Shown: positions 1 through 64,000 of the stretch, piece after piece
Position numbering within the stretch: the first letter of the stretch is position 1
How the letters are laid out: every line of letters starts with the position of its first letter
DNA from: Oscillospiraceae bacterium
GTDB taxonomy: Bacteria > Bacillota > Clostridia > Oscillospirales > Ruminococcaceae
Direction of reading: 5' to 3'
Assembly (NCBI GenBank): GCA_009784625.1
Contig: WRBI01000005.1
Span: 1-64,000 of the forward strand
DNA length: 64,000 nt
The notes under the pieces: model-generated
Database searches by the model: none
What the model saw: only the letters and a program-made list of their open reading frames with translations
Told to the model about the DNA's origin: nothing
Translations under genes and position numbers: made by a program

Positions 1-112
1 TCCATCCCCAGGTTTTTGCGTGCTTTTTATTCCCTGCTCCTCTGCCCTCAGCTTTTCAACACCACTTCTTACTCTCACTTTTCTCGCTTTTTGATCCTGT
101 ACATAGTGTGAA

Positions 113-370
113 TACTAACATTTTATTAACGGGTGCGAACTCTTTGAACCGTATGTGAAAAACGTGCGGTATGGTAGGTCACAGGATTTTTGTGTTCCTG
201 AAGGGCATCTGTTTTTCTTAGGAGACAATCGGCCGTTTTCAATAGACTCCCGTTTTTGGGACAACCCTTATATGCCTATTGAAAATATAATAGCTCAAGC
301 GAGCTACACTATTCTACCAAGGATTACCTCCTTGGGTTTGGAGGAGAACTGTCAGCCACCCCACATCTAA
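113..370 (+). pseudogene. C-terminal remnant of type I signal peptidase (S26)
   Basis: Translation ...CELFEPYVKNVRYGRSQDFCVPEGHLFFLGDNRPFSIDSRFW... carries the SPase I C-terminal GDNRxxSxDSR box. An in-frame stop lies just upstream and the catalytic N-terminal half is absent. Confidence 0.6.
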
Positions 371-588
371 AGTTGGGGGCTTGTAAGAGCCCGGTTGACC
401 AGTCTAAGGTTTAAAGCTACGTTATTCAAGTCATGACACCTACGGATGCCTCCTCAGTTCGTAGCACACTGTCGTATCGGATTAAACAGTATCTTAGGGG
501 TAAGAAACAGTGTCCGATGCATAACAAGCTTGCGATAACATTGACGAGAGGATAATTACGGCTTCGGCCAGTACAGGAGAAATCCTAA
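345..588 (+). ncRNA. omega-RNA (HEARO) of the adjacent IscB
   Basis: Non-coding interval of about 240 nt directly 5' of iscB. Hairpin CCCCAC-atctaaa-GTtGGGG, TACG(441)/CGTA(463), ACACTGT(466-472)/ACAGTGT(507-513) interleaved with TCGGA/TCCGA (pseudoknot-like), and ggcttcggcc near the 3' end. Position and layout match known IscB omega-RNAs; boundaries approximate. Confidence 0.6.
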
Positions 589-1893
589 ATGGTATTTATA
601 ATCGACGCAAACAAGCAACCCTTAGCACCATGCCATCCGGCCCGTGCCCGCAAGCTCCTCAAAGCGGGCAGAGCTGCTGTTTGGCGCACATATCCCTTTA
701 CGATTATTTTGAAAGAAGTAAAAGAACCTGTTCTTGAGCTGCTGGAAACGAGGCTCAAGATAGACTACGGTAGCAGACACACCGGACTCGCCATTCTACA
801 AGGTAATAAAGTGGTTTGGATGGCCCAGCTTGACCATAGGACCGACATTAAAAGCAAGCTCAAAAAGCGCAGCGGCTATCGCCGCCGGAGAAGGTCTGCT
901 AATCTGAGATACCGCAAGCCCCGTTTTTTAAACCGCATCCGTCCAAAAGGTTGGCTGCCGCCATCCCTGCAAAGCAGGGTGGATAATATCGAAACATGGA
1001 TTCGCCGACTTAGAAGTGTGTGCCCGATAACACACATCTCATATGAGAACTGTAAGTTCGACACTCAGCTTATGTGCAACCCAGAGATTAGCGGTATTGA
1101 GTATCAGCAAGGTGTCCTTCAAGGCTACGAGGTACGCGAATATCTGCTCGCTAAATTTAGCCGCAGATGTGTGTACTGCGGCGCAGAAGGTGTACCTCTG
1201 GAAGTCGAGCACTTAATCCCAAAGTCAAGGCCGGGTTCGTCTGACAGAGTTAACAACTTAGGGCTTGCGTGCAGGCTGTGTAACCTGAAGAAGGGTGCGC
1301 AGACAGCCGAAGAGTTCGGATTCCTTGAACTGTATGAGCAGGCGAGAAAGTCGTACACGGAGCCTGCTGTACTTAATGCTACACGCTGGAAGGTGTACGA
1401 GGTCTTAACTGCTACCAGCCTGCCAGTAGAATGCGGGACTGGCGGGCGCACAAAGATGAACCGCATTAAGTTGGGGCTGGAGAAAAGCCATTGTCTTGAT
1501 GCTTGCTGTATCGGGGCGTCTACACCGGAAGTGTTGATATTCAAGACGACGAGTGTTCTATACATTACCGCCAAAGGACGCGGTTCACATTGCCGTACAA
1601 ACACCAATGATTCCGGTTTCCCTGTAAGTTATTACGCAAGAAAAACACAGTTCTATGGGTTTAAGACCGGCGATATGGTAAGGGCAGTTGTGTCTGCGGG
1701 GCTAAAGACTTCGGGCGACTGGCGCGGACGTGTGCTGTGCAGAAAGACAGGGTATTTTGATATTAAAACAAAGAAAGGGCGGATATGCGGAGTTAGTCAT
1801 AAATATGTATCCCTGGTTCAAAACTGCGATGGATATGATTATTTTGTGGCTACTTCCTCCCCACACTTAAAAGTAGGGGCTTCCGTAGCGTGA
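589..1893 (+). CDS. iscB: IscB RNA-guided nuclease (PLMP/RRxRR N-terminus, split RuvC, HNH)
   Basis: RuvC-I LKIDYGSRHTGLAIL; Arg-rich bridge helix RRRRRSANLRYRKPRFLNR; RuvC-II ISYENCKFD; HNH CVYCGAEGVPLEVEHLIPKSRPGSSDRVNNLGLACRLCNLKKG; RuvC-III KSHCLDACCIG. Catalytic positions look intact. Confidence 0.92.
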   Translation: MVFIIDANKQPLAPCHPARARKLLKAGRAAVWRTYPFTIILKEVKEPVLELLETRLKIDYGSRHTGLAILQGNKVVWMAQLDHRTDIKSKLKKRSGYRRRRRSANLRYRKPRFLNRIRPKGWLPPSLQSRVDNIETWIRRLRSVCPITHISYENCKFDTQLMCNPEISGIEYQQGVLQGYEVREYLLAKFSRRCVYCGAEGVPLEVEHLIPKSRPGSSDRVNNLGLACRLCNLKKGAQTAEEFGFLELYEQARKSYTEPAVLNATRWKVYEVLTATSLPVECGTGGRTKMNRIKLGLEKSHCLDACCIGASTPEVLIFKTTSVLYITAKGRGSHCRTNTNDSGFPVSYYARKTQFYGFKTGDMVRAVVSAGLKTSGDWRGRVLCRKTGYFDIKTKKGRICGVSHKYVSLVQNCDGYDYFVATSSPHLKVGASVA

Positions 1894-3332
1894 TTTTGGT
1901 GAAGAAAAAACTGCGAAATAACTGGAAAGACAACAAGCTGATAATCGTGCTTGCTTTGGTAGTGCTTGTTTCAATCGCTACAAGCCTCTTCTTATTGCAA
2001 TACAGAGGGGAAGACCCCCAAACTCTGCGAGAGGACTCATTTGTTATAGAGGATTACGTACCAAAGACAGATGGCTCTCGTAATATGATAGCCGGCAATG
2101 CAGGTGATGCAGAATTTGATGCACTTGACCCAGATGCATTAGCTCCTACGACATTAAGTGAAGATGAAGTGCTCAGAGAAGTCTCCGCCATCCTGGATGG
2201 GCTCAAAATACTTGACCCAGCATCTCTCGAACGAGTCTCGCCTCAAGCTTTCGGAGGGGAACGAAATCCTTTTTATCACATGCTTAGAACTGCCGAAGAA
2301 AATCGTCAAATTGGGGAAATGTTTAAGGTTCTAGGTGCAGCTACAACGCACAGGGTTGTCGGCCATATTGTTGACGAAAACTCTCCAAATGCATATCGAG
2401 TGTTTGTTGAAGTGCAAACGCCTTATGCTGTCCCCGATATTCTAAGCTATTCTCGTGGAGATAAATTGTGGCCCATACAAGAACTGTCTTTCTTGGGCGG
2501 TTCTGGCGCTGCCACCGTGATTGCAAATGCGGGTGTTGAAAGCTTGCCTGTATCAACAGATGTTATTGTTTTGAATGTGCTGGTTGTGGACGACGAGCCG
2601 GTAATCGTACACGCGACCTCTCTAAATTATGGGACTCGTATCCCTCAATACGCTTTTTTATGGGGCGGCCATATTTTTGGAGGGATTTCCGGTGGCGATT
2701 TGATTAGCGAGTGTGTGCTTGGCGCAAAAACTGAGGTTAGCCGGGAACACTTTATGGGGCACGCTCACAATGTGCATTATGTGAGGTCAATTGAACAGGT
2801 CTTGAGCCACGTTCAAAACAATAATTTCGATGCAATACGTGAAATGTCAGTAGGTACATCGCCTATGAGTGAGATTGCGTATTTTATGTTTGCGGGAAAC
2901 ACCCCTTCTGAAAACTCTGATTCAAGAGCCCGGAGCCTCCAATACTCGATGAGGTTCTTTGAATGGGTGCCGGACAATTTCAATTTTGACAACCCCGCAT
3001 CTCCGATGGATTTTCTCATGCCCAGAGCATCTGTCCTTATCACTTATTCGGTGGTTGACCCGGCTTCAAATGGAAGGGCGTATTATACGCAGATAGTTAG
3101 CTGGACATCGAGCAGGATACCTCCTGCTATACTCGCAGAAAACTTCACGGCTGAAGAATATGCCGCATTTGAATCAGCGTTAGCTGAGGCTCTTGAAAAC
3201 CCACCGGAAGACTTCTTCGATACAAACGGATTCTTAATCGCAGCAGCTCTTGATGTTATGCTTATGGAGGTTACCGGAGTAGGGTCTACGTCTGCTTCAG
3301 ACCGGGAGCTGTTCAAGGAAATCGGCCGATAG
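1890..3332 (+). CDS. membrane-anchored hypothetical protein of the mobile element
   Basis: 480 aa, one N-terminal TM segment (LIIVLALVVLVSIATSLFLL) then a large extracytoplasmic region. GTG start overlaps the iscB stop. Confidence 0.6.
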   Translation: MILVKKKLRNNWKDNKLIIVLALVVLVSIATSLFLLQYRGEDPQTLREDSFVIEDYVPKTDGSRNMIAGNAGDAEFDALDPDALAPTTLSEDEVLREVSAILDGLKILDPASLERVSPQAFGGERNPFYHMLRTAEENRQIGEMFKVLGAATTHRVVGHIVDENSPNAYRVFVEVQTPYAVPDILSYSRGDKLWPIQELSFLGGSGAATVIANAGVESLPVSTDVIVLNVLVVDDEPVIVHATSLNYGTRIPQYAFLWGGHIFGGISGGDLISECVLGAKTEVSREHFMGHAHNVHYVRSIEQVLSHVQNNNFDAIREMSVGTSPMSEIAYFMFAGNTPSENSDSRARSLQYSMRFFEWVPDNFNFDNPASPMDFLMPRASVLITYSVVDPASNGRAYYTQIVSWTSSRIPPAILAENFTAEEYAAFESALAEALENPPEDFFDTNGFLIAAALDVMLMEVTGVGSTSASDRELFKEIGR

Positions 3333-3347
3333 GAACAAAAATACTGA

Positions 3348-3375
3348 AAGCCATCAACTGTGGCTTTCTTTTTTG
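3348..3375 (+). terminator. Rho-independent terminator after the 480-aa ORF
   Basis: AAAGCCatcaactgtGGCTTTcttttttt. Confidence 0.65.
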
Positions 3376-3421
3376 CAAAGCACTTACTTGAACGAGCGGC
3401 TGCCGATTTGATATAATTTAT

Positions 3422-3568
3422 ACATCTTAGTATTTTGATTTTAGGTTGTTGGCAAAGTAACAAGCAAAGCTCGTTCCACTTCGCCTTCGGCTCACGGTAA
3501 GGCATCACTGCCGGTATTTTATACATTCCGAGCATAATTACGTCTTTTGGCGTGATTATGCTTTTTTA
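3422..3568 (+). ncRNA. putative small RNA (copy 1 of duplicated intergenic cassette)
   Basis: TTGAAC-N18-TATAAT (3388-3417) upstream; ends in GCATAATtaCGTCttttGGCGtgATTATGCttttttatt. Shares TATAAT-N4-ACATCTTAGTATTTT with the 8662 locus. Confidence 0.4.
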
Positions 3569-3633
3569 TTGCTCAAAAACTACAAGCTTTGACTTGTTTA
3601 TATACAAACGTTTTTTGAAAGGAAGGTGATGAG

Positions 3634-3780
3634 GTGAAAGCAAATTATCCAGGCGCATACAAAAGAGGGAAGTTGACTGCTAAGGAAGAACGAGAGCTTC
3701 AAAAGGCTATCGTTCAAAATCTTGCTAAGCGCAACCCACTTTTTGCGGCCATGCTTACATGTCCCGGTTATGCAAAATAA
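3634..3780 (+). CDS. small hypothetical protein (48 aa)
   Basis: GTG start after GGAAGGTGATG; VKANYPGAYKRGKLTAKEERELQKAIVQNLAKRNPLFAAMLTCPGYAK. Confidence 0.45.
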   Translation: MKANYPGAYKRGKLTAKEERELQKAIVQNLAKRNPLFAAMLTCPGYAK

Positions 3781-4033
3781 AGAAGAAGAGGTGTTTTCAA
3801 TGACCAAAGGAATCAATGGGTTGTCCTCCCGAGAAACATCACGTATCAATGTATCATGATTACTGCTCATGGCCCCGTCTCTGAGGAATACACGTTCCCC
3901 GAAAGCATTCTCCATAAAAGTGTGTTTTTGACTTTTGAGGCGGCGGATTCGCTTAGAAAGCGTGGCCTTCGGGTTCGAGCATTTTCAACTGGTGAAGATG
4001 GCCTATAATTTTTTTTGAAAAGGAGATATCAAA

Positions 4034-5317
4034 ATGGAAAACGCAAGCTTTTTTCTCGGTAACGGTCAATGCTCTGCGGCGGCCAAAGTGAACTTTGTCG
4101 CAGGGATAGAGCATTTAGTACAAACAGCCAAAGGAGCCGACGGAGAGCGCAATTTGCAACTCTTCCCGGTGACTTCCCAACTGACCTGGTTCTGGGCCGT
4201 GCATCCTGAAGGGCGCATCTGTTCTCAGATTGTTTTTGAGGACGAGTACCGCGCCAGGGCGGAAGCGACCATATATGCCGCGAACGATAGGGTTCTTGCA
4301 ACAGCCTGCGGCTCTTGTATGGTGCATGACATACCATTCAAATACGTCGAAGCTGCCGAAACTGTGGCCATCCGACGCGCTCTGAACTTTGCCGGTTTCG
4401 GCTGCCAGCTGGTTGCAAAGGCATTTGAGGACGTTTCTGACATTGCAAATGAAAACCCTGCACCGGCGACTCCTACTGACAATGGAATGCCTCCTTTGCC
4501 ATCCGAAGTTCCGTCTTTAGCCTCTGAACCGGATAGCTTCAAGGCAAACAAGCTGGTAAGCACCGGTAACAATGCCAACGGCGAGGTTGAGGAAAAGCCG
4601 CGCAGGAAAAGAGGGGCTAAATCAGGGTCGGTTCCTGAGCCAACTGAGATTCCCTCTAATCAAGAAACCGGTACTTCCACCGAACCAGAGACGCCGCCTA
4701 CAACTGACAATGCTGAGCCGGAGACAATCACCACAACCTCTCCGACAGAGGATGAGCAGCAAGGGTCTGAAGCTGGTGAGCCCGATGTGAGTCCCGTGAC
4801 AACTGACCCGAACACCCGTGGTGAAGCTGGCGGTGAAGGTGAGGAAGCGCAACTGCAAGACACAACTACTTCTCCTGAAAACACAGAATCGGCGCCAATT
4901 GCTGATATAAGTGTTGAAAGCCAGGTGGCCGCGGCCGTTGCGTCTTCAGAAGAAATTGAACCGACAGCATTTGAACTGAAATGTATTGGCGGCAATTTTG
5001 TGCCTGGAGAGCTATATTTAAACAAGAAGGGTGGAGAGACAGGCGTGTTGCAAGGTGACCTTGTGAAAGCGCTTCGATTCTTCGGAACCAATCCCGAACT
5101 TGTAACTGAGACGGTGATGGAGGCAAACCAAGAGCACCTTGTGGACAAACCCCTAAAAGAACTTGCCGCTCATGGGACTTTGGGCTGGGAAGTGCTGCGT
5201 TCAATGCTCACTTTCTCTACCAGCTCAAATGTTGCGTTCATCGCCGCCATCCTGTTCTGGTACTACAACACTACTAAAGAAGCTTTTCCGGCGTTCGCAG
5301 TGCAAGCAGCTGCGTAA
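4034..5317 (+). CDS. Rad52/ERF-like ssDNA-annealing protein (tentative) with Ser/Thr/Glu/Pro-rich linker
   Basis: N-terminal ARAEATIYAANDRVLATACGSCMVHDIPFKYVEAAETVAIRRALNFAGFGCQ resembles the ETRAIGRAL-type motif of phage/ICE annealing proteins. Residues about 150-300 are low-complexity. Confidence 0.5.
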   Translation: MENASFFLGNGQCSAAAKVNFVAGIEHLVQTAKGADGERNLQLFPVTSQLTWFWAVHPEGRICSQIVFEDEYRARAEATIYAANDRVLATACGSCMVHDIPFKYVEAAETVAIRRALNFAGFGCQLVAKAFEDVSDIANENPAPATPTDNGMPPLPSEVPSLASEPDSFKANKLVSTGNNANGEVEEKPRRKRGAKSGSVPEPTEIPSNQETGTSTEPETPPTTDNAEPETITTTSPTEDEQQGSEAGEPDVSPVTTDPNTRGEAGGEGEEAQLQDTTTSPENTESAPIADISVESQVAAAVASSEEIEPTAFELKCIGGNFVPGELYLNKKGGETGVLQGDLVKALRFFGTNPELVTETVMEANQEHLVDKPLKELAAHGTLGWEVLRSMLTFSTSSNVAFIAAILFWYYNTTKEAFPAFAVQAAA

Positions 5318-5362
5318 CCTGTAATCGCTTTTTGAAAATATATTTCAGAGGAGGGCCCAGCC

Positions 5363-6703
5363 ATGTGGGATGAGTTCACCATATTTGACGTGATGTATCT
5401 TACTGGTCTGCCCACGGACAAAATGAGGTCTGCCTCTGGTGGGTACTACGAGTGTCCTGAATGTCGCAAAAAGGGTAAGTTTAAAATCAACCCCTCCATA
5501 AACAGCGGCGTAATCCGTTGCGCCGCCTGTACGGTAGGGGGAGATAAACTGGACCTTTATGTTCTGTGCTCAGGTATGCATTATACCCTTGTGACCGAAA
5601 CTTCAAGGTCAGGTAATCCCTACTTGCGTCCCTCCAGAGAGGATAGGAGCGAAGCTGCAAGGGAAATTGCTGAAAAAATGAGGATAGAGCGCAAGAGACC
5701 AGGGTTTGTAGAAAAAACCACCAAAATGCAGAAGCGAATGGAAGAAGCAGCTCAAAGAGCCTCAAACTCCACGCGAACCCCCCAGGAAAAGCACGAGGTA
5801 TACTCGGCGCTTCTGGAGATTCTCCCGCTGACCGACCGGCACAAAAGAGACCTACTGGCGAGAGGTTTAACAGAAGATGACATCTCGACAATAGGGTTCA
5901 AATCAGCCCCTCTCTTTGGTCAAGCTACGCTTACCAAAAAGCTGACAGATAAAGGGCTGTCTCTTGACGGGATAGCCGGCTTCTTTAAGCACGGTGAGTA
6001 TGTTGACAAAACAACTGGCGAGCTCATCGAAGAATGGAACCTCTTGTCAACAAATGCGGGGTATCTAATTCCGCTTCGGGACGAGAACGGTTACATTGTA
6101 TCGCTTCAAATCAGATTGAACGATACTAAGGTTGGTAAATGCATGTTTTTTACGAGCGATGTTGCAACCTTAGACTGCGGTACGAAAGCAGACTCAGTGG
6201 TTCACGTCGAAATGTGCAGTGAGCCGCCAAAATACCTGTATGTAACGGAAGGGGCAATCAAGGCTTATGTTGGCCACGCCCTGTACAAAGATTTGTTTGA
6301 GCGAGACGACGCCGTATTCCTTGCCGTGCCCGGAACGTCAAATATGGCCGGGATTCCTCATCTTATGGACCACTTCCTGTCTAAATACAATCTTGAACGC
6401 ATTGTGGAATTTTACGATTTCGGAAAATTTTACAGGGCGGACGCTGCTGAGTTGGATATGAGAGATTCAGAAGGTGAAGGCTTCGAAGCGCCAAACAAAA
6501 ACGTTGCAAGGGACCGCGACAATCTCGAAAGAATGCTCAGGGATTCTATGAGGAAGTGGCGAGCCAAACAAGCTGATAAGTACAAATCCGGTGAAATCTC
6601 ACCTCCTACTTTCACCTCGTTCCCCAAGAACAGGTACAAGGGTAAAGGGTTGGATGACCACTTGCTTGCAATAAAAAAAGAAAGAAAAAACAATTCTAAT
6701 TAA
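5363..6703 (+). CDS. primase-like protein: CHC2-type zinc finger plus TOPRIM-like region
   Basis: CPECRKKGKFKINPSINSGVIRCAAC zinc-ribbon at N-terminus; TOPRIM-like YLYVTEGAIKAYVGHAL...FLAVPGTSNM...IVEFYDFGKF. Confidence 0.7.
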   Translation: MWDEFTIFDVMYLTGLPTDKMRSASGGYYECPECRKKGKFKINPSINSGVIRCAACTVGGDKLDLYVLCSGMHYTLVTETSRSGNPYLRPSREDRSEAAREIAEKMRIERKRPGFVEKTTKMQKRMEEAAQRASNSTRTPQEKHEVYSALLEILPLTDRHKRDLLARGLTEDDISTIGFKSAPLFGQATLTKKLTDKGLSLDGIAGFFKHGEYVDKTTGELIEEWNLLSTNAGYLIPLRDENGYIVSLQIRLNDTKVGKCMFFTSDVATLDCGTKADSVVHVEMCSEPPKYLYVTEGAIKAYVGHALYKDLFERDDAVFLAVPGTSNMAGIPHLMDHFLSKYNLERIVEFYDFGKFYRADAAELDMRDSEGEGFEAPNKNVARDRDNLERMLRDSMRKWRAKQADKYKSGEISPPTFTSFPKNRYKGKGLDDHLLAIKKERKNNSN

Positions 6704-6717
6704 GGAGGAAGGCAACT

Positions 6718-8001
6718 ATGTCCAAAAAAGTCATAGGTACTTTTGAGTTTGATGAGGGGTTTATTAAGACCCTCAAGTTCATGAAGGGTTTCGTTGACCG
6801 GAAAAACAAAAACAACTCCATTGTGCGCGTCATCGCAGAGAATGGAAATCTTCTGGTCAGCCACTGCTCGATGGAAGCGATGGCAAGAAGGACGTTCCAA
6901 GGAGTATGTACAGGGACTTTTGACTTCAATATTGGAGCTGAAAGCCTTATAGCTTTACTTAATCACTTTAAGGTGGGTAAGGTTGATGTTTCCAAGAGTT
7001 TAATCCGCGTTGAAGACGCAACTGGCAATGAAGAACAAAGTCGTCCGCTGGCTGTTGACGGTCCTGTTTGGGATTTTCCCAGCTTTGACGGCATTGAGTT
7101 TAATCGACTGCCGGAAAACATATTTCGTGTGGCTGCCCAGTCCAGATATGCCGTTGACGACAAGAAGGACGAAGAGGAATCTACTTTCGCCCGAACCAAG
7201 ATTTCGATTTCTTTTGAGAAAGGCAAAGGAGTGGTTGTTGCTTCGTCCGGCTCACGCGCAATGTATGCGATTGGTGCCATTGATTATGATGGCACATCTG
7301 TTGAATATTTGATAAGCGAGTGGCTGGTTGATAGTCTTTCTAAGCTGTTTGCAAAGAACGCCGACATGGAAATTCTCGGCGCTGAGACGGCAAATAAGTA
7401 TCTCTTCAAAGTAGACGAAATAGAAATCGCTTTAGCAAAACCGGCAGAATCGTCTTTCAAGCCCAGCATAGAAAACGCAATTGAACGAATGAAGAGTCTA
7501 AGTTCAATGAGCGTTGAAATGCGGACCCAAGATGTGCTCCATTTTATCAAAGGTTCAATGCTTGAGGGCGGAAGAGCTGATAAAGTGGTCATGTATCTGG
7601 ATGCCAAAAGCAGCGTTGTTCGTGCAGAGCACGCACAAAATACCTATTACAATCTGCTTGCAGCTAAGTTCAGCGGTGTTCTCAAAGATAATATGGTCAT
7701 CGGGTTCAGCCCGGCCAATATGGAAGTGGCTTACAAGAGCATCAAAACTCCAACAACAATTCAAACTTTCATTTCTGACACAAGCCCTTCGTTCATAAAT
7801 GTTGAGTGGGAAAACTACTTAATTACCCACATCATCTTACCTCTGCGGCTTAATGAGTCGGTTTTTGAGGCGATTAGTTCATCTTCGAAGTGGGATAAGC
7901 TCAAAACGCCAGAACCTATTAACAAGCCGACAGAAACGACACCAACGACCTCGCCTGCGCCTGAATTTGAAGCTGGCGAGTCGCCGGAAATTTTGTTTTA
8001 G
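6718..8001 (+). CDS. divergent DnaN-like (Pol III beta) sliding clamp of the element
   Basis: Clamp-like order: ISFEKGKGVVVASSGSRAMYAIGAI (position of the TDGHRLA-like motif) and C-terminal VIGFSPANMEVAYKSI...SPSFINVEWENYLITHIILPLRLNES, resembling the clamp C-terminal ...lImPmRL end. Confidence 0.65.
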   Translation: MSKKVIGTFEFDEGFIKTLKFMKGFVDRKNKNNSIVRVIAENGNLLVSHCSMEAMARRTFQGVCTGTFDFNIGAESLIALLNHFKVGKVDVSKSLIRVEDATGNEEQSRPLAVDGPVWDFPSFDGIEFNRLPENIFRVAAQSRYAVDDKKDEEESTFARTKISISFEKGKGVVVASSGSRAMYAIGAIDYDGTSVEYLISEWLVDSLSKLFAKNADMEILGAETANKYLFKVDEIEIALAKPAESSFKPSIENAIERMKSLSSMSVEMRTQDVLHFIKGSMLEGGRADKVVMYLDAKSSVVRAEHAQNTYYNLLAAKFSGVLKDNMVIGFSPANMEVAYKSIKTPTTIQTFISDTSPSFINVEWENYLITHIILPLRLNESVFEAISSSSKWDKLKTPEPINKPTETTPTTSPAPEFEAGESPEILF

Positions 8002-8010
8002 CTCCGAAAC

Positions 8011-8038
8011 CGGAAGAGTGGCCATTGCCACTCTTCCT
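8011..8038 (+). terminator. intercistronic hairpin (attenuator/terminator candidate)
   Basis: GGAAGAGTGGC-catt-GCCACTCTTCC followed by a pyrimidine-rich tract. Confidence 0.5.
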
Positions 8039-8066
8039 CTTACATACCAAACGAGGAGGGAACCAC

Positions 8067-8618
8067 TTGCAAGACTTGAAGCTGTATAGCATGGCAGACC
8101 GTATGCAGATTTCAAAGACAGGAGTTTCTGTTGTCGAAGATTATTTGCGCAGTGTTTCCCGTGTTATCAAAGTGTTTAACCTTGAAGAACATCAGAAGTA
8201 CCAGAAAGCTGATATAGATATAGCGGTTATCACTCTCAATGATGGTGTCGTCGGATTTGAGACAATTGAAATCAAAACAGATACCTACAAGACAGGTAAT
8301 TTATACTTTGAGACGGTCAGCTGTATTGAAAAAGAAACGCCTGGTTGTCTAATGTATTCCGAAGCGGATTATCTCTATTATTATTTCGTGCAGACAACGG
8401 AATTGTACGTTATGAATATGAAGATGTTCCGGGAATGGGTTATAAAGAATCGTAACAGCTTTGTAGTGAAGAATACATCAACCAAACTATTTGGTGAAGC
8501 AGGCCGGTATACATCTGAGGGTTTGCTTGTTCCGCTGTGGAAAATTAGAAAAAACTTTAAACTCTTTGAAGGCCAGGTAATTCTGCTCCGTGATGACGAT
8601 AAACAAGCGGTAATATAG
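8067..8618 (+). CDS. PD-(D/E)XK nuclease-like hypothetical protein
   Basis: TTG start after GAGGAGGG; YQKADIDIAVITLNDGVVGFETIEIKTDTYKTGNLYFE has the D-x(n)-ExK arrangement. Confidence 0.5.
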   Translation: MQDLKLYSMADRMQISKTGVSVVEDYLRSVSRVIKVFNLEEHQKYQKADIDIAVITLNDGVVGFETIEIKTDTYKTGNLYFETVSCIEKETPGCLMYSEADYLYYYFVQTTELYVMNMKMFREWVIKNRNSFVVKNTSTKLFGEAGRYTSEGLLVPLWKIRKNFKLFEGQVILLRDDDKQAVI

Positions 8619-8661
8619 CGCACTTGGTTGATTTATCTATGTATTCTTTCTTATAATAAAA

Positions 8662-8790
8662 ACATCTTAGTATTTTTTGTTTTACAGCGTAGCTGAACGG
8701 TAAGATTTGAAGTTCGTTTGTCAAATCGGTTGTTTTCTATATTTGAGGCATAGGTGCATCTTCACAAAAGGTGTATTTATGCTTTTTGTA
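8662..8790 (+). ncRNA. putative small RNA (copy 2 of duplicated intergenic cassette)
   Basis: TTGATT-N18-TATAAT (8628-8657) upstream, identical ACATCTTAGTATTTT start; ends in hairpin GCATAggtGCATCTTcacaAAGGTGTatttATGCtttttg. Confidence 0.4.
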
Positions 8791-8797
8791 TTTACAA

Positions 8798-8876
8798 ACC
8801 AGCCTCCTTAACTTATAGGAACGCGAAGAGGTATGACTCTTTGGGTTCCTTTTCTGTTAACAGGCTGGTGTGCTTT
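8798..8876. other. nested stem-loop element
   Basis: ACCAGCCT(8798)/AGGCTGGT(8862), AGGAAC(8817)/GTTCCT(8845), AAGAG(8826)/CTCTT(8837): three nested perfect helices. Confidence 0.5.
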
Positions 8877-8960
8877 TGTAGTCATTTGCCTTTTGATAAT
8901 TCATCAAGCTGAGGCTTGTTTATATATAAGTGCTTAATAAAAAGAAACGAGGTGACCGCC

Positions 8961-9296
8961 GTGAGTAGCTACAGACGCAATCGCGCAAGCAAGCCAGTTG
9001 CGTGTAAGTATTGCGGAAAACTAATCAGATTTTTACCTAATGGAATCCCTGTCAGCCCAGACGGTAAATACTATCGCCCTTCTTGTGGCGGTAGAGAAAC
9101 TTCATATCTCATGTCCAACGGAAAGGAAAACAGCGGGGTGGTAGCCTCGGATGGGATTCTTGGGTATATGAGGCATTCTTGCGCCCCACAAACGCCAACA
9201 AAGCGACCGTGCGTTGTTATAGCCAACGAGAAACATGTGCTCGCCGGCGAACAGATTTCGCTATTCAAAAATAATTATAGGGTGGTAGCATTATGA
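8961..9296 (+). CDS. small zinc-finger-like hypothetical protein
   Basis: GTG start; CKYCGKLI..., element context. Confidence 0.5.
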   Translation: MSSYRRNRASKPVACKYCGKLIRFLPNGIPVSPDGKYYRPSCGGRETSYLMSNGKENSGVVASDGILGYMRHSCAPQTPTKRPCVVIANEKHVLAGEQISLFKNNYRVVAL

Positions 9297-9508
9297 CTTA
9301 CTTCAACACGAAGCAAATTGGCAAGGCATTTGAAAGCTGTTTGGGAGAAAGCCGCAGCTTCGAAAATGACCATTATGGCGCTTCATGTGCCAGGCTAACC
9401 GCAGCGTCAATTTTTTCTGAAGATTCTTTTTTTGATGAATGCTGTCTTTCGTTTGCTGCTAAGAATGGACAGTTTTCCCTTTTTGAAGAGGATGCCGTAC
9501 TCTCATAG
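9293..9508 (+). CDS. small hypothetical protein
   Basis: 71 aa, start overlaps the previous stop; followed by a terminator. Confidence 0.45.
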   Translation: MTYFNTKQIGKAFESCLGESRSFENDHYGASCARLTAASIFSEDSFFDECCLSFAAKNGQFSLFEEDAVLS

Positions 9509-9520
9509 CACTTAATCTGA

Positions 9521-9560
9521 AGCAAGCTCCCTCGTAAAATACGAGAGGGCTTGTTTTTTT
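9521..9560 (+). terminator. Rho-independent terminator
   Basis: AAGCtCCCTCGTAaaaTACGAGAGGGCTTgttttttt. Confidence 0.8.
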
Positions 9561-9640
9561 GTGCTCAAAGTAGCCTGGTTGCAACTCGGCGTACTTTTGA
9601 CTATATATAAGATAGATTCCTATAGAAAGGAGGCGCCGCG

Positions 9641-10486
9641 TTGAAAAGCTCTAAAATTGAGTTTTGTACAGATTCATGGAACCCTGTGACAGGATGCTTG
9701 TACGACTGCCCATACTGTTATGCGAAAAGTATTGCTCACAGATATGGCGGCCACAAAACTCTCGAATACTACATGGCCTTGGAAAGGCCGATTGACACGT
9801 CTGTCTTTCGGGTTCTCGAAACGCCTGTCTTAAACGAACTCAATCGTCAAAAAGAAAGCTACCCGTTTCTGTTTGCGCCGACGTATGAGCGGTATCGGCA
9901 CGATGAGTTTGACAGGGCCGCCCGCAAAGCCCCTGGGAATGTCTTCGTATGCTGTATGGGAGATTTGTTTGGCTCATGGATTGAATCGTGGGTTATTGAG
10001 GAGGTTTTCGAGAGGGTTCTTGGTGCGAAGAAGCACAACTACCTCTTTTTGACAAAAAATCCATCCCGGTATGATGAACTTACTTTTCTCCCTGGCGGAA
10101 TACGTCCTGATAACATGTATTTTGGTGCCACTATCGACTCGCAGGGGATGGCAAAGAGCATTCTGGAAAAGCAGATTGAGCGACTTAATTTCCTTTGCAT
10201 TGAGCCGATTCTCACGGCAGTGGATTTGGGAGAGTTTTTGGACTATTCTCCTGGAAAAATCGAGTGGGTGATTCTTGGCGCTGAGAACGGTAATCGGAAG
10301 GGAAAAGTTGTCCCAAAAACAGCTTGGTTACAGCACGTCTCAACAGTGTGCAAATCGCGTGGCATCCCTTTATTTATGAAAAGAGGGCATACACCAGCCG
10401 GGAAGCTTTCTTTACTCGAAAAGGCACTTGGAGTAGATTTCAGGCAAGAATACCCGGCATCTCTCGCTAAAAACGCACTTGCTTGA
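9641..10486 (+). CDS. DUF5131 / phage Gp37-Gp68 family protein (CX3CX2C, radical-SAM-like)
   Basis: IEFCTDSWNPVTGCLYDCPYCYAKSIAHRYGG, ...NYLFLTKNPSRYDEL..., ...WVILGAENG.... Confidence 0.8.
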   Translation: MKSSKIEFCTDSWNPVTGCLYDCPYCYAKSIAHRYGGHKTLEYYMALERPIDTSVFRVLETPVLNELNRQKESYPFLFAPTYERYRHDEFDRAARKAPGNVFVCCMGDLFGSWIESWVIEEVFERVLGAKKHNYLFLTKNPSRYDELTFLPGGIRPDNMYFGATIDSQGMAKSILEKQIERLNFLCIEPILTAVDLGEFLDYSPGKIEWVILGAENGNRKGKVVPKTAWLQHVSTVCKSRGIPLFMKRGHTPAGKLSLLEKALGVDFRQEYPASLAKNALA

Positions 10487-10583
10487 TTCTTCGCTCGTAC
10501 CTCAGTTAAAATTTTTATACTACCTCACTCTCAAAAGAAAGGAGGGCGCGGCATCCGTAAAGTGGTTGCTGCGCTACTGGCGC

Positions 10584-11534
10584 ATGGAAACCAACAAGCC
10601 TGTTATTATCGCGGTTGACACCGGCAATAAGCTGATTAAAACAGTGAACACCAGTTTTGTGGCCGGGATAGAGCAAATCCCCGAGTCTCTCAAAGCGTTA
10701 TCTAACCCCATGGACACAATTCATTACAATGGAGACGCATATTCCATCGGACTCTCGCGGACATTGTGGGAACGCGACAAAACCAAGAATTCTACTTATC
10801 TCATTCTCACTCTTCTCGCGGTCGCTAAAGAAATAGCGTTTCGGAAGCTGCCGACAGAATTAGACGTCGTTTTGGTTATCGGGCTTCCTCCGGGTCATCT
10901 GCGCGAAGAAACAATCGTTGAAAAGTACCGGAAATACTACCTCAGCAACGGAGGTGAGTATCGCTTTCTTTGCGGTGACAAGAGGCACCGCGTGAAAGTC
11001 AAAGATGTCATCGTGTGTCCTCAGAACTACTCTGCCGTTATGACCCTGAGTGAATCAATTGTAATGTTACCGAGCCTCTATCTTATCGACATCGGTGGCG
11101 GCACGAGCGACACTGTTCACTTCGAGTATTCAAAGTCAGACAATAGGGAAGTTTCTCTTGACTTGGGCGTGATTGTTATGTACTCTGAAGTGACGAAAAA
11201 ATTGGACGCCAAATTTGGCCGTAAAATTTCCGAGACTAAGGTTGACGACATCCTTCTGCGTGGGGACTACACCCATTACGATGCTGAACACATCCAACTC
11301 GTCCACGATGTGGCTGAACAACACATCCGCACGATTTTGGGCAAGCACAAAGATTTAGGGATGGATTTGGCGTCTGCACACGTTGTGTTCCTGGGCGGCG
11401 GGTCGATGTTGCTTAAAAAGCAAATCCAAGCAGTGGCAAGCGAGTTCTGCGGCGGATTGGCTGTTCTGAACGACATTCACGCCAATGCGAAAGGTTATGA
11501 GTTGTTCGCAAGAATTAAGCTCGCAAGTGTTTAA
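10584..11534 (+). CDS. ParM/Alp-type actin-like plasmid segregation ATPase
   Basis: IIAVDTGNKLIKT (phosphate-1), LYLIDIGGGTSDTVHF (phosphate-2), VVFLGGGSMLLKKQI (adenosine). Start uncertain; the ORF is open from 10479. Confidence 0.8.
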   Translation: METNKPVIIAVDTGNKLIKTVNTSFVAGIEQIPESLKALSNPMDTIHYNGDAYSIGLSRTLWERDKTKNSTYLILTLLAVAKEIAFRKLPTELDVVLVIGLPPGHLREETIVEKYRKYYLSNGGEYRFLCGDKRHRVKVKDVIVCPQNYSAVMTLSESIVMLPSLYLIDIGGGTSDTVHFEYSKSDNREVSLDLGVIVMYSEVTKKLDAKFGRKISETKVDDILLRGDYTHYDAEHIQLVHDVAEQHIRTILGKHKDLGMDLASAHVVFLGGGSMLLKKQIQAVASEFCGGLAVLNDIHANAKGYELFARIKLASV

Positions 11535-11551
11535 GTTGGGTGGTGTTCTGC

Positions 11552-12061
11552 GTGAATAAGGCTGCCGAAGCAAAAGATGCCCGCCGCAAAAACTTACACT
11601 TCAAGCCCGAAGGGAAAAGTCCGATTCACGATGCCGCCGTAAGCGTCTTGAATCAGCTCGGCCGCGGCGGAGCAAATGACTTTGTTGCAGCGGCGGTTGT
11701 ATACTTCTCTTACTGTCAGTCTCAAGGCATCATCCCCAACGATTTTTTTGAAGCGTTTGGAGGAGGCTCTTTTCGCCCCACAAAAGTCGTGTTTGTTGGC
11801 GGGCCACCCGGGACGACTCACACACCTTCGCCCCCTGTAAAGCCCACTCTTTATGACAGGAAAGAGGAAATCGAGAGGGGAGATGATGGTGCTCAAATAA
11901 AAACACCTGACAGAAGTGGGAAAAGAAGTGTTGAAGGAGACGTATCGCCTCTTCCAAGCGCGGAGGAGATAACCCCCGATACTGACGACGGATTTATCAT
12001 TGGCACGGCTGAGTCAAGCTTGCCGATGGACCTCATGAAAAAGCTTGTCCATAATTTCTAA
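11552..12061 (+). CDS. ParR-like adaptor candidate
   Basis: Directly downstream of the ParM-like gene; N-terminal HDAAVSVLNQLGRGGANDFVAAAVVYFSY resembles ParR-type ribbon-helix-helix; acidic/disordered C-terminus. Confidence 0.55.
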   Translation: MNKAAEAKDARRKNLHFKPEGKSPIHDAAVSVLNQLGRGGANDFVAAAVVYFSYCQSQGIIPNDFFEAFGGGSFRPTKVVFVGGPPGTTHTPSPPVKPTLYDRKEEIERGDDGAQIKTPDRSGKRSVEGDVSPLPSAEEITPDTDDGFIIGTAESSLPMDLMKKLVHNF

Positions 12062-12062
12062 A

Positions 12063-12092
12063 AAAGAGAGGGGAAAGCACCCCTCTCTTTTC
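12063..12092. terminator. bidirectional terminator between convergent genes
   Basis: aaaaAGAGAGGGGaaagcaCCCCTCTCTttt. Confidence 0.85.
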
Positions 12093-12096
12093 GCTG

Positions 12097-12612
12097 TTAA
12101 AACTTGTTGCAGTAAATATATATGGGTTCAACATCATAGCCTCTTTGCTTTAATGAGAATATCTTGAAATCTAAAAGTGCTTCATCTACATATAGCATCC
12201 GAGCCATTTGCAATAAATCATACTCTTCTGAAGCGAGAAGTTCTAAAATCTCATCATCATCTAAGAGTAGTTCAGAAGCAAATAAATTCGCCTCGTATTC
12301 AAGGGTAGACCGCAACATTGAAAACGGCTTCTTGTCAAAGAACAAATCCTGGTTTCTATGTAGTTGGTCATGCCCAATCTCGTGTGCAATCAAGAACCGA
12401 AGCTCCTCGTCGCTAACTCCGTCTGAAACAACTATATTTCGAGTAGTCCCAACACGGCAATAATATGCATTGAACCGCTCCGACAATTCGTGGCGATGTA
12501 AACATATCCCTGTTCGATTACATAAGAGGATAGGGCTACTCGTATCAAACTCTGTAGTTAGGCCCATCACTAAGGAATGTATTATGTCAGGTGTCCTTGA
12601 ATTGAGTGACAT
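12097..12612 (-). CDS. ImmA/IrrE-type metallopeptidase
   Basis: HExxH in FLIAHEIGHDQLHRN, followed by YEANLFASELLL. Confidence 0.85.
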   Translation of the reverse strand: MSLNSRTPDIIHSLVMGLTTEFDTSSPILLCNRTGICLHRHELSERFNAYYCRVGTTRNIVVSDGVSDEELRFLIAHEIGHDQLHRNQDLFFDKKPFSMLRSTLEYEANLFASELLLDDDEILELLASEEYDLLQMARMLYVDEALLDFKIFSLKQRGYDVEPIYIYCNKF

Positions 12613-12621
12613 ATCAAGATG

Positions 12622-13029
12622 TCACCTCCCTTTTTCTTTGGTGCTCATAAACACCGAAAGTAGTGAACGCTCAAGTGTTTCTTGTGCCGAGTCATCTAAA
12701 GTGCCGCCCTCAAACAAAACGAGGCCGTTCGAGAGTAGCTCCTTAGCTTCATCAACCGCATCGCTGCCATATCTCTTTTCTATTTCTTCAAAAAAGATTT
12801 CCTTCTCTGGCTTCCCTCGAACATCCCGGTCTTCATCCATCGCAAGATAACCAGCACTTACTCCCAGTGATTCCGCCAGCTTATTGTATACTTCTATGGA
12901 TTTGGGCTTTGCCTTCCCTGACTCGTAAGTATAAAGTGTTTTGGTAGTCAAGTCAGTTATACTCGCCAGCCTCTCTCTGCTTATCCCCAATGCTTTCCTT
13001 GCTGCAAGAATTTTCTCTGAAAACTCCAC
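12622..13029 (-). CDS. XRE-family transcriptional repressor (ImmR/cI-like)
   Basis: N-terminal HTH ILAARKALGISRERLASITDLTTKTLYTYESGKAKPKS; next to the ImmA-like gene. Confidence 0.85.
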   Translation of the reverse strand: MEFSEKILAARKALGISRERLASITDLTTKTLYTYESGKAKPKSIEVYNKLAESLGVSAGYLAMDEDRDVRGKPEKEIFFEEIEKRYGSDAVDEAKELLSNGLVLFEGGTLDDSAQETLERSLLSVFMSTKEKGR

Positions 13030-13094
13030 GTTAACACCCTCTCACAATTTCCAATATATTACAAATTACTAGAAAAATATTTTCCATTTAACTA

Positions 13095-13123
13095 TTGACA
13101 AGCTAGTGACCTGGATGTATAAT
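13095..13123 (+). promoter_or_regulatory. perfect consensus sigma70 promoter, rightward
   Basis: TTGACA (13095-13100) - 17 nt - TATAAT (13118-13123). Confidence 0.85.
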
Positions 13124-13177
13124 GGCCGAAACAGGTAGTTGACTACCGGTAGTTGACTACCTGTTTCGGCCATTATA
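13118..13177. repeat. 60-bp near-perfect palindrome between convergent promoters
   Basis: tataatggccgaaacaggtagt-tgactaccggtagttg-actacctgtttcggccattata; 22-bp perfect arms plus central actaccggtagt. Confidence 0.95.
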
Positions 13178-13200
13178 CTTCATGCATCATTATTTGTCAA
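13172..13200 (-). promoter_or_regulatory. perfect consensus sigma70 promoter, leftward (toward the XRE repressor)
   Basis: Reverse strand TTGACA (13200-13195) - 17 nt - TATAAT (13177-13172). Confidence 0.85.
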
Positions 13201-13600
13201 GTTGAATTTCTGCTATTGTGGTTTTGGACACAGCCCTATTAATTAGCGCTTTAATTTCTGTATATGCGTCAAGGTCTTCAGACTGTAAAAGGCGTAATTC
13301 AGAGATGAGCTGACATTCTGCGTTCGTTAGGTAACTGGGTGTGAGTCTTCGAATCATCTCCATTGGTATTTGTTCTTTTAAAGATTGCTTGAAATCTTCG
13401 ACAGATATTCCGAATCCGTCAGCAAGCTTTTCTAAAGTGATATCCTTGGCTGTATGCAACATATCTTGAGAAGCCAGACGGGAAACGTGGTAGTACCCCA
13501 GCGACGGAATCCTCGTTTTAATAAAACTGCTTAAATCTTTGCATCCAACTTGATTGGCAAGGATTCTTACAATGTGAGATTGCCTGCTCGTATTTTTCAT
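13190..13600 (-). CDS. XRE/HTH-like regulator
   Basis: 136 aa; GYYHVSRLASQDMLHTAKDITLEKLADGFGISVEDFKQSL resembles a cI/Cro-type HTH. Confidence 0.55.
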   Translation of the reverse strand: MKNTSRQSHIVRILANQVGCKDLSSFIKTRIPSLGYYHVSRLASQDMLHTAKDITLEKLADGFGISVEDFKQSLKEQIPMEMIRRLTPSYLTNAECQLISELRLLQSEDLDAYTEIKALINRAVSKTTIAEIQLDK

Positions 13601-13615
13601 AGTAAAGCCTCACTT

Positions 13616-13666
13616 TCACTTGTACATGTGATTGTATCACTTTAAGCTTCGAAGTGCAAGATAAAA
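13616..13666 (-). promoter_or_regulatory. leftward promoter with overlapping operator-like dyad
   Basis: Reverse strand TTGCAC-N17-TACAAT; dyad TCACttGTACatGTGA at 13616-13631. Confidence 0.55.
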
Positions 13667-13717
13667 ACGCAAATGCATGTGATTTTTTTAGCTTTAATTG
13701 TGTCTTAGAGCACTTCG

Positions 13718-13746
13718 TTGACATCCTTTGCAAATCCATTTATACT
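13718..13746 (+). promoter_or_regulatory. near-consensus promoter upstream of the large structured RNA candidate
   Basis: TTGACA (13718-13723) - 17 nt - TATACT (13741-13746). Confidence 0.75.
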
Positions 13747-13751
13747 TAATT

Positions 13752-14380
13752 TTAAGCAATATAATAGCCACACTTGCTCTTGAAAGGGAATGTCTCGCTT
13801 GAAATAATCGCAAATGCGATTGCGATTCTAGGCTCGCGCCGTGACTTTGCAGGTGCTAACTTACAGCCCTTGCGCTATATTAGAATCAGAGCTGTGTGTT
13901 GGCGAAAAAAACACATCAAATAATCGCATAGCTAACCTTGATATCTACCTCTGCTTTTAGAGGATGATATATGCCGTCACTAGACGGAAGATGCACATTG
14001 AAAAAGAACCCGGGATGCGGGGAGTATAATCCTGCCAAATGAAACCCCCTTTAAACGTATGTGGCGTCTGTCGCATACGCAGCGAGCGACCATGGGGATT
14101 GCTACGTTGAGCTGAGACCATCGGAGTAACGATGCGAGCCATAGAGAGCTTTCCTAAGCGCGTCAATTCAAGCCCGCGTTTTGCTACGACCTGATAAGGG
14201 GCATAATAATACTTCTGCCTAGAAGCCTGCGGCTTGGGCAGCCTGTCGACGAATAACAGGGTCTCTGGGAATCCGATGAGCGAAAGCGATAAGTCGGCTC
14301 ACAGACATGTGACTGGTGGTTGGCGTCACCTAGCATTTTGGCAAGCCCGCATCCCGGGGTAATGAGATTAAATAGGGTGC
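13752..14380 (+). ncRNA. candidate large ornate structured non-coding RNA (about 600 nt)
   Basis: No credible ORF on either strand; promoter directly upstream; many local helices plus perfect 13-bp long-range pairing 14009-14021 / 14346-14358 (CCCGGGATGCGGG / CCCGCATCCCGGG). Confidence 0.65.
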
Positions 14381-14415
14381 ATCAATCGTTTATTAATTTT
14401 GCTTTTATCATCATT

Positions 14416-14509
14416 TTGGTGATAGATAGGGCGGCGAAGAGAACCGGCAAGAAATGAGAAATCAACCAAACACCGGAGAAAAAACTTCGCCGCCTCATTG
14501 TGTCACCAA
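14416..14509 (+). promoter_or_regulatory. long interrupted stem-loop in the leader of the 352-aa ORF
   Basis: TTGGTGA(14416)/TCACCAA(14503), GGCGGCGAAG(14430)/CTTCGCCGCC(14485), CCGG(14444)/CCGG(14473). Confidence 0.6.
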
Positions 14510-14556
14510 TTGACTCACTAATTGTATCACTTGAACGAAAGGAGGAGATTTTCACC

Positions 14557-15612
14557 GTGGCTACCGCAAGAAGCAAAAACATGGCAGTGCGGATTTCTAA
14601 AGGAATTGAAGAATGCTGCAAACAAATTGTTAAGCAAGCAAAGATTCATGGGTTAGAAGTGTGCTTGGAAAAATCAATGACTTTGATTCCGCTGACCGAT
14701 GCACGGCAAAATAACACAATATACTTGGACAGAGAGGATTTGTATGAAAAAGTGGTTTCCGCACTTGCGCAGGACCTTGTAGTTCCAGGCGGAGTAAGGC
14801 CGCTCATTTTTGTTGTTGAAGATAAGAGCGAGGCACTAGCTCTTTCGGTGTCTCTAAATACAATATCTTTGGCAGCCGGCGCAGCAAAGGGCGCAAAACT
14901 AGGGTCTCCTCTGATTAGAAAGCCGGACGCGGCTTATGTTTGCCAGAAAAGAATCAAGGCATTTCAACATAATAAAGAACAATCGCAAGGAAGCCGCAGC
15001 AATAAAGTCCCACATGAGCTGTCTGCAAAAATGTGTGATGGGGATAACTGCTCAACCGGTGTCCGCTGCGCTTACAAGGAAATGAAAAGAGTACTTAGCA
15101 GTGGTAGGATTACATTCCAGATTTATACCGAGGAGCTTTATATAAAAGCACTGAGGACAAAATTGATTCCGTTACGGGCTATTGTTTTTGGCGCAGAACC
15201 AGAAACAACATTATTTCGCCGACATGTATTACTGTCACTCCAGGAAACAGACTTTCTTAACTATTCAAGGTTCAGCTATAGCTTTTGCGGAGGAAACAAT
15301 AAATACAAGAAAGCAAAAAAGCTTGCCTTGCGGTTTGAAAGTGTATCTCGGGCGCTGTTCGACAACTTATACTCCTCGAAAGTAGACCAACCCAACGCCG
15401 CATTGTCGCTCGTAGAACTCCTGACCCTTGCAAAGAATATAAACGAAAGCACCGATGGAAAGCTCTTGAATCAATATGCTTGGCAGACGCTTCACAAAAA
15501 ACTCTTAGCGTCAATTCCAAGAATACTTGAGTATGATACCCCTTTTGGCAATATCGACGTTGATAAGAGCCGTAGAGTTGTTGTTCTTCATATCAAAGCA
15601 CCGATAAATTAA
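14557..15612 (+). CDS. hypothetical protein of the mobile element
   Basis: GTG start with AAAGGAGGAG; no family recognised. Confidence 0.6.
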   Translation: MATARSKNMAVRISKGIEECCKQIVKQAKIHGLEVCLEKSMTLIPLTDARQNNTIYLDREDLYEKVVSALAQDLVVPGGVRPLIFVVEDKSEALALSVSLNTISLAAGAAKGAKLGSPLIRKPDAAYVCQKRIKAFQHNKEQSQGSRSNKVPHELSAKMCDGDNCSTGVRCAYKEMKRVLSSGRITFQIYTEELYIKALRTKLIPLRAIVFGAEPETTLFRRHVLLSLQETDFLNYSRFSYSFCGGNNKYKKAKKLALRFESVSRALFDNLYSSKVDQPNAALSLVELLTLAKNINESTDGKLLNQYAWQTLHKKLLASIPRILEYDTPFGNIDVDKSRRVVVLHIKAPIN

Positions 15613-15737
15613 CTTCGGTTTGCTTTGCTCAATCTAAAAAACATTTTTTCTAACGAAGATGTCATGAAAGGGCGGTTCGGGCATGAGGAGAGCAGGGATT
15701 CTATAGCGCTGTATGCAAATGAAATTCGCTGGAAAAT

Positions 15738-15770
15738 TGAAAGCAGTCTCTTCGGAGGCTGTTTTTAATT
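15738..15770 (+). terminator. Rho-independent terminator
   Basis: AGCAGTCTCTTCGGAGGCTGTTTTT. Confidence 0.7.
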
Positions 15771-15913
15771 TTGAAAATAATCATTGGCTAAGCCATAAAA
15801 ATGCGATATAATCTATAATGCGTGCAATGCAATATTGTAGAACGGAATAAAGCTGAAAGGAGATTGTTCTGCATTACGAATATGGCTGCCTTGATATGAA
15901 ATGAGGTTAAAAC

Positions 15914-16105
15914 ATGAGCATCAATCAAGTTGAGTCTAAAAAGTTAGTATATACGGTCAAAGAGGTTTCTGAGATGTTAGGGTTGAGCTTGCGTTCGACC
16001 TACAATCTTTGCAATGACCAAAAGGATTTCAAAGTGCTCCGGTTAGGCGAAAAATCTATCCGAGTTAACAAGGAATCTTTTGATAACTGGTTTTTAGGCT
16101 TATAA
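15914..16105 (+). CDS. excisionase / helix-turn-helix DNA-binding protein
   Basis: 63 aa, LVYTVKEVSEMLGLSLRSTYNLCND...LRLGEKSIRVNKESFDNWF, upstream of integrase. Confidence 0.8.
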   Translation: MSINQVESKKLVYTVKEVSEMLGLSLRSTYNLCNDQKDFKVLRLGEKSIRVNKESFDNWFLGL

Positions 16106-16123
16106 CTGAACGGAGGAATCATT

Positions 16124-17563
16124 TTGGCATCCATAATTAAACGTGGAAAAACATATTCTGTTGTTTTCTACGCAAAAGACGAAGAGGGCGTAAGCAAACA
16201 AGTGTGGGAAAGTGGATTATCCCACAAGGAAGCAAAAGCTCGCAAGCTGGAAATTGAGTCCAGAAAACTCGATGGTACATTTGCTAACCCCACCAAGCTC
16301 ACAGTAGGGGCGTATCTTGAAGAGTGGTTAAGCTATTACAAAAAGAAAGGCAATGCTTATTCGACCTGCACAATGGTTGAAGGTATTTTGCGCAATCACA
16401 TTATCCCGACGTTTGGCGAAAAGAAACTTCAAGAATTAACTTCGAAAGAAGCGGAAGACTTTTTTCTTGATTTAAAACAAACGCGCCATGCGAAAGGCAA
16501 TTACAGGTATACCTTGTACAGTGATAATGAACTGCCGTTTTTGTCAAAGAACACCATCCGACATATCTATATCTATTTCAACATGGCACTTAATAAGGCG
16601 GTTGAGTGGAAGTACATAGCTGGCAACCCAATCACTTTTGACCCGCCGGAATCGGAGTCTAACCACCGTGTGGCATGGGACGAGGAAACTCTTTTAGCGG
16701 CTTTAGATGAAGTGAAGGACCCAATGCTACACCTTTGCTTGCATCTGGCTTTTGTCGGTTCCATGCGGTCCGGCGAAATCTCCGGGTTAACATGGGATTG
16801 CGTCAACTGGCAAGAAGAGAACATGACAATTAATAAAATTGTCCAACGGGTGAAGAAAAGAGACTTGGACTACTCTCCAGATAACCCACCGCTACTGGTT
16901 TTCCCCAACGCAATTGGCACTCGTGAAACCGATGACATTAAAAGCTGCCTTATCCTTAAAGGACCAAAGACTCCAAAGAGCAGACGTGCAATTTACATGA
17001 CCGGACCCCTAAAACAGGAATTGCTCAAGCGATGGCAATTGGTCAGTAAGCGAATGGCTGTGCTTGATGAAGAGTACCATAATCACAATCTTGTAGTCTG
17101 CTTAGAGGACGGCAGACCTGTCGAACCTAAACTGATTGCCAAGTGGTTCAAACTCTTCATCAAAAAGCATGGTGGAGTATTCCCCGACGTAACACTCCAC
17201 AGCCTGCGGGCCACCAGCACTACTTACAAGCTGGTGTTGAGTCACGGGGACATCAAAGCTGTACAAGGGGATACCGGCCATGCGAACGCCAAGATGGTTA
17301 CCGACATCTATGCCAAGATTCAAGACAAGAATCGAAAGAAGATGGCCCAAGCGTTGGAAAAGGATTTCTACAAAAATCAGCCAGCACAGACAACGCCGGC
17401 AATAAAGAGCGAAGTGGATGTTGCCAACCATATGCTTCTGCTCAAAAAGCTGGTTGAAAATCCACAGGGGTTAGAAATTCTGCTTGCCACCCTTGGCCAA
17501 CCCGTGGAAAACCACCCGAGCGCGTCCGAGTGTGGTATTAGCAAAGTATTAGCAAACGACTAA
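16124..17563 (+). CDS. tyrosine recombinase/integrase
   Basis: R...HxLR...H/W...Y catalytic layout: GSMRSGEISGLTW, TLHSLRATSTTYKL, GDTGHANAKMVTDIYA; N-terminal AP2-like arm and SAM-like domain. Confidence 0.95.
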   Translation: MASIIKRGKTYSVVFYAKDEEGVSKQVWESGLSHKEAKARKLEIESRKLDGTFANPTKLTVGAYLEEWLSYYKKKGNAYSTCTMVEGILRNHIIPTFGEKKLQELTSKEAEDFFLDLKQTRHAKGNYRYTLYSDNELPFLSKNTIRHIYIYFNMALNKAVEWKYIAGNPITFDPPESESNHRVAWDEETLLAALDEVKDPMLHLCLHLAFVGSMRSGEISGLTWDCVNWQEENMTINKIVQRVKKRDLDYSPDNPPLLVFPNAIGTRETDDIKSCLILKGPKTPKSRRAIYMTGPLKQELLKRWQLVSKRMAVLDEEYHNHNLVVCLEDGRPVEPKLIAKWFKLFIKKHGGVFPDVTLHSLRATSTTYKLVLSHGDIKAVQGDTGHANAKMVTDIYAKIQDKNRKKMAQALEKDFYKNQPAQTTPAIKSEVDVANHMLLLKKLVENPQGLEILLATLGQPVENHPSASECGISKVLAND

Positions 17564-17642
17564 GCGGTAGCGAGAAGGTACAGTGGCATAAATCACGGAA
17601 AGCGGGTATTTTCGATGACTGATGACCAGCAAAGAAAAAGAA

Positions 17643-17675
17643 AAAACCCGGTATCATTGATACCGAGTTTTTCCC
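17643..17675. terminator. terminator downstream of integrase
   Basis: aaaaacCCGGTATCattGATACCGagttttt. Confidence 0.8.
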
Positions 17676-17696
17676 ACAACAAAGCCATTTTCTTGG

Positions 17697-17770
17697 CGCG
17701 CTGGAAGGGATTCGAACCCCTGACCCCTTGATTCGTAGTCAAGTACTCTATCCAACTGAGCTACCAGCGC
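17697..17770 (-). tRNA. tRNA-Arg(ACG), CCA encoded at 17694-17696
   Basis: Reverse complement GCGCTGGTAGCTCAGTTGGATAGAGTACTTGACTACGAATCAAGGGGTCAGGGGTTCGAATCCCTTCCAGCGCG; anticodon ACG. Confidence 0.95.
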
Positions 17771-17810
17771 AAATTTTCAAAACAACCTTGTTTTTGCAGG
17801 GAGTGCATTA

Positions 17811-17849
17811 TTCGTAGTCAGACACTCTATCCAACTGAGCTACAAGCGC
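17811..17849 (-). pseudogene. 5'-half tRNA-Arg fragment
   Basis: Reverse complement GCGCTTGTAGCTCAGTTGGATAGAGTGTCTGACTACGAA, similar to the intact tRNA up to the anticodon loop, then diverges. Confidence 0.8.
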
Positions 17850-18126
17850 AAAGTCCGGACAACTCCCATACTATACCATCAACCACGAAAAAAGTCAATA
17901 GCTGAAAATATTATTTGACAAGTTATCGCGACGTGTGTTAGTGTGATAGTACACTAGTGTATATTGGCGACTCACCTGTAATCTTGAAAAAATAATAATC
18001 TGTTCACAGTTTGGTTATAATTTAAAGTTACAATAATTAACTGTACTATCTTTACTAGTGCGCTTTGCCCGCGTTGGGGCTAAAGTGATAAAATAAACTG
18101 TTTGTGCGCGATTACGGAGGCTTGCG

Positions 18127-19659
18127 ATGATGAAAAAAGGTGTAAAGCTAAAAATTCTCAGCCTGAGTTTGGCGGCTGTTCTGGCGGTTTCAGGCTGCAT
18201 TGCTGCCGGGGCGGCGGATGTGGAGGAGGAGCCGGCACAGGTCGGCACAGCTGTCGAAACATCTTTCTTAGGGCGGACAACCATCCGCAGTGAACTGACT
18301 TATATCGGGCAGATTCAACCGCAGAGAACCATCAACGTTGCGAGTATGATTACCGCCGAAGTCACTGCCGTCCACTTTAATATCGGTGATTCGGTTGAGG
18401 AAGGCGATATCCTGTTTACGGTGGACGCGACCGATATTCAAAACAACATCCGCCAAATCAACGCGGCGGCCCAGCTCGCGAACATTGGGGTGGAATCGGC
18501 GCAGCACCAGCTTGAACAGGCCGAAATCCAGCAGCAAATGCAGGATATCCAGCAGGAGATCGCGCTGCAACAGGCCGCTACCGCAGCCGCGTCGGCCGCG
18601 CAGCAACTGGAAACCGCCAACCAGCAGCACAGGCTCTTTCGAGACTATAATCACGACGCACTCAGAGACATAGCAGACGAGCGCCGCGAACTAAACCGGG
18701 AAATCCGGGATCTGACCCGCGGCCATCACAGGGACGAGTACATTTATAACCGCAACCGACCGGAGCGCTTTGATCCGGGTTTGGCCCGTGAGTACGAGGC
18801 TCTGCGCGCCATGATGCGGCCGCTGGACGCGGCGGCGTTCGAAATCGAAAGGGCGCAGGAGACGCTTCAAAACGCCCAGCGGCTGGCGGAAATCTCACAG
18901 GATATGGCTGAGTTTTCTTTTGAATCGGCCGAGGGCGTACACGACATTTATCTTCAAAATAATCGGGATCAAGTTCAGATAATGGCCGAGTTCGGCCTGC
19001 AAACCGCTCAAGCGCAGCTGGCAAGCACACAGGCGCAGATGTCGACTGCGCGGACCAACCTGAACCGCGCAACCGTCACCAGCCCGATCTCCGGGGTGGT
19101 CAGCGGCCGGACAGTCGAAGTCGGGCAGATGGCCTCGCCGTCATTCCCGCCCTTTACCATTGTAGAGATCGACACGGTTGTCGTACAGGTCAGCGTGTCC
19201 GAATCCCTGATCAACCGGGTATACGTTGGCCAGGAAGTGGATGTGGTCATCCAGGCTCTGGACGGTGAAACTTCTTTGACCGGAACGGTCACCATCGTCT
19301 CGCCGATCGCCGCGGCGACCAGCACATTCCCCATTCGGGTCGAGCTGGACAACGCTGACGGCCGGATCCGCCCGGGGATGTTCTCACAGGTCACCTTTGT
19401 CGAAGCCCAGCGGGAAAACACGTTCGTTGTGCCCAAAAACGTGGTACAAACCGACGAGCAGGGCGAGTTTGTCTTTGTGGTGCGGGACGGCTATGCGGTG
19501 CGCACAAATGTCCGCACCGGAATGGAAACCGGCAACGAGATCGAAATCCTGAGCGGGATCAGCGAAACCGACCAGATCGTAACCGTCGGCCAGGAGTTCC
19601 TTGAAGACGGCGAGCTGGTCAACGTGGTGGCCATCGATGGCCGGCGGGTAAGCGGGTAA
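18127..19659 (+). CDS. RND efflux periplasmic-adaptor (HlyD/MFP) subunit, lipoprotein
   Basis: Lipobox LAVSGC; biotinyl-lipoyl-like halves and beta-barrel; upstream of the RND pump. Confidence 0.9.
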   Translation: MMKKGVKLKILSLSLAAVLAVSGCIAAGAADVEEEPAQVGTAVETSFLGRTTIRSELTYIGQIQPQRTINVASMITAEVTAVHFNIGDSVEEGDILFTVDATDIQNNIRQINAAAQLANIGVESAQHQLEQAEIQQQMQDIQQEIALQQAATAAASAAQQLETANQQHRLFRDYNHDALRDIADERRELNREIRDLTRGHHRDEYIYNRNRPERFDPGLAREYEALRAMMRPLDAAAFEIERAQETLQNAQRLAEISQDMAEFSFESAEGVHDIYLQNNRDQVQIMAEFGLQTAQAQLASTQAQMSTARTNLNRATVTSPISGVVSGRTVEVGQMASPSFPPFTIVEIDTVVVQVSVSESLINRVYVGQEVDVVIQALDGETSLTGTVTIVSPIAAATSTFPIRVELDNADGRIRPGMFSQVTFVEAQRENTFVVPKNVVQTDEQGEFVFVVRDGYAVRTNVRTGMETGNEIEILSGISETDQIVTVGQEFLEDGELVNVVAIDGRRVSG

Positions 19660-19751
19660 GCGTATCAATACCGAATAATTTCGTAGCGGTTGACAGCTTT
19701 GGATTTCTCTTGCTGTCAACCGCTCTACTGTCACCATAATAGGAGCACACT

Positions 19752-22700
19752 ATGACCAAAATCGCGGTAAGCCGTCCGGTTACAACTTTTATGACTATAC
19801 TGGTTTTTTTAGCGTTCGGCGGAATGAGTCTGCTCAACTTGCGGATGGATCTTCTGCCCAACATGAATATACCGGTGGCCGTGGTCTTTACCAACTACTC
19901 GGGCGCATCCCCCGATCAGGTCAGGAGGTTGGTCACCGAGCCGATCGAGCAAAGCCTGGCCACCCTGCAAGGGCTGGATACCCTCAGCTCGACCTCAAGC
20001 GAGGGGTCGTCGGTGGTCATCATGCAGTTCGACACAAACATCGACATTGACATGGCCGCCATCGACATCCGGGAAGCGGTCGACGTCATCGCCAACTTTC
20101 TGCCTGACGACGCGGGCACCCCGATGGTCTTAAAGATCGACGTCAACGCGATGGACGCAATCCAAATCGCCGTTTCCTCTCAGATTGACGACCTGGTCTC
20201 CCTCAACTACAAAGTGGAGGATCAAATCCAAAATCGCCTGGCCCGCCAGCCGGGTGTGGCTTCGGTCAACGTGTCCGGCGGGATGGAAAGGGAAGTGGTG
20301 GTCGAGCTGATCACCGACCGGATTCGCGGGTTTGGAATCACCGAACAGCAGATTATCGGGATTCTGGCCATGGAAAACGCCAGTATGCCGGTCGGTGCGC
20401 TCGAAGAAGCCGGACTGAACCTGACCGTCAGCGTAGACGCGCGGTTTCGCGGGCTTGAGGATATTCGAAATATACCGATTAACACCCCGACCGGGGCGCT
20501 CATCTACCTGCGGGATATCGCCGAAGTCCGCGAGGTCTATCGGGAGCGCTCGAATTACTCTTACCTGAACCGCGAGCAGTCGGTCAACGTCACGGTACAG
20601 CGCCAGTCGGACGCGAACACGGTTCAAGTGTCCAACGCCGTCATGCGGGAGCTGGAAGCCATCCGCGCCGACTTCCCAGAGCTGGATATCAGCGTCATCA
20701 TGAACCCGGCCGACTATATTGAAAACTCAATCAACGCGGTCTCAATCACCGCGCTCAGCGGGCTGGCCCTGGCCATCATCGTGCTCTTTACATTCCTGCG
20801 GGATATCCGCGCGACGCTGGTGGTCGCGGCGGCCATTCCGGTCTCGATTGTGGTCACATTCTCGTTCATGTTTTTTGCGGGGATGACCCTGAACATGATG
20901 AGCCTTGGCGGCCTGACCCTGGGGGTGGGTCTGCTGGTCGACAACTCGATTGTCGTGCTTGAGAGTGTCTTCCGGCGGATGGAAAAAGGCGAAGACCGCT
21001 TTAAAGCGGCCATCAACGGCACCCGGGAAGTGTCCATGTCCATTGTCGCCTCCACCATTACCACCATGTCGGTCTTTGTTCCGGTGGCCTGGCTGGGCGG
21101 GCTGATTGCGCAGATTTTCACCGACCTTGCCCTTTCGGTGTCCTTTTCGCTCGGCGCGTCGCTGTTGGTGGCCATCACTTTTGTGCCGCTGGCCTGCTCG
21201 CTCTTCCTCTCGCCCAAATCGATCCCCGCGCTGGGTGAGAAGCCGGAAAAGAAGCGGTTCACCGCCCGCATATCGGATGCGGTGGGCAAAGCGGTAGGCA
21301 AGATCGATACCGTCTATCGCAAGGCGCTCGACTTTGCCACCAGATGGCGAAAATTGGTCATGCTCTTTGCTTTCATCTTCTTTGTCGGGTCACTTGCCTC
21401 GATGCTGTGGGTGGGGATGGAACTCCTGCCCCCGGCCGACCAGAGTATGATTCAGATCGACGTGAACCTGCCGTCCGGCGCTGTGCTTGACCGAACGCGG
21501 GAGGTCACTTACCAGGTGCTTGATCGGCTGGAGAGTGTGCCCGAGATTCAGACGATCTCCACGTCGCTGGGGGGCGGCGGGTTCTTTGGCGGCGGAAACA
21601 ACTCCTCCCGCTCGTCTATTTTGGTTATGCTCTACCCGATGGGCGAGCGGACGCGGTCCTCCATTGAGGTCGCCGATCAGCTGCGGGCGGCTATGGTTGA
21701 TGTGGCCGGCGCCGAAATCTCAGTCGAAGCCATCACCGACATGATGGGCGGCGGCGGAATGGGCGGGGGTGGGGCCGTTCAGTACAATATAGTTGGCGAC
21801 GACATCGACACTCTCATTCAAGTTTCGGACGATTTGATCGCATTGCTTTCCCAGGTAGAGGGCCTGCGGGATGTCTCAAGCTCGGTGGCCGAAACCCTGC
21901 CTCAAGCTGTGATCAACGTTGACCGGATGCGGGCGTCTTCTTTTGGCCTGACCGCACAGAACATCATAAGCGCGGCCAGCACATCCATTCAGGGCAGCCG
22001 TGCGGGTGTTTTGCGGATGGAGGGCAACGAGCTGGATTTGCGGGTAACCAAAGGCGACGGAGCGATCAACGACCTCACCGAGCTTGAGACATTGCTGATC
22101 CCGTCCCCACTCGGGATGTCCATCCCGCTGCGCGAGGTGGCCAACATCGAGCTGACCCGCTCACCGCTGTCGATCAGCCGGCTCAACCAACAGACGTTCA
22201 TCACCATCTTCGGTCACCTGGATGGCCGGGATCTGGGTTCGGTCACCACCGATATCGGCAACCTGATCCAGAGCGAATACATCTTCCCGGTAGGGGTATC
22301 CATCGAGCCGACCGGCAACCAGCAGTTTATGGACGAAGAAATTCTCAACATGGTCTACGCGATGATCGTGGCCATCTTTGTGGTTTACGCCATCATGTCC
22401 GCCCAGTTTGAGTCGCTGTTTTATCCGTTCATTATCATGTTTTCGGTGCCGGTTGCGCTCTCCGGCGGCCTGCTTGGGCTGTTCATCGCCGGCCAGACTT
22501 TTGGGATAACCGCCGCGCTCGGGCTGATTGTCCTGGTCGGAATTGTCACCAACAACGCGATCGTGCTGATCGACTATATCAACCTCTTGCGCGGGAAAGG
22601 CCTGTCCCTGATCATGGCGGTGCAGGAGGCGGCGACCGTCCGCCTGCGCGCCATCCTGATGACCACGCTGACCACCGCACTCGGCCTGTTGCCCATGATG

Positions 22701-22880
22701 CTGGGCAATCAAGAGGGCTCGGAGGTCATGCAGCCGCTGGCAACCGTGGTTATCTTCGGGCTTGTCTTCTCGACCGGGGTCACACTGCTGGTCATCCCGG
22801 CCATCTATATCACTTTTGAAAATGTCCGCACCCGCCTGTTCGGCGACCGCCGCAAGTTCAGAAAGATCGAGGAAGTGTAG
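19752..22880 (+). CDS. RND-family efflux transporter permease (AcrB/HAE-like)
   Basis: 1042 aa; N-terminal SRPVTTFMTILVFLAFGGMSLLNLRMDLLPNMN...; LGGLTLGVGLLVDNSIVVLE; C-terminal ...LIVLVGIVTNNAIVLIDYIN. Confidence 0.95.
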   Translation: MTKIAVSRPVTTFMTILVFLAFGGMSLLNLRMDLLPNMNIPVAVVFTNYSGASPDQVRRLVTEPIEQSLATLQGLDTLSSTSSEGSSVVIMQFDTNIDIDMAAIDIREAVDVIANFLPDDAGTPMVLKIDVNAMDAIQIAVSSQIDDLVSLNYKVEDQIQNRLARQPGVASVNVSGGMEREVVVELITDRIRGFGITEQQIIGILAMENASMPVGALEEAGLNLTVSVDARFRGLEDIRNIPINTPTGALIYLRDIAEVREVYRERSNYSYLNREQSVNVTVQRQSDANTVQVSNAVMRELEAIRADFPELDISVIMNPADYIENSINAVSITALSGLALAIIVLFTFLRDIRATLVVAAAIPVSIVVTFSFMFFAGMTLNMMSLGGLTLGVGLLVDNSIVVLESVFRRMEKGEDRFKAAINGTREVSMSIVASTITTMSVFVPVAWLGGLIAQIFTDLALSVSFSLGASLLVAITFVPLACSLFLSPKSIPALGEKPEKKRFTARISDAVGKAVGKIDTVYRKALDFATRWRKLVMLFAFIFFVGSLASMLWVGMELLPPADQSMIQIDVNLPSGAVLDRTREVTYQVLDRLESVPEIQTISTSLGGGGFFGGGNNSSRSSILVMLYPMGERTRSSIEVADQLRAAMVDVAGAEISVEAITDMMGGGGMGGGGAVQYNIVGDDIDTLIQVSDDLIALLSQVEGLRDVSSSVAETLPQAVINVDRMRASSFGLTAQNIISAASTSIQGSRAGVLRMEGNELDLRVTKGDGAINDLTELETLLIPSPLGMSIPLREVANIELTRSPLSISRLNQQTFITIFGHLDGRDLGSVTTDIGNLIQSEYIFPVGVSIEPTGNQQFMDEEILNMVYAMIVAIFVVYAIMSAQFESLFYPFIIMFSVPVALSGGLLGLFIAGQTFGITAALGLIVLVGIVTNNAIVLIDYINLLRGKGLSLIMAVQEAATVRLRAILMTTLTTALGLLPMMLGNQEGSEVMQPLATVVIFGLVFSTGVTLLVIPAIYITFENVRTRLFGDRRKFRKIEEV

Positions 22881-23000
22881 GCGGTTGACAGTGTACAGTG
22901 TACAGTTGACAGTTAATGGAATCGCTTCGCGATGATTTTTATAATCAAATCGCGAAGCGATACATTCACTGTCAACTGTCAATTTTCAACTGTCAACTGC
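22881..23000. repeat. MITE-like element, family D copy 1
   Basis: TTGACAGTGTACAGTGTACAGTTGACAG... inverted with ...CACTGTCAACTGTCAATTTTCAACTGTCAACTG; shares ATCGCGAAGCGATACATTCA.TGTCAA with 25.04-25.17 kb. Confidence 0.7.
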
Positions 23001-23684
23001 CTCCGGTTCCACCTCCGCCAGCCGGTCGATCATATCCAGCAGGCCGCCGCTTACAGCGTTGTAGAATGCCCGGTTCTCCGGGTTTTCGCCATCCAGCACC
23101 CAGTGTCCGGTCTCCGCTTGAATCATGTGGACGGTGGCTGTCCGCTGAACGCGGATCAGTTGATCGGGATTCTCAAGCCGGGCGACATGTTCAGCCAGAA
23201 ACTCCGGCCAGTTTGGCTGTGAGCTGTCCAGCTCCCGGTGGAGGAGATAGTTTGCCGCGTGTTCAGTCATATTGCCCAGCGCCCTGTCAAAGTCTATTGC
23301 ATAGACCGCCACTTCCACAACCGCGGCCTGTTCGGTAATCCGCTCTACCCGGATACCGAACTCAAGCCGGTCAATCAGCGGGCCGAGCGCTTCGCGGTAG
23401 CTGTCCGAAAAGATATCCACCCCGGCCGGGCTGATAAACTGCGAAGCGGTGCCCAAATTCCAGTCCCGCAGTGCGTGCAGCAGTACATCCAGCGACTGCG
23501 ACGGGGTGAGCGGCTGCGCGTTGCGCAGGTCGGTCCTGTCCGATATGTGCTCAGCGGTGATGTTGGGCGGGGCATGGTCGACGGCGCGGCGGCCCTCCCG
23601 CCCTCTCCAGATAAAGGCGAGCGCGAAAATGACGGCCAGCGCCAGGATGATGCTCACCGCGACCAGCGCTCTTTTTCGGTTTTT
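22986..23684 (-). CDS. membrane-anchored/secreted hypothetical protein
   Basis: MKNRKRALVAVSIILALAVIFALAFIW signal/TM segment; ORF extends upstream to 23744. Confidence 0.6.
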   Translation of the reverse strand, partial: KNRKRALVAVSIILALAVIFALAFIWRGREGRRAVDHAPPNITAEHISDRTDLRNAQPLTPSQSLDVLLHALRDWNLGTASQFISPAGVDIFSDSYREALGPLIDRLEFGIRVERITEQAAVVEVAVYAIDFDRALGNMTEHAANYLLHRELDSSQPNWPEFLAEHVARLENPDQLIRVQRTATVHMIQAETGHWVLDGENPENRAFYNAVSGGLLDMIDRLAEVEPEAVDS

Positions 23685-23904
23685 CATGGTTCTTCCTCCC
23701 GTGTAAGTAATGCGTACAGTTTCTAAACACGTCCAATACCTCATGCCACATTTTATGGCGCGAAACCGGGAGATAGCCCACCTTTCTTGAAAAAATCTCC
23801 ATCTTCTGCTAGAATGTACAAGTTGGCGATTGATATGGAGATATAAAACTCAGGGAAACCCGTGGGCAAAGGGGCGCCGCTCACCGGTGGGAGGAGGTTC
23901 CTGC

Positions 23905-25038
23905 ATGTATACATTGCTTAAACAAGAGGGCAAAGCGCGGCTGGGCAAGTTCGACACGGTACACGGCCAGGTACAGACCCCGGCTTTTATGAACGTCGGA
24001 ACAGCCGCCGCCATCAAAGGCGGGGTAGGCTCAATCGATTTGGCAAACGATCTGAACTGTCAGGTCGAGCTGTGCAACACGTACCACCTACATCTGCGGC
24101 CGGGGGACGACGTGGTCCGCGACCTGGGCGGCCTGCACAAATTCATGAACTGGAAAGGCCCCATCCTCACCGACTCGGGCGGGTTTCAGGTCTTTTCGCT
24201 GGCCAAATTGCGCAAGATCGCCGAAAAAGGCGTCACCTTCCGCTCCCACATCGACGGGCGGGAAATTTTCATGGGCCCGGAAGAGAGTATGCGCATTCAA
24301 TCAAATCTTGCGTCTACCATCGCGATGGCTTTTGATGAGTGTATCGAAAATCCGGCTGAACACGGTTATGTCGAAAAGAGCATCGCGCGGACAACCCGCT
24401 GGCTGGTGCGCTGTAAAGAGGAAATGGCGCGGCTCAGTGCGCTGCCCGACACCATCAACCCACGCCAGCTGTTGTTCGGGATCAACCAGGGCTCTACCTA
24501 TGAAGATTTGCGGATTAAACATATGCAGGAAATCGCACAGCTTGATCTGGACGGCTACGCGATCGGCGGGCTGGCGGTGGGCGAGAGCGCCGAGGAGATG
24601 TACCGGATCATCGACGCGGTCGAGCCGCATATGCCGGCGGATAAAATCCGGTATCTGATGGGGGTTGGCACCCCGGTCAACATAATAGAAGCGGTATGGC
24701 GGGGGGTTGATCTGTTTGACTGCGTAATGCCCAGCCGAAACGGCCGCCACGGCACCGTCTTTACCTGGGAGGGTGTCCGCCTGCTCGGGAACGCCGAATA
24801 CAAGCGGGACGACCGCCCGATTGATCAAAACTGCGGCTGTCCGGCCTGCAAGAACCATTCGCGGGGTTACATCCGCCACCTGTTAAATTACCACGAGATG
24901 CTCGGCTACCGCCTGGCCGTACAGCATAACCTTTATTTTTACAACGAGCTGATGACAAAGATCAGGGAAGAGATCACAGCGGGCAGCTTCGAAGACTTCC
25001 GCGCCCGAATGACCCCGATTTTGGATAAGCGGCTCTGA
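23905..25038 (+). CDS. tgt: queuine tRNA-ribosyltransferase
   Basis: PILTDSGGFQVFSLAKLRKI, DLFDCVMPSRNGRHGT, zinc motif CGCPACKNHSRGYIRHL. Confidence 0.97.
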   Translation: MYTLLKQEGKARLGKFDTVHGQVQTPAFMNVGTAAAIKGGVGSIDLANDLNCQVELCNTYHLHLRPGDDVVRDLGGLHKFMNWKGPILTDSGGFQVFSLAKLRKIAEKGVTFRSHIDGREIFMGPEESMRIQSNLASTIAMAFDECIENPAEHGYVEKSIARTTRWLVRCKEEMARLSALPDTINPRQLLFGINQGSTYEDLRIKHMQEIAQLDLDGYAIGGLAVGESAEEMYRIIDAVEPHMPADKIRYLMGVGTPVNIIEAVWRGVDLFDCVMPSRNGRHGTVFTWEGVRLLGNAEYKRDDRPIDQNCGCPACKNHSRGYIRHLLNYHEMLGYRLAVQHNLYFYNELMTKIREEITAGSFEDFRARMTPILDKRL

Positions 25039-25170
25039 ACAGTTGACAATGGACAATGGACAATGGACAATGGACAGTGATGGTAGTCCGCTTTGCGAAC
25101 GTTATTTAAACATCGCGAAGCGATACATTCATTGTCAATTGTACATTGTGCATTGTCAATTGGATTGCCC
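25036..25170. repeat. MITE-like element, family D copy 2, with tandem GGACAATGGACAATGG
   Basis: TTGACAATGGACAATGGACAATGGACAATGG ... ATCGCGAAGCGATACATTCATTGTCAATTGTACATTGTGCATTGTCAATTG. Confidence 0.75.
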
Positions 25171-25313
25171 GCTGGTAAATAACGCTTGCAATGGTAAGTG
25201 TTTTTCGCTATACTATAGCTTGGCTGTAAACTGGTCCGGGGCGGCTTCACTGTTATCCCGGGCGTCAATACCATCATAAAGCGCCGGTTCGGCGCACAGA
25301 AAAGGAGCTTATT

Positions 25314-25760
25314 ATGCACCAATACGTTTTGTTCTTCGGTGGGGGCGAAGGCGATATGCTCGGGATGATGATGCCGCTGATTTTGATGGTGGCCATCTTC
25401 TATCTTTTGCTGATCCGCCCGCAGAAAAAGAGAGAGAAAGCCGCGAGAGAGATGAGAAACTCGGTTGAAGTCGGGGACGAAATCCTGACAATCGGCGGGA
25501 TTCTGGGCCGTGTTGTAGCGGTTAAGGACGACACCCTGCTCATCGAGTCGGGTTCGGCCAACACCAAGCTGAGAATCACAAAGGGCGCGGTTCAGTCTAA
25601 TGTAACGGCGACTGAAAAGATGCATGAAAGACAACAGGAGGCCGCCAAAGCCGCCGCTGCCGCCAAAGAACGCAAAAAAGCCGAAAAGAGCGGCAAGACC
25701 GTCGAGACCGTCGCCGACGCGAAAGAGAAAGAACTGGAAAAGAAGATGGAAAAGGAATAA
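25314..25760 (+). CDS. yajC: preprotein translocase subunit YajC
   Basis: PLILMVAIFYLLLIRPQKKREK...VGDEILTIGGILGRVVAVKDDTLLIE. Confidence 0.93.
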   Translation: MHQYVLFFGGGEGDMLGMMMPLILMVAIFYLLLIRPQKKREKAAREMRNSVEVGDEILTIGGILGRVVAVKDDTLLIESGSANTKLRITKGAVQSNVTATEKMHERQQEAAKAAAAAKERKKAEKSGKTVETVADAKEKELEKKMEKE

Positions 25761-25873
25761 CCCGAGCACTGGTATACGGCAAACAAGCCCTGCATATAGT
25801 GTAAAGACCACTGCCACCGCCTGAAAAGGCGCTTAGTGGCCTTTCCCAAAACACAGGTGTAGGAGGCGTTTGT

Positions 25874-26287
25874 ATGTCCGGTAAAAGGGTGCAAACCGGT
25901 GAGAGTTCCGGCCTGAGCGCGGTTGCCAGGCCGATACTTATCAGCGTTGTGTTCGGAATTATGGTGTGCATCGGCGTTTTGATGCTGCTCAGCTTTGTGC
26001 TGTCTGTCCGCAGTGTGCCCCACTCGCTGATCAATCCGCTGGCCGTCTTTGCCATATCGGTAGGCGCGCTCACGGCCGGGTTTTGTTGCGCGAAGCTTTT
26101 GCGCCAGGGGGGCCTTGCATACGGTGCGCTGTGCGGCGGGGTGTTTAGCCTGGTCATCATGCTGGCCAGCTTTGGAATCAGCGACAACGGCTTTGGGCTG
26201 ACCGCCCTGTTCAAGATCACCTTTATGATGCTCTCAGCCATGCTGGGCGGCGTCTTTGGGGTGAACATGCGCAGAAAGCGCAAATAA
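25874..26287 (+). CDS. TIGR04086-like small membrane protein
   Basis: 4-TM protein downstream of yajC in Clostridia. Confidence 0.65.
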   Translation: MSGKRVQTGESSGLSAVARPILISVVFGIMVCIGVLMLLSFVLSVRSVPHSLINPLAVFAISVGALTAGFCCAKLLRQGGLAYGALCGGVFSLVIMLASFGISDNGFGLTALFKITFMMLSAMLGGVFGVNMRRKRK

Positions 26288-26344
26288 TGCCCATCATCAA
26301 TGTCATGCCCCGGAGTCCGCCGTTTGGCGGACTCTTTGCGATTT

Positions 26345-26492
26345 AGAGGCTGTCGGCAATAAGTTGTCTGGTGGGTTTTCGAACAAATTTAATGCGTTTA
26401 TTGTAACCCTGACGCCCCGCAAGGGCGGCGGGCAGAAAGGGTACGAAATTCGTCGAGAAAACATCAAAACGTTCTATTGTTGACAGCCCCTT
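26345..26492. repeat. MITE-like element (family E)
   Basis: TIR-like AGAGGCTGTCGGCAATA ... TATTGTTGACAGCCCCTT. Confidence 0.6.
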
Positions 26493-26602
26493 AAGATACA
26501 TGTTTAAAATGTACTAGCCCTAACCGGTCACTCATATACTGAACCATTCACCAATTCAAAGGCGGGTAAAGCGTGATTGCGTCGGTGTTTAGTAAAATGT
26601 GA

Positions 26603-27265
26603 GTGGAGGTAATAAAGATGGCGGCAGGCACGACGGGTGCGGCCAGGCGGCGGTACTACGCCCGGCATATCGCGCATTACACAAAGAAGAACAATACGCT
26701 CATCGGCCTTGGCGCCCTCTTTTTGATCGGTATGATCCTGGGCGCGGTTATCCTGCGCGGGGCGGGGGAGGAGACGGTTGGCCTGCTTGAGCGGGTGGTG
26801 GGCGGGTTTATCACCCGCCGCGCACAGTCGGGGCTGAGCGAAAACTTTTTCTCGGCTTTCGGTTCTTCCATGCTGTTTATACTGGTCTTGTTTGTCAGCG
26901 GGTTTTGCGCGATTGCCCAGCCGGTCATCTTGAGTATACCGCTCATACGCGGCCTTGGCTTTGGGTTTTCGGCGGCATCCCTCTATCTGCGTTACGGCGC
27001 TTCGGCCACCGGGATGGTCGGGGTGCTCATGCTGCCGGGTATGCTTCTCTCAACAGTGGCCATCCTGCTCTGCTGCAGGCAGTCACTCCGCCTTTCCGGC
27101 CGGTTTTTCGCGGCCATCCGCCCGTCGCCAGCAGGCAGCGAACCGGTGTTTTCACTGCGCAACTACTGTTTTGGCTATATATCTGCGGCCTGTTTGGTTG
27201 CCCTTAGCGCCTTTGCGGAAGCCGTTTTATACCTTGCATTTGCAAATTCCATCGTTTTAGGGTAA
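26603..27265 (+). CDS. SpoIIM-like stage II sporulation membrane protein
   Basis: Multi-TM with SpoIIM-like spacing; precedes recJ. Confidence 0.55.
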   Translation: MEVIKMAAGTTGAARRRYYARHIAHYTKKNNTLIGLGALFLIGMILGAVILRGAGEETVGLLERVVGGFITRRAQSGLSENFFSAFGSSMLFILVLFVSGFCAIAQPVILSIPLIRGLGFGFSAASLYLRYGASATGMVGVLMLPGMLLSTVAILLCCRQSLRLSGRFFAAIRPSPAGSEPVFSLRNYCFGYISAACLVALSAFAEAVLYLAFANSIVLG

Positions 27266-27313
27266 AATGTATTTCACCAAGGGGTACGGACGCAACAGCC
27301 TGCCTGTAGAAAT

Positions 27314-27473
27314 GAACCTGTGGTCAATAACGAGAAATGCACACGAGCCGAGCGATTTTTTCGCCAGGCAAGGAAATTTCCCGCAGGAATACTTTGTGTA
27401 TTCCAAGGGGAATTGATGAAGCATAGCGGAAAAATCGCCGATCGGGGGCGTTTTGGGTATTGACCACAGGTTC
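27314..27473. repeat. MITE (family B copy 1), 160 bp
   Basis: Perfect 16-bp TIR GAACCTGTGGTCAATA / TATTGACCACAGGTTC. Confidence 0.85.
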
Positions 27474-27502
27474 CAACACCATCCGCGAAGGGAACTTAAC
27501 TT

Positions 27503-29563
27503 GTGGGAATAAAACAATGGAATGTATCCCGCCCGCGGGAGGATGAAGTCGCCGCGCTCGCTGCGCAGACCGGGCTTTCAACGCTTCTTGCCCGCGTGCT
27601 CTGCGCCAGGGGACAAGGCTCACGCGAGCGGGTAGACGCTCTCTTTGTCGAAGAGACAACACTATCCGACCCTTACCGCATAAAAGATATGGACAAAGCG
27701 GTGGCGCGGATCAGACAGGCGGTCGAGAACAGCGAGCGGATTGCCGTCTTCGGCGACTACGACTGTGACGGAATCACCGCCACCGCCCTGATGACCGGCT
27801 ATCTGCAAGCGGTGGGCGCCAACGTCATCTATTCGGTTCCCGTCCGCGACTTGGACGGCTACGGCCTGAACATGGCCGCCGTCGATTTTTTACACAGCCA
27901 GAAAGTCGACCTCATCCTGACAGTGGATAACGGAATCTCATCCCACAAAGAGATTGAATACGCCGCCGGCCTGGGGATGGACACAGTGGTCACCGATCAT
28001 CACACCCCACAGGCTACTTTGCCGGACGCCGCTGCTGTCATCAACCCGCACCGCGCCGATTGTCAGAGCGGCCTGACCGAGCTTTCAGGCGTGGGGGTGG
28101 CTTTCAAGCTGGTCTGTGCGCTGGAAGACGACTTGACCGGGGACGAGATGCTTGAATATTACGCAGATCTTGCCATGATCGGCAGTGTGGCCGATGTTGT
28201 CCCGCTTTTGGGCGAAAACCGGGTGATTGTCCGCCGGGGGCTGGCGCAGCTCGCACAGTCCGACCGGGTTGGATTAAGCGCATTGATCGAGCGGGTTGGC
28301 CTGTCCGGCAAAGCGCTGACCACCGAGGCGATTGCCTTTAACATCATCCCGCGGCTGAACGCGGTCGGGCGGATGGGTCCTGTGGACGATGCAATTGAGC
28401 TGCTGTTAACCGACGATTACCCCTACGCCTGGGACATCTCAGAGCGGATGGAAGACTTAAACGAACAGCGAAAATCCATCGAGCAGGCCGTCTTCCGTGA
28501 AATCGAGGATAAACTGGCCGCCAACCCGTCCCTGCTGCAAGAGCGGCTGCTGATCCTGGCGGGCAAGGGCTGGCATCACGGGGTGGTCGGAATCGTATCC
28601 TCCCGTGTGATGGAAAAGACCGGCAAGCCCTGTATCCTATTTTCACTGGATGAGACCGAAGCGCGGGGGAGTGCCAGAAGCTTCTGCGGCTTTTCGATGA
28701 TTGAGGCGGTCACCGCCTGTAGTGCGCATTTAAGCCGATACGGCGGCCACACATTGGCCGCGGGGATGAGTGTACCCATCGAACATTATCAAGCTTTTGC
28801 CGATCAGATGCAGGCGTACGCCCGCACACACCACCCATTCATGCCCGCTCTGCCCATCGAGGTCGATTGTCCGCTTAAGCCGAGTGAGCTAAGTGTTGAA
28901 AACATTCGCACACTCGCGGCTATGGAGCCTTACGGAGCCGGGAACAAAGCGCCCTGTTTCCTGATCGAAAGGCTGACCGTTGACCGGATCACCCCAATCT
29001 CGGAGGGCAAGCACATCCGCATTTCCCTAATTGGTGAAAGCACAAGCTTTTCAGCGCTTTATTTTCGCAGGCGGGCCGGGGACTTCCCTTACCAAAGAGG
29101 GGATATGGTTGATCTGGTGGCCAGCGTGACCTTGTCCAATTACGCGGGCAAAACGCAGCTTTCGGTGATTGTCTGTGATATGCGGCCAAGCGGGGTAGAT
29201 CAAACGACCGCTATACGTGAGGGCCAGGCTTACGCCTGTTTTCTGCGGGGTGAGCAGGGTCCGGCCGAAGAAGTGGACTTGCTGCCCACCCGGGAGGATA
29301 TCGCCCTGGTCTATCGTACACTGCGCGGGGCGGGGTGCTACCGGCATTCGGCTGCCGAGCTTTACTACCATCTTCGCGAAAGCGGTATCGGCCACGCCAA
29401 AGTTCTGGCGGCCGTGGATATACTAATCGAGATGAAACTCGTCGAAGCCGGCGAGAAAGGCGGGCTGACCTGCCTGCCCAACCCGCCCAAAGTTGACTTG
29501 GAAGAAAGTGAACTGTTAAACAGGCTGAAAGCGCTAAACCCGATACATAACGAACATCCATAA
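27503..29563 (+). CDS. recJ: single-stranded-DNA-specific exonuclease
   Basis: DHH family: VFGDYDCDGITATALM, LILTVDNGISSHKEIEYA, TDHHTP. Confidence 0.93.
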   Translation: MGIKQWNVSRPREDEVAALAAQTGLSTLLARVLCARGQGSRERVDALFVEETTLSDPYRIKDMDKAVARIRQAVENSERIAVFGDYDCDGITATALMTGYLQAVGANVIYSVPVRDLDGYGLNMAAVDFLHSQKVDLILTVDNGISSHKEIEYAAGLGMDTVVTDHHTPQATLPDAAAVINPHRADCQSGLTELSGVGVAFKLVCALEDDLTGDEMLEYYADLAMIGSVADVVPLLGENRVIVRRGLAQLAQSDRVGLSALIERVGLSGKALTTEAIAFNIIPRLNAVGRMGPVDDAIELLLTDDYPYAWDISERMEDLNEQRKSIEQAVFREIEDKLAANPSLLQERLLILAGKGWHHGVVGIVSSRVMEKTGKPCILFSLDETEARGSARSFCGFSMIEAVTACSAHLSRYGGHTLAAGMSVPIEHYQAFADQMQAYARTHHPFMPALPIEVDCPLKPSELSVENIRTLAAMEPYGAGNKAPCFLIERLTVDRITPISEGKHIRISLIGESTSFSALYFRRRAGDFPYQRGDMVDLVASVTLSNYAGKTQLSVIVCDMRPSGVDQTTAIREGQAYACFLRGEQGPAEEVDLLPTREDIALVYRTLRGAGCYRHSAAELYYHLRESGIGHAKVLAAVDILIEMKLVEAGEKGGLTCLPNPPKVDLEESELLNRLKALNPIHNEHP

Positions 29564-29588
29564 CCTTAACACAGAAGGTGGTGAAACA

Positions 29589-31784
29589 TTGGACCGCATT
29601 GATGAACTGATCAGGAGCATGAAACAAAATGACGCCCAGTGTGACGCCGATAAGGTCAGGGCCGCGTTCGAGATGGCCGACTCCGCGCACGAGGGCCAGA
29701 TGCGCAAGTCGGGTGAGCCGTACATCATGCACCCGGTCGAGGTGGCCATCATTCTCGCCGATATGGGGATGGACACCGAATCGATTGTGGCCGCCCTGCT
29801 TCACGATGTGGTTGAGGACACCGATATCCCGCTTGAAGATTTGCGCAGACAGTTCGGGGATGAAACCGCCCATCTGGTGGACGGCGTAACAAAACTAAGC
29901 AAGATACCCTTTTCCTCCCGGGAAGAACATCAAGCCGAAAATGTCCGCAAGATGCTGATTGCCATGGCCAAAGATGTGCGGGTCATCATCATCAAGCTGG
30001 CCGACCGGCTGCACAACATGCGCACCATCGAGCATGTTTCCGAGCAGAAACAGCGGGACAAATCCCTTGAGACCATGGAAGTTTACGCCCCCATCGCCCA
30101 CCGGATGGGGATTCGCGCCATCAAAGAAGAACTTGAGGACATCTCGCTGCGCTACCTTGACCCCATCGCCTACCAGGAGATTTCCGCCCGCCTGCAAACC
30201 GGCAAGGAGGAGCGCGAAAAATTTCTAAGCCAGATTTTGCGCAAATTCCAGGAGCGGCTGCAAGGCCATTACAACAACCTTGCCATCGAGGGCAGGGTCA
30301 AGAGCATGTACAGCATCTACCGCAAGCTGTATGTACAGGGCCGCTCGTTTGACGAGATCTTTGATGTATACGCCATACGCGTGCTGGTTGATACGGTTAA
30401 TGAGTGCTACAATGTGCTGGGCGAAGTGCACGATATCTTCCGGCCGATTCCCAACCGGTTCAAGGATTATATCTCGACCCCAAAAGCCAATATGTACCAA
30501 AGCCTGCACACAACTGTTTTTGACAAGTCGGCCACCCCGTTTGAAGTGCAGATCCGCACTTTTGACATGCACCACACCGCCGAGTACGGGATCGCCGCCC
30601 ACTGGAAGTACAAAGTTGGCGTCCGGCAGGGGAAAGACTCGCTCGAAGAGAAGATCGCCTGGGTCCGCCAGCTGCTTGAATCCCAAAAAGATTCTGTGGA
30701 CGCCGGGGATATCATCGGCTCGATCAAGAGTGATTTGACCGCCGACGAAGTATATGTATTCACGCCCAAAGGGGATGTCATATCCCTCCCGCTTGGGGCT
30801 TCGATCATCGACTTTGCCTACGCAATCCACACCGAGGTCGGAAACAGGATGATCGGCGCGAAAATCGACGGGCGGATGGTCTCGCTTGATACGCAGGTGC
30901 ACACCGGCCAGATCATCAACATCATCACCACCAGCGCCAAAGACCACGGGCCCAGCCGCGATTGGATCAACATCGTCAAAACTTCCTCTACCCGTAGCAA
31001 GATCCGCGCCTGGTTCAAAAAAGAGCGGCGGGATGAAAACATCGCGCAAGGCAAAGCCGAGCTGGAAAAAGAGTTCAGGCGCAACAACATCCTGCTTGAC
31101 GACAAAGAGATGGAGGCCTTCCTGATCCGCCTGACCAAAAATCAGCGGCTCAACTCACTGGATGAGTTTTTGGCCGCCCTGGGCTATGGCGGAATATCCC
31201 TGAGCAAGATCATGCCCCGGATCAAAGAGCAGTACCAAAAACTCTATAAAGATACCGAATCGGAAGAAAAACGGCTGCAAAAACAAGTCGAGAAGGCCGC
31301 CGCCCAAAAGCCAAAGGCCGCGACCTCCGCCGTTATTGTCGAGGGGCTTGAAAATTGCCTGACCAAATACTCCAAGTGTTGTAACCCGCTGCCGGGGGAT
31401 CATATTATCGGGTTTATAACCCGCGGCCACGGGGTATCCATCCACACACAGTCCTGCTCAAATGTAGTCGGGCCTATGTTCGATTCCGAGCAGGCCGATC
31501 GATGGGTAGAGTGCCGGTGGGCCGACGTTGTCGAAAGAGAAGAGATGTTCAAATCAACGGTAGACATCTACGGGAAAGACCGGCCCGGTCTGCTCGTTGA
31601 CATCAGCATTGCCCTGAACAACATGCATGTGCCCATCTACGCGCTGACCGCCAAAGAGCAGCCGGGCGAGGGCACGGCCATCCAAATCACTTTTGGCATC
31701 CGCAACACCGAACAGCTCACCCATATCACCCGAAGCCTGCGCAAGATCGCCGGGGTTGACGGGGTCGAGCGCGCCATGCAGTAA
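29589..31784 (+). CDS. relA: bifunctional (p)ppGpp synthetase/hydrolase (Rel/SpoT)
   Basis: HD region AALLHDVVEDTDI, synthetase, TGS VYVFTPKGDVISLPLGASIIDFAYAIHTEVG, ACT. Confidence 0.97.
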   Translation: MDRIDELIRSMKQNDAQCDADKVRAAFEMADSAHEGQMRKSGEPYIMHPVEVAIILADMGMDTESIVAALLHDVVEDTDIPLEDLRRQFGDETAHLVDGVTKLSKIPFSSREEHQAENVRKMLIAMAKDVRVIIIKLADRLHNMRTIEHVSEQKQRDKSLETMEVYAPIAHRMGIRAIKEELEDISLRYLDPIAYQEISARLQTGKEEREKFLSQILRKFQERLQGHYNNLAIEGRVKSMYSIYRKLYVQGRSFDEIFDVYAIRVLVDTVNECYNVLGEVHDIFRPIPNRFKDYISTPKANMYQSLHTTVFDKSATPFEVQIRTFDMHHTAEYGIAAHWKYKVGVRQGKDSLEEKIAWVRQLLESQKDSVDAGDIIGSIKSDLTADEVYVFTPKGDVISLPLGASIIDFAYAIHTEVGNRMIGAKIDGRMVSLDTQVHTGQIINIITTSAKDHGPSRDWINIVKTSSTRSKIRAWFKKERRDENIAQGKAELEKEFRRNNILLDDKEMEAFLIRLTKNQRLNSLDEFLAALGYGGISLSKIMPRIKEQYQKLYKDTESEEKRLQKQVEKAAAQKPKAATSAVIVEGLENCLTKYSKCCNPLPGDHIIGFITRGHGVSIHTQSCSNVVGPMFDSEQADRWVECRWADVVEREEMFKSTVDIYGKDRPGLLVDISIALNNMHVPIYALTAKEQPGEGTAIQITFGIRNTEQLTHITRSLRKIAGVDGVERAMQ

Positions 31785-31796
31785 GGGGGATAAGCT

Positions 31797-32258
31797 ATGC
31801 GCATCATACTCCAGCGGGTAAACGCCGCCGCCGTCACCATTAACGGCAAAGACAGGCACGCGGTCGGCGCGGGGCTTGCCGCACTGGTCGGTTTCGGCCA
31901 CGGGGACAGCGAAAAACAGGCCGACTATCTGGCGGCCAAGATGGCCGAACTGCGGATATTCAACGACGAGAACGGACAGATGAACCGCTCACTGCTCGAC
32001 ATTGGGGGCGAGTGCTTGATTGTCCCCAACTTTACCTTGTACGCAAACGCGAAAAAGGGGAGGCGGCCATCTTTCACCGACTCGATGGAACCGGGCAAGG
32101 CAAGTGCTTTGTTCGATTATTTTGTGGATGTCGTCAAGACAAAGGGCGTGGGCGTAAAAACCGGGGAGTTCGGCGCGAGTATGCTGGTTGAAATTGAAAA
32201 CAACGGGCCGGTGACCATCATCCTGGACACAGATGAAATCATGCCGGCCGGCAAATAA
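31797..32258 (+). CDS. dtd: D-aminoacyl-tRNA deacylase
   Basis: MRIILQRVNAAAVTI...; PNFTLYANAKKGRRPSF; ENNGPVTIILDT. Confidence 0.97.
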   Translation: MRIILQRVNAAAVTINGKDRHAVGAGLAALVGFGHGDSEKQADYLAAKMAELRIFNDENGQMNRSLLDIGGECLIVPNFTLYANAKKGRRPSFTDSMEPGKASALFDYFVDVVKTKGVGVKTGEFGASMLVEIENNGPVTIILDTDEIMPAGK

Positions 32259-32277
32259 TCGACAGGGGGCGTGTCAG

Positions 32278-32907
32278 GTGAACCTTACCATCATACCGGC
32301 CGGGATGCTGGGTACCAACTGCTATCTGCTCCGCTCGGAATCGGGCAATGCCGCGCTCATCGACCCCGGCGGCCAGCCGGAAAAGATCGCGGATATCCTT
32401 GAGCGCGCGGGCGGAAAGCTCAAGTACATCCTGCTCACCCACGGCCACTACGATCACACCGGCGGGGTGAAATATCTGATCGAAAAATACCCCGAAGCCG
32501 AGTGCTTTATCGGGAAAGGCGACAAAGAGCTGCTGGTTGACCGGGAAAAGGCGGCCTTCATGCTCCGCGGGCTGGACTGGGATACTTACCACCTGCCCCA
32601 AACAAAAGAGCTGAGCGAGGGCGACGAGATCACGCTGGATGAAATAACCATAAAAGTGATCGAGACCCCCGGCCACAGCGTGGGCGGTGTCTGCTATATA
32701 ACCGGCGACCTCATCTTCTCGGGGGATACGCTTTTCCTGGAAACCGTCGGCCGGTGTGACCTTTACGGCGGCGACTTCGACGTTCTGCGAAGCTCGCTGG
32801 CCCGGCTGTCCGCGCTGGAGGGCGACTTTACCGTTTATCCCGGTCACGGCGAGCCGACCACACTCAGCCATGAGCGGCAGCACAACCCGTATATGAACGG
32901 CAGATGA
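32278..32907 (+). CDS. MBL-fold hydrolase (glyoxalase II-like)
   Basis: THGHYDHTGG, ETPGHSVGGVCYI, FSGDTLF. Confidence 0.9.
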   Translation: MNLTIIPAGMLGTNCYLLRSESGNAALIDPGGQPEKIADILERAGGKLKYILLTHGHYDHTGGVKYLIEKYPEAECFIGKGDKELLVDREKAAFMLRGLDWDTYHLPQTKELSEGDEITLDEITIKVIETPGHSVGGVCYITGDLIFSGDTLFLETVGRCDLYGGDFDVLRSSLARLSALEGDFTVYPGHGEPTTLSHERQHNPYMNGR

Positions 32908-34388
32908 CGCTCGAAGTTCTCGGCCACGACCACGCTTATGAAATGGAGTGCCTTGTCCGCCTGTTTTGTCCCGGAGCGTTGATTTCGGTTACGCAGACGC
33001 CGGGTGAGCCGGGGGAGGGGCGCATTACCACCCGGCTGGAACAAGACGGCGGGCGGGTAAAACTCAGCGCCGCGGTTTGTTTGGGCGGATACATGGGTGA
33101 AGCGGCCGACGTGGTGGACGCGGATATCCCCGAAAAAGGCTGGGAGGTTCAGCGCCGGTTGAGTGTTCTGTTGTTCGGCCTGCTCTGCGAGCAATCGGGA
33201 ATCCGCCCGCCCTGGGGGATTTTAACCGGGGTTCGGCCGGTCAACCTATGCCGAAAGCTGATGGCCCGCTTCGGCCTGCGTGCTGATCAGCTGGCCGGCA
33301 TACTCGCCCAAGACTACAAAGTCCTGCCCGAAAAAGCGGTGCTTGCACTGGGCATCTTACACACGCAAAACGACATCTTAGCAACAGGTAAGCCGCGGGA
33401 CTACAGCCTTTACGTGAGTATCCCGTTTTGCCCGACCCGCTGCCTCTACTGCTCGTTTGTCTCCCACGCCATCGACAAAGCGGCCAAACTGCTGCCCGAT
33501 TATCTGCGGCTGCTTGATGACGAACTCGCCGCCATCGGCGCGCTGGCCAAAAACCTCGGGCTGCGGCTGCGCAGCGTCTACATGGGCGGGGGGACGCCGA
33601 CCACGCTTACACCCGGCCAATTGCGGGGTTTGCTGAGCGCGGTTGCAAACAATTTCCCGGTTTCCGACGCGCAGGAATACACGGTCGAAGCCGGCCGCCC
33701 CGACTCGATCACCCGCGAAAAGCTCAGCGTGCTCAAAGACTTTGGGGTAAGCCGAATCAGCGTGAACCCCCAGGTTATGGACGATGAGATACTCAAATCC
33801 ATCGGGCGAAAGCACACATCCGCCCAAACGCTTGAAGCGATGGCTTTAGCCCGCGAAATTGGGTTTGAGAACATAAACATGGACTTGATCGCCGGCCTGC
33901 CCGGCCTGACACCCGAGCGCTTTGCGGATACGCTCAGCCGGGTGATCGCCCTGCGGCCGGAAAATTTGACCGTACACACACTGACCGTCAAGCGCTCATC
34001 CGACCTGCGGGCGAGAGAAGGTGCTTTCGCGCGGGAAGCCGATATCCACGGTCAGCTTGCTTTTGCCGGACAAGCACTTGGCAAAGCCGGTTACTTTCCG
34101 TATTACCTGTACCGGCAGCAGGGAACCCCCCACAACCTTGAAAACACCGGGTATTGCCTGCCCGGCAAAGAGGGGCTGTACAACATCCACAGCATGGAGG
34201 ACGCCCACACAATCCTGGCGGCCGGCGCGGGCGGGGTCACCAAACTTCGCGGTGAGCGGGACAAACTGGGGCGGGTGTTCAATTACAAGTACCCCTACGA
34301 GTATATCAGCGGGTTTGCGGATATGCTGGCCCGAAAGCAAGAGATGGCAGACTTTTTTAAAAAGGATGGTAAAATCGATGCAACCTAA
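32904..34388 (+). CDS. hemZ: HemZ-like coproporphyrinogen dehydrogenase (radical SAM)
   Basis: SIPFCPTRCLYCSF, YMGGGTPTTL. Confidence 0.85.
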   Translation: MTLEVLGHDHAYEMECLVRLFCPGALISVTQTPGEPGEGRITTRLEQDGGRVKLSAAVCLGGYMGEAADVVDADIPEKGWEVQRRLSVLLFGLLCEQSGIRPPWGILTGVRPVNLCRKLMARFGLRADQLAGILAQDYKVLPEKAVLALGILHTQNDILATGKPRDYSLYVSIPFCPTRCLYCSFVSHAIDKAAKLLPDYLRLLDDELAAIGALAKNLGLRLRSVYMGGGTPTTLTPGQLRGLLSAVANNFPVSDAQEYTVEAGRPDSITREKLSVLKDFGVSRISVNPQVMDDEILKSIGRKHTSAQTLEAMALAREIGFENINMDLIAGLPGLTPERFADTLSRVIALRPENLTVHTLTVKRSSDLRAREGAFAREADIHGQLAFAGQALGKAGYFPYYLYRQQGTPHNLENTGYCLPGKEGLYNIHSMEDAHTILAAGAGGVTKLRGERDKLGRVFNYKYPYEYISGFADMLARKQEMADFFKKDGKIDAT

Positions 34389-35328
34389 ACAGTTCCTCGA
34401 AAAGAAGTACACCCCGCTCGAATTGTCCGGTATTGTGCAGATGGCCGAAAAAGACCCGTTGTCCCTGGTTGCCCGCTCGGAGGATTACTATCACCATCAG
34501 GTAGAGATGGCTATGCTGCGCATAAAAAAGAATATGCCAAACTACAAGTTTGTTCTGCTCTGCGGCCCTTCGGCATCCGGCAAAACGACCACCGCCTACA
34601 AACTTAAAGAAAGTTTGATTCAAAACGGGATGCGCGCCCGGGTAGTTTCGATGGATAATTTTTTCATCGGGCGGGAAAACTATCCCAAACTGCCGGATGG
34701 CTCACCGGATATGGAATCTGTTTATACACTCGACTTAAAGCTGCTCAACAAATGCTTTAACGAGCTGCAAACCACCGGCAAAAGCCTGCTGCCCAAATTC
34801 GACTTCGTAAGCCAGAAGTTAATCCTGGAGGCGCACCCGGTCGATATCACCGGCGGGGACGTACTGATCATGGAAGGGATTCACGCCCTAAACCCCGAAG
34901 TGCTCAGCGATATCCCAAACGAGAATGTCATGCGCATTTACGCCAGTGTCCGCTCAAAGTTTGTCAGCGGCGAAGAGGATATCCTCATCCCGAAAGATAT
35001 ACGGCTGATGCGAAGGCTTGTGCGGGACGACAAATTCCGCTCACTCTCGCCCATCGAGACGCTGAAAACCTGGGAAAACGTGCTGGACGGTGAGCGCAAG
35101 TACATCAACCCCTACCGCGACGATGTCGATATCAAGCTGGACAACACAATCGACTACGAAGTTTGTGTCTGGCGCTTTATGCTCCAAAACCAGCTGGACA
35201 TCGGCGGACCGGAGGGTTTTTGCGACTACCCGGCCATCTACCGCATCTTCAAGGGGCTCACGCGTTTCCCGAGCATTGACCCGGCCAGCATCCCGGCCGA
35301 CAGCCTTTTGCGCGAGTTTATTGGGTAA
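34378..35328 (+). CDS. uridine kinase/phosphoribulokinase-like nucleoside kinase
   Basis: Walker A LLCGPSASGKTTTAYKL; VLIMEGIHALNPE. Confidence 0.85.
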   Translation: MQPKQFLEKKYTPLELSGIVQMAEKDPLSLVARSEDYYHHQVEMAMLRIKKNMPNYKFVLLCGPSASGKTTTAYKLKESLIQNGMRARVVSMDNFFIGRENYPKLPDGSPDMESVYTLDLKLLNKCFNELQTTGKSLLPKFDFVSQKLILEAHPVDITGGDVLIMEGIHALNPEVLSDIPNENVMRIYASVRSKFVSGEEDILIPKDIRLMRRLVRDDKFRSLSPIETLKTWENVLDGERKYINPYRDDVDIKLDNTIDYEVCVWRFMLQNQLDIGGPEGFCDYPAIYRIFKGLTRFPSIDPASIPADSLLREFIG

Positions 35329-35426
35329 TTTTGTTCAAACTTTAATCTTCCGTTCACGCTCGCGCAATGAATTTAGTCTATAGTTAACTTATTATAAACC
35401 GGCGACAACAACAAGGAGTGATAACC

Positions 35427-35840
35427 ATGAACACATTTGAAGAGCTTTTTGACGATCTGAAAGGCAAGGCAAAAACCGTTTACGGCACCGCGTCCAAGAT
35501 GACCAGCGACGCGGTGGATATCGGCAAAGTCCGCTACCAGATCAAGCAGACCCAGTGGGAGATCGAAAAGACCTACGCGAGAATCGGCGCGGTCGTCTAC
35601 GAATCCAAAAAAGGCGGAGAAAACCTGGACGATGTGATCGCGCTGGCCATTGCCGAAGTCGACGCCCACAACGAGCGGCTGGAAGAACTTGAGCGGCGTC
35701 TGCGCTCTTACAAGCGGGTGGACAAGTGCCCGGCCTGCGGAAAAGAAAATGACGTGGACGCGAGCTTTTGCTCCCGCTGCGGCGCGACTTTGGTGCGCGA
35801 ACAACCGGTAGAAGAACCCGAGAACGAGGGCGAAGAATAA
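35427..35840 (+). CDS. zinc-ribbon protein
   Basis: C-terminal CPACGKENDVDASFCSRCGATL. Confidence 0.75.
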   Translation: MNTFEELFDDLKGKAKTVYGTASKMTSDAVDIGKVRYQIKQTQWEIEKTYARIGAVVYESKKGGENLDDVIALAIAEVDAHNERLEELERRLRSYKRVDKCPACGKENDVDASFCSRCGATLVREQPVEEPENEGEE

Positions 35841-35955
35841 TTTTGGGACACGAATACACAAGCGCGGACGGTAAGCCAAAGCGGCTCACGTCTGCGCTTG
35901 TACGCATATTATAGTCAAAATCTGTATAAGTTGTCTTAGGTAGATTTATCGGTAT

Positions 35956-36149
35956 TATAGTGAACAAACACAAAAAAACAGAGCACTTTTGCGGCCTGTT
36001 TCGCGCTCCCGGCTTCAACAGGCGCTGTGCCGCCGGCAGTTGCAGGCGCGCATGGCGGCGGCATTAAGAAGCCTGCCTTCGCCGCCACCCTTGCCGGACA
36101 CAAAACATCCGCGCAAAGCCTGCTTCGTTTTTCAAGTTTGTCAACTATA
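35956..36149. repeat. MITE-like element, family C copy 1
   Basis: TATAGTGAACAAACAC... ...GTTTGTCAACTATA; similar to 57.26-57.45 kb (gcggcctgttt.gcgctcc..., gcctgccttcgccgc.). Confidence 0.75.
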
Positions 36150-36181
36150 ACTGCACAATTTCTCAGTTAGGAGTTGTTTGT

Positions 36182-37918
36182 GTGCCGCCTAAGACACAAG
36201 GGTTTATCAAGGGCGCCCTCATACTCACCGCCGCCGCCCTCACCGCCAAGATATTGGGTATGCTCTTTAAAATTCCGCTTCAAAACATTCTGGGCGCGGT
36301 GGGGATGAGCTACTTTAACGCGGCCTACAGCATCTTTACCCCAATCTACGCGCTGAGTGTATCCGGGCTTCCGGTTGCGGTGTCCAAGCTGGTGGCCGAG
36401 CAGTGCGCCCGCGGCGGATACCGTCAGGTGCGCAAGATCCGGCGGGTCAGTTTACTCTTGTTTTTAGCCTTTGGTCTGGGCGGCACGCTGCTGCTGATCT
36501 TGGGCGCACGTTTTTTTTCGTCCGCCATCGGGAATCCCGGCGCGGCGCTCAGTGTAGCGGCCATCGCGCCGTCCATCCTGTTCTGCTGCCTGATCTCCTC
36601 TTACCGTGGATATTACCAGGGGCTGGGAAATATGACGCCCACCGCCCTGTCCCAGGTGGTCGAGACCGCCGCCAAGCTGATCTGCGGGATCGCGCTCTCG
36701 CTCTATGTGTTAAATCGCGGGCTGAGCGAGTACGCCGCTTACAGTACCGTCTTTGGCCAGTTTGCACCCACCAGCCACCAGGCGCATCTTTTGGTCCTGC
36801 CCTGGGCGGCGGCGGGCGCGGTGCTCGGAGTAACGGCAAGCACGCTGGTCGGCGCGCTCTACCTCTTCTTCCGGCATTTGATCAAAGGGGATAAAATCGG
36901 AAGGGAGGCCATTGCAGCCGCTCCGCGCCCTGAGCCGGCCGGGAAGATTGCGTCCAGCCTGTTAAAAATCGCGCTGCCGGTCTGCCTTTCAGCCGCCTTT
37001 ACCCATCTGACCAACCTGATTGATTTGGCCACCATAATGAACCGCGTATCCGTTTCCCTTGCCAGGGACCCGGCCGCCATCATGCGAATGTACGCGGGGC
37101 TGCTGCCGGAAAGCGTCACACAGGCCGGTCTGCCCGCCTATCTTTACGGGATATTCGCCTACACGACCTCCCTTTATCACCTGCCCGCCGCCATCACCGT
37201 CACGCTGGGGGTGAGTGTTTTGCCCGCCATTTCGGCCAGGTGGGCGCTGGGTGACCGGGCTGAGATTGCCCGACAAGCGGCTTCAGTCATCAAGCTGGCC
37301 GGCCTGATCGCCATTCCGGCCGGGCTGGGGATGTTCGCGATGAGTGAGCCAATCCTCGCGCTCTTACTGCCCGCCCAGCTCCAGGACGTCGCCATTGCCG
37401 CCCCTGTACTGCGCGGGATGGGCCTTGCCGCCGTCTTGTTGGGTATAACCACTCCGATGGCCAGCATTTTCCAAGCGGTCGGCCGGGCGGATATCCCGCT
37501 CAAGCTGATTGCGGCGGGCGCGGTCATCAAGCTTTCGGCCAACTGGGTGCTGCTGGCCATCCCCGAGCTCAACGTGCGCGCGGCGGCTTATGGGACGATT
37601 CTTTGCTATGGGTTTGTGCTGATTGCCGGAAGTATATCGCTGAGCCGAGTGGTCGGCAGGCCGGTGGGCGTCGCAAAAAGCCTTATAAAGCCGCTCTTTT
37701 GTGGAATATTGTGTGCGCTTACGGCGAATACTGCTTACGGGTTACTCTCGAATGCGCTGAGCAGTCGCATTTCCGCTCTTATTGCAATCGGTACGGGAGC
37801 TGCAGTTTACGCCATTTTTGTGCTATTTATGAAGATAATCACTAAAAATGAGGCGATCTTATTGCCAAATGGGAAAAAAGTTGCGAAAATACTTGAAAAA
37901 CTCTCGCTTTTAGGGTAA
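36182..37918 (+). CDS. spoVB: SpoVB/MurJ-like polysaccharide biosynthesis flippase
   Basis: MATE/MVF multi-TM; followed by mazG as in the B. subtilis yabM-yabN order. Confidence 0.85.
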   Translation: MPPKTQGFIKGALILTAAALTAKILGMLFKIPLQNILGAVGMSYFNAAYSIFTPIYALSVSGLPVAVSKLVAEQCARGGYRQVRKIRRVSLLLFLAFGLGGTLLLILGARFFSSAIGNPGAALSVAAIAPSILFCCLISSYRGYYQGLGNMTPTALSQVVETAAKLICGIALSLYVLNRGLSEYAAYSTVFGQFAPTSHQAHLLVLPWAAAGAVLGVTASTLVGALYLFFRHLIKGDKIGREAIAAAPRPEPAGKIASSLLKIALPVCLSAAFTHLTNLIDLATIMNRVSVSLARDPAAIMRMYAGLLPESVTQAGLPAYLYGIFAYTTSLYHLPAAITVTLGVSVLPAISARWALGDRAEIARQAASVIKLAGLIAIPAGLGMFAMSEPILALLLPAQLQDVAIAAPVLRGMGLAAVLLGITTPMASIFQAVGRADIPLKLIAAGAVIKLSANWVLLAIPELNVRAAAYGTILCYGFVLIAGSISLSRVVGRPVGVAKSLIKPLFCGILCALTANTAYGLLSNALSSRISALIAIGTGAAVYAIFVLFMKIITKNEAILLPNGKKVAKILEKLSLLG

Positions 37919-38006
37919 GATGAATCAGGTCAAAGCTTTGTGTTAAAGGCTTTTTGATGCTACGCGAATTCTGCTCAGACATTTTTGCAAGCGAAGGATG
38001 TGAGGC

Positions 38007-38795
38007 ATGAAATTTTTGCTGAAAGAGTGTTATGCAATCGAGGATTTGCTTTCGATTATGGAGCTGTTGCGCTCAGCCTGTCCTTGGGACAGGGAACAAA
38101 CGCACAAGAGTATCCGCAAAAACCTGATCGAAGAAACCTACGAGGCTGTCGAGGCCATTGATAACGACGATTACGTCCTGTTAAGGGAAGAGCTGGGTGA
38201 CTTACTGCTACAAATTGTGTTTCACACGCAGATCGAGAAAGAAGCCGGACACTTTGACTTTTCTGAGGTCTGCGACTTGGTCTGTAAAAAACTTGTCACC
38301 CGACACCCGCATATCTTTGCCGGCGTAAAGGCGGACAGCGCCGAACAGGTGTTAAACAACTGGGATGAGATCAAAAAAGAGGAAAAGGGGCGGGTGACGG
38401 CCGCTCAATCTTTGAACAGCGTACCCGCCGTGCTGCCCGCGCTTATGCGTGCGCAAAAAGTGCAGCAAAGGGCGGCAAAAGCGGGATTTGATTATCCTAA
38501 CGTCGAGATGGCTATGGCCGACCTGCAAAGCGAGGTTTCAGAAGTAAGCCAGGCGCTGCGCGAGCAAAACGCCGCCGCCATAGAAGAAGAATTGGGGGAC
38601 TTGCTTTTTTCGGTGGTCAACGTGGCTCGCTTTGTAGGCGTTGAAGCAGAAGAATCCTTAACCGCATCCTCCGGCAAATTTATCAGCCGCTTCAAACGAG
38701 TAGAGGATTTAGCATTAAAAAAAGGCATTAACATGCAAAAGGCGTCAATCGAAACCCTTGACTGCCTTTGGCGGGAAGCAAAGAAAGCAAAGTAA
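38007..38795 (+). CDS. mazG: nucleoside triphosphate pyrophosphohydrolase MazG
   Basis: CPWDREQTHKSIRKNLIEETYEAVEAI...LREELGDLLLQIVFH. Confidence 0.96.
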   Translation: MKFLLKECYAIEDLLSIMELLRSACPWDREQTHKSIRKNLIEETYEAVEAIDNDDYVLLREELGDLLLQIVFHTQIEKEAGHFDFSEVCDLVCKKLVTRHPHIFAGVKADSAEQVLNNWDEIKKEEKGRVTAAQSLNSVPAVLPALMRAQKVQQRAAKAGFDYPNVEMAMADLQSEVSEVSQALREQNAAAIEEELGDLLFSVVNVARFVGVEAEESLTASSGKFISRFKRVEDLALKKGINMQKASIETLDCLWREAKKAK

Positions 38796-38824
38796 AGTAA
38801 AAAACTTTTGGAGGTAGAAAGAAC

Positions 38825-39103
38825 ATGACAAAGGCAGAACTGATTAGTGCGGTAGCAGAGAAAGCGGGCTTGACCAAAAAGGACAGTGACAAAGCCGTCA
38901 CCGCCGTAATCGACACAATCACCGAGACCCTTGTGGCGGGCGACAAAGTTTCTCTCGTTGGTTTTGGTACGTTTGAGGTAAAAGACCGTGCCGCCAGAAA
39001 AGGCATTAACCCGCGCACCAAAGAGCCAATGCCGATTCCCGCCAGCAAACTGCCCGCTTTCAAAGCCGGCAAAGCTCTTAAAGAAGCTGTTGGCGATAAA
39101 TAG
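38825..39103 (+). CDS. hup: HU-family DNA-binding protein
   Basis: [25 protein letters not shown]...[23 protein letters not shown]. Confidence 0.97.
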
Positions 39104-39106
39104 TTT

Positions 39107-39194
39107 TAGAACCTGTGTCTTCATAAACGAAGTGTACCAATACGGCGGAAAAGTGTTAACGCAGCAGTGCGCTGAATTATGAAGACAGGCTCTA
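39107..39194. repeat. short MITE-like element (family F)
   Basis: AGAACCTGTGTCTTCATAA ... TTATGAAGACAGGCTCT. Confidence 0.65.
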
Positions 39195-39258
39195 TATAAT
39201 ACTCTCGCAAACCGCCCGCGGCAAGCCGGCGGTTTGCTTATGCTTAAGCAGAGTTGAG

Positions 39259-39513
39259 GTGAAGAGATTGCGTTTGGATAAATATCTGAAAGTTTCCCGT
39301 CTGATCAAGCGCCGTACAATCGCCAACGAGGCGTGCGATGCCGGCCGGGTTCTGGTAAACGACAAAATCGCGCGGGCTTCTTACGATGTCAAGGAGGGCG
39401 ACCGCATCGCAATCGGGATGGGCGGGCGTACGGTGGTTGTCAAGGTGCTCGAAGTCAAAGAGCATGTGGCCAAGGACGGCGCCCCCGGCCTGTACGAGGT
39501 GATTGAAGGGTAA
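39259..39513 (+). CDS. rqcP: S4-domain RNA-binding protein RqcP (YabO)
   Basis: MRLDKYLKVSRLIKRRTIANEACDAGRVLVN; yab cluster position. Confidence 0.92.
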   Translation: MKRLRLDKYLKVSRLIKRRTIANEACDAGRVLVNDKIARASYDVKEGDRIAIGMGGRTVVVKVLEVKEHVAKDGAPGLYEVIEG

Positions 39514-39617
39514 GAAGACCGTTTCCGCAAGCGGCAAAAGTGTCGGTGGGCTCTGCTGGGGGTTAAAAGACAAAAATCGTGTGCTTCTATATATATTAAT
39601 AAAGGCGGAATTTATTT

Positions 39618-40043
39618 ATGTTATTTCAGCGACCATTAAAACAAGTCTGGACCCTGCTATTACTTGTTGTGATGATTTCATTAGGTGCTTGCAGTCAGAG
39701 TTCTGCAACATTTATGTCATTTTCTTTCAGTACAACAACACCAGCAGATTCAATCCGTGAAAAGATAATCTATATAAACAGTGATATAGATAGTTTGCAA
39801 TTAAACGCAAATTTGCAACTGGATTCTGGTAAGGTTAATGTTCAAGTATTAAGTATTGATGATGAGGAAGTTATTTGGAGTGATGATTACGAAAGTAATT
39901 CGAGCTTTATCATTGAGATGTCAAATTTAGAAGCCAACAGTGAATACTTAATAAGAATCAATGCGATTCAATCTCAAAGGGTACAGCTTAATATTACATC
40001 TGATTCTAAACTTGTAGAAGCAAGAGAAAAGCCCGACAGATAA
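39618..40043 (+). CDS. hypothetical lipoprotein
   Basis: Signal peptide with lipobox SLGAC; AT-rich relative to neighbours. Confidence 0.65.
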   Translation: MLFQRPLKQVWTLLLLVVMISLGACSQSSATFMSFSFSTTTPADSIREKIIYINSDIDSLQLNANLQLDSGKVNVQVLSIDDEEVIWSDDYESNSSFIIEMSNLEANSEYLIRINAIQSQRVQLNITSDSKLVEAREKPDR

Positions 40044-40154
40044 AGAGCAATCATAAAAACGGACACCCCGCAAGTGTTCGTTTTCCGCATTATTCCGTGA
40101 TTTCCCCAACGTGCACAGCCCCATCATTATTCGTGTTTTTTCTTACATCTATTT

Positions 40155-40356
40155 AGGGTGTGTTGACACAAATGGGAATGCAGGGATTTTGAGTGAATTT
40201 TCGAGCATTTCAAGGCGGAGGAGGAAGGAATACTATATGTATTCCCCTGAGACTCTTCGCTGTATGGGCGCTCATCGTCAGTACTTTGTAACGACAACGA
40301 AGAAAGGCTCAAAATTCACCAAAATACGGGCGTTCAGCTTTGTGTCAACACGCCCT
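40155..40356. repeat. MITE family A copy 1 (202 bp)
   Basis: Ends TAGGGTGTGTTGACACAAA ... TTTGTGTCAACACGCCCTA with long imperfect subterminal inverted repeat. Confidence 0.9.
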
Positions 40357-40503
40357 AGGTGTGTGCTGCCTGACGGCCAGGCAAACCCCACACCGGCCCG
40401 CCTGTGCAGGCGGGCTTTTTGCGCCCGCCAAAAGCATACAAGCCCTAACCCAGGCATATATATAAGCAGATAGCTTATCGCGTTAAGGGAGGGCAAGGGG
40501 TGT

Positions 40504-40788
40504 ATGGCCGAAGAAAAAAAGGTCTTTAAACAAACGCACAACGTTATTGTCGAAAACCGCAAGAACATAACGGTCTCAGGAGTAATGGACATTGACAGCT
40601 TTGACGAGGAGAGCGTGATCCTCTTTACCGAGCTCGGGGAGCTGACCATAAAGGGCGTAAACCTGCATATCAACAAGATAGACGTAAACGCCGGCGACTT
40701 GACCATGGAAGGGGAAATCGAAAGCCTGAGCTATTCGGAAGACCGCCCACAAAAAGGCACCGGGCTGCTCTCCAGGCTGTTTCGGTAA
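40504..40788 (+). CDS. yabP: sporulation protein YabP
   Basis: HNVIVENRKNITVSGVMDIDSFDEESVILFTELGELTIKG. Confidence 0.93.
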   Translation: MAEEKKVFKQTHNVIVENRKNITVSGVMDIDSFDEESVILFTELGELTIKGVNLHINKIDVNAGDLTMEGEIESLSYSEDRPQKGTGLLSRLFR

Positions 40789-40802
40789 GGGGCTGGGGGA
40801 GG

Positions 40803-41405
40803 GTGGGAATCTACTTAGCCGAGCAGACGATGCTCTTCTTCCAGTCGATTTTGCTGGGGGCCTTGTTCGGGATCGCGTATGACGCTTTGCGAATTACCCG
40901 GATCGCCATACCGACCGCGCGGTGGGTGGTCTCGGTTGAGGATGTGCTCTACTTTTTGCTCTGCGCGGTCAGCGCGTTCTTTTTTATCATGCGGACCAAT
41001 GACGGGCAGGTCAGGCTGTTTGTCTTGATCGGCGCGACGGTTGGCATGCTTCTTTACTTCAACTCGCTCAGTATACTGGTTATGGGGGTGAGCGAGGCGC
41101 TGATTCGCTTTGTAAAAGCGGTCATACGGCTGATCTGCCGCTGGATATTCCTGCCAATCTGGCGGTTGTTTTACGCAATCGTCAGCTTAATCATCCGCCC
41201 AATCGCTTATTTGGGTGGCTTGAGTAAAAAAACTGTACAAAGATGCAAAAATAGCTTGAAAAACAGGCGTGAAGTATTGTATAATCAGCTGAGAAGCGGT
41301 TTGTCGCGCAAAGCCACAAAACCGCGACCCCCGAAACATGGGAAAAGGCAAAGGAAATCACAGGCGGATGACAAAAAACACGGGAAAAAAGAAGGTCGGG
41401 CGTAA
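40803..41405 (+). CDS. yabQ: spore cortex biosynthesis protein YabQ
   Basis: Multi-TM, follows yabP, N-terminal FFQSILLGALFGIAYDALR. Confidence 0.88.
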   Translation: MGIYLAEQTMLFFQSILLGALFGIAYDALRITRIAIPTARWVVSVEDVLYFLLCAVSAFFFIMRTNDGQVRLFVLIGATVGMLLYFNSLSILVMGVSEALIRFVKAVIRLICRWIFLPIWRLFYAIVSLIIRPIAYLGGLSKKTVQRCKNSLKNRREVLYNQLRSGLSRKATKPRPPKHGKRQRKSQADDKKHGKKEGRA

Positions 41406-41670
41406 GAGCTTAATGCTTAGGCTCTGTATCTTTGCGTTTGTTGTTTATGCGGTGGTGCTGCTCATTGATATGCAGATTGATATAGCCAACCGCAACCGTC
41501 AGCTCAACGAACTGGCCCAGCGGGTAGAAACACAGCGGATTTCAAACAAGGAACTTGAGCGCCAGCTGGCAATGGGGATGGATCAAGAGCACATCGAGCG
41601 GGTCGCGCGCGAGCGGCTTGGGTTTATTGCCCCGGACGAAACCGTATTTGTGGACGTCTCAGGCAGCTAA
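41338..41670 (+). CDS. divIC: septum formation initiator (DivIC/FtsB-like)
   Basis: TM followed by coiled coil, ...RVARERLGFIAPDETVFVDV. Confidence 0.85.
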   Translation: MGKGKGNHRRMTKNTGKKKVGRKSLMLRLCIFAFVVYAVVLLIDMQIDIANRNRQLNELAQRVETQRISNKELERQLAMGMDQEHIERVARERLGFIAPDETVFVDVSGS

Positions 41671-41745
41671 CGAATGTATCCGAAGCATTGGATTGCTTTT
41701 TGATAAAAATTTTTGGGGTTGGCCCAAGGGGGAACACTTTTCAGT

Positions 41746-42228
41746 ATGCAGCTTGAGATTGGTGCGGTTGTTGAGGGCAAGGTTACAGGCATCACAAAAT
41801 TTGGTGCTTTTGTTGAGTTGCCGGGCGGCAAAACCGGAATGGTACATATTTCTGAAGTGAGCACCGCCTATGTTAAAGAAATTGGCGACCATTTAAGTGA
41901 GAACCAAACGGTCAAGGTCAAAGTCCTCAAAATATCGCCGGATGGCAAGGTTAGCTTGTCCATCAAAAAGTGTATGGAGGATGAACCACCCCCGCCGTCT
42001 TTTCACCCCGGCCATCAGGGAGGGCCACGGCCGGCGCCCCCCCCGCGTCCCCGGTCTTTTCGCGATGCCGGATGGCAGGGCAAAAAGCCGGCTGCCGAAG
42101 CAACCTCTTTTGAGGATATGCTCAGTAAGTTCAAGCAGAGCAGTGAAGACAAAATGTCCGACCTCAAGCGGACGGTGGATATGCGCAAAGGTTCATCCCG
42201 CCGCGGTGGTGGAGTCAGCAGGGGATAG
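41746..42228 (+). CDS. yabR: S1 RNA-binding protein (YabR-like)
   Basis: MQLEIGAVVEGKVTGITKFGAFVELPGGKTGMVHISEVSTAYVKEI. Confidence 0.92.
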   Translation: MQLEIGAVVEGKVTGITKFGAFVELPGGKTGMVHISEVSTAYVKEIGDHLSENQTVKVKVLKISPDGKVSLSIKKCMEDEPPPPSFHPGHQGGPRPAPPPRPRSFRDAGWQGKKPAAEATSFEDMLSKFKQSSEDKMSDLKRTVDMRKGSSRRGGGVSRG

Positions 42229-42711
42229 GTTTTGCCGGCATTTGCTTACATATGTGATCGGGCAGGGCGGCAGTGCCTTGCCTGATTTTTTTGTGCTTTA
42301 GCTCAGTAAAGCCACCAGTTATGCTGGTGATTGTTAAATGTTTAAAGCATAAATTCGTTTTTGCGAAAGCGGAAAGCAAGAGGCAAAACGGCTGGCAGAA
42401 ATGACAATGTCGTTTGTTTGCCGATAGACGAACATAGCTATGGAGACTCACCCGCTTACGGGCTGTAGAGCTAATAATGCAAAATTGATTGTCCATCAAC
42501 ACCCATTGAGGGGCTGCGTCAGTAATACGCCCTTTTAGGGCGAGCGCAAACTACTAGTGGTTTTGATTGCCTTGCAAACGAGCGGGTGATGGTTATCGCG
42601 ATCACTCTGCTTGTGTTTGGATACTTATTAGATCTAACACTCATAGCGCTTCCGCTTGGTTCGCCCCGGGAAATTTATCGGTCGGCTTTCTTGTTGGGTT
42701 ACAGCTTGTTT

Positions 42712-42915
42712 TATAGTCGACGCACTTGAAAATCGGTCTAAGCTTTGCGAGGATTTTTTTCGCACTGCAAGGACGACGACGCAGATAGGCTTCTTAATAC
42801 CGTCGTCATGCGCCCCTACAGCTACTGACGGACACAATGCTCATCAAGGAGGAGGACGCGGCAGGGCGGAAAAAAGACGCAAAGATGGGGCGATTTTTAG
42901 GTGCGTTGAACTATA
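42712..42915. repeat. MITE-like element, family C copy 2
   Basis: TATAGTcgacGCACTTGAAAATCG ... CGATTTTTAGGTGCGTTGAACTATA. Confidence 0.75.
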
Positions 42916-43147
42916 TCTATTGTGTTGGGCTTCTTTGTTGTTTGAGGGATTAGAAAGAGGTTTGAAGGACATACAGAATTTTTATCAAGTTTTTTGGCTG
43001 GCAGTCCGTCAATTTTGTCATTGCCCGGTGGATACCGCCGGCATCTTTTTTGACGGGGCTGCCGCGTTGGGATGGCTCATGTTCGGCGCGCCATTGGCTG
43101 GTTTCGACCATCCGGCGCTTCAGGTGATTGGAAGCTGCGGCGATTCT

Positions 43148-43349
43148 AGGGCGCGTTGACACAAAGCTGAACGCCCGTATTTTGGTAAATTTTGAGCCTT
43201 TCATCGTTGTCGTTACAAAATACTGACGATGAGCGCCCATACAGCGAAGAGTCTCAGTGGAATACATATAGTATTCCTTCCTCCTCCGCCTTGAAATGCT
43301 TGAAAATTCACTCAAAATCCGTGCATTCCCATTTGCGTCAACACACCCT
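43148..43349. repeat. MITE family A copy 2 (202 bp, inverted)
   Basis: Reverse complement is nearly identical to 40155-40356 across its length. Confidence 0.92.
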
Positions 43350-43571
43350 GGCATGTTGTATGCGTCTTTTACGTCTGCCTGATCGTGTTTCTGTTGGGGC
43401 TTTTTGTCAGAAACAGGTATGTCCAATGAGTCGAAGTATGTGACAAACTTTGCTTGACGTATTGGACAAGCTTTTCTTTTTCGCGCAGATGTGGTATAAT
43501 AAAAACAAGCATTATGTAAGGAAAGGGAGCGGCCGGTGCCGCTGCCTACCTCTTCAAAAGGAGTGGAGTCC

Positions 43572-44099
43572 ATGAACATCAAACTAACCGCTAGGAACAC
43601 GACCGTGCGGGATTCTTTCAAAGACAGTTTGGATAAAAAACTCTCCAAGTTAGATCGCTTTTTCGATGACAGCGCGGTTTCGACCGTCACTGTAGCGCAT
43701 GAAAGCGGCCGGGAGACAGTCGAGATCACAATTAAGTCGGGGGGGATGTTCTTCCGCGCTGAAAAAACCACAAACGATCGCTTGGACAGCCTGGACGCCG
43801 TGGTGGACGCCCTATTCCGCCAGATTGTCAAGAATAAGAGCAAGCTTGAAAAACGCCTGCGTCACAGCGCGTTTGAGCCGGGTTATGATGATGACTTTAT
43901 CGGGACACACAGCACATACGATGTTGTGCGCTCCAAGCGATTTGCCATCAAGCCGATGGATGTGGAAGAGGCGATCTTGCAGATGAACTTGATTGGCCAC
44001 AGCTTTTACATGTTTCGAAATATGGATGGCGGCGAAGTTTGTGTCGTCTACAAGCGCAAGGACGGCAGCTACGGTTTAATCGAGCCGGAAGAGGCTTAG
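43572..44099 (+). CDS. hpf: ribosome hibernation promoting factor (long form)
   Basis: MNIKLTARNTTVRDSFKDSLDKKLSKLDRFF...; C-terminal VVRSKRFAIKPMDVEEAILQMNLIGHSFYMFRN. Confidence 0.96.
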   Translation: MNIKLTARNTTVRDSFKDSLDKKLSKLDRFFDDSAVSTVTVAHESGRETVEITIKSGGMFFRAEKTTNDRLDSLDAVVDALFRQIVKNKSKLEKRLRHSAFEPGYDDDFIGTHSTYDVVRSKRFAIKPMDVEEAILQMNLIGHSFYMFRNMDGGEVCVVYKRKDGSYGLIEPEEA

Positions 44100-44102
44100 G
44101 AT

Positions 44103-44227
44103 ACCTTGTAGTCAATGTGCAAAACGCTTTCGAGCCGGCGATTTTCCCGCTATGCCTGGTCAATTTTCCTGCTTAGCGAAAAAACCGCTTCGGCTCGTGG
44201 TCATTTCTCGTTATTGGCCACAGGTTC
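44103..44227. repeat. MITE-like element, family B copy 2 (degenerate)
   Basis: Reverse complement GAACCTGTGGCCAATAACGAGAAATG.CCACGAGCCGAAGCGGTTTTTTCGC matches copy 1. Confidence 0.7.
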
Positions 44228-44287
44228 TTGATTTCTATATTCTGATGTATAACAAGCCCCCGGATTTTTACATCCGGGGGCTTGAAG

Positions 44288-45721
44288 TTATCTGTCGTCA
44301 TGTAAACCCATCAGCTGTTGGTATAGGCCGATGTATTCGCCGGCCGAACGGCTCCATGAAAAGTCGCATTGGATAGCTGCCTTGACCTGCTCTTGCCAGA
44401 GATCGGGGTTTTGGTAGTCGCTTTGTGCGCGCTTGATGGCGTCGAGCATATCCCACGGGTCATAACGGGCGAATGTGTAGCCGTTGCCGCCCTCGCCGCC
44501 GAAATCATGTACACTGTCGGCCAGCCCGCCGGTCAGCCGAACAATGGGGATTGCCCCGTAACGCATGGCAATCATCTGACTCAGCCCGCAAGGCTCGCTC
44601 TGGCTGGGCATGAGGAAGACGTCGGCCCCCGCGTAAGCTTTTCTGGCCAGCCCTTCGTCAAAGCCGATGTAAACGCTCATTCTGCCCGGGTAATTGTCCG
44701 CTTGCTCGCGCAAAAAGTCCTGGTACTGCGCTTCACCGGTACCCAGCACGACCAGCTGAACCGGCAGCTCCATTATTTGTTCAAAGGCGGCGGTGACCAA
44801 GTCCAGCCCTTTGTGTGAGGCCAGCCGGGTAACCATCCCGATCAAGACAGGGGCGGGGTCAACGGCAAGCCCCATCTCTTCTTGAAGCGCGGCTTTGTTG
44901 GGTGCTTTGTGTTTGAGGTTTTGAACGCTGTAGTTTTTGGTCAACGCGGGGTCGGTGGACGGGTCGTAGCTCTTTGTGTCAATTCCGTTTAGGATTCCGC
45001 GCAGCTTGTGCTCTTTTGTCTGAAGCAGCGGATCCAGGCCGTGCGCGAACCAAGAATCCATCAGCTCACCGGCGTAAGTCGGGCTGACGGTGGTCAGCGC
45101 GTCGCACTGCTCGATTGCGCCTTTCATATAGTTGCAGGCGCCGTTGTACTCGACGATGTGGTTGGCCGATTCGGGCAAGCCGAGCACGTACTGCATCACG
45201 CTGGTGTCAAATGCGCCCTGATAAGCGACATTGTGGATTGTGAACACGGTTTTAATATTGCGAAAGCGATCGTTGAGGCCGTAAAGTGATTCTAAGTAAA
45301 CGGGAATCAGGGCGGTTTGCCAGTCGTTGCAGTGGATGATATCGGGGATAAAGTCGATGTGGTTGATCATCTCGAGCACAGCGCGCGAAAAGAAAGCGAA
45401 GCGCTCGGCGTCGTCGTAAAAGCCGTAGATGTTTCCGCGTTTAAAGTAGTATTCGTTGTCCAAAAAATAGTACTTGACGTTTTTTTCAGTCTTTTCGAAA
45501 ATCCCGCAGTATTGATTGCGCCAGGCGAGCGGGGTGTTGAAGTAGGTGATAAACTTCATACCGGCTCGCATTTCATCCGGTATTTGGTCATAAAGGGGCA
45601 GCACAACCCGACAGGCGTGGCCGCGGTTTCGGACAGCCTTGGTCAGTGCGCCCGCGACGTCGGCCAGCCCCCCTGATTTAATGAATGGCACAGCTTCGCT
45701 TGATGCAAACAAAATATTCAC
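44288..45721 (-). CDS. glgA: glycogen synthase
   Basis: MNILFASSEAVPFIKSGGLADVAGALTKAV; FLMPSQSEPCGLSQMIAMRYG. Confidence 0.97.
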   Translation of the reverse strand: MNILFASSEAVPFIKSGGLADVAGALTKAVRNRGHACRVVLPLYDQIPDEMRAGMKFITYFNTPLAWRNQYCGIFEKTEKNVKYYFLDNEYYFKRGNIYGFYDDAERFAFFSRAVLEMINHIDFIPDIIHCNDWQTALIPVYLESLYGLNDRFRNIKTVFTIHNVAYQGAFDTSVMQYVLGLPESANHIVEYNGACNYMKGAIEQCDALTTVSPTYAGELMDSWFAHGLDPLLQTKEHKLRGILNGIDTKSYDPSTDPALTKNYSVQNLKHKAPNKAALQEEMGLAVDPAPVLIGMVTRLASHKGLDLVTAAFEQIMELPVQLVVLGTGEAQYQDFLREQADNYPGRMSVYIGFDEGLARKAYAGADVFLMPSQSEPCGLSQMIAMRYGAIPIVRLTGGLADSVHDFGGEGGNGYTFARYDPWDMLDAIKRAQSDYQNPDLWQEQVKAAIQCDFSWSRSAGEYIGLYQQLMGLHDDR

Positions 45722-45849
45722 GATCGGTCACTCCTTCCCGGCCGGCCGCCGGAATCAATATCGCGCACCTTGTGTTTGCGGGGCGCGACGTTTTATGCCC
45801 GCGGCGCTGTGTTTGTCGTTATCAACATTTGTGTACGGACGGGTAATTG

Positions 45850-46962
45850 CTAAACAACCGCGCCCCTTGAGATATATACGGGGTAGGTGTGGTGGCCGGC
45901 GAATGCGCGGCCTTCACGGATGATCACATCTTTGTCGGTGATCACGCAGTCCAGGCTGGAATTCTCGCCGATGGTTGCGCCCTGTAAGATGACGCTGTTC
46001 TTGACCTTTGCGCCCTTTTTGATGGTGACCCCGCGAAAGATCACGCTGTTTTCGACTTCCCCTTCAATCAGGCAGCCGTCGGCAAACAGGGAGTTATGCA
46101 CTTTGGCGGAAAGGCCGTAGCGAACCGGGGCATCGTCCTGTACCTTGGTGTAGACCGGCAGCCCCCGCGGAAAAAGGTCGCGGCGAACTTGCGGGTTGAG
46201 CAGATCCAGGTTGGCGTCGTAATAAGCTTGCAGCGAGTTGAGCTGGGTGACATAGCCCTTGTGTTCGTAAGCGTTGATTCGGTATTTGTCCAGCCCGGCT
46301 TGCAGGATATCCCGCTCAAAGTTAAATAAGTTTCGGCTGTAGCAGTCTGCGACCAGATACTCAAGCAAACTCTTAGAGGTGATCATTACGTTCAGATAGA
46401 CATTTTGTTCGCCAAACAGCGGGGGATTGGCCAGCACTGCGTTGATCTTGCCGTCGGTGTTCAGTGAGAAGACATAGACGTCGCGGCCCCCTTCTTCACG
46501 CAGCTCCATCTTTTTATACAGGACAGTGATGTCCGCCCCGCTTTGAATGTGCGCGTCAAACATATCGTCAAAGGGGGTGTTCATCATCGTGTCGCAATCG
46601 GTGGTGATGACGTATTCAGCCCCCCGGCTTTTGACAAAGTCCATTATTCCGTTCAGCGCCTCAACTCTGCCGCTTTGACCCGTTTGCGCGTGGGTAGAAG
46701 GCGGCAAAACCACAAGCCCGCCAATCTTTCGGCTCAGATCCCATTCGCGGCCGTTGCCCACGTGATCCATCAGGCTTTGGTAGTTGGTTTTGGTGATGAT
46801 GCCCACATCTTTAACCCCCGAGTGAACCAGGGAAGACAGGGCAAAGTCGATCAGGCGGTATCGGCCGCCAATCGGGATCGAACCCATACACCGGTGTGGG
46901 GTGAGGTCACTCATCATATGCTCGTGCATGTTTGAAAAGACGATGCCCAGTGTGTTTTTCAT
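45850..46962 (-). CDS. glgD: glucose-1-phosphate adenylyltransferase GlgD subunit
   Basis: [17 protein letters not shown]-like ([22 protein letters not shown]); next to glgC. Confidence 0.93.
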
Positions 46963-48206
46963 ACCAGCGCCTCCTCTGTTTCCTTGCTGCCGGAGGTCGA
47001 CCAGTCTTCTTCGACCATGGCTTTGGCCGGAACAACACTGCCCGGATAGACGGTAATCCCCCTGCCTATCACGGCAATCCCCCAGTTGTCTTTGTCCGGG
47101 GTGTCTTCGGGGCGGGCGCCCACCTGTGCGTGCTGGCCGATTACGCAGCCTTCGGCCAGGATGGCATACTCGACCACCGCGCCTTTTTTGATTATGCTGC
47201 CCGGCATGACGATGCTGTCCCGCAAAACCGCGCCCTCCTCGACCGTGACGTCAGGGAAGACGACTGAAAAGTCAACTGTCCCGTAAATCTCGGCCCCTTC
47301 CGAAATGATCGAGTTTTGAACGAGCGCCCCGTCCCCTATGTATTGGGGCGGGCGGACAGCGTTTCGCGCGTAAATCTTCCAGTCCGCGCCCAGGTCAAGA
47401 GGGGTGGAAGGATCAAGCAGATCCATGTTGGCTTCCCACAGGCTGTCGATGGTGCCCACGTCTTTCCAGTAGCCGTCGAAAGGGTAGGCAAACAGCCGCG
47501 CGCCGTTGCCCAGCATGTTCGGGATGATGTTTTTGCCAAAGTCTTTGTGCGAGTTTGGGTTCGCGTTATCGTCGGTCAGATATCGGATTAGGGATTCGGT
47601 CGAAAAGATGTAAATGCCCATGGAAGCGTCCAGGCTTTTGGGCTCTGAGGGTTTTTCTTCAAAGCCGGTGATTCGGCCGCGCGCGTCGCTGGCCAAAATC
47701 CCGAACCGGCTGGCTTCGTGCTTGGGGACTTCCAAAGTCGCGATTGTGCAGTCTGCCTGGGTTTCCTGATGGTACTCAAGCATCTTCGAGTAATCCATCT
47801 TGTAGATGTGGTCCCCGGACAGAATCAGCACATAGTCGGGGCTGTAGCGCAAAATAAACTGCATATTCTGGTAGATGGCGTTGGCGGTGCCCGAGTACCA
47901 ATCGGCGCCCGACCCGCTCTGATAGGGGGGCAGGACATAGATCCCGCCGTGGATGCGGTCAAGGTCCCAGGGCTGGCCGCTGCCGATGTATTCACTCAAT
48001 TCCAAAGGCTGGTATTGGGTGAGCACGCCGACCGTATCAATCCCCGAATTAACGCAGTTGCTCAGTGTAAAGTCGATAATCCTGTACTTGCCCCCGTAGT
48101 GTACGGCAGGTTTAGCCAGCCGCCGGGTCAGTGCGTACAAACGGTTGCCCTGTCCGCCGGCCAATAACATCGCGATCCATTTTTTTTTGTTTTTTATCAT
48201 AGCCAA
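46959..48206 (-). CDS. glgC: glucose-1-phosphate adenylyltransferase
   Basis: [39 protein letters not shown]. Confidence 0.96.
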
Positions 48207-48281
48207 TCACCCCGCTGATAGTATCAGACACAAACAGGACTGCAAAGGGAAAAAGACGAAAAGGCAGGGCAGATACGTTAG

Positions 48282-48420
48282 AGTGTGTTTTGAAATCGCT
48301 TGCTGTCGGCGCAGTGCAGGTTTGCCTGTTCTTCCGCACAAAAACCGCAGGCAGTGTTATGAGAAAGGGCGAGTGAGGCTCTGCCGTGACGGCAGGACAA
48401 TGCGTTTCAAAATACACGTT
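48282..48420. repeat. MITE-like element (family G)
   Basis: GTGTGTTTTGAAATCGC ... GCGTTTCAAAATACAC. Confidence 0.55.
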
Positions 48421-50353
48421 AGGTGTGTCCCGGTTTTGGTGGTTTTTTGCGTCGGGTTTTGCTCTGCCGGTTTGGGGCCAGCCAGAGCGCGCTGAGCGGG
48501 GGAACGGTAATCGCCAGACTTTGCTCAAAGCCGTGGGATGGAATTTCGTCGCAGGCGACCTGACCCTGTGGCCCGCCGCCGCAGCCGCCAAAGCGCACAT
48601 CTTCGGATGAGAAGACACAGTTGTAACTGCACGGCTCAGCTACCCCAAAGCGGTAGCCGCCCCGCTCGACCGGGCTGAAGTTACAGATACAGACCAGTTC
48701 GTTTTCTTTTTCGTCCAGCCGGCGAAAGACCACGATATTTTGGACTGAGTCGTTGGCCACCGTCCACTGAAAACCGTCCCACGAGTCCTCAATCTGCCAG
48801 AGGCAGCTGTTTGCGAGGTAGAACTTGTTCAGCTCTTTGACGTAGGTTTGAAAGGCTCGGTGGTGGCTGTATTCGAGCAAAAACCAGTCAAGCTCTTTCT
48901 GGTAATCCCACTCGATAAACTGGGCGAACTCACTGCCCATAAACAACAGCTTTTTGCCGGGGTGGGACATCATATATCCCATAAACACACGGGCGGAGGC
49001 CAGCTTCATCTCGTTGTTGCCCGGCATTTTGCTGACCAGCGAACACTTGCCGTGCACCACTTCGTCGTGGGAGATCGGCAGCACATAGTTCTCGCTAAAG
49101 GCGTAAAACATCGAGAATGTCAATTTATCGTGGTTGAACGCGCGGTAGATCGGGTCGAGGGAATTGTACTGGAGCATGTCGTTCATCCAGCCCATATTCC
49201 ACTTAAAGTTGAATCCGAGGCCGCCCACGTATGGCGGCTTGGTGACCAGCGGCCAGGCTGTGCTCTCTTCGGCGATCATGGCCACATCCGGGTAGTCGGT
49301 GAGTATGGCCGAATTCAGCTTTTGAATGAACTCAACGGCCTCCAGGTTTTCTCTGCCCCCGTATATGTTGGGCATCCAGGACCCTGCGTCCCGGTCATAA
49401 TCTAAATAGAGCATAGAGGCCACCGCGTCAATCCGCAGGCCGTCCAGATGGTAGTGTTCAATCCAAAAGAGTGCGCTTGAAATTAAAAAGCTTCGAACCT
49501 GTGGCCGGCCAAAGTCAAAGACCCGGGTGCCCCAGCCTTTGTGTTCGCTTTTTCGCGGGTCGGCGTACTCGAAGCAAGGGCCGCCGTCAAACTCGTACAG
49601 CCCGTGTTCATCTTTGGGGAAGTGGGCGGGTACCCAATCCATAATTACGCCGATTCCGGCTTTGTGCAGGATGTTGACAAACTGCTTAAATTGTTCGGGC
49701 GTGCCGTATCTTGAGGTAGGCGCAAAGTAGCCGGTTACCTGATATCCCCATGAACCGCTATAAGGGTATTCGGTGATCGGCATAATCTCAACGTGGGTAT
49801 AGCCCATCTCGGTCAGGTATTCGGCCAGCTCGCGGCCTTGTTTAACATAGTCGAATGGGTTGCCGTCCGGGTAATGCCGCCAGGAACCCATATGCATTTC
49901 GTAGATATTCATTGGCAGCTGCGCCATATTTTGGCTGCTGCGCTTGTTTAGCCAGCGCTTGTCCGACCACTTAAAATTTGTAGGTTCGTAAATTTTTGAG
50001 GCGTTGGCCGGCGGGGTCTCAAAGTGCAACGCAAACGGGTCGGTCTTGAGCACTTCTTTTTTGTCCTGCCGGGTAACGGCGTATTTGTAGACGTCATACT
50101 GTTTCAGGCCGGGGATAAAACAATCCCACACGCCGTAGCCGCGCAGCGGCTTACATGGGTTTGCCGCTGAGTTCCAGCCGTTAAAGTCGCCGACCACCGA
50201 AACGGCCTTTGCGTTTGGCGCCCAAACCCGAAAGCGAACGCCCGCGACCCCGCGCAAAACTTCTTGGTGGTTGCCCAGAATTTGGTATACTTTGTAATTT
50301 TCGCCGCTTACAAAAGCGTCTAACTGACCGGCAAGCTCTTTTGTCATTGGCAT
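48419..50353 (-). CDS. glgB: 1,4-alpha-glucan branching enzyme
   Basis: GH13 motifs GVIMDWVPAHFPKDEHGL, DGLRIDAVASMLYLDY, AEESTAW, LPISHDEVVHGKCSL. ORF extends to 50458; exact start uncertain. Confidence 0.95.
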   Translation of the reverse strand: MPMTKELAGQLDAFVSGENYKVYQILGNHQEVLRGVAGVRFRVWAPNAKAVSVVGDFNGWNSAANPCKPLRGYGVWDCFIPGLKQYDVYKYAVTRQDKKEVLKTDPFALHFETPPANASKIYEPTNFKWSDKRWLNKRSSQNMAQLPMNIYEMHMGSWRHYPDGNPFDYVKQGRELAEYLTEMGYTHVEIMPITEYPYSGSWGYQVTGYFAPTSRYGTPEQFKQFVNILHKAGIGVIMDWVPAHFPKDEHGLYEFDGGPCFEYADPRKSEHKGWGTRVFDFGRPQVRSFLISSALFWIEHYHLDGLRIDAVASMLYLDYDRDAGSWMPNIYGGRENLEAVEFIQKLNSAILTDYPDVAMIAEESTAWPLVTKPPYVGGLGFNFKWNMGWMNDMLQYNSLDPIYRAFNHDKLTFSMFYAFSENYVLPISHDEVVHGKCSLVSKMPGNNEMKLASARVFMGYMMSHPGKKLLFMGSEFAQFIEWDYQKELDWFLLEYSHHRAFQTYVKELNKFYLANSCLWQIEDSWDGFQWTVANDSVQNIVVFRRLDEKENELVCICNFSPVERGGYRFGVAEPCSYNCVFSSEDVRFGGCGGGPQGQVACDEIPSHGFEQSLAITVPPLSALWLAPNRQSKTRRKKPPKPGHT

Positions 50354-50624
50354 TTCACAGCCCCTCGCTTTGTCGTGCGCGCCAGCCGCCCAAGCGCGCT
50401 CATCTTGTCGGTTGGTGTGGAGAGAGCCAAATCGACAACAAACGAACACCACACCCAATCATATTCTGTCTGTTTCTCTGCTATTCATTTTAGCAAAATA
50501 ATTGCAATTATACAATAGTTTTGGATAAAATAATAAAATTAACCTTTCCGTAACCGGTAGTAACTTAGTAATCATTCACAGTTTATTCTCATCGATTCGG
50601 CCGATCTGCCAATCAAAGCGGTTT

Positions 50625-51290
50625 CTAGCCGCCTAAAGTCACATCGCAATCCTGATACCACGCAAGCGCATCCAGAAAGTGCTTGTCCTCAAAGTCGGGC
50701 CAGTAATCGTCCACCACGTAAAAATCGGCGTAAACGCTTTGCACCGGCAAAAAGCCGCTCAGCCGCCGTCGTCCGCCCCAGCGAATGAGCAGGTCCACCC
50801 GCGGGATATCGGCTGAGGCGATCTTTCCGCCGTTTGACAGCGCGGTTTTTAGATCCCACTCCCAGTCGTAGTTGACCAGGAAGTTGATATTGATTCCGCC
50901 CTCGCGAAAAACCATTCGCTTGTTGGCGTAGGGCTTGAGCTCTTCGGGGAAAGCGACCGACTTTTCGTTGCCGATGACAAGCAAATTGGCGCTGCGGTTT
51001 TCAAGCAGCTTAACCGCGTCGATACAGGCCTGCGTAAAAGCGTTTCGCTGCTCGACCGCCCGCTTGTTGTTGTCCCGGGTAAATCCGTAAAAGGTCGCTT
51101 CTTTGACGCCCTGTTCAACCAGCATCTCAAACAGCCGGAAGCCGGGCGGCAAACCCTTTTGATAGCCCTCTTTTTTATCCATTCCCTCCCGCAATGCCCA
51201 TCTGCGGTTTCCGTCCGGGATTACCCCGATGTGGGCGGGTATACGCTTAAACATCCGGTGTTTTTCCTCCAAATATTGGTGCGGTTTCAA
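50625..51290 (-). CDS. divergent isoprenyl (undecaprenyl) diphosphate synthase family protein
   Basis: HIGVIPDGNRRWA and RVDLLIRWGGRRRLSGFLPVQSVYADFYVVDDYWPDF. Confidence 0.85.
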   Translation of the reverse strand: MKPHQYLEEKHRMFKRIPAHIGVIPDGNRRWALREGMDKKEGYQKGLPPGFRLFEMLVEQGVKEATFYGFTRDNNKRAVEQRNAFTQACIDAVKLLENRSANLLVIGNEKSVAFPEELKPYANKRMVFREGGININFLVNYDWEWDLKTALSNGGKIASADIPRVDLLIRWGGRRRLSGFLPVQSVYADFYVVDDYWPDFEDKHFLDALAWYQDCDVTLGG

Positions 51291-51524
51291 ATTGTGATAT
51301 TAAATATCATATCACATTCTGACGGAAAAACAAAGAGGAAAAATGGAAATATAAACCTATGTTTATAAACGAAAAGTATCGGATTGAAGCGGGGACCTTT
51401 CGCCCGGCAAAGAAGTTGTCCGCAAGAATGTTATGTGTATTCCGAAGCTGTGGGGGTGCTTGGCAACGATATTCCAAAGGGCAGAGACCCGGCAAGACGG
51501 CGCTTTGCGCTATGGACACAGGCT

Positions 51525-52049
51525 CTAAAACCCGAAGATCATTCGAACCATAAACGCGCTCATCACAAAGCCGACCAAATCGGCTGAGAGCGAGGCTGAA
51601 AGGGTATAGCGCGTCTTGCTGACTTTGACCGCCCCGTAATAGACCGCGATGGTGTAAAACGTGGTCTCGCTCGAGCCTTCGATCACGCTGGCCACCCGGC
51701 CGATAAAGCTGTCCGGGCCGTGGGTGGCCAGGATGTCGTTGTAGATGACCAGCGCGCCGCTTCCCGATATCGGGCGGAGGATGGCCAGGGGCACGACTTC
51801 CTGAGGCAGCTGTAAAGCCGCCGCTACCGGAGAGAAAAGCCAGACAATGCCGTCCAGCGCGCCGGACGCTTTAAACATCCCGACACAGGTCATCAACGCA
51901 ATGATGGCGGGCACGATGTTGACTACGGTGGTCAGCCCCTCTTTTGCGCCGGTCAGGAATTCCCCGAACACGTCCACCCCTTTAAAGATGCCGTAACCGA
52001 GGATTCCAACCAGTGTGATCGGGAGCACGAAGTCGCTAAGCCCGGCCAT
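51525..52049 (-). CDS. spmB: spore maturation protein B
   Basis: LRPISGSGALVIYNDILATHGPDSFIGRVASVIEGSSETTFYTIAVYYGA. Confidence 0.94.
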   Translation of the reverse strand: MAGLSDFVLPITLVGILGYGIFKGVDVFGEFLTGAKEGLTTVVNIVPAIIALMTCVGMFKASGALDGIVWLFSPVAAALQLPQEVVPLAILRPISGSGALVIYNDILATHGPDSFIGRVASVIEGSSETTFYTIAVYYGAVKVSKTRYTLSASLSADLVGFVMSAFMVRMIFGF

Positions 52050-52644
52050 ACAGCAGACTTCCTTTCCGGCCTCTGAGCGAGGACAAAAGCTTTACCATCA
52101 GGATACCGGTCAGGATGGACGCGGACGAGGCCGCCCAGCTGGCCGGCATGATCTCCATCGGGGACGCCGAGCCGGCGTTTGCCCGAAGCAGCGCGATGGT
52201 GGTCGGAATGATTTGCAGGGACGCGGTGTTCAAGACCACGAACATGCACATGTGGTCGCTGGCCGTATCGCTGTGGCCGTTTAGCTCAGAAAGCTTGCTC
52301 ATAGCCGCGATGCCCAGCGGGGTGGCCGCATTCCCCAGCCCCAGCAGATTGGCTGAGATGTTCAGGCAGATGGCCTGCGCCGCCTCGCTCTTGGGTGACA
52401 GCCCCTTAAAGAGCAGGCGGATGAAAGGCGAAAACAACCGGCTGATCTGTTCGGTCAGCTTAGCCTGGCTGGCCACACGCATCACCCCGCTCCAAAGGCA
52501 GATGGCGCCGGCCAGCGTCAGCCCGAGCTGAATCGCCTCGCCGCCCGAAGTGATCACCGCGCTTGAAACCTCTCCCATCCGGCCCAGCCCCGCCCCGAAT
52601 AGAAGTGAGATCGCGCACAGTCCAAAAAAGATCCACTTCATCAT
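52036..52644 (-). CDS. spmA: spore maturation protein A
   Basis: NISANLLGLGNAATPLGIAAMSKL; overlaps spmB. Confidence 0.94.
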   Translation of the reverse strand: MMKWIFFGLCAISLLFGAGLGRMGEVSSAVITSGGEAIQLGLTLAGAICLWSGVMRVASQAKLTEQISRLFSPFIRLLFKGLSPKSEAAQAICLNISANLLGLGNAATPLGIAAMSKLSELNGHSDTASDHMCMFVVLNTASLQIIPTTIALLRANAGSASPMEIMPASWAASSASILTGILMVKLLSSLRGRKGSLLYGRA

Positions 52645-52777
52645 AACGCATCATCCTCCTGTCCACTTCATTTTATGTGAACAACCCCGTCAAACATTCC
52701 AAACCGGTATCAATTGTCCCATTACCCCGGATTAATTCAGTGCAAATTGTCGATTTAAGTATCTATTAAGTTTTTAT

Positions 52778-52806
52778 TTGACAATTATGGAAAAATATGC
52801 TATAGT
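52778..52806 (+). promoter_or_regulatory. promoter of abrB-like gene
   Basis: TTGACA-N17-TATAGT. Confidence 0.75.
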
Positions 52807-52849
52807 GTGTTAAAGAGTAAAAAATACATAACTACAGGAGGAAGAGAAA

Positions 52850-53095
52850 ATGAAATCAACTGGCATTGTGAGGCGGATTGACGATCTGGGGAGAATCGTT
52901 TTGCCGAGAGAGCTGCGAAGGATTTTAGAAATCCAAGAGCGGGACGCGATTGAAATATTTGTGGACGGAAATTTCATCATGCTTCAAAAATATGAGCCCA
53001 GCTGTATCTTTTGTGGCAACGCCGAGAACGTAAACGGATACAAAGGCAAGAACATCTGTGAAGTCTGCATGAATGAACTGAAAACAAAGGACTAG
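52850..53095 (+). CDS. AbrB/SpoVT-family transition regulator
   Basis: MKSTGIVRRIDDLGRIVLPRELRRILEIQERDAIEIFVDG. Confidence 0.95.
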   Translation: MKSTGIVRRIDDLGRIVLPRELRRILEIQERDAIEIFVDGNFIMLQKYEPSCIFCGNAENVNGYKGKNICEVCMNELKTKD

Positions 53096-53158
53096 GAAGA
53101 CCGGCAGCAAGCAAAAGGCCACCCGCAAAGGTGGCCTTTTTGAGATTGAATACAGGTT

Positions 53159-55024
53159 CTAAATTTTTTCAAAATCATCTGCCCCGTGTTTGCAGAGGGG
53201 ACAGATGAAGTCGGCGGGCAGGGGGTCGCCCTCATAGACATACCCGCATATCTTGCAGACATGGCCGGGTTTGCCCTGAGAGGCAGGCGGGCCGGGCTTT
53301 GGCTTGATATTGGCAAAGTAGTAGTCGTAAGTGCAGCTGGGCTGGCTGCCGGCTGCCTGGGCGCCGGTGACTTCCGCGATGAAAACCGTGTGGGTGCCGC
53401 AGTCGGTGGTGGAGACAACTTTGCCGCTTATGATGGCGGTTGCGCAGTCGTCTTTCAGGGCGTACAGGCCGTTATCCATAAGAGTCAGGCCGGCTGCCCA
53501 GGGATGTGGGTTTTGGCCAAGCTTGTTTATGGTCCGCCCCGAAGTAAAGCCAAAATGTTCAAACAGGCTGAACGGCGCGGCCTGGGAGAGCACGCTGGCC
53601 GCAAGCTGGCCGGTCTTCAAAATCATGTCGTGGGTGAAGTTTTCTTTGCTGACCGCCACCGAAATTTGCAGGGGGGAGGATGCGACCTGCTCGACTGTGT
53701 TTACAATACAGCCGTTGTGTTTGTCCCCATCTTTGGCCGTCAGCAAAAACAAGCCGTAAGGAATTTTACGCAAAGCCTTTCCGTCCAATATGGCGGGTGC
53801 GCCGCTGACAGGGGGGGCGGAACCGCTTTGGGGGAAGGTGGCCGCGATGGCCTCCGCAAGGGCTAAAAGCTCCGAGTGCTTGTCCGGCTTGACGCTGGAT
53901 TTTAGCGAGACCTCGCCGATAAACCGCATGTCTTTACACTGCGAGAGCTTTTCGCGCATCAGCTTGCCGCTGGAGGCCGACCACGAGCCGTTTTCGATCA
54001 GGGCGACTTCCCGGTTTTGAATGTTGTGCGCGGCAAGATCGTAAATCAACGCCTCCATGGTCACAAAGATCCCATTGTTGTAGGTGGTTGAAGCAAAGCA
54101 GAGGTGGCTCCACCTAAAGGCCGCCGCCACAATCTCAGAGGCGGGGGTGATCGCCACGTCATAGACAACCGTTTTGATCCCGCGGTCCCGCAGGCGGCAG
54201 GCCAAAATTTCGGCGGCGTTTTCGGTGTTCCCGTAAATGGACGCGTAGGCGATCATCACGCCCGCTTCTTCCGGCCGGTAGCTGCTCCACATCTGATGTG
54301 GAGCGATGATTTCGCTCAGGTTTTTCCGCCAGACAAAACCGTGAAGCGGGCAGATCATCTCGATTTCGAGCCCCGCCGCTTTTTTGAGCAGGGCCTGGGT
54401 CTGCACACCGTACTTGCCCACAATGTTTGTGTAGTAGCGCCGGGTTTCGTCCAGATAATCCCTGGCAAAATTGACCTCATCGGCAAAGATCGCTCCGTCC
54501 AGCGCTCCGAAACAGCCGAAAGCGTCGGCTGAAAAGAGGGTGCGGGATGTTTCATCGTAAGTAACCATGACCTCCGGCCAGTGAACCATGGACGCCATCA
54601 AAAAGCGCAGGGTGTGTTTACCGGTGGCCAGCGTGTCGTTTTCTTTGACAATCAGCCGCTTGACCCCATCGCGCAGGGTGAAGAACTGGTCGACAAAGTC
54701 GGATGACTTTTGATTGGCGACAATGGTGACGTCCGGGTAACGCGCCAAAACGTCCAGGATGGCGGCGCTGTGATCGGGCTCGAGATGCTGCAGAACAAGG
54801 TAATCGAGCGGGCGGCCGCCCAGCGCCTCTTCTAAGTTTTCACAAAACCGCTCGCGGAGTGCCTTGTCCACCGTGTCGAACAGGACAGTTTGATCGTCCA
54901 GCAGCAGATAGGCGTTGTATGACACCCCTTTGGGCACCGAGTATACGCCCTCAAACAACGGGATGCGCCGGTCGTTCCCGCCGACCCACCACAGATTATC
55001 TCTCACTTGTTTTATGCAGTGCAT
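53159..55024 (-). CDS. flavodiiron protein fused to flavin reductase and rubredoxin domains
   Basis: Diiron ligands HLEPDH, flavodoxin region IAYASIYGNTENAAEIL, flavin-reductase region, C-terminal rubredoxin CKICGYVYEGDPLPADFICPLCKHGADDFEKI. Confidence 0.95.
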   Translation of the reverse strand: MHCIKQVRDNLWWVGGNDRRIPLFEGVYSVPKGVSYNAYLLLDDQTVLFDTVDKALRERFCENLEEALGGRPLDYLVLQHLEPDHSAAILDVLARYPDVTIVANQKSSDFVDQFFTLRDGVKRLIVKENDTLATGKHTLRFLMASMVHWPEVMVTYDETSRTLFSADAFGCFGALDGAIFADEVNFARDYLDETRRYYTNIVGKYGVQTQALLKKAAGLEIEMICPLHGFVWRKNLSEIIAPHQMWSSYRPEEAGVMIAYASIYGNTENAAEILACRLRDRGIKTVVYDVAITPASEIVAAAFRWSHLCFASTTYNNGIFVTMEALIYDLAAHNIQNREVALIENGSWSASSGKLMREKLSQCKDMRFIGEVSLKSSVKPDKHSELLALAEAIAATFPQSGSAPPVSGAPAILDGKALRKIPYGLFLLTAKDGDKHNGCIVNTVEQVASSPLQISVAVSKENFTHDMILKTGQLAASVLSQAAPFSLFEHFGFTSGRTINKLGQNPHPWAAGLTLMDNGLYALKDDCATAIISGKVVSTTDCGTHTVFIAEVTGAQAAGSQPSCTYDYYFANIKPKPGPPASQGKPGHVCKICGYVYEGDPLPADFICPLCKHGADDFEKI

Positions 55025-55183
55025 GGTATTCCTCCTTTAAGAGCGGGCAGATGACCGCGCTCAAAAAATATTCTACTGCGTTTGGCAAAAATAGTCAAGG
55101 GTGGACAAAAAGCAGAGCGCACAGTGCAGGAACACCGTGCGCTCTGCTTTTGCAAAAAATGCGCTGATTGAGTTAGGTTTTGA

Positions 55184-56674
55184 TTACTTTCTTCTGCGGG
55201 TGACCAATGCGCCGGCGCCGAGCAGGGAGATGGTGCCAAGGCCGGTCAGAAGGCTGCTAACGCCCATTGCCACACCGGTGGCCGGGTTGTTTACGTTGGG
55301 GTGGTTGGGGCCTTCCGGCTCAGGCTCTTCGACGTTATTGTTATTGTTGTTTTCACCGCTGACAAGGTTCATGTCGGTGATCTCAACATCGGTCATAATG
55401 AACGAACCCAGGAAGTTTGTGCGGAAGGTGATCATGTCGTCCATCGAGTCGTAGTTTGTGCTGATGGGGGTGAGGGTGCCGTTCCGGTACAGGTAGGTGT
55501 AAATCCGGTTCCAGTCGCCGCTCACGTCGCTCACGTCAATTTTCATCTCGCCGTTGGCCGGGAAAGTTACGCCGGCGGGCAGTGAGAGGAATTTGAAGTC
55601 CTGGTCAAGGCGGTTGACAAGTGCGGGGACAACTTCCTGTGTCGTGTAGAAGTTTGTGTCGCCCATCCCGGACATGCGGCCGGTGAATTCCCAGCTGCCG
55701 TCGTCAAAGGCTAGGTGGATGGGGCGGAAGTTGTGGTTGCGCACAAGGCGTTCCATTTCGGCCCGCATGATGACCGGGTAGTTGTTGGAAAGGGTTACGG
55801 TATCGCCTTCGGTGTAGCTGTCAATCTCGTCTCTGGTCATTCTCGGCCAGCCAACATCGAAAGCCGCGGTGGATTCAACCGGCTGTGCGGTGGCGGGGGA
55901 AACAGGCAAAGGCAGCTCGCCGGTGGTCGAAAGGGTGATGGTTACTTCGTTCATTCTGGTGGTGTAAGTTTCGCGTGTGGTCAGTTCAAGCTGGAAGCGG
56001 CGGGTGCCGGCGTTGGGGCGGGTTCTGAGGGTCGCGTTCGAGATGTTGGAAGTGCCGCGGCCGGCGCGAACGCGCAGTCTGCCGTTTGTCAGGGTGCTTT
56101 CTCTAGCGGGGACAGCGGGAATTTCAGCAACAGGCGGTGTTTCCCACACGTCTTCGTTGACACCGGGGTCAAGAACCCAGCCCGGAGGGCGCACGCCGGG
56201 GACAGCGGGAATCAAGGGAGTGCCCGGGGTGGCGGGAGCACCGGAAATAACCGCTTCGGTCAGGGGTACAAGTGCTGCGTTCAGCGAGCTGCCGGAGGCA
56301 ACGCTTTGCAGGATCGGTGCGCCGGTCGGGTTGTAGTAAATGTCGAAATTGTATTCACTGTTGGGCAAAAGGTTCGCTTCCGGGCGGACGACCATGCCGT
56401 CGCTGACCAGGAAGATTTCGCCGGCGCCGATGCTTACCTGGTTTTCGTTGCCGGTCCAGGCAATGCTGGGCGCGATGCTGATAAATTCGTCAAACACGCC
56501 GTCAATGAAGGCGTCCTGCGCTGCGTCATTGCTGCGCGGGCTGATGGGTGTGCCGGTGGAATTTCTGCCACTGGCCGCACCTTGCAGTGCGGTTGGGTCT
56601 TCAGCGGCAAAAGCGCCAACGCCCATGGTGAGTACCAGTGTGAAGATCAAAAGCAGGGATGCTACTTTTTTCAT
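55184..56674 (-). CDS. secreted surface protein with C-terminal NPATG-type anchor
   Basis: Signal peptide MKKVASLLLIFTLVLTMGVGAFA; C-terminus NNPATGVAMGVSSLLTGLGTISLLGAGALVTRRRK. Confidence 0.7.
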   Translation of the reverse strand: MKKVASLLLIFTLVLTMGVGAFAAEDPTALQGAASGRNSTGTPISPRSNDAAQDAFIDGVFDEFISIAPSIAWTGNENQVSIGAGEIFLVSDGMVVRPEANLLPNSEYNFDIYYNPTGAPILQSVASGSSLNAALVPLTEAVISGAPATPGTPLIPAVPGVRPPGWVLDPGVNEDVWETPPVAEIPAVPARESTLTNGRLRVRAGRGTSNISNATLRTRPNAGTRRFQLELTTRETYTTRMNEVTITLSTTGELPLPVSPATAQPVESTAAFDVGWPRMTRDEIDSYTEGDTVTLSNNYPVIMRAEMERLVRNHNFRPIHLAFDDGSWEFTGRMSGMGDTNFYTTQEVVPALVNRLDQDFKFLSLPAGVTFPANGEMKIDVSDVSGDWNRIYTYLYRNGTLTPISTNYDSMDDMITFRTNFLGSFIMTDVEITDMNLVSGENNNNNNVEEPEPEGPNHPNVNNPATGVAMGVSSLLTGLGTISLLGAGALVTRRRK

Positions 56675-57254
56675 TGGTCGGTTTCCTCCAAAAATTGTAT
56701 TTGTCAAAGATTATCCAGAGCACTTGGCTTCTGGAAAATAGTATGTGATGATTTTTCCTGTATTAGCAGTGGATGTTTCTGCCAATAACAGGTGACCACA
56801 CATTTTTGACAAAAGCGTTACAGACTAAAAGCAAGTGCGTTTTTCCCGCGCCTGTGACGACGCCGGGCAATCACGGATAAAACTTTGACGCAAATAGGTT
56901 TTCCAAAGAAAACGAAAAAACAACCGGTAAAAGAAAGTAGGCGATGGCAATGTTTGGATTCACCGTTTGTTTACCGGCTGTAAACACTTTTAACCGCGCC
57001 GGGATAACGAAACAAAAGGGAAACGAAAGTACATGCACTTTCGTTTCCCCTTTATTTACCTGTGGCCAGCAATGTTTTTGCGATTTGTCATATTTTTAGC
57101 GGTTTGTGTTCGGGCCAAGCGCTTCTTTCTTGGCGTTGTGCGGCTGAAGCTCGCCGGGCGCGGCCGCTTTTGGCGGCTTGCTTTGGTTTACGGCGGCAGG
57201 TTTGTTGGGCTTTTGGATTTTATCAGATTTTTTTGACATTTTGATCACCTCAAT

Positions 57255-57446
57255 ATAATAGTCAACCAATTTAAAAATCAGAGCGTCTTTGCGGCCTGTT
57301 TTGCGCTCCGCCGCGTCTTCCTCTTCGGCGGACGCTGTAGGTGCGCACGGCCACGGTATGAATAAGCCTGCCTTCGCCGCTGCCCTTGCGGGGTACAAAA
57401 CATTCGCGCAAATCCTGCCCTGTCTTTTAAGTTCGTCAGCTATATT
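57255..57446. repeat. MITE-like element, family C copy 3
   Basis: ATAATAGTCAACCAATTTAAAAATC ... TTTTAAGTTCGTCAGCTATATTAT; resembles 35956-36149. Confidence 0.75.
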
Positions 57447-57521
57447 ATGTCCGTGTGAGGGGGCAAAACAAAGCGCACCGGCTAAATTTTACCGGTGCGC
57501 TTAAGACCTGTGTTCAGCTGA

Positions 57522-59552
57522 TTAACTCAGCGCGCTTACGATGCCTTGCGCGATTCCTCTGGCGTTTTGGCGGATGACATTCGGGTCGGTAAGGCGCTCA
57601 TATTCGACCGGGTGGGACATAAACCCGACTTCAAGAAGCATGGAGGGCGCCCGGCTGAGCAGCGTGACCCGGAAGAGGCCCTGATTGACCTGGCGGCGGT
57701 TGCGGCCTGTGGCCGTGACCAGGCCGTCCAAAATACGGGTGGAGAGCGTTTGTGCCATCGGGGTGTGGAAGAAGACTTCGGCCCCGTGAACGGTATTTGC
57801 GTTTGTGCTTTCAAGCAATGCATTGTGGTGTACCGATATAAACATGTCGGCTTCACTGGTCGCAAACATGTGCAGCCGCTCGTCCAGCGATACCGTTTGA
57901 TCGAGGCGGGTGCGGGTCATGAGTACCTGTGCGCCGAGCGCCTGCAATTCATTGCGCAGGACAACTGAGTTTGCCATGTTCAGGGTGTTTTCGTCCGGGC
58001 CGAAACCGGCCGCGATCCCCATTGCGCCAGGGTCGCTCCCGCCGTGGCCGGGGTCAAGCATGATGATCACCCCGCTCAGCGGCTGGGCGGCATTGCCTGA
58101 AACGCGGGGGCGATACTGGAATCGCAGTACGGTGTCGTTCCCGTCATACCAAACCTGATAGCCCCACCAGAGCGACTGGTTGGAAATTGTAAAAGCGTAA
58201 GTGACGCTGTTGTTGTCGTTGACGGTGGTGGTGACCGACGAGAAGAGCCGGGAGTTCTGCGCGCTGATCTGCGGTGAGCCGGCCGTATTAAATAAGGTAA
58301 AGTAGAAGACGCCGTCCTGCAGCCGGGTGCTGTGGGCGGCCCGGCTATTGCCGCTAAAATTGTACAGCTCCCAGCGCTGGTTGTTGAATGTGGTAACCCC
58401 GGTCAGCCCGTTGCCGATCGAAACCTGCCCCTCAATGATTTCGGCGTGCGCTTTTGAGATGAACCCGCCCGAGAAAAGCCCAAAGTGGGTGTTGGTTTCC
58501 GAGTGGACAAAGTCGGTCGCTCCGGTCATCAACAGGTCGCGGATCGGGCCGGGAGGCGCCGCGGTGGGGGTGATAATCCCGAGATAAGCGGTCACGCGAA
58601 TGGCGATGTGGCTGCCCTGCCCGGCTACAAAGACGTCGCCGCTGCTTTGGAAGTTTGTGGTCACGCCGTTGTGGGTCAGTTGGTAACTTACCTTGCCCAC
58701 CCGGGTGGTTACCCCGGCGGGATAGTCGCTGCCGACCGGGATTTGCCCTCTGAACGTGGCCGGAATCCCCGGGTTTGCGGCGGCAACCTGCTGGAGGACG
58801 ACCGACTGCCCGCCAAATGACGCGACGACCCGGCTGCCGGACGGTGCTGTGGCCTCTACCGGCAGCATCCCGCCCGCGCGCACCCCGCCCTGGGTGGCCG
58901 GGAACATTGAGTTTTGCACAATGTTGTTGATTGGCCCGACACCGGGCACCCCTCGCCGGGTGATGACCATGGTAGTGGTGACATCCCCCTGCCGGGCGGT
59001 AAAGGTGTTATCGCCCATGTTCAGCTGAACCAGTACCCCCCATGTGCCGCGGGTACCCAGCCGCTCGACCTCCTGGCCGTTAAAGTACAGCGGCTGGCCG
59101 GGGTTGGAAGTGCCGGTGACAAAGTAGGCGGCCAGCTGTGTGGTCACCCGGTGATTGTCCCGCGCGGCCGGGCGGGTAACGTGAAAAGCCTGTGAAATCG
59201 AAAGGTCAAACGCGGCCAGCGGGTCGGCCGCAACATTTGAGATGATCTCCAGAGACGGCCGGGGCGCGATATTGTAAAGCGGGGCGGCCTCCGGGACTTC
59301 CTGCTCGTCTTCCGGGCCGGCGGGCGCGGCGGTTTCGGGCGCCGGAAAGATTTCCTGATCCGTTTCGGCATAAGGCGCAGCCTCCTGAACAGGTGGCTCA
59401 GGCCCGGCGGGCATGGGGTCGGATTCGACATAAGGCGCGGCCTCCCCGGCAGGCTGGTCAGGCGCCGTTCCGGCCGGAACGGCACAAGCGCTCGCAAAGA
59501 TGGCCAAACAGAGCAGCAGTGCAAGTGATTTGGTTTTTTTAAGCTTATTCAA
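57522..59552 (-). CDS. N-acetylmuramoyl-L-alanine amidase (Amidase_3), lipoprotein
   Basis: IIMLDPGHGGSDPGAMG, ADMFISVHHNALLESTNANTVHGAEVFFH, SMLLEVGFMSHPVE; TTG start after AAGGAGAG; lipobox FASAC. Confidence 0.9.
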   Translation of the reverse strand: MNKLKKTKSLALLLCLAIFASACAVPAGTAPDQPAGEAAPYVESDPMPAGPEPPVQEAAPYAETDQEIFPAPETAAPAGPEDEQEVPEAAPLYNIAPRPSLEIISNVAADPLAAFDLSISQAFHVTRPAARDNHRVTTQLAAYFVTGTSNPGQPLYFNGQEVERLGTRGTWGVLVQLNMGDNTFTARQGDVTTTMVITRRGVPGVGPINNIVQNSMFPATQGGVRAGGMLPVEATAPSGSRVVASFGGQSVVLQQVAAANPGIPATFRGQIPVGSDYPAGVTTRVGKVSYQLTHNGVTTNFQSSGDVFVAGQGSHIAIRVTAYLGIITPTAAPPGPIRDLLMTGATDFVHSETNTHFGLFSGGFISKAHAEIIEGQVSIGNGLTGVTTFNNQRWELYNFSGNSRAAHSTRLQDGVFYFTLFNTAGSPQISAQNSRLFSSVTTTVNDNNSVTYAFTISNQSLWWGYQVWYDGNDTVLRFQYRPRVSGNAAQPLSGVIIMLDPGHGGSDPGAMGIAAGFGPDENTLNMANSVVLRNELQALGAQVLMTRTRLDQTVSLDERLHMFATSEADMFISVHHNALLESTNANTVHGAEVFFHTPMAQTLSTRILDGLVTATGRNRRQVNQGLFRVTLLSRAPSMLLEVGFMSHPVEYERLTDPNVIRQNARGIAQGIVSALS

Positions 59553-59634
59553 TGTTTCTCTCCTTATGTTTACAAAGGCGGGCTTGCGTGTGAAAACTAT
59601 GTAAAGCGGACGGTTAGAACCTGTATACAGGTTC

Positions 59635-59859
59635 TTAGAGCGTAAAATCGTCCGCGTCGAATTTTTCAAGCGCAAGCGGTCGGCGGGGGACGCGGGCAAT
59701 CGGGTCATAGCGGTAGTGGCGGCAGGAAAAACTCCTGTGTACGATCCCTTTTTTAACACAAGCCCGCAGCTGGTCGTTTCCGGCCGAACCGGCGAACTCG
59801 CAGTACTCACAAGCGGGCGGAATCCGCTTGCCAAACAAACTTCCGGTTGTCATCAACAA
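59635..59859 (-). CDS. small Cys-rich conserved hypothetical protein
   Basis: CEYCEFAG...CVKKGIV...SCRHYRYDPIARVPRRPLALEKFDADDFTL. Confidence 0.6.
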   Translation of the reverse strand: MLMTTGSLFGKRIPPACEYCEFAGSAGNDQLRACVKKGIVHRSFSCRHYRYDPIARVPRRPLALEKFDADDFTL

Positions 59860-59913
59860 AATTCCCCCAGCCTTTTTAAAGAATACAAATCATCTGACGA
59901 TATACACTTAAGT

Positions 59914-60075
59914 AGGGTGTGTTGACACAAATGGGAATGCACGGATTTTGAGTGAATTTTCGAGCATTTCAAGGCGGAGGAGGAAGGAATACTGTATGTA
60001 CTCCGACGAACGACAACGAAGAAAGGCTCAAAATTCACCAAAATACGGGCGTTCAGCTTTGTGTCAACACGCCCT
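59914..60075. repeat. MITE family A copy 3 (162 bp, internal deletion)
   Basis: TAGGGTGTGTTGACACAAA ... TTTGTGTCAACACGCCCTA; lacks about 40 bp of the core present in copies 1 and 2. Confidence 0.9.
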
Positions 60076-60247
60076 AGGTTGTATACAATCATATTGTAAC
60101 AAAGAATCGGCAAAAAATCTACAGTAAAACAGATCTTTCATGAAAAGTGACCGATGGCGTTGACTTTTTCGCCTGCGTTGGGTAATATAAAGGTGTGTTT
60201 GCTCTCTTAAAACACGGGGTGTAGACGCCGGAAAGCATGGGGTGAAT

Positions 60248-61714
60248 ATGGCAGAAATTACCAAAGTAACGACCCCTATGATCCCGCGGGAAAACCTGGG
60301 GTCTCACCGTCCTGCTACTGACCAGACTTTTGAGCTGAACAATCCGAACCGGGTACCGACCACCCGCAACGAAAACCAGGTCAAGGACAGGGACGCAGGC
60401 GGGCAGGCGCTGCGGGATATGCTTGGCCGTGCCGCGATGGCGCCTTTGCTGCGCGATGGCGCCGAGACGGTTCAACAGCTTCAAAAAATGGTGTCTATGC
60501 TGCAGATGGGAATTTCGACTTCTGAAATTGTGAACATGGATCCCATGCGCGAACTTGTCCGCTCGCTGTTTGTCGCACCGGACCGGCTGGCTGATGTACT
60601 GCTCGAACAGGACGGCGCGGCCAGCTTATTTAAAGGCGAAGCGTTCAATGTGCTGCGGGATATCTTAGGCCGGTTTGAGAACAACCCAAACGTCAAGCAG
60701 TCGATCGCCAGCCTGCTCAAAACTTTCGAGTTTAACGTAAATTTGGATAACTCGATCAAGACCATTCTGTTCCAGTGTGAGAACTTGCTCGATTATATGT
60801 TCAGCCAGGACCGCAAACAATTTGGCAGCTACCTCGACAATCTGGCCAATATGCTTTTGCCTAATCGCGATGCCGAAGAGCAAAAGCAAGACGCCCCGTA
60901 CGCGGGCAGCCGCTTGGGCGTCGAGCCCAAGGAGGCGGCGGCCATACTCAAAAACAACCTCTTGCCGCTGTTGGGTGAGATTGTGGTTAAATACTACCAG
61001 AGCGAGAGCATCCGCGATATGGTAATGGTGGTTGTCCATAACTTGGTGCGGGTGGATAAGGGCACACCCGAGGCTTTGCGGGAAGCGGTAACCGACCTTG
61101 TGGATACCCTCAGCCGACTGGCCAACCTCAATGAACGGTTTGGCGACAGCCTGGCCGAATCGCTGGCCAGAAGCGCGGATCAAGTCAAGCTGGCCGGCAA
61201 CGAGGTGATGGAGAAGATCGCGACCATTATCGCAAACACATTGCGCCACCATGAAGACAACCCAAACGCCATGCGTCAGGCCGAGTACCTGCTGATGAGT
61301 ATGCTGCAAAATCAGAACTCGCTGATGAATATCCTGCACTTTATTCTGCCGCTCAATCTTTCGGGGGACGAGCGGATTTACGCCGAGATGTATGTGGACC
61401 CGGACAGCGAAGAGTCAAAGAACGGAAAAGACGAGAAAGGCCGAAAGATATTCTTAGCGGCCGAGAGTGAGCGCCACGGCCCGATGGAAATGTGTTTTTG
61501 GGAAAACGGCGAGCGGGTCGAGCTGGCCATCTGGTGTTCCCAATCGCTCCTTGAGCCGCTCAGGGCAATCAAGCGCCCGCTTAACGACGTCATGCTTTAC
61601 CACGGCTACACAATGACCGCTTTTTCGGTTGAGGAGCTGGGCAAGCCGCACAGCATCATTCAGGTTTTTCCAAAGCTTTTGGATCGGAAGGTGGGCATAG
61701 ATGTCAAAATCTGA
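60248..61714 (+). CDS. YlqG-like hypothetical protein
   Basis: 490-aa ORF overlapping a downstream FlhB-like/YlqH-like gene, as in the ylqG-ylqH arrangement. Confidence 0.55.
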   Translation: MAEITKVTTPMIPRENLGSHRPATDQTFELNNPNRVPTTRNENQVKDRDAGGQALRDMLGRAAMAPLLRDGAETVQQLQKMVSMLQMGISTSEIVNMDPMRELVRSLFVAPDRLADVLLEQDGAASLFKGEAFNVLRDILGRFENNPNVKQSIASLLKTFEFNVNLDNSIKTILFQCENLLDYMFSQDRKQFGSYLDNLANMLLPNRDAEEQKQDAPYAGSRLGVEPKEAAAILKNNLLPLLGEIVVKYYQSESIRDMVMVVVHNLVRVDKGTPEALREAVTDLVDTLSRLANLNERFGDSLAESLARSADQVKLAGNEVMEKIATIIANTLRHHEDNPNAMRQAEYLLMSMLQNQNSLMNILHFILPLNLSGDERIYAEMYVDPDSEESKNGKDEKGRKIFLAAESERHGPMEMCFWENGERVELAIWCSQSLLEPLRAIKRPLNDVMLYHGYTMTAFSVEELGKPHSIIQVFPKLLDRKVGIDVKI

Positions 61715-62015
61715 GGCAGGGAAAAGCAGCACAAAGGACCTTAAAGCCGCCGCCCTCAAATACACTTCGGATTCCAACGCCGCCCCGGTGGTTGTTGCGG
61801 CGGGGGTCGGTTATATCGCCCAAAAGATTGTGGAGATCGCGGACGAGTACGGGGTAGCCGTCTACCACGACGACAGCGCCGCCACCATGCTGTCTACCCT
61901 AAAGCTGGGACAAGAGATACCGCCCGAGCTTTACCAGATGGTTGTGGACGTTTATGTGGCTATCCTGCAAGCGGCCAAGCACACAGAGCCCGACCTTGGG
62001 CCGGCGGACATTTGA
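61701..62015 (+). CDS. orphan FlhB C-terminal-domain protein (YlqH-like)
   Basis: KAAALKYTSDSNAAPVVVAAGVGYIAQKIVEIADEYGVAVYHDDSAATMLSTLKLGQEIPPELYQMVVDVY. Confidence 0.85.
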   Translation: MSKSEAGKSSTKDLKAAALKYTSDSNAAPVVVAAGVGYIAQKIVEIADEYGVAVYHDDSAATMLSTLKLGQEIPPELYQMVVDVYVAILQAAKHTEPDLGPADI

Positions 62016-62217
62016 GTCTGTGGTTAATAGTGAGAATCGTCAATAAGCCGAAGCGGTTTTTTTGTCGGGCAGGGAAATTACTCACAGGAATACTATATGT
62101 ATTCTGCTGTGCCGGTGGAGCTGTAGATGCGCTCGACAACGGCATCAAACGGGGAACTGCCAAGCGCAGCGGGAAAGGCACCGGATCGGGGGCGGTTCGA
62201 ATATTGAACATAGTTTC
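62013..62217. repeat. MITE-like element, family B copy 3 (degenerate)
   Basis: GTCTGTGGTTAATAGTGAGAAT...CCGAAGCGGTTTTTTTGTCGGGCAGGGAAATT...GGAATACT.TATGTATTC resembles copies 1 and 2. Confidence 0.55.
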
Positions 62218-62285
62218 TTAAACGTTAAAAATACTGAACTTCGCAAGCACGGCCAGCAAGAAAATTACCTAAGGAGGAGAATATT

Positions 62286-62813
62286 ATGAACAACGAAAAC
62301 CTGGATATGATGCTGTCTGAAGCGCAGGATGGACAAAACCCGCAGGATGTTTCAAACAAGTTCCTGACTTTCTTTATTGAAAACAAGCTGTACGGGCTTG
62401 CCATAACGAATGTGAACGGCATTACCCAAATTCAAGAGATTACCCCAATGCCCGAACTGCCCTACTACGTCAAAGGGATCATCAACATGCGGGGGACGGT
62501 TATCCCGCTTATTGATGTAAATTTGCGCTTTGGGAATATGGAACAGCCGTATACCGACCGCACCTGCATCATCACCCTTGAGATCAGCGGGAACCAGGTG
62601 GGCTTTATTGTAGACGCCGTTGAAGCGGTATTGGATATTCCGGACGAGAGCATTTCGCCCCCCCCGCCGATTACCGGCAGCACTTCCGGCTATATCACCG
62701 GCATTGGCAAGTGCGGCGATAATGGCACAAAGATTGTTCTTCTCCTCGATTCTTACGCGCTGGTCGGTGAGGCCGCTTTCGACATGAGCGCGTTTGGTGA
62801 TATGACCGTTTAA
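62286..62813 (+). CDS. cheW: chemotaxis protein CheW
   Basis: KFLTFFIENKLYGLAITNVNGI...PYYVKGIINMRGTVIPLIDVNLRFG. Confidence 0.95.
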   Translation: MNNENLDMMLSEAQDGQNPQDVSNKFLTFFIENKLYGLAITNVNGITQIQEITPMPELPYYVKGIINMRGTVIPLIDVNLRFGNMEQPYTDRTCIITLEISGNQVGFIVDAVEAVLDIPDESISPPPPITGSTSGYITGIGKCGDNGTKIVLLLDSYALVGEAAFDMSAFGDMTV

Positions 62814-62879
62814 TGAGGCTCTGTGTATCCCCATAACGAACCCCCGGGCAGTAATGACCGGGGGTTCGTCTGTTATGAT

Positions 62880-63143
62880 TTACTTCTGGCGCAGCCGCTC
62901 ATACTTTGTCTTGGTGGCCAGCCCGCCGCGGATATGGCGCTCGTTTTTGTTTTGCTCGAGCACTTGCTTGACGTTTTCGAACAGGCCCTCGTTGATTGTC
63001 TTTAACCGGTCGGATACGTCTTTATGTACCGTAGATTTGGATATATTAAACTTTTTGGCCGTCTGCCGCACTGTGGCGTTGTTTTCAATAATATATTGTG
63101 CGAGCGATACCGCTCTTTCTTCGGGCAACCCTTTCAAAACCAA
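62880..63143 (-). CDS. spoIIID: sporulation transcriptional regulator SpoIIID
   Basis: ERAVSLAQYIIENNATVRQTAKKFNISKSTVHKDVSDRL. Confidence 0.96.
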   Translation of the reverse strand: MVLKGLPEERAVSLAQYIIENNATVRQTAKKFNISKSTVHKDVSDRLKTINEGLFENVKQVLEQNKNERHIRGGLATKTKYERLRQK

Positions 63144-63571
63144 CCCTCCCTAGCGATCTACTATGCTAATGTATATGCGCCGGAAGTGTAAATATATGTC
63201 AAGGCAATCAATGTGCGTAAAAGCAGGGAAGACGGGCAGAAACGCGCCCCTGGCGGCTACGCCGGGGTGTGGATAGCAGTGGGCACATTAATAATGAAAA
63301 GAGAGGCAGGACGGCGGCTGAATGCCGACTTATCGCTTTATCCGGCATTCACCGATATATCACGCTGCTGACTGGGAGCATCGAGCTGGGTTTTCTCGAT
63401 GCTTGGTCTTGACAATATGATAAAAAAATGCAAAAATTATTGGATAGGTTGCATGAAGCCCACGCATGTAATGGGTAGGCATTGCTTGTTTACAAAGCGC
63501 TATCGGTGGTGTGGTCGGCGACAATCAATATTGCCTAATCAAGAATGGCAGAACGGGAAGAAGATGTGTAG

Positions 63572-64000
63572 ATGAGAAAACATCAGCAAAAGCAAATATT
63601 GGGAATTCTTAATGCGATTGAGGAAGCACAGTCAGCGGGACTGTACGCAGACTGCCAAGATGGCGCTGTTAGCGTTGGTGGATATATTGAAAACATCATG
63701 GGCGAGGGGACGCAAACAGTCAAGCTGCTTGAAGAATATTGCGAGCTTTTGTTCAAGGCGCACAACGGTGAAATAGGCGAAAAGCCGTTGCGCAAGCATC
63801 TTATTAAAATCGAAAATTCGGTTAAGAATGAACTGAAACCGAATCGGATTGAAGTTGTGTTTTTAAGTTATAAAGCAAGCATGAGTGATAGCTTGGAGTC
63901 AATATATTTTGCTGCAAAGTCCGATTCGAATTGTGATGCGTATTGGATGCCGATTCCCTATTATGAAAGAAATCCGGACAGATCGTTTGGTGCTATGCAC
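63572..64000 (+). CDS. CDP-glycerol glycerophosphotransferase-like protein (truncated by window end)
   Basis: NRIEVVFLSYKASMSDSLESIYFAAKSDSNCDAYWMPIPYYERNPDRSFGA. Confidence 0.65.
   Translation, partial: MRKHQQKQILGILNAIEEAQSAGLYADCQDGAVSVGGYIENIMGEGTQTVKLLEEYCELLFKAHNGEIGEKPLRKHLIKIENSVKNELKPNRIEVVFLSYKASMSDSLESIYFAAKSDSNCDAYWMPIPYYERNPDRSFGAMH

Follow-up and report, generated by a model that had tools for sequence, protein, structure and literature searches.

Face-to-face consensus promoters ahead of an XRE-ImmA module: a probable control switch of an integrated element in Oscillospiraceae with counterparts across Clostridia

What is controlled by two perfect promoters that face each other across a palindrome beside a repressor gene, and is such an arrangement peculiar to one locus? 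We addressed this question in a 64,000-nucleotide stretch of an Oscillospiraceae contig (the window), in which a preliminary description had placed two consensus promoters symmetrically about position 13147.5. Both were recovered with all 12 consensus positions (table 1), and they were the top two promoter-like sites of the 12 kb scanned. With a probability of about 0.65, we propose that an integrated mobile element is controlled at this locus by a maintenance/excision switch, P2-like in its working and built on an XRE-ImmA module. The layout that it shares with its relatives is of more interest than the single locus in the window.

Table 1.— Features of the switch locus and of the surrounding element (positions in the window)
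Feature	Position	Strand	Remarks
P-right (outward, escape) promoter, TTGACA-N17-TATAAT	13095-13123	+	12/12; start predicted at ~13130
P-left (maintenance) promoter, TTGACA-N17-TATAAT	13200-13172	-	12/12; start predicted at ~13165; feeds xre-immA
Near-palindrome, 68 bp	13114-13181		31/34 positions complementary; same axis (13147.5) as the promoter pair
Candidate operator copy 1, GGTAGTTGACTACC	13134-13147		14-bp near-palindrome
Candidate operator copy 2, GGTAGTTGACTACC	13148-13161		14-bp near-palindrome; tandem duplicate
Overlap of the two predicted transcripts	13130-13165		36 nt; 5'-terminal hairpin in both RNAs
immA, ImmA/IrrE-type M78 metallopeptidase, 171 aa	12097-12612	-	PF06114, 2.4e-13; PHROG 87 metallo-protease; HEIGH motif
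xre, ImmR/DdrO-like XRE repressor, 135 aa	12622-13029	-	Pfam HTH_19/HTH_3
Orphan gene, 136 aa	13190-13600	-	upstream of and codirectional with xre; antisense to P-right
Second rightward promoter-like site, TTGACA-N17-TATACT	13718-13746	+	11/12
First sizeable rightward gene past P-right, 370 aa	14500-15612	+	no family
Excisionase-like small HTH protein	15914-16105	+	HTH_17/AlpA-like
Tyrosine integrase	16124-17563	+	adjoins tRNA-Arg 17694-17770

P-left occupies the place of the xre-directed promoter in the relatives described below, and its -35 box lies within the last codons (Q-L-D-K-stop) of the orphan gene 13190-13600, in agreement with the preliminary description. That description had also given the promoters a near-palindromic gap of 60 bp; the 22-bp outer arms are indeed perfect, but the -10 to -10 gap is 48 bp (13124-13171), and the larger figure includes both -10 boxes. 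Arms of this kind are expected by chance anywhere in the 64 kb at a level of only ~1e-9. The inner TG/TG mismatches of the palindrome arise because its core is a direct repeat, so that the locus is more finely described as a tandem direct repeat of a 14-bp dyad within longer inverted arms. A role of the palindrome as a repressor operator is plausible: the GTAGT/AACT core of the two candidate copies resembles a GAAGTT/AACTTC motif enriched in relatives, and the GTAGTCAACTAC units of the window may thus be akin to the core found there. Two other assignments of the palindrome were rejected. A scan flagged it as an intrinsic terminator, whereas the next bases, ATTATACTTC, contain no T-run and the structure overlaps both predicted starts; its Rfam matches were below threshold and came mostly from eukaryotic miRNA models, which score any long hairpin.

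Judged by their sequences, xre and immA are a repressor-protease pair of the ImmR/ImmA or DdrO/IrrE type, and the DNA-binding domain of ICEBs1 ImmR (7t8i) was among the best structural matches of the xre family profile. The orphan gene had been described as an HTH gene, a label that found no support: searches of Pfam, NCBIfam, and PHROG gave no match above cut-off for its product, the structure model was poor (pLDDT 49), and no relative was detected in 299 genomes of the family or in viral contigs. At the window locus this leftward gene occupies the expected place of an opposing operon, and no rightward gene lies within 1.3 kb of P-right, nor any rightward ORF of at least 50 aa before 14500. 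The left end of the element is missing because the window starts at the contig start, and among those ORFs of the window that were searched no phage structural gene was recognised.

Several further features of the window were observed. A weak leftward promoter, TTGCAC-N17-TACAAT (13659-13631), could serve 13190-13600 and stands back to back with the strong rightward site at 13718-13746; with CGCAAATGC repeats that end at 13676 and 13817, these back-to-back promoters (13631-13817) may form a second switch. At 17810-17852, a 43-bp stretch is 91% identical to the 5' half of the intact tRNA-Arg, a pattern suggestive of partial replacement and displacement of the tRNA gene upon integration. Near the contig start, a 434-aa RRXRR and HNH protein (589-1893, +) is an IscB-like nuclease, and the ~590 bases upstream could hold a guide RNA.

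The preliminary description had proposed that conservation be checked in related elements. XRE relatives were sampled in 299 genomes of the same family, and 291 genomes across the class were searched with the family profile; a face-to-face pair was counted when both promoters matched at least 10 of 12 consensus positions. In the same-family sample, such a pair was present in 21 of the 33 regions upstream of XRE relatives; dinucleotide shuffles gave an expectation of 0.01, and for other genes of the same loci the count was 3 of 389. The 480 kb of XRE loci held only four further pairs, two of which stand beside a further XRE gene or polymerase gene of this type. When full-length XRE relatives were considered, 40 of 78 were preceded by a pair, the window included (17/29 in the same family and 23/49 class-wide), compared with 1 of 40 XRE genes whose similarity is confined to the N-terminal DNA-binding domain; about half of the full-length relatives thus lack a pair at the threshold used. 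The 40 loci span at least 16 families of the Clostridia and include a few near-identical copies, and an M78 protease gene lies downstream of xre in 38 of them. The window combines all three elements, with a full-length XRE of the family, immA next to it, and face-to-face promoters. The opposed-promoter layout at the window is no local oddity; the layout ahead of xre-immA is kept in relatives, but the palindrome is not shared.

The opposing promoter faces a Y-family DNA polymerase gene in 15 of the 40 loci, a RinA/DUF1492-like gene in 9, and in 5 an 86-aa gene mostly accompanied by a second M78 protease. Locus-specific repeated motifs were significant in 19 of the 40 loci and were located in the xre-directed or the opposing promoter, in the gap separating them, or in the xre leader; they reach into both promoters in relatives, whereas at the window they are confined between them. 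CTTC, AAGT, and AACT were the most enriched 4-mers in the repeats of relatives, giving the GAAGTT/AACTTC-like core mentioned above. Deposited gut phages with related modules showed the same layout in 4 of 4 cases examined, and in three of these (Ca. Heliusvirales) the pair sits between xre and a divergent gene annotated as a DNA polymerase. When public bacterial genomes were scanned for perfect pairs, at least 119 loci were returned, mostly in Clostridia, and among the matches listed at least 46 feed an XRE gene; in viral sequences the pattern occurred in 98 contigs, with 23 to 35 feeding an XRE gene, depending on gene calling. Face-to-face promoters in XRE-ImmA modules were not described in the open-access papers searched, which is no proof of novelty.

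The loci collected in these searches also contained pairs in other settings. Genes that look like serine recombinases (MKQSDKITALYCRLSRDD...) adjoin related xre genes or face-to-face pairs at three loci (L064, L072, and L120), and the module may thus act as a control in elements of other kinds as well. At least 17 Ruminococcus loci (L075, L077, L078, L089, L091, L096, L100, L101, and others) carry perfect face-to-face sigma-A promoters, 41-45 bp apart, upstream of rpoB, an essential RNA polymerase gene. By eye and from their first residues, genes flanked by perfect pairs appeared TetR-like at L084, L104, L116, and L161 (Pseudoflavonifractor and relatives) and GntR-like at L094, L102, L129, L137, and L183 (mostly Chloroflexi/Anaerolineae), and the layout may therefore recur with other regulator families.

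The spacing of the pairs bears on how they might work. In the face-to-face loci the -10 to -10 distance was mostly 25-34 bp (range 21-54 bp), which places the start sites ~12-21 bp apart when each is assumed to lie 7 nt from its -10 box. The open complex has been modelled as extending from -51 to +14 (PMC6593788); with this footprint, both promoters cannot be occupied together at the typical spacing, which predicts mutual exclusion at initiation, that is, promoter competition and not collision. The polymerase collision originally suggested would hold at most for the window locus, where starts ~35 bp apart would just permit both polymerases. At 48 bp, the window stands at the high end of the range as an outlier among its own relatives and is nearer to phage P2 (49 bp). 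Removal of one 14-bp repeat would leave a gap of 34 bp, within the range of the relatives, and a tandem operator duplication may thus be a simple account of the outlier spacing.

The palindrome is likewise peculiar to the window copy. The sequence between its promoters is 92% symmetric, compared with 54% in the next of the 40 face-to-face loci, none of which has a comparable palindrome; among the 217 pattern-scan loci listed, the best symmetry was 77% over 26 bp. No DNA match to the locus was found in 11 genomes of the genus, in plasmids, or in viral contigs, and the operator half-sites recur nowhere else in 398 genomes of the family.

Face-to-face lysogeny promoters are textbook knowledge for P2-like phages of Gram-negative hosts. 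The same geometry is found in the published switches of P2 and 186, and transcriptional interference has been demonstrated experimentally in 186 (PMC7498355). In annotated records, the -10 to -10 gap is 49 bp for P2 Pe/Pc (AF063097) and 76 bp for 186 pR/pL (U32222); the window, with its repressor promoter and an opposing promoter facing each other within the ~40-80 bp taken to define this type, made the earlier comparison with P2 an apt one. P2 and the window further share a promoter that feeds the repressor, one -35 box inside a flanking coding sequence, and an element that includes both an integrase and an excisionase-like gene. They differ in that cox heads the opposing operon of P2 and its O1/O2 repressor sites lie at Pe according to the record, whereas in the window no Cox/Apl-type gene heads an opposing operon (the first rightward gene begins at 14500 and the excisionase-like gene at 15914), the repressor operon includes the ImmA protease, the candidate sites lie between the promoters in the palindrome, and int is on the opposing side. 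Phage 186 is set apart by its wider gap and its CI, Apl, and CII circuitry, with no M78 protease in the annotated stretch.

In gene content the window is closer to ICEBs1, an integrated element that also has an XRE repressor followed by an M78 metallopeptidase. The ICEBs1 promoters have been reported as divergent and ~130 bp apart, with ImmR bound at six regions (PMC4207663), whereas those of the window converge and no divergent xis stands beside xre. The RcoLS20 switch of pLS20 likewise joins an XRE regulator to two overlapping opposed promoters in a Gram-positive mobile element, but there Pc and Pr coincide and transcribe away from one another (PMC4207663). Release of prophages or transposons under stress by XRE/M78 pairs is established (PMC7907104), and by analogy with these pairs the protease of the window may inactivate its repressor. 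DdrO/IrrE of Deinococcus also pairs an XRE repressor with an M78 protease but governs a host stress regulon and not an element switch, and the likeness lies in the proteins. The frequent Y-family DNA polymerase in relatives of the window module suggests a damage response. In TnSmu1 of Streptococcus mutans, depletion of ImmR strongly induces a region upstream of immR whose product was left unexplained by the authors (PMC10233336); an opposing promoter would explain this RNA.

Taken together, because homologous xre-immA modules have kept this layout upstream of them, the switch role suggested in the preliminary description is likely, and we propose the following model. P-left would express the repressor XRE together with ImmA, the protease that antagonises it, and so define the maintenance state, whereas P-right would start a competing transcription programme rightward toward the xis/int end, antisense to 13190-13600. 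Since both promoters are of consensus strength and face each other, they would, if active as predicted, interfere mutually, and XRE dimers on the tandem 14-bp sites between the -10 boxes would set the balance until, under stress, ImmA inactivated XRE and released the switch. This model builds on the promoters, the palindrome, the xre-immA genes, the integrase beside a tRNA, and the conserved face-to-face layout, all of which were directly established; against it stand the palindrome and the 48-bp gap, which relatives do not share, and the outward gene that many relatives do have. Its weakest link is the role of the rightward transcript, because no outward gene lies within 1.3 kb and the promoter at 13718-13746 could serve the xis/int side without P-right. 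For the same lack of a nearby gene and its antisense position, we infer only tentatively that P-right is an excision promoter; its transcript may act toward xis/int, in antisense control of 13190-13600, or in both ways.

These features also bear on other explanations. P-right might mainly produce an antisense RNA that, together with polymerase collisions, silences 13190-13600 and read-through into xre, and would then not be an excision promoter. Its directly antisense position, the empty stretch up to 14500, and the separate rightward promoter at 13718 favour this reading, yet the opposing promoter in relatives often faces a real outward gene and no terminator defining a short antisense RNA was found in this stretch; we consider it unlikely as the main function. 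Of a similarly low probability is that a protein other than XRE, either the product of 13190-13600 or a host factor, binds the palindrome. The flanking orphan gene could encode its own regulator, and the operator-like repeats are central at the window but reach into both promoters in relatives; on the other hand, the orphan product has no recognisable DNA-binding family, and the 14-bp unit suits XRE-type operators and has the AACT core enriched in the family.

It is more doubtful that the palindrome acts mainly at the RNA level, with 5'-terminal hairpins that stabilise the transcripts or let the two RNAs pair and with DNA binding only secondary. The predicted hairpin of the overlap is stable (-20.3 kcal/mol in the rightward RNA and -16.1 in the leftward, z < -5), and of the two RNAs only the rightward one turns the TG/TG mismatches into G-U pairs; however, any DNA palindrome placed there yields such a hairpin, the start sites are assumed, and relatives with the same promoter layout lack the hairpin, which is therefore not a general requirement. 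Least probable of all is that only P-left is used and that P-right arose incidentally when the P-left start region was duplicated in inverted orientation. Such an event would have copied a -10 box, since both lie inside the palindrome, but the -35 box at 13095 lies outside it and is nevertheless a perfect hexamer at 17 bp, the spacers differ, and palindrome-free face-to-face pairs are common among relatives.

The maintenance/excision switch thus remains our preferred reading of the window. For the family as a whole, we regard it as an even bet that about half of its XRE-ImmA modules, in Clostridia and in phages, form a face-to-face switch tuned by a spacing of 25-34 bp against coexisting open complexes and coupling a protease-released repressor with a Y-family DNA polymerase or a phage regulator. 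Such switches would constitute a class separate from P2 and from the back-to-back ICEBs1, in which the window copy would have reached its P2-like spacing through tandem duplication of the 14-bp operator. The recurrence of near-perfect pairs in at least 16 families, with clustered spacing and diverging operators, points to selection on promoter competition itself. The best-studied XRE-ImmA element, ICEBs1, was reported as divergent, with which the face-to-face form contrasts. The layout provides a simple sequence signature by which the control point can be located in little-known prophages and integrative elements of the Clostridia, and its natural spacing variants (21-54 bp) constitute a test set for a switch that shifts from mutual exclusion to collision.

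Follow-up and report, generated by a model that had tools for sequence, protein, structure and literature searches.

We found that the window (the whole stretch of 64,000 nucleotides that was analysed) contains a structured RNA at 13996-14360. With a probability of roughly 0.7, this RNA is a divergent member of the canT/pemK/dinG class and an antiterminator leading an operon that consists of an open reading frame (ORF), an excisionase gene (xis), and an integrase gene (int). Sequence and covarying structure together give good support for membership in the class, although this copy is divergent. A processive antiterminator function is probable, judging from its relatives. The features of the region are as follows.

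13718-13746, plus strand: predicted sigma-70-type promoter TTGACA-N17-TATACT, 11 of 12 consensus matches, predicted start near 13752
13752-13995, plus strand: 5' leader extension with several local hairpins
13996-14008, plus strand: degenerate box CATTGAAAAAGAA at the boxA position, immediately 5' of helix PA; it keeps TTGAAAA (13998-14004) and is otherwise degenerate
14009-14358, plus strand: closing helix PA, CCCGGGATGCGGG (14009-14021) with CCCGCATCCCGGG (14346-14358), enclosing the whole conserved domain; mean pair probability 0.97; its equivalent covaries in homologues
14046-14201, plus strand: long-range helix P0, CCCCTT (14046-14051) with AAGGGG (14196-14201), closing the upstream domain; an equivalent is present in homologues
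14100-14278, plus strand: core region found by covariance models R1 and R2, neither of which was built with the window
14203-14215, plus strand: most conserved motif of the family, window version ATAATAATACTTC (family version ATAATGATACTTC)
14215-14260, plus strand: hairpins P5 (CTGCCTA/TGGGCAG with nested AGCC/GGCT) and P6 (CCTGT/ACAGG); pair probabilities 0.91-0.96, covariation in homologues
14429-14496, plus strand: strong 11-bp hairpin without a U-tract between the RNA and the 351-aa ORF, like hairpins at the same place in relatives L012 and L130 (fold z -5.4, -3.6, and -5.3)
14557-15612, plus strand: 351-aa Cys-containing orphan protein, with homologues of 20-26% identity after the RNA in L012 and L130
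15914-16105, plus strand: HTH_17 excisionase-like protein (Pfam E 3.7e-9)
16124-17563, plus strand: tyrosine integrase (Pfam E 4.4e-13)

A sequence-only reading of this DNA had described a promoter opening a gap with no credible ORF, and had proposed for the gap a large structured RNA of about 600 nt within a Firmicute mobile element. The promoter is present, with the -35 hexamer TTGACA at 13718-13723 and the -10 hexamer TATACT at 13741-13746 separated by a 17-nt spacer, and it ranks among the three best promoter-like sites within 1-18200. The gap is indeed free of credible ORFs: the longest has 79 aa, and all those of at least 60 aa are on the minus strand. Each helix listed in that reading was located at its position or a few bases away. 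Compared with shuffled sequences, the fold z is -2.8 for 13752-14400, -3.2 for 13996-14360, and -1.6 for 13752-13995; thus the structural excess is located in the 3' part. The leader 13752-13995 has no significant structural excess, has no homologue by DNA comparison or covariance models, and there is no support for counting it in the conserved RNA. Of the proposal, the structured RNA in a mobile element stands and the size does not: good support is confined to the 3' ~365 nt (13996-14360) and does not extend to the full 600 nt. The reverse strand of 13752-14400 folds equally well (z -3.3). Since both strands fold better than shuffles, folding energy alone cannot pick the strand, and homology picks it.

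No part of the gap reaches the cutoff of any Rfam family. At relaxed thresholds, dinG (RF03082, 23.2 bits) and pemK (RF02913, 21.0 bits) match the same bases, 14203-14306, and the window fails the gathering scores of both (46.9 for dinG, 34.8 for pemK). All three fit the block AATRATACTTCYGC..GCRGCC. A match to skipping-rope RNA (16.7 bits, cutoff 36.7) is probably due to chance. When the gap was compared by BLASTN with phages, plasmids, and 299 genomes of the family, only matches of chance length came up.

Relatives were gathered by a DNA pattern scan of viral contigs and by family searches of whole genomes. A version of the pattern with AATAAT gave chance matches in coding DNA, and the AATGAT version recovered the family; a repeat-type protein gene picked up by the latter was discarded as a chance match. 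The relatives share a common layout: the box CTTGAAAACTGAATA and a closing helix come first, next a domain carrying CGCCA-GAC and GAGCGA, and after it ATAATGATACTTC, two hairpins, and GGTGAAATTCCTATG. The matches of Rfam pemK and those of dinG both belong to this covariance family. We built two models, R1 from 19 relatives and R2 from 38, leaving the window and Tn916 out of both. R1 has one significant match in the window, at 14100-14278 (26.6 bits; the next best has 7.7 bits), and R2 has its only credible match there (34.5 bits), with E-values of 1.1e-5 and 3.9e-7, respectively, that are rough owing to a short calibration. In the 2.6-Mb genome, the window match is the sole match of R2 (E 1.6e-5, equally rough). 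The models detected the RNA family in 72 of 199 genomes from the order and in 25 of 250 from the phylum, which indicates RNA-based antitermination at the head of many mobile-element operons.

Within the leader, boxA-like TTGCTCTTGAAAGGGAAT near 13775 and GCGCCGTGAC near 13836 (13775-13845) look like pieces of a second canT domain. We rejected a second canT-like domain in 13752-13995, as neither R1 nor R2 matches there.

Covariation was assessed on 77 distinct aligned sequences by comparison with shuffled and one-column-shifted alignments. The proportion of paired cells was 90.4% vs 61.1% after shuffling, and there were 749 cells with double changes vs 254; 26 of the 31 pairs show double changes. 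Sliding by one column reduced pairing to ~40%. The alignment was fitted to the model and hence favours pairing; the gaps to the slid and shuffled controls are nonetheless large. The covariation takes in G-U pairs and follows an RNA structure.

The helix PA, which the sequence-only reading had noticed as a perfect 13-bp long-range pair closing a 3' domain, corresponds to the closing helix of the family. One of 200 dinucleotide shuffles attained a perfect pair of this length, which makes it only moderately unusual by itself. The same reading had staked its RNA on covariation of this helix in homologues, and the helix does covary there. With fixed anchors and the partner not optimised, 15 of 25 loci form at least 7 of 8 pairs in the best register, vs 9% of mismatched pairs; in a free search the threshold was reached by 42 of 57 homologues vs 10.8% of cross-pairs. 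For P0, a free search gave at least 7 weighted pairs in 34 of 57 homologues vs 3.7% of cross-pairs. The equivalents of both helices covary in homologues, Tn916 included. PA and P0 are outside R1 and R2, yet their window copies sit at the family positions of these helices. Helix P1 in the window copy has several non-canonical pairs, and the single-sequence fold of the window favours a different pairing around 14118-14185.

Of 79 relatives, 58 carry the family box TTGAAAACTGAATA close to the core, compared with 6 among 590 control windows. A nearly identical sequence precedes 16S and recurs in the 16S-23S spacer in the two genomes examined (G133 and G051, one of them from the genus of the window), and these are the places where boxA is expected. 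In antitermination complexes of Escherichia coli, S10 and NusB bind boxA. The tie to a boxA-like rRNA site opens the mechanism to direct tests. The family box lies ~17 nt 5' of the closing helix; TTGAAAA of the window is only 11 nt before PA, and the role of the box here is uncertain because of its degeneracy.

The sequence-only reading had left it to Rfam and homologues whether the RNA belongs to a known class. The relatives proved to be dinG and pemK RNAs together with canT of Tn916, an operon-leader antiterminator. The conjugation-associated antiterminator canT, through which excised Tn916 is able to turn its genes on, is a 452-bp region in the orf8-xis interval of Tn916 demonstrated experimentally by Wirachman and Grossman, and the fragment comprises 126-577 nt after orf8 (PMC11658703). 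It makes RNA polymerase read through terminators of Tn916 and foreign ones, and it is orientation-specific, cis-acting, processive, most likely an RNA, and located downstream of a promoter (PMC11658703). Its authors called reading single-sequence structure predictions complicated and took the structure no further (PMC11658703). Both R1 and R2, built without Tn916, match its orf8-xis interval (locus L096) at 76.1 and 82.6 bits, and Rfam pemK matches it at 55 bits (cutoff 34.8); the region matched by all three is the published canT fragment. Thus canT gains a structure supported by covariation, and the comparison points to a testable role for the Rfam families pemK and dinG, which we found catalogued without a demonstrated mechanism. 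Among the papers searched, none connects canT with pemK or dinG.

The mutation S3 of Tn916 changes ATA to TGC 283 nt after orf8 (PMC11658703). The altered letters are the first three bases of ATAATGATACTCCC (L096:2038), i.e., of the most conserved motif of the family, whose window counterpart is at 14203. S3 abolished activity in the 452-bp canT fragment, and a 400-bp fragment with S3 stayed active (PMC11658703). Therefore the role of the motif is not absolute, and the coincidence is suggestive only.

The genomic position of the RNA is upstream of xis and int, as in Tn916, with one orphan ORF intervening. The 351-aa product of this ORF has no Pfam or PHROG family at E<=0.1; as a query it returned nothing in viral contigs or genome contigs and one relative with 22% identity in the family genomes. 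In L012 and L130, a weak RNA match lies beside a homologue of the orphan ORF, and L012 also has a canonical box. As it is encoded after the RNA in each of three elements, the Cys-containing protein might act as a partner, much like ConAn1 of pLS20. At L130:10674-11000, the RNA core is joined to a truncated primase-like gene (the counterpart of window 5363-6703), probably a deletion junction. The relatives head excisionase, recombinase, PemK, and ParA operons: among 95 downstream ORFs scanned there are 22 resolvases, 16 PemK toxins, 13 ParA ATPases, nine HTH_17 proteins, and seven integrases. A subgroup (L075, L072, L073, and similar loci) lies directly before ParA-led operons, in some cases near tRNA-synthetase genes. 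Sigma-70 region 4 was found in 24 of 62 upstream ORFs of relatives, and the window has no sigma-like gene upstream of the RNA.

Several other sites were recorded. An inverted repeat GAAGTGC/GCACTTC (13649-13716) adjoins the -35 box of the RNA promoter, opposite a divergent HTH gene (13190-13600), and is a possible operator. Two promoter-like sites with 12 of 12 matches (TTGACA-N17-TATAAT; plus strand at 13095, minus strand at 13200) face each other and share a 48-nt palindrome, GGCCGAAACAGGTAGTTGAC..., beside HTH and ImmA-like genes; this arrangement resembles an operator or a hairpin leader. Behind a full tRNA-Arg (17694-17770, minus strand) lies a second, partial copy of the 5' half (~17810-17850), which is probably a scar left by integration. 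No left attachment repeat was found: the sole full copy of the tRNA end in the genome is that at 17695, and the window starts at a contig end. The credible genes of the left end (4034-12061) are rightward, and a terminator-like site with a 15-bp stem is present at 3530-3563, comparable to insulator T1 of Tn916.

On the antiterminator reading, transcription from 13718-13746 would produce a leader with the boxA-like site, then a ~350-nt domain closed by the 13-bp helix. The folded nascent RNA would stay with RNA polymerase, and rRNA-type Nus factors would be recruited at the box. The RNA-bound polymerase would become resistant to terminators and read through ORF-xis-int. Once the element is circular, the polymerase would run past int, across the joined ends, and into the rightward left-end genes. 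That this copy is active, that boxA has this role, and that circularisation is needed are our inferences. A broader proposal, to which we would give even odds, is that pemK RNA, dinG RNA, and canT of Tn916 form one phylum-wide antiterminator class, each combining an rRNA-type boxA with a ~300-nt domain that long-range helices close. On this view, mobile elements would reuse the antitermination machinery of ribosomal operons via RNA, and the window would be an outlying branch with its own promoter and a conserved orphan protein, maybe a partner.

The RNA lies directly upstream of an ORF, from which it is separated by a strong hairpin, and the Rfam type label of pemK is 'Cis-reg'; these points suit a local cis-regulator of the next gene, such as an attenuator, a riboswitch, or translational control. 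We consider this explanation unlikely. In a simple scan of the 430 nt downstream, just 2 of 72 relatives had an intrinsic terminator, which counts against a local attenuator. Moreover, the first genes of the relatives are mutually unrelated, and canT works processively on distant and foreign terminators (PMC11658703). It is rather improbable that the window holds a decaying canT-type copy whose function has been lost. The low model score, the degenerate box, some broken pairs, and the fusion of the related L130 copy to a truncated gene point that way, but the 13-bp PA, P0, P5, and P6 have remained intact, the promoter departs little from consensus, and the neighbouring element genes keep open frames.

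The sequence-only reading had likened the RNA to giant RNAs of the ROOL/GOLLD type. For a free-standing giant ncRNA of the ROOL/GOLLD/OLE kind that works as an RNA complex speak the size, the promoter, and the mobile-element setting, and ROOL, GOLLD, and OLE are likewise big structured RNAs of Firmicutes and mobile elements, but covariance models gave no giant-RNA match from Rfam at E<=10 (13600-14560; 13960-14400), the homology to canT/pemK/dinG is clear, and no terminator ends the RNA before the operon; we regard this reading as very improbable. HEARO, another class named for checking, has its sole window match elsewhere, at 351-559. This HEARO RNA (141 bits) is directly upstream of an ORF for an HNH protein (589-1893), a known IsrB/IscB-type arrangement. 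The long inverted repeats within a mobile element could also belong to a DNA site (a transfer origin or an attachment site) rather than to an RNA. The chance of this is negligible in our view, given that covariation with G-U pairs tracks an RNA structure and that in Tn916 the homologue works in one orientation only, in cis, and downstream of a promoter (PMC11658703).

Among known systems, the conAn2 RNA of pLS20 (PMC8955417) and the EAR and put RNAs are likewise RNA elements near operon heads that give processive antitermination; conAn also uses the protein ConAn1 as a processivity factor (PMC8955417). R2 has no match in pLS20, and a search of that plasmid detected no sequence relation to conAn2, whose own sequence was not located. 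Rfam pemK and dinG share with the window the core ATAATGATACTTC-P5-P6 block, and both models match it weakly at the same bases. These models span just 61 and 87 positions, respectively, whereas the full conserved unit, with the box, PA, and P0-P3, is several-fold longer. The window differs from canT in that its sequence is distant, the RNA has a promoter of its own and 240 extra nt at the 5' end, the box is weak, an additional orphan ORF precedes xis, and no sigma-like gene lies upstream. It resembles canT in covariance-model homology, in equivalents of PA and P0, in the ATAAT-ATACT-C motif, and in its site upstream of xis-int.
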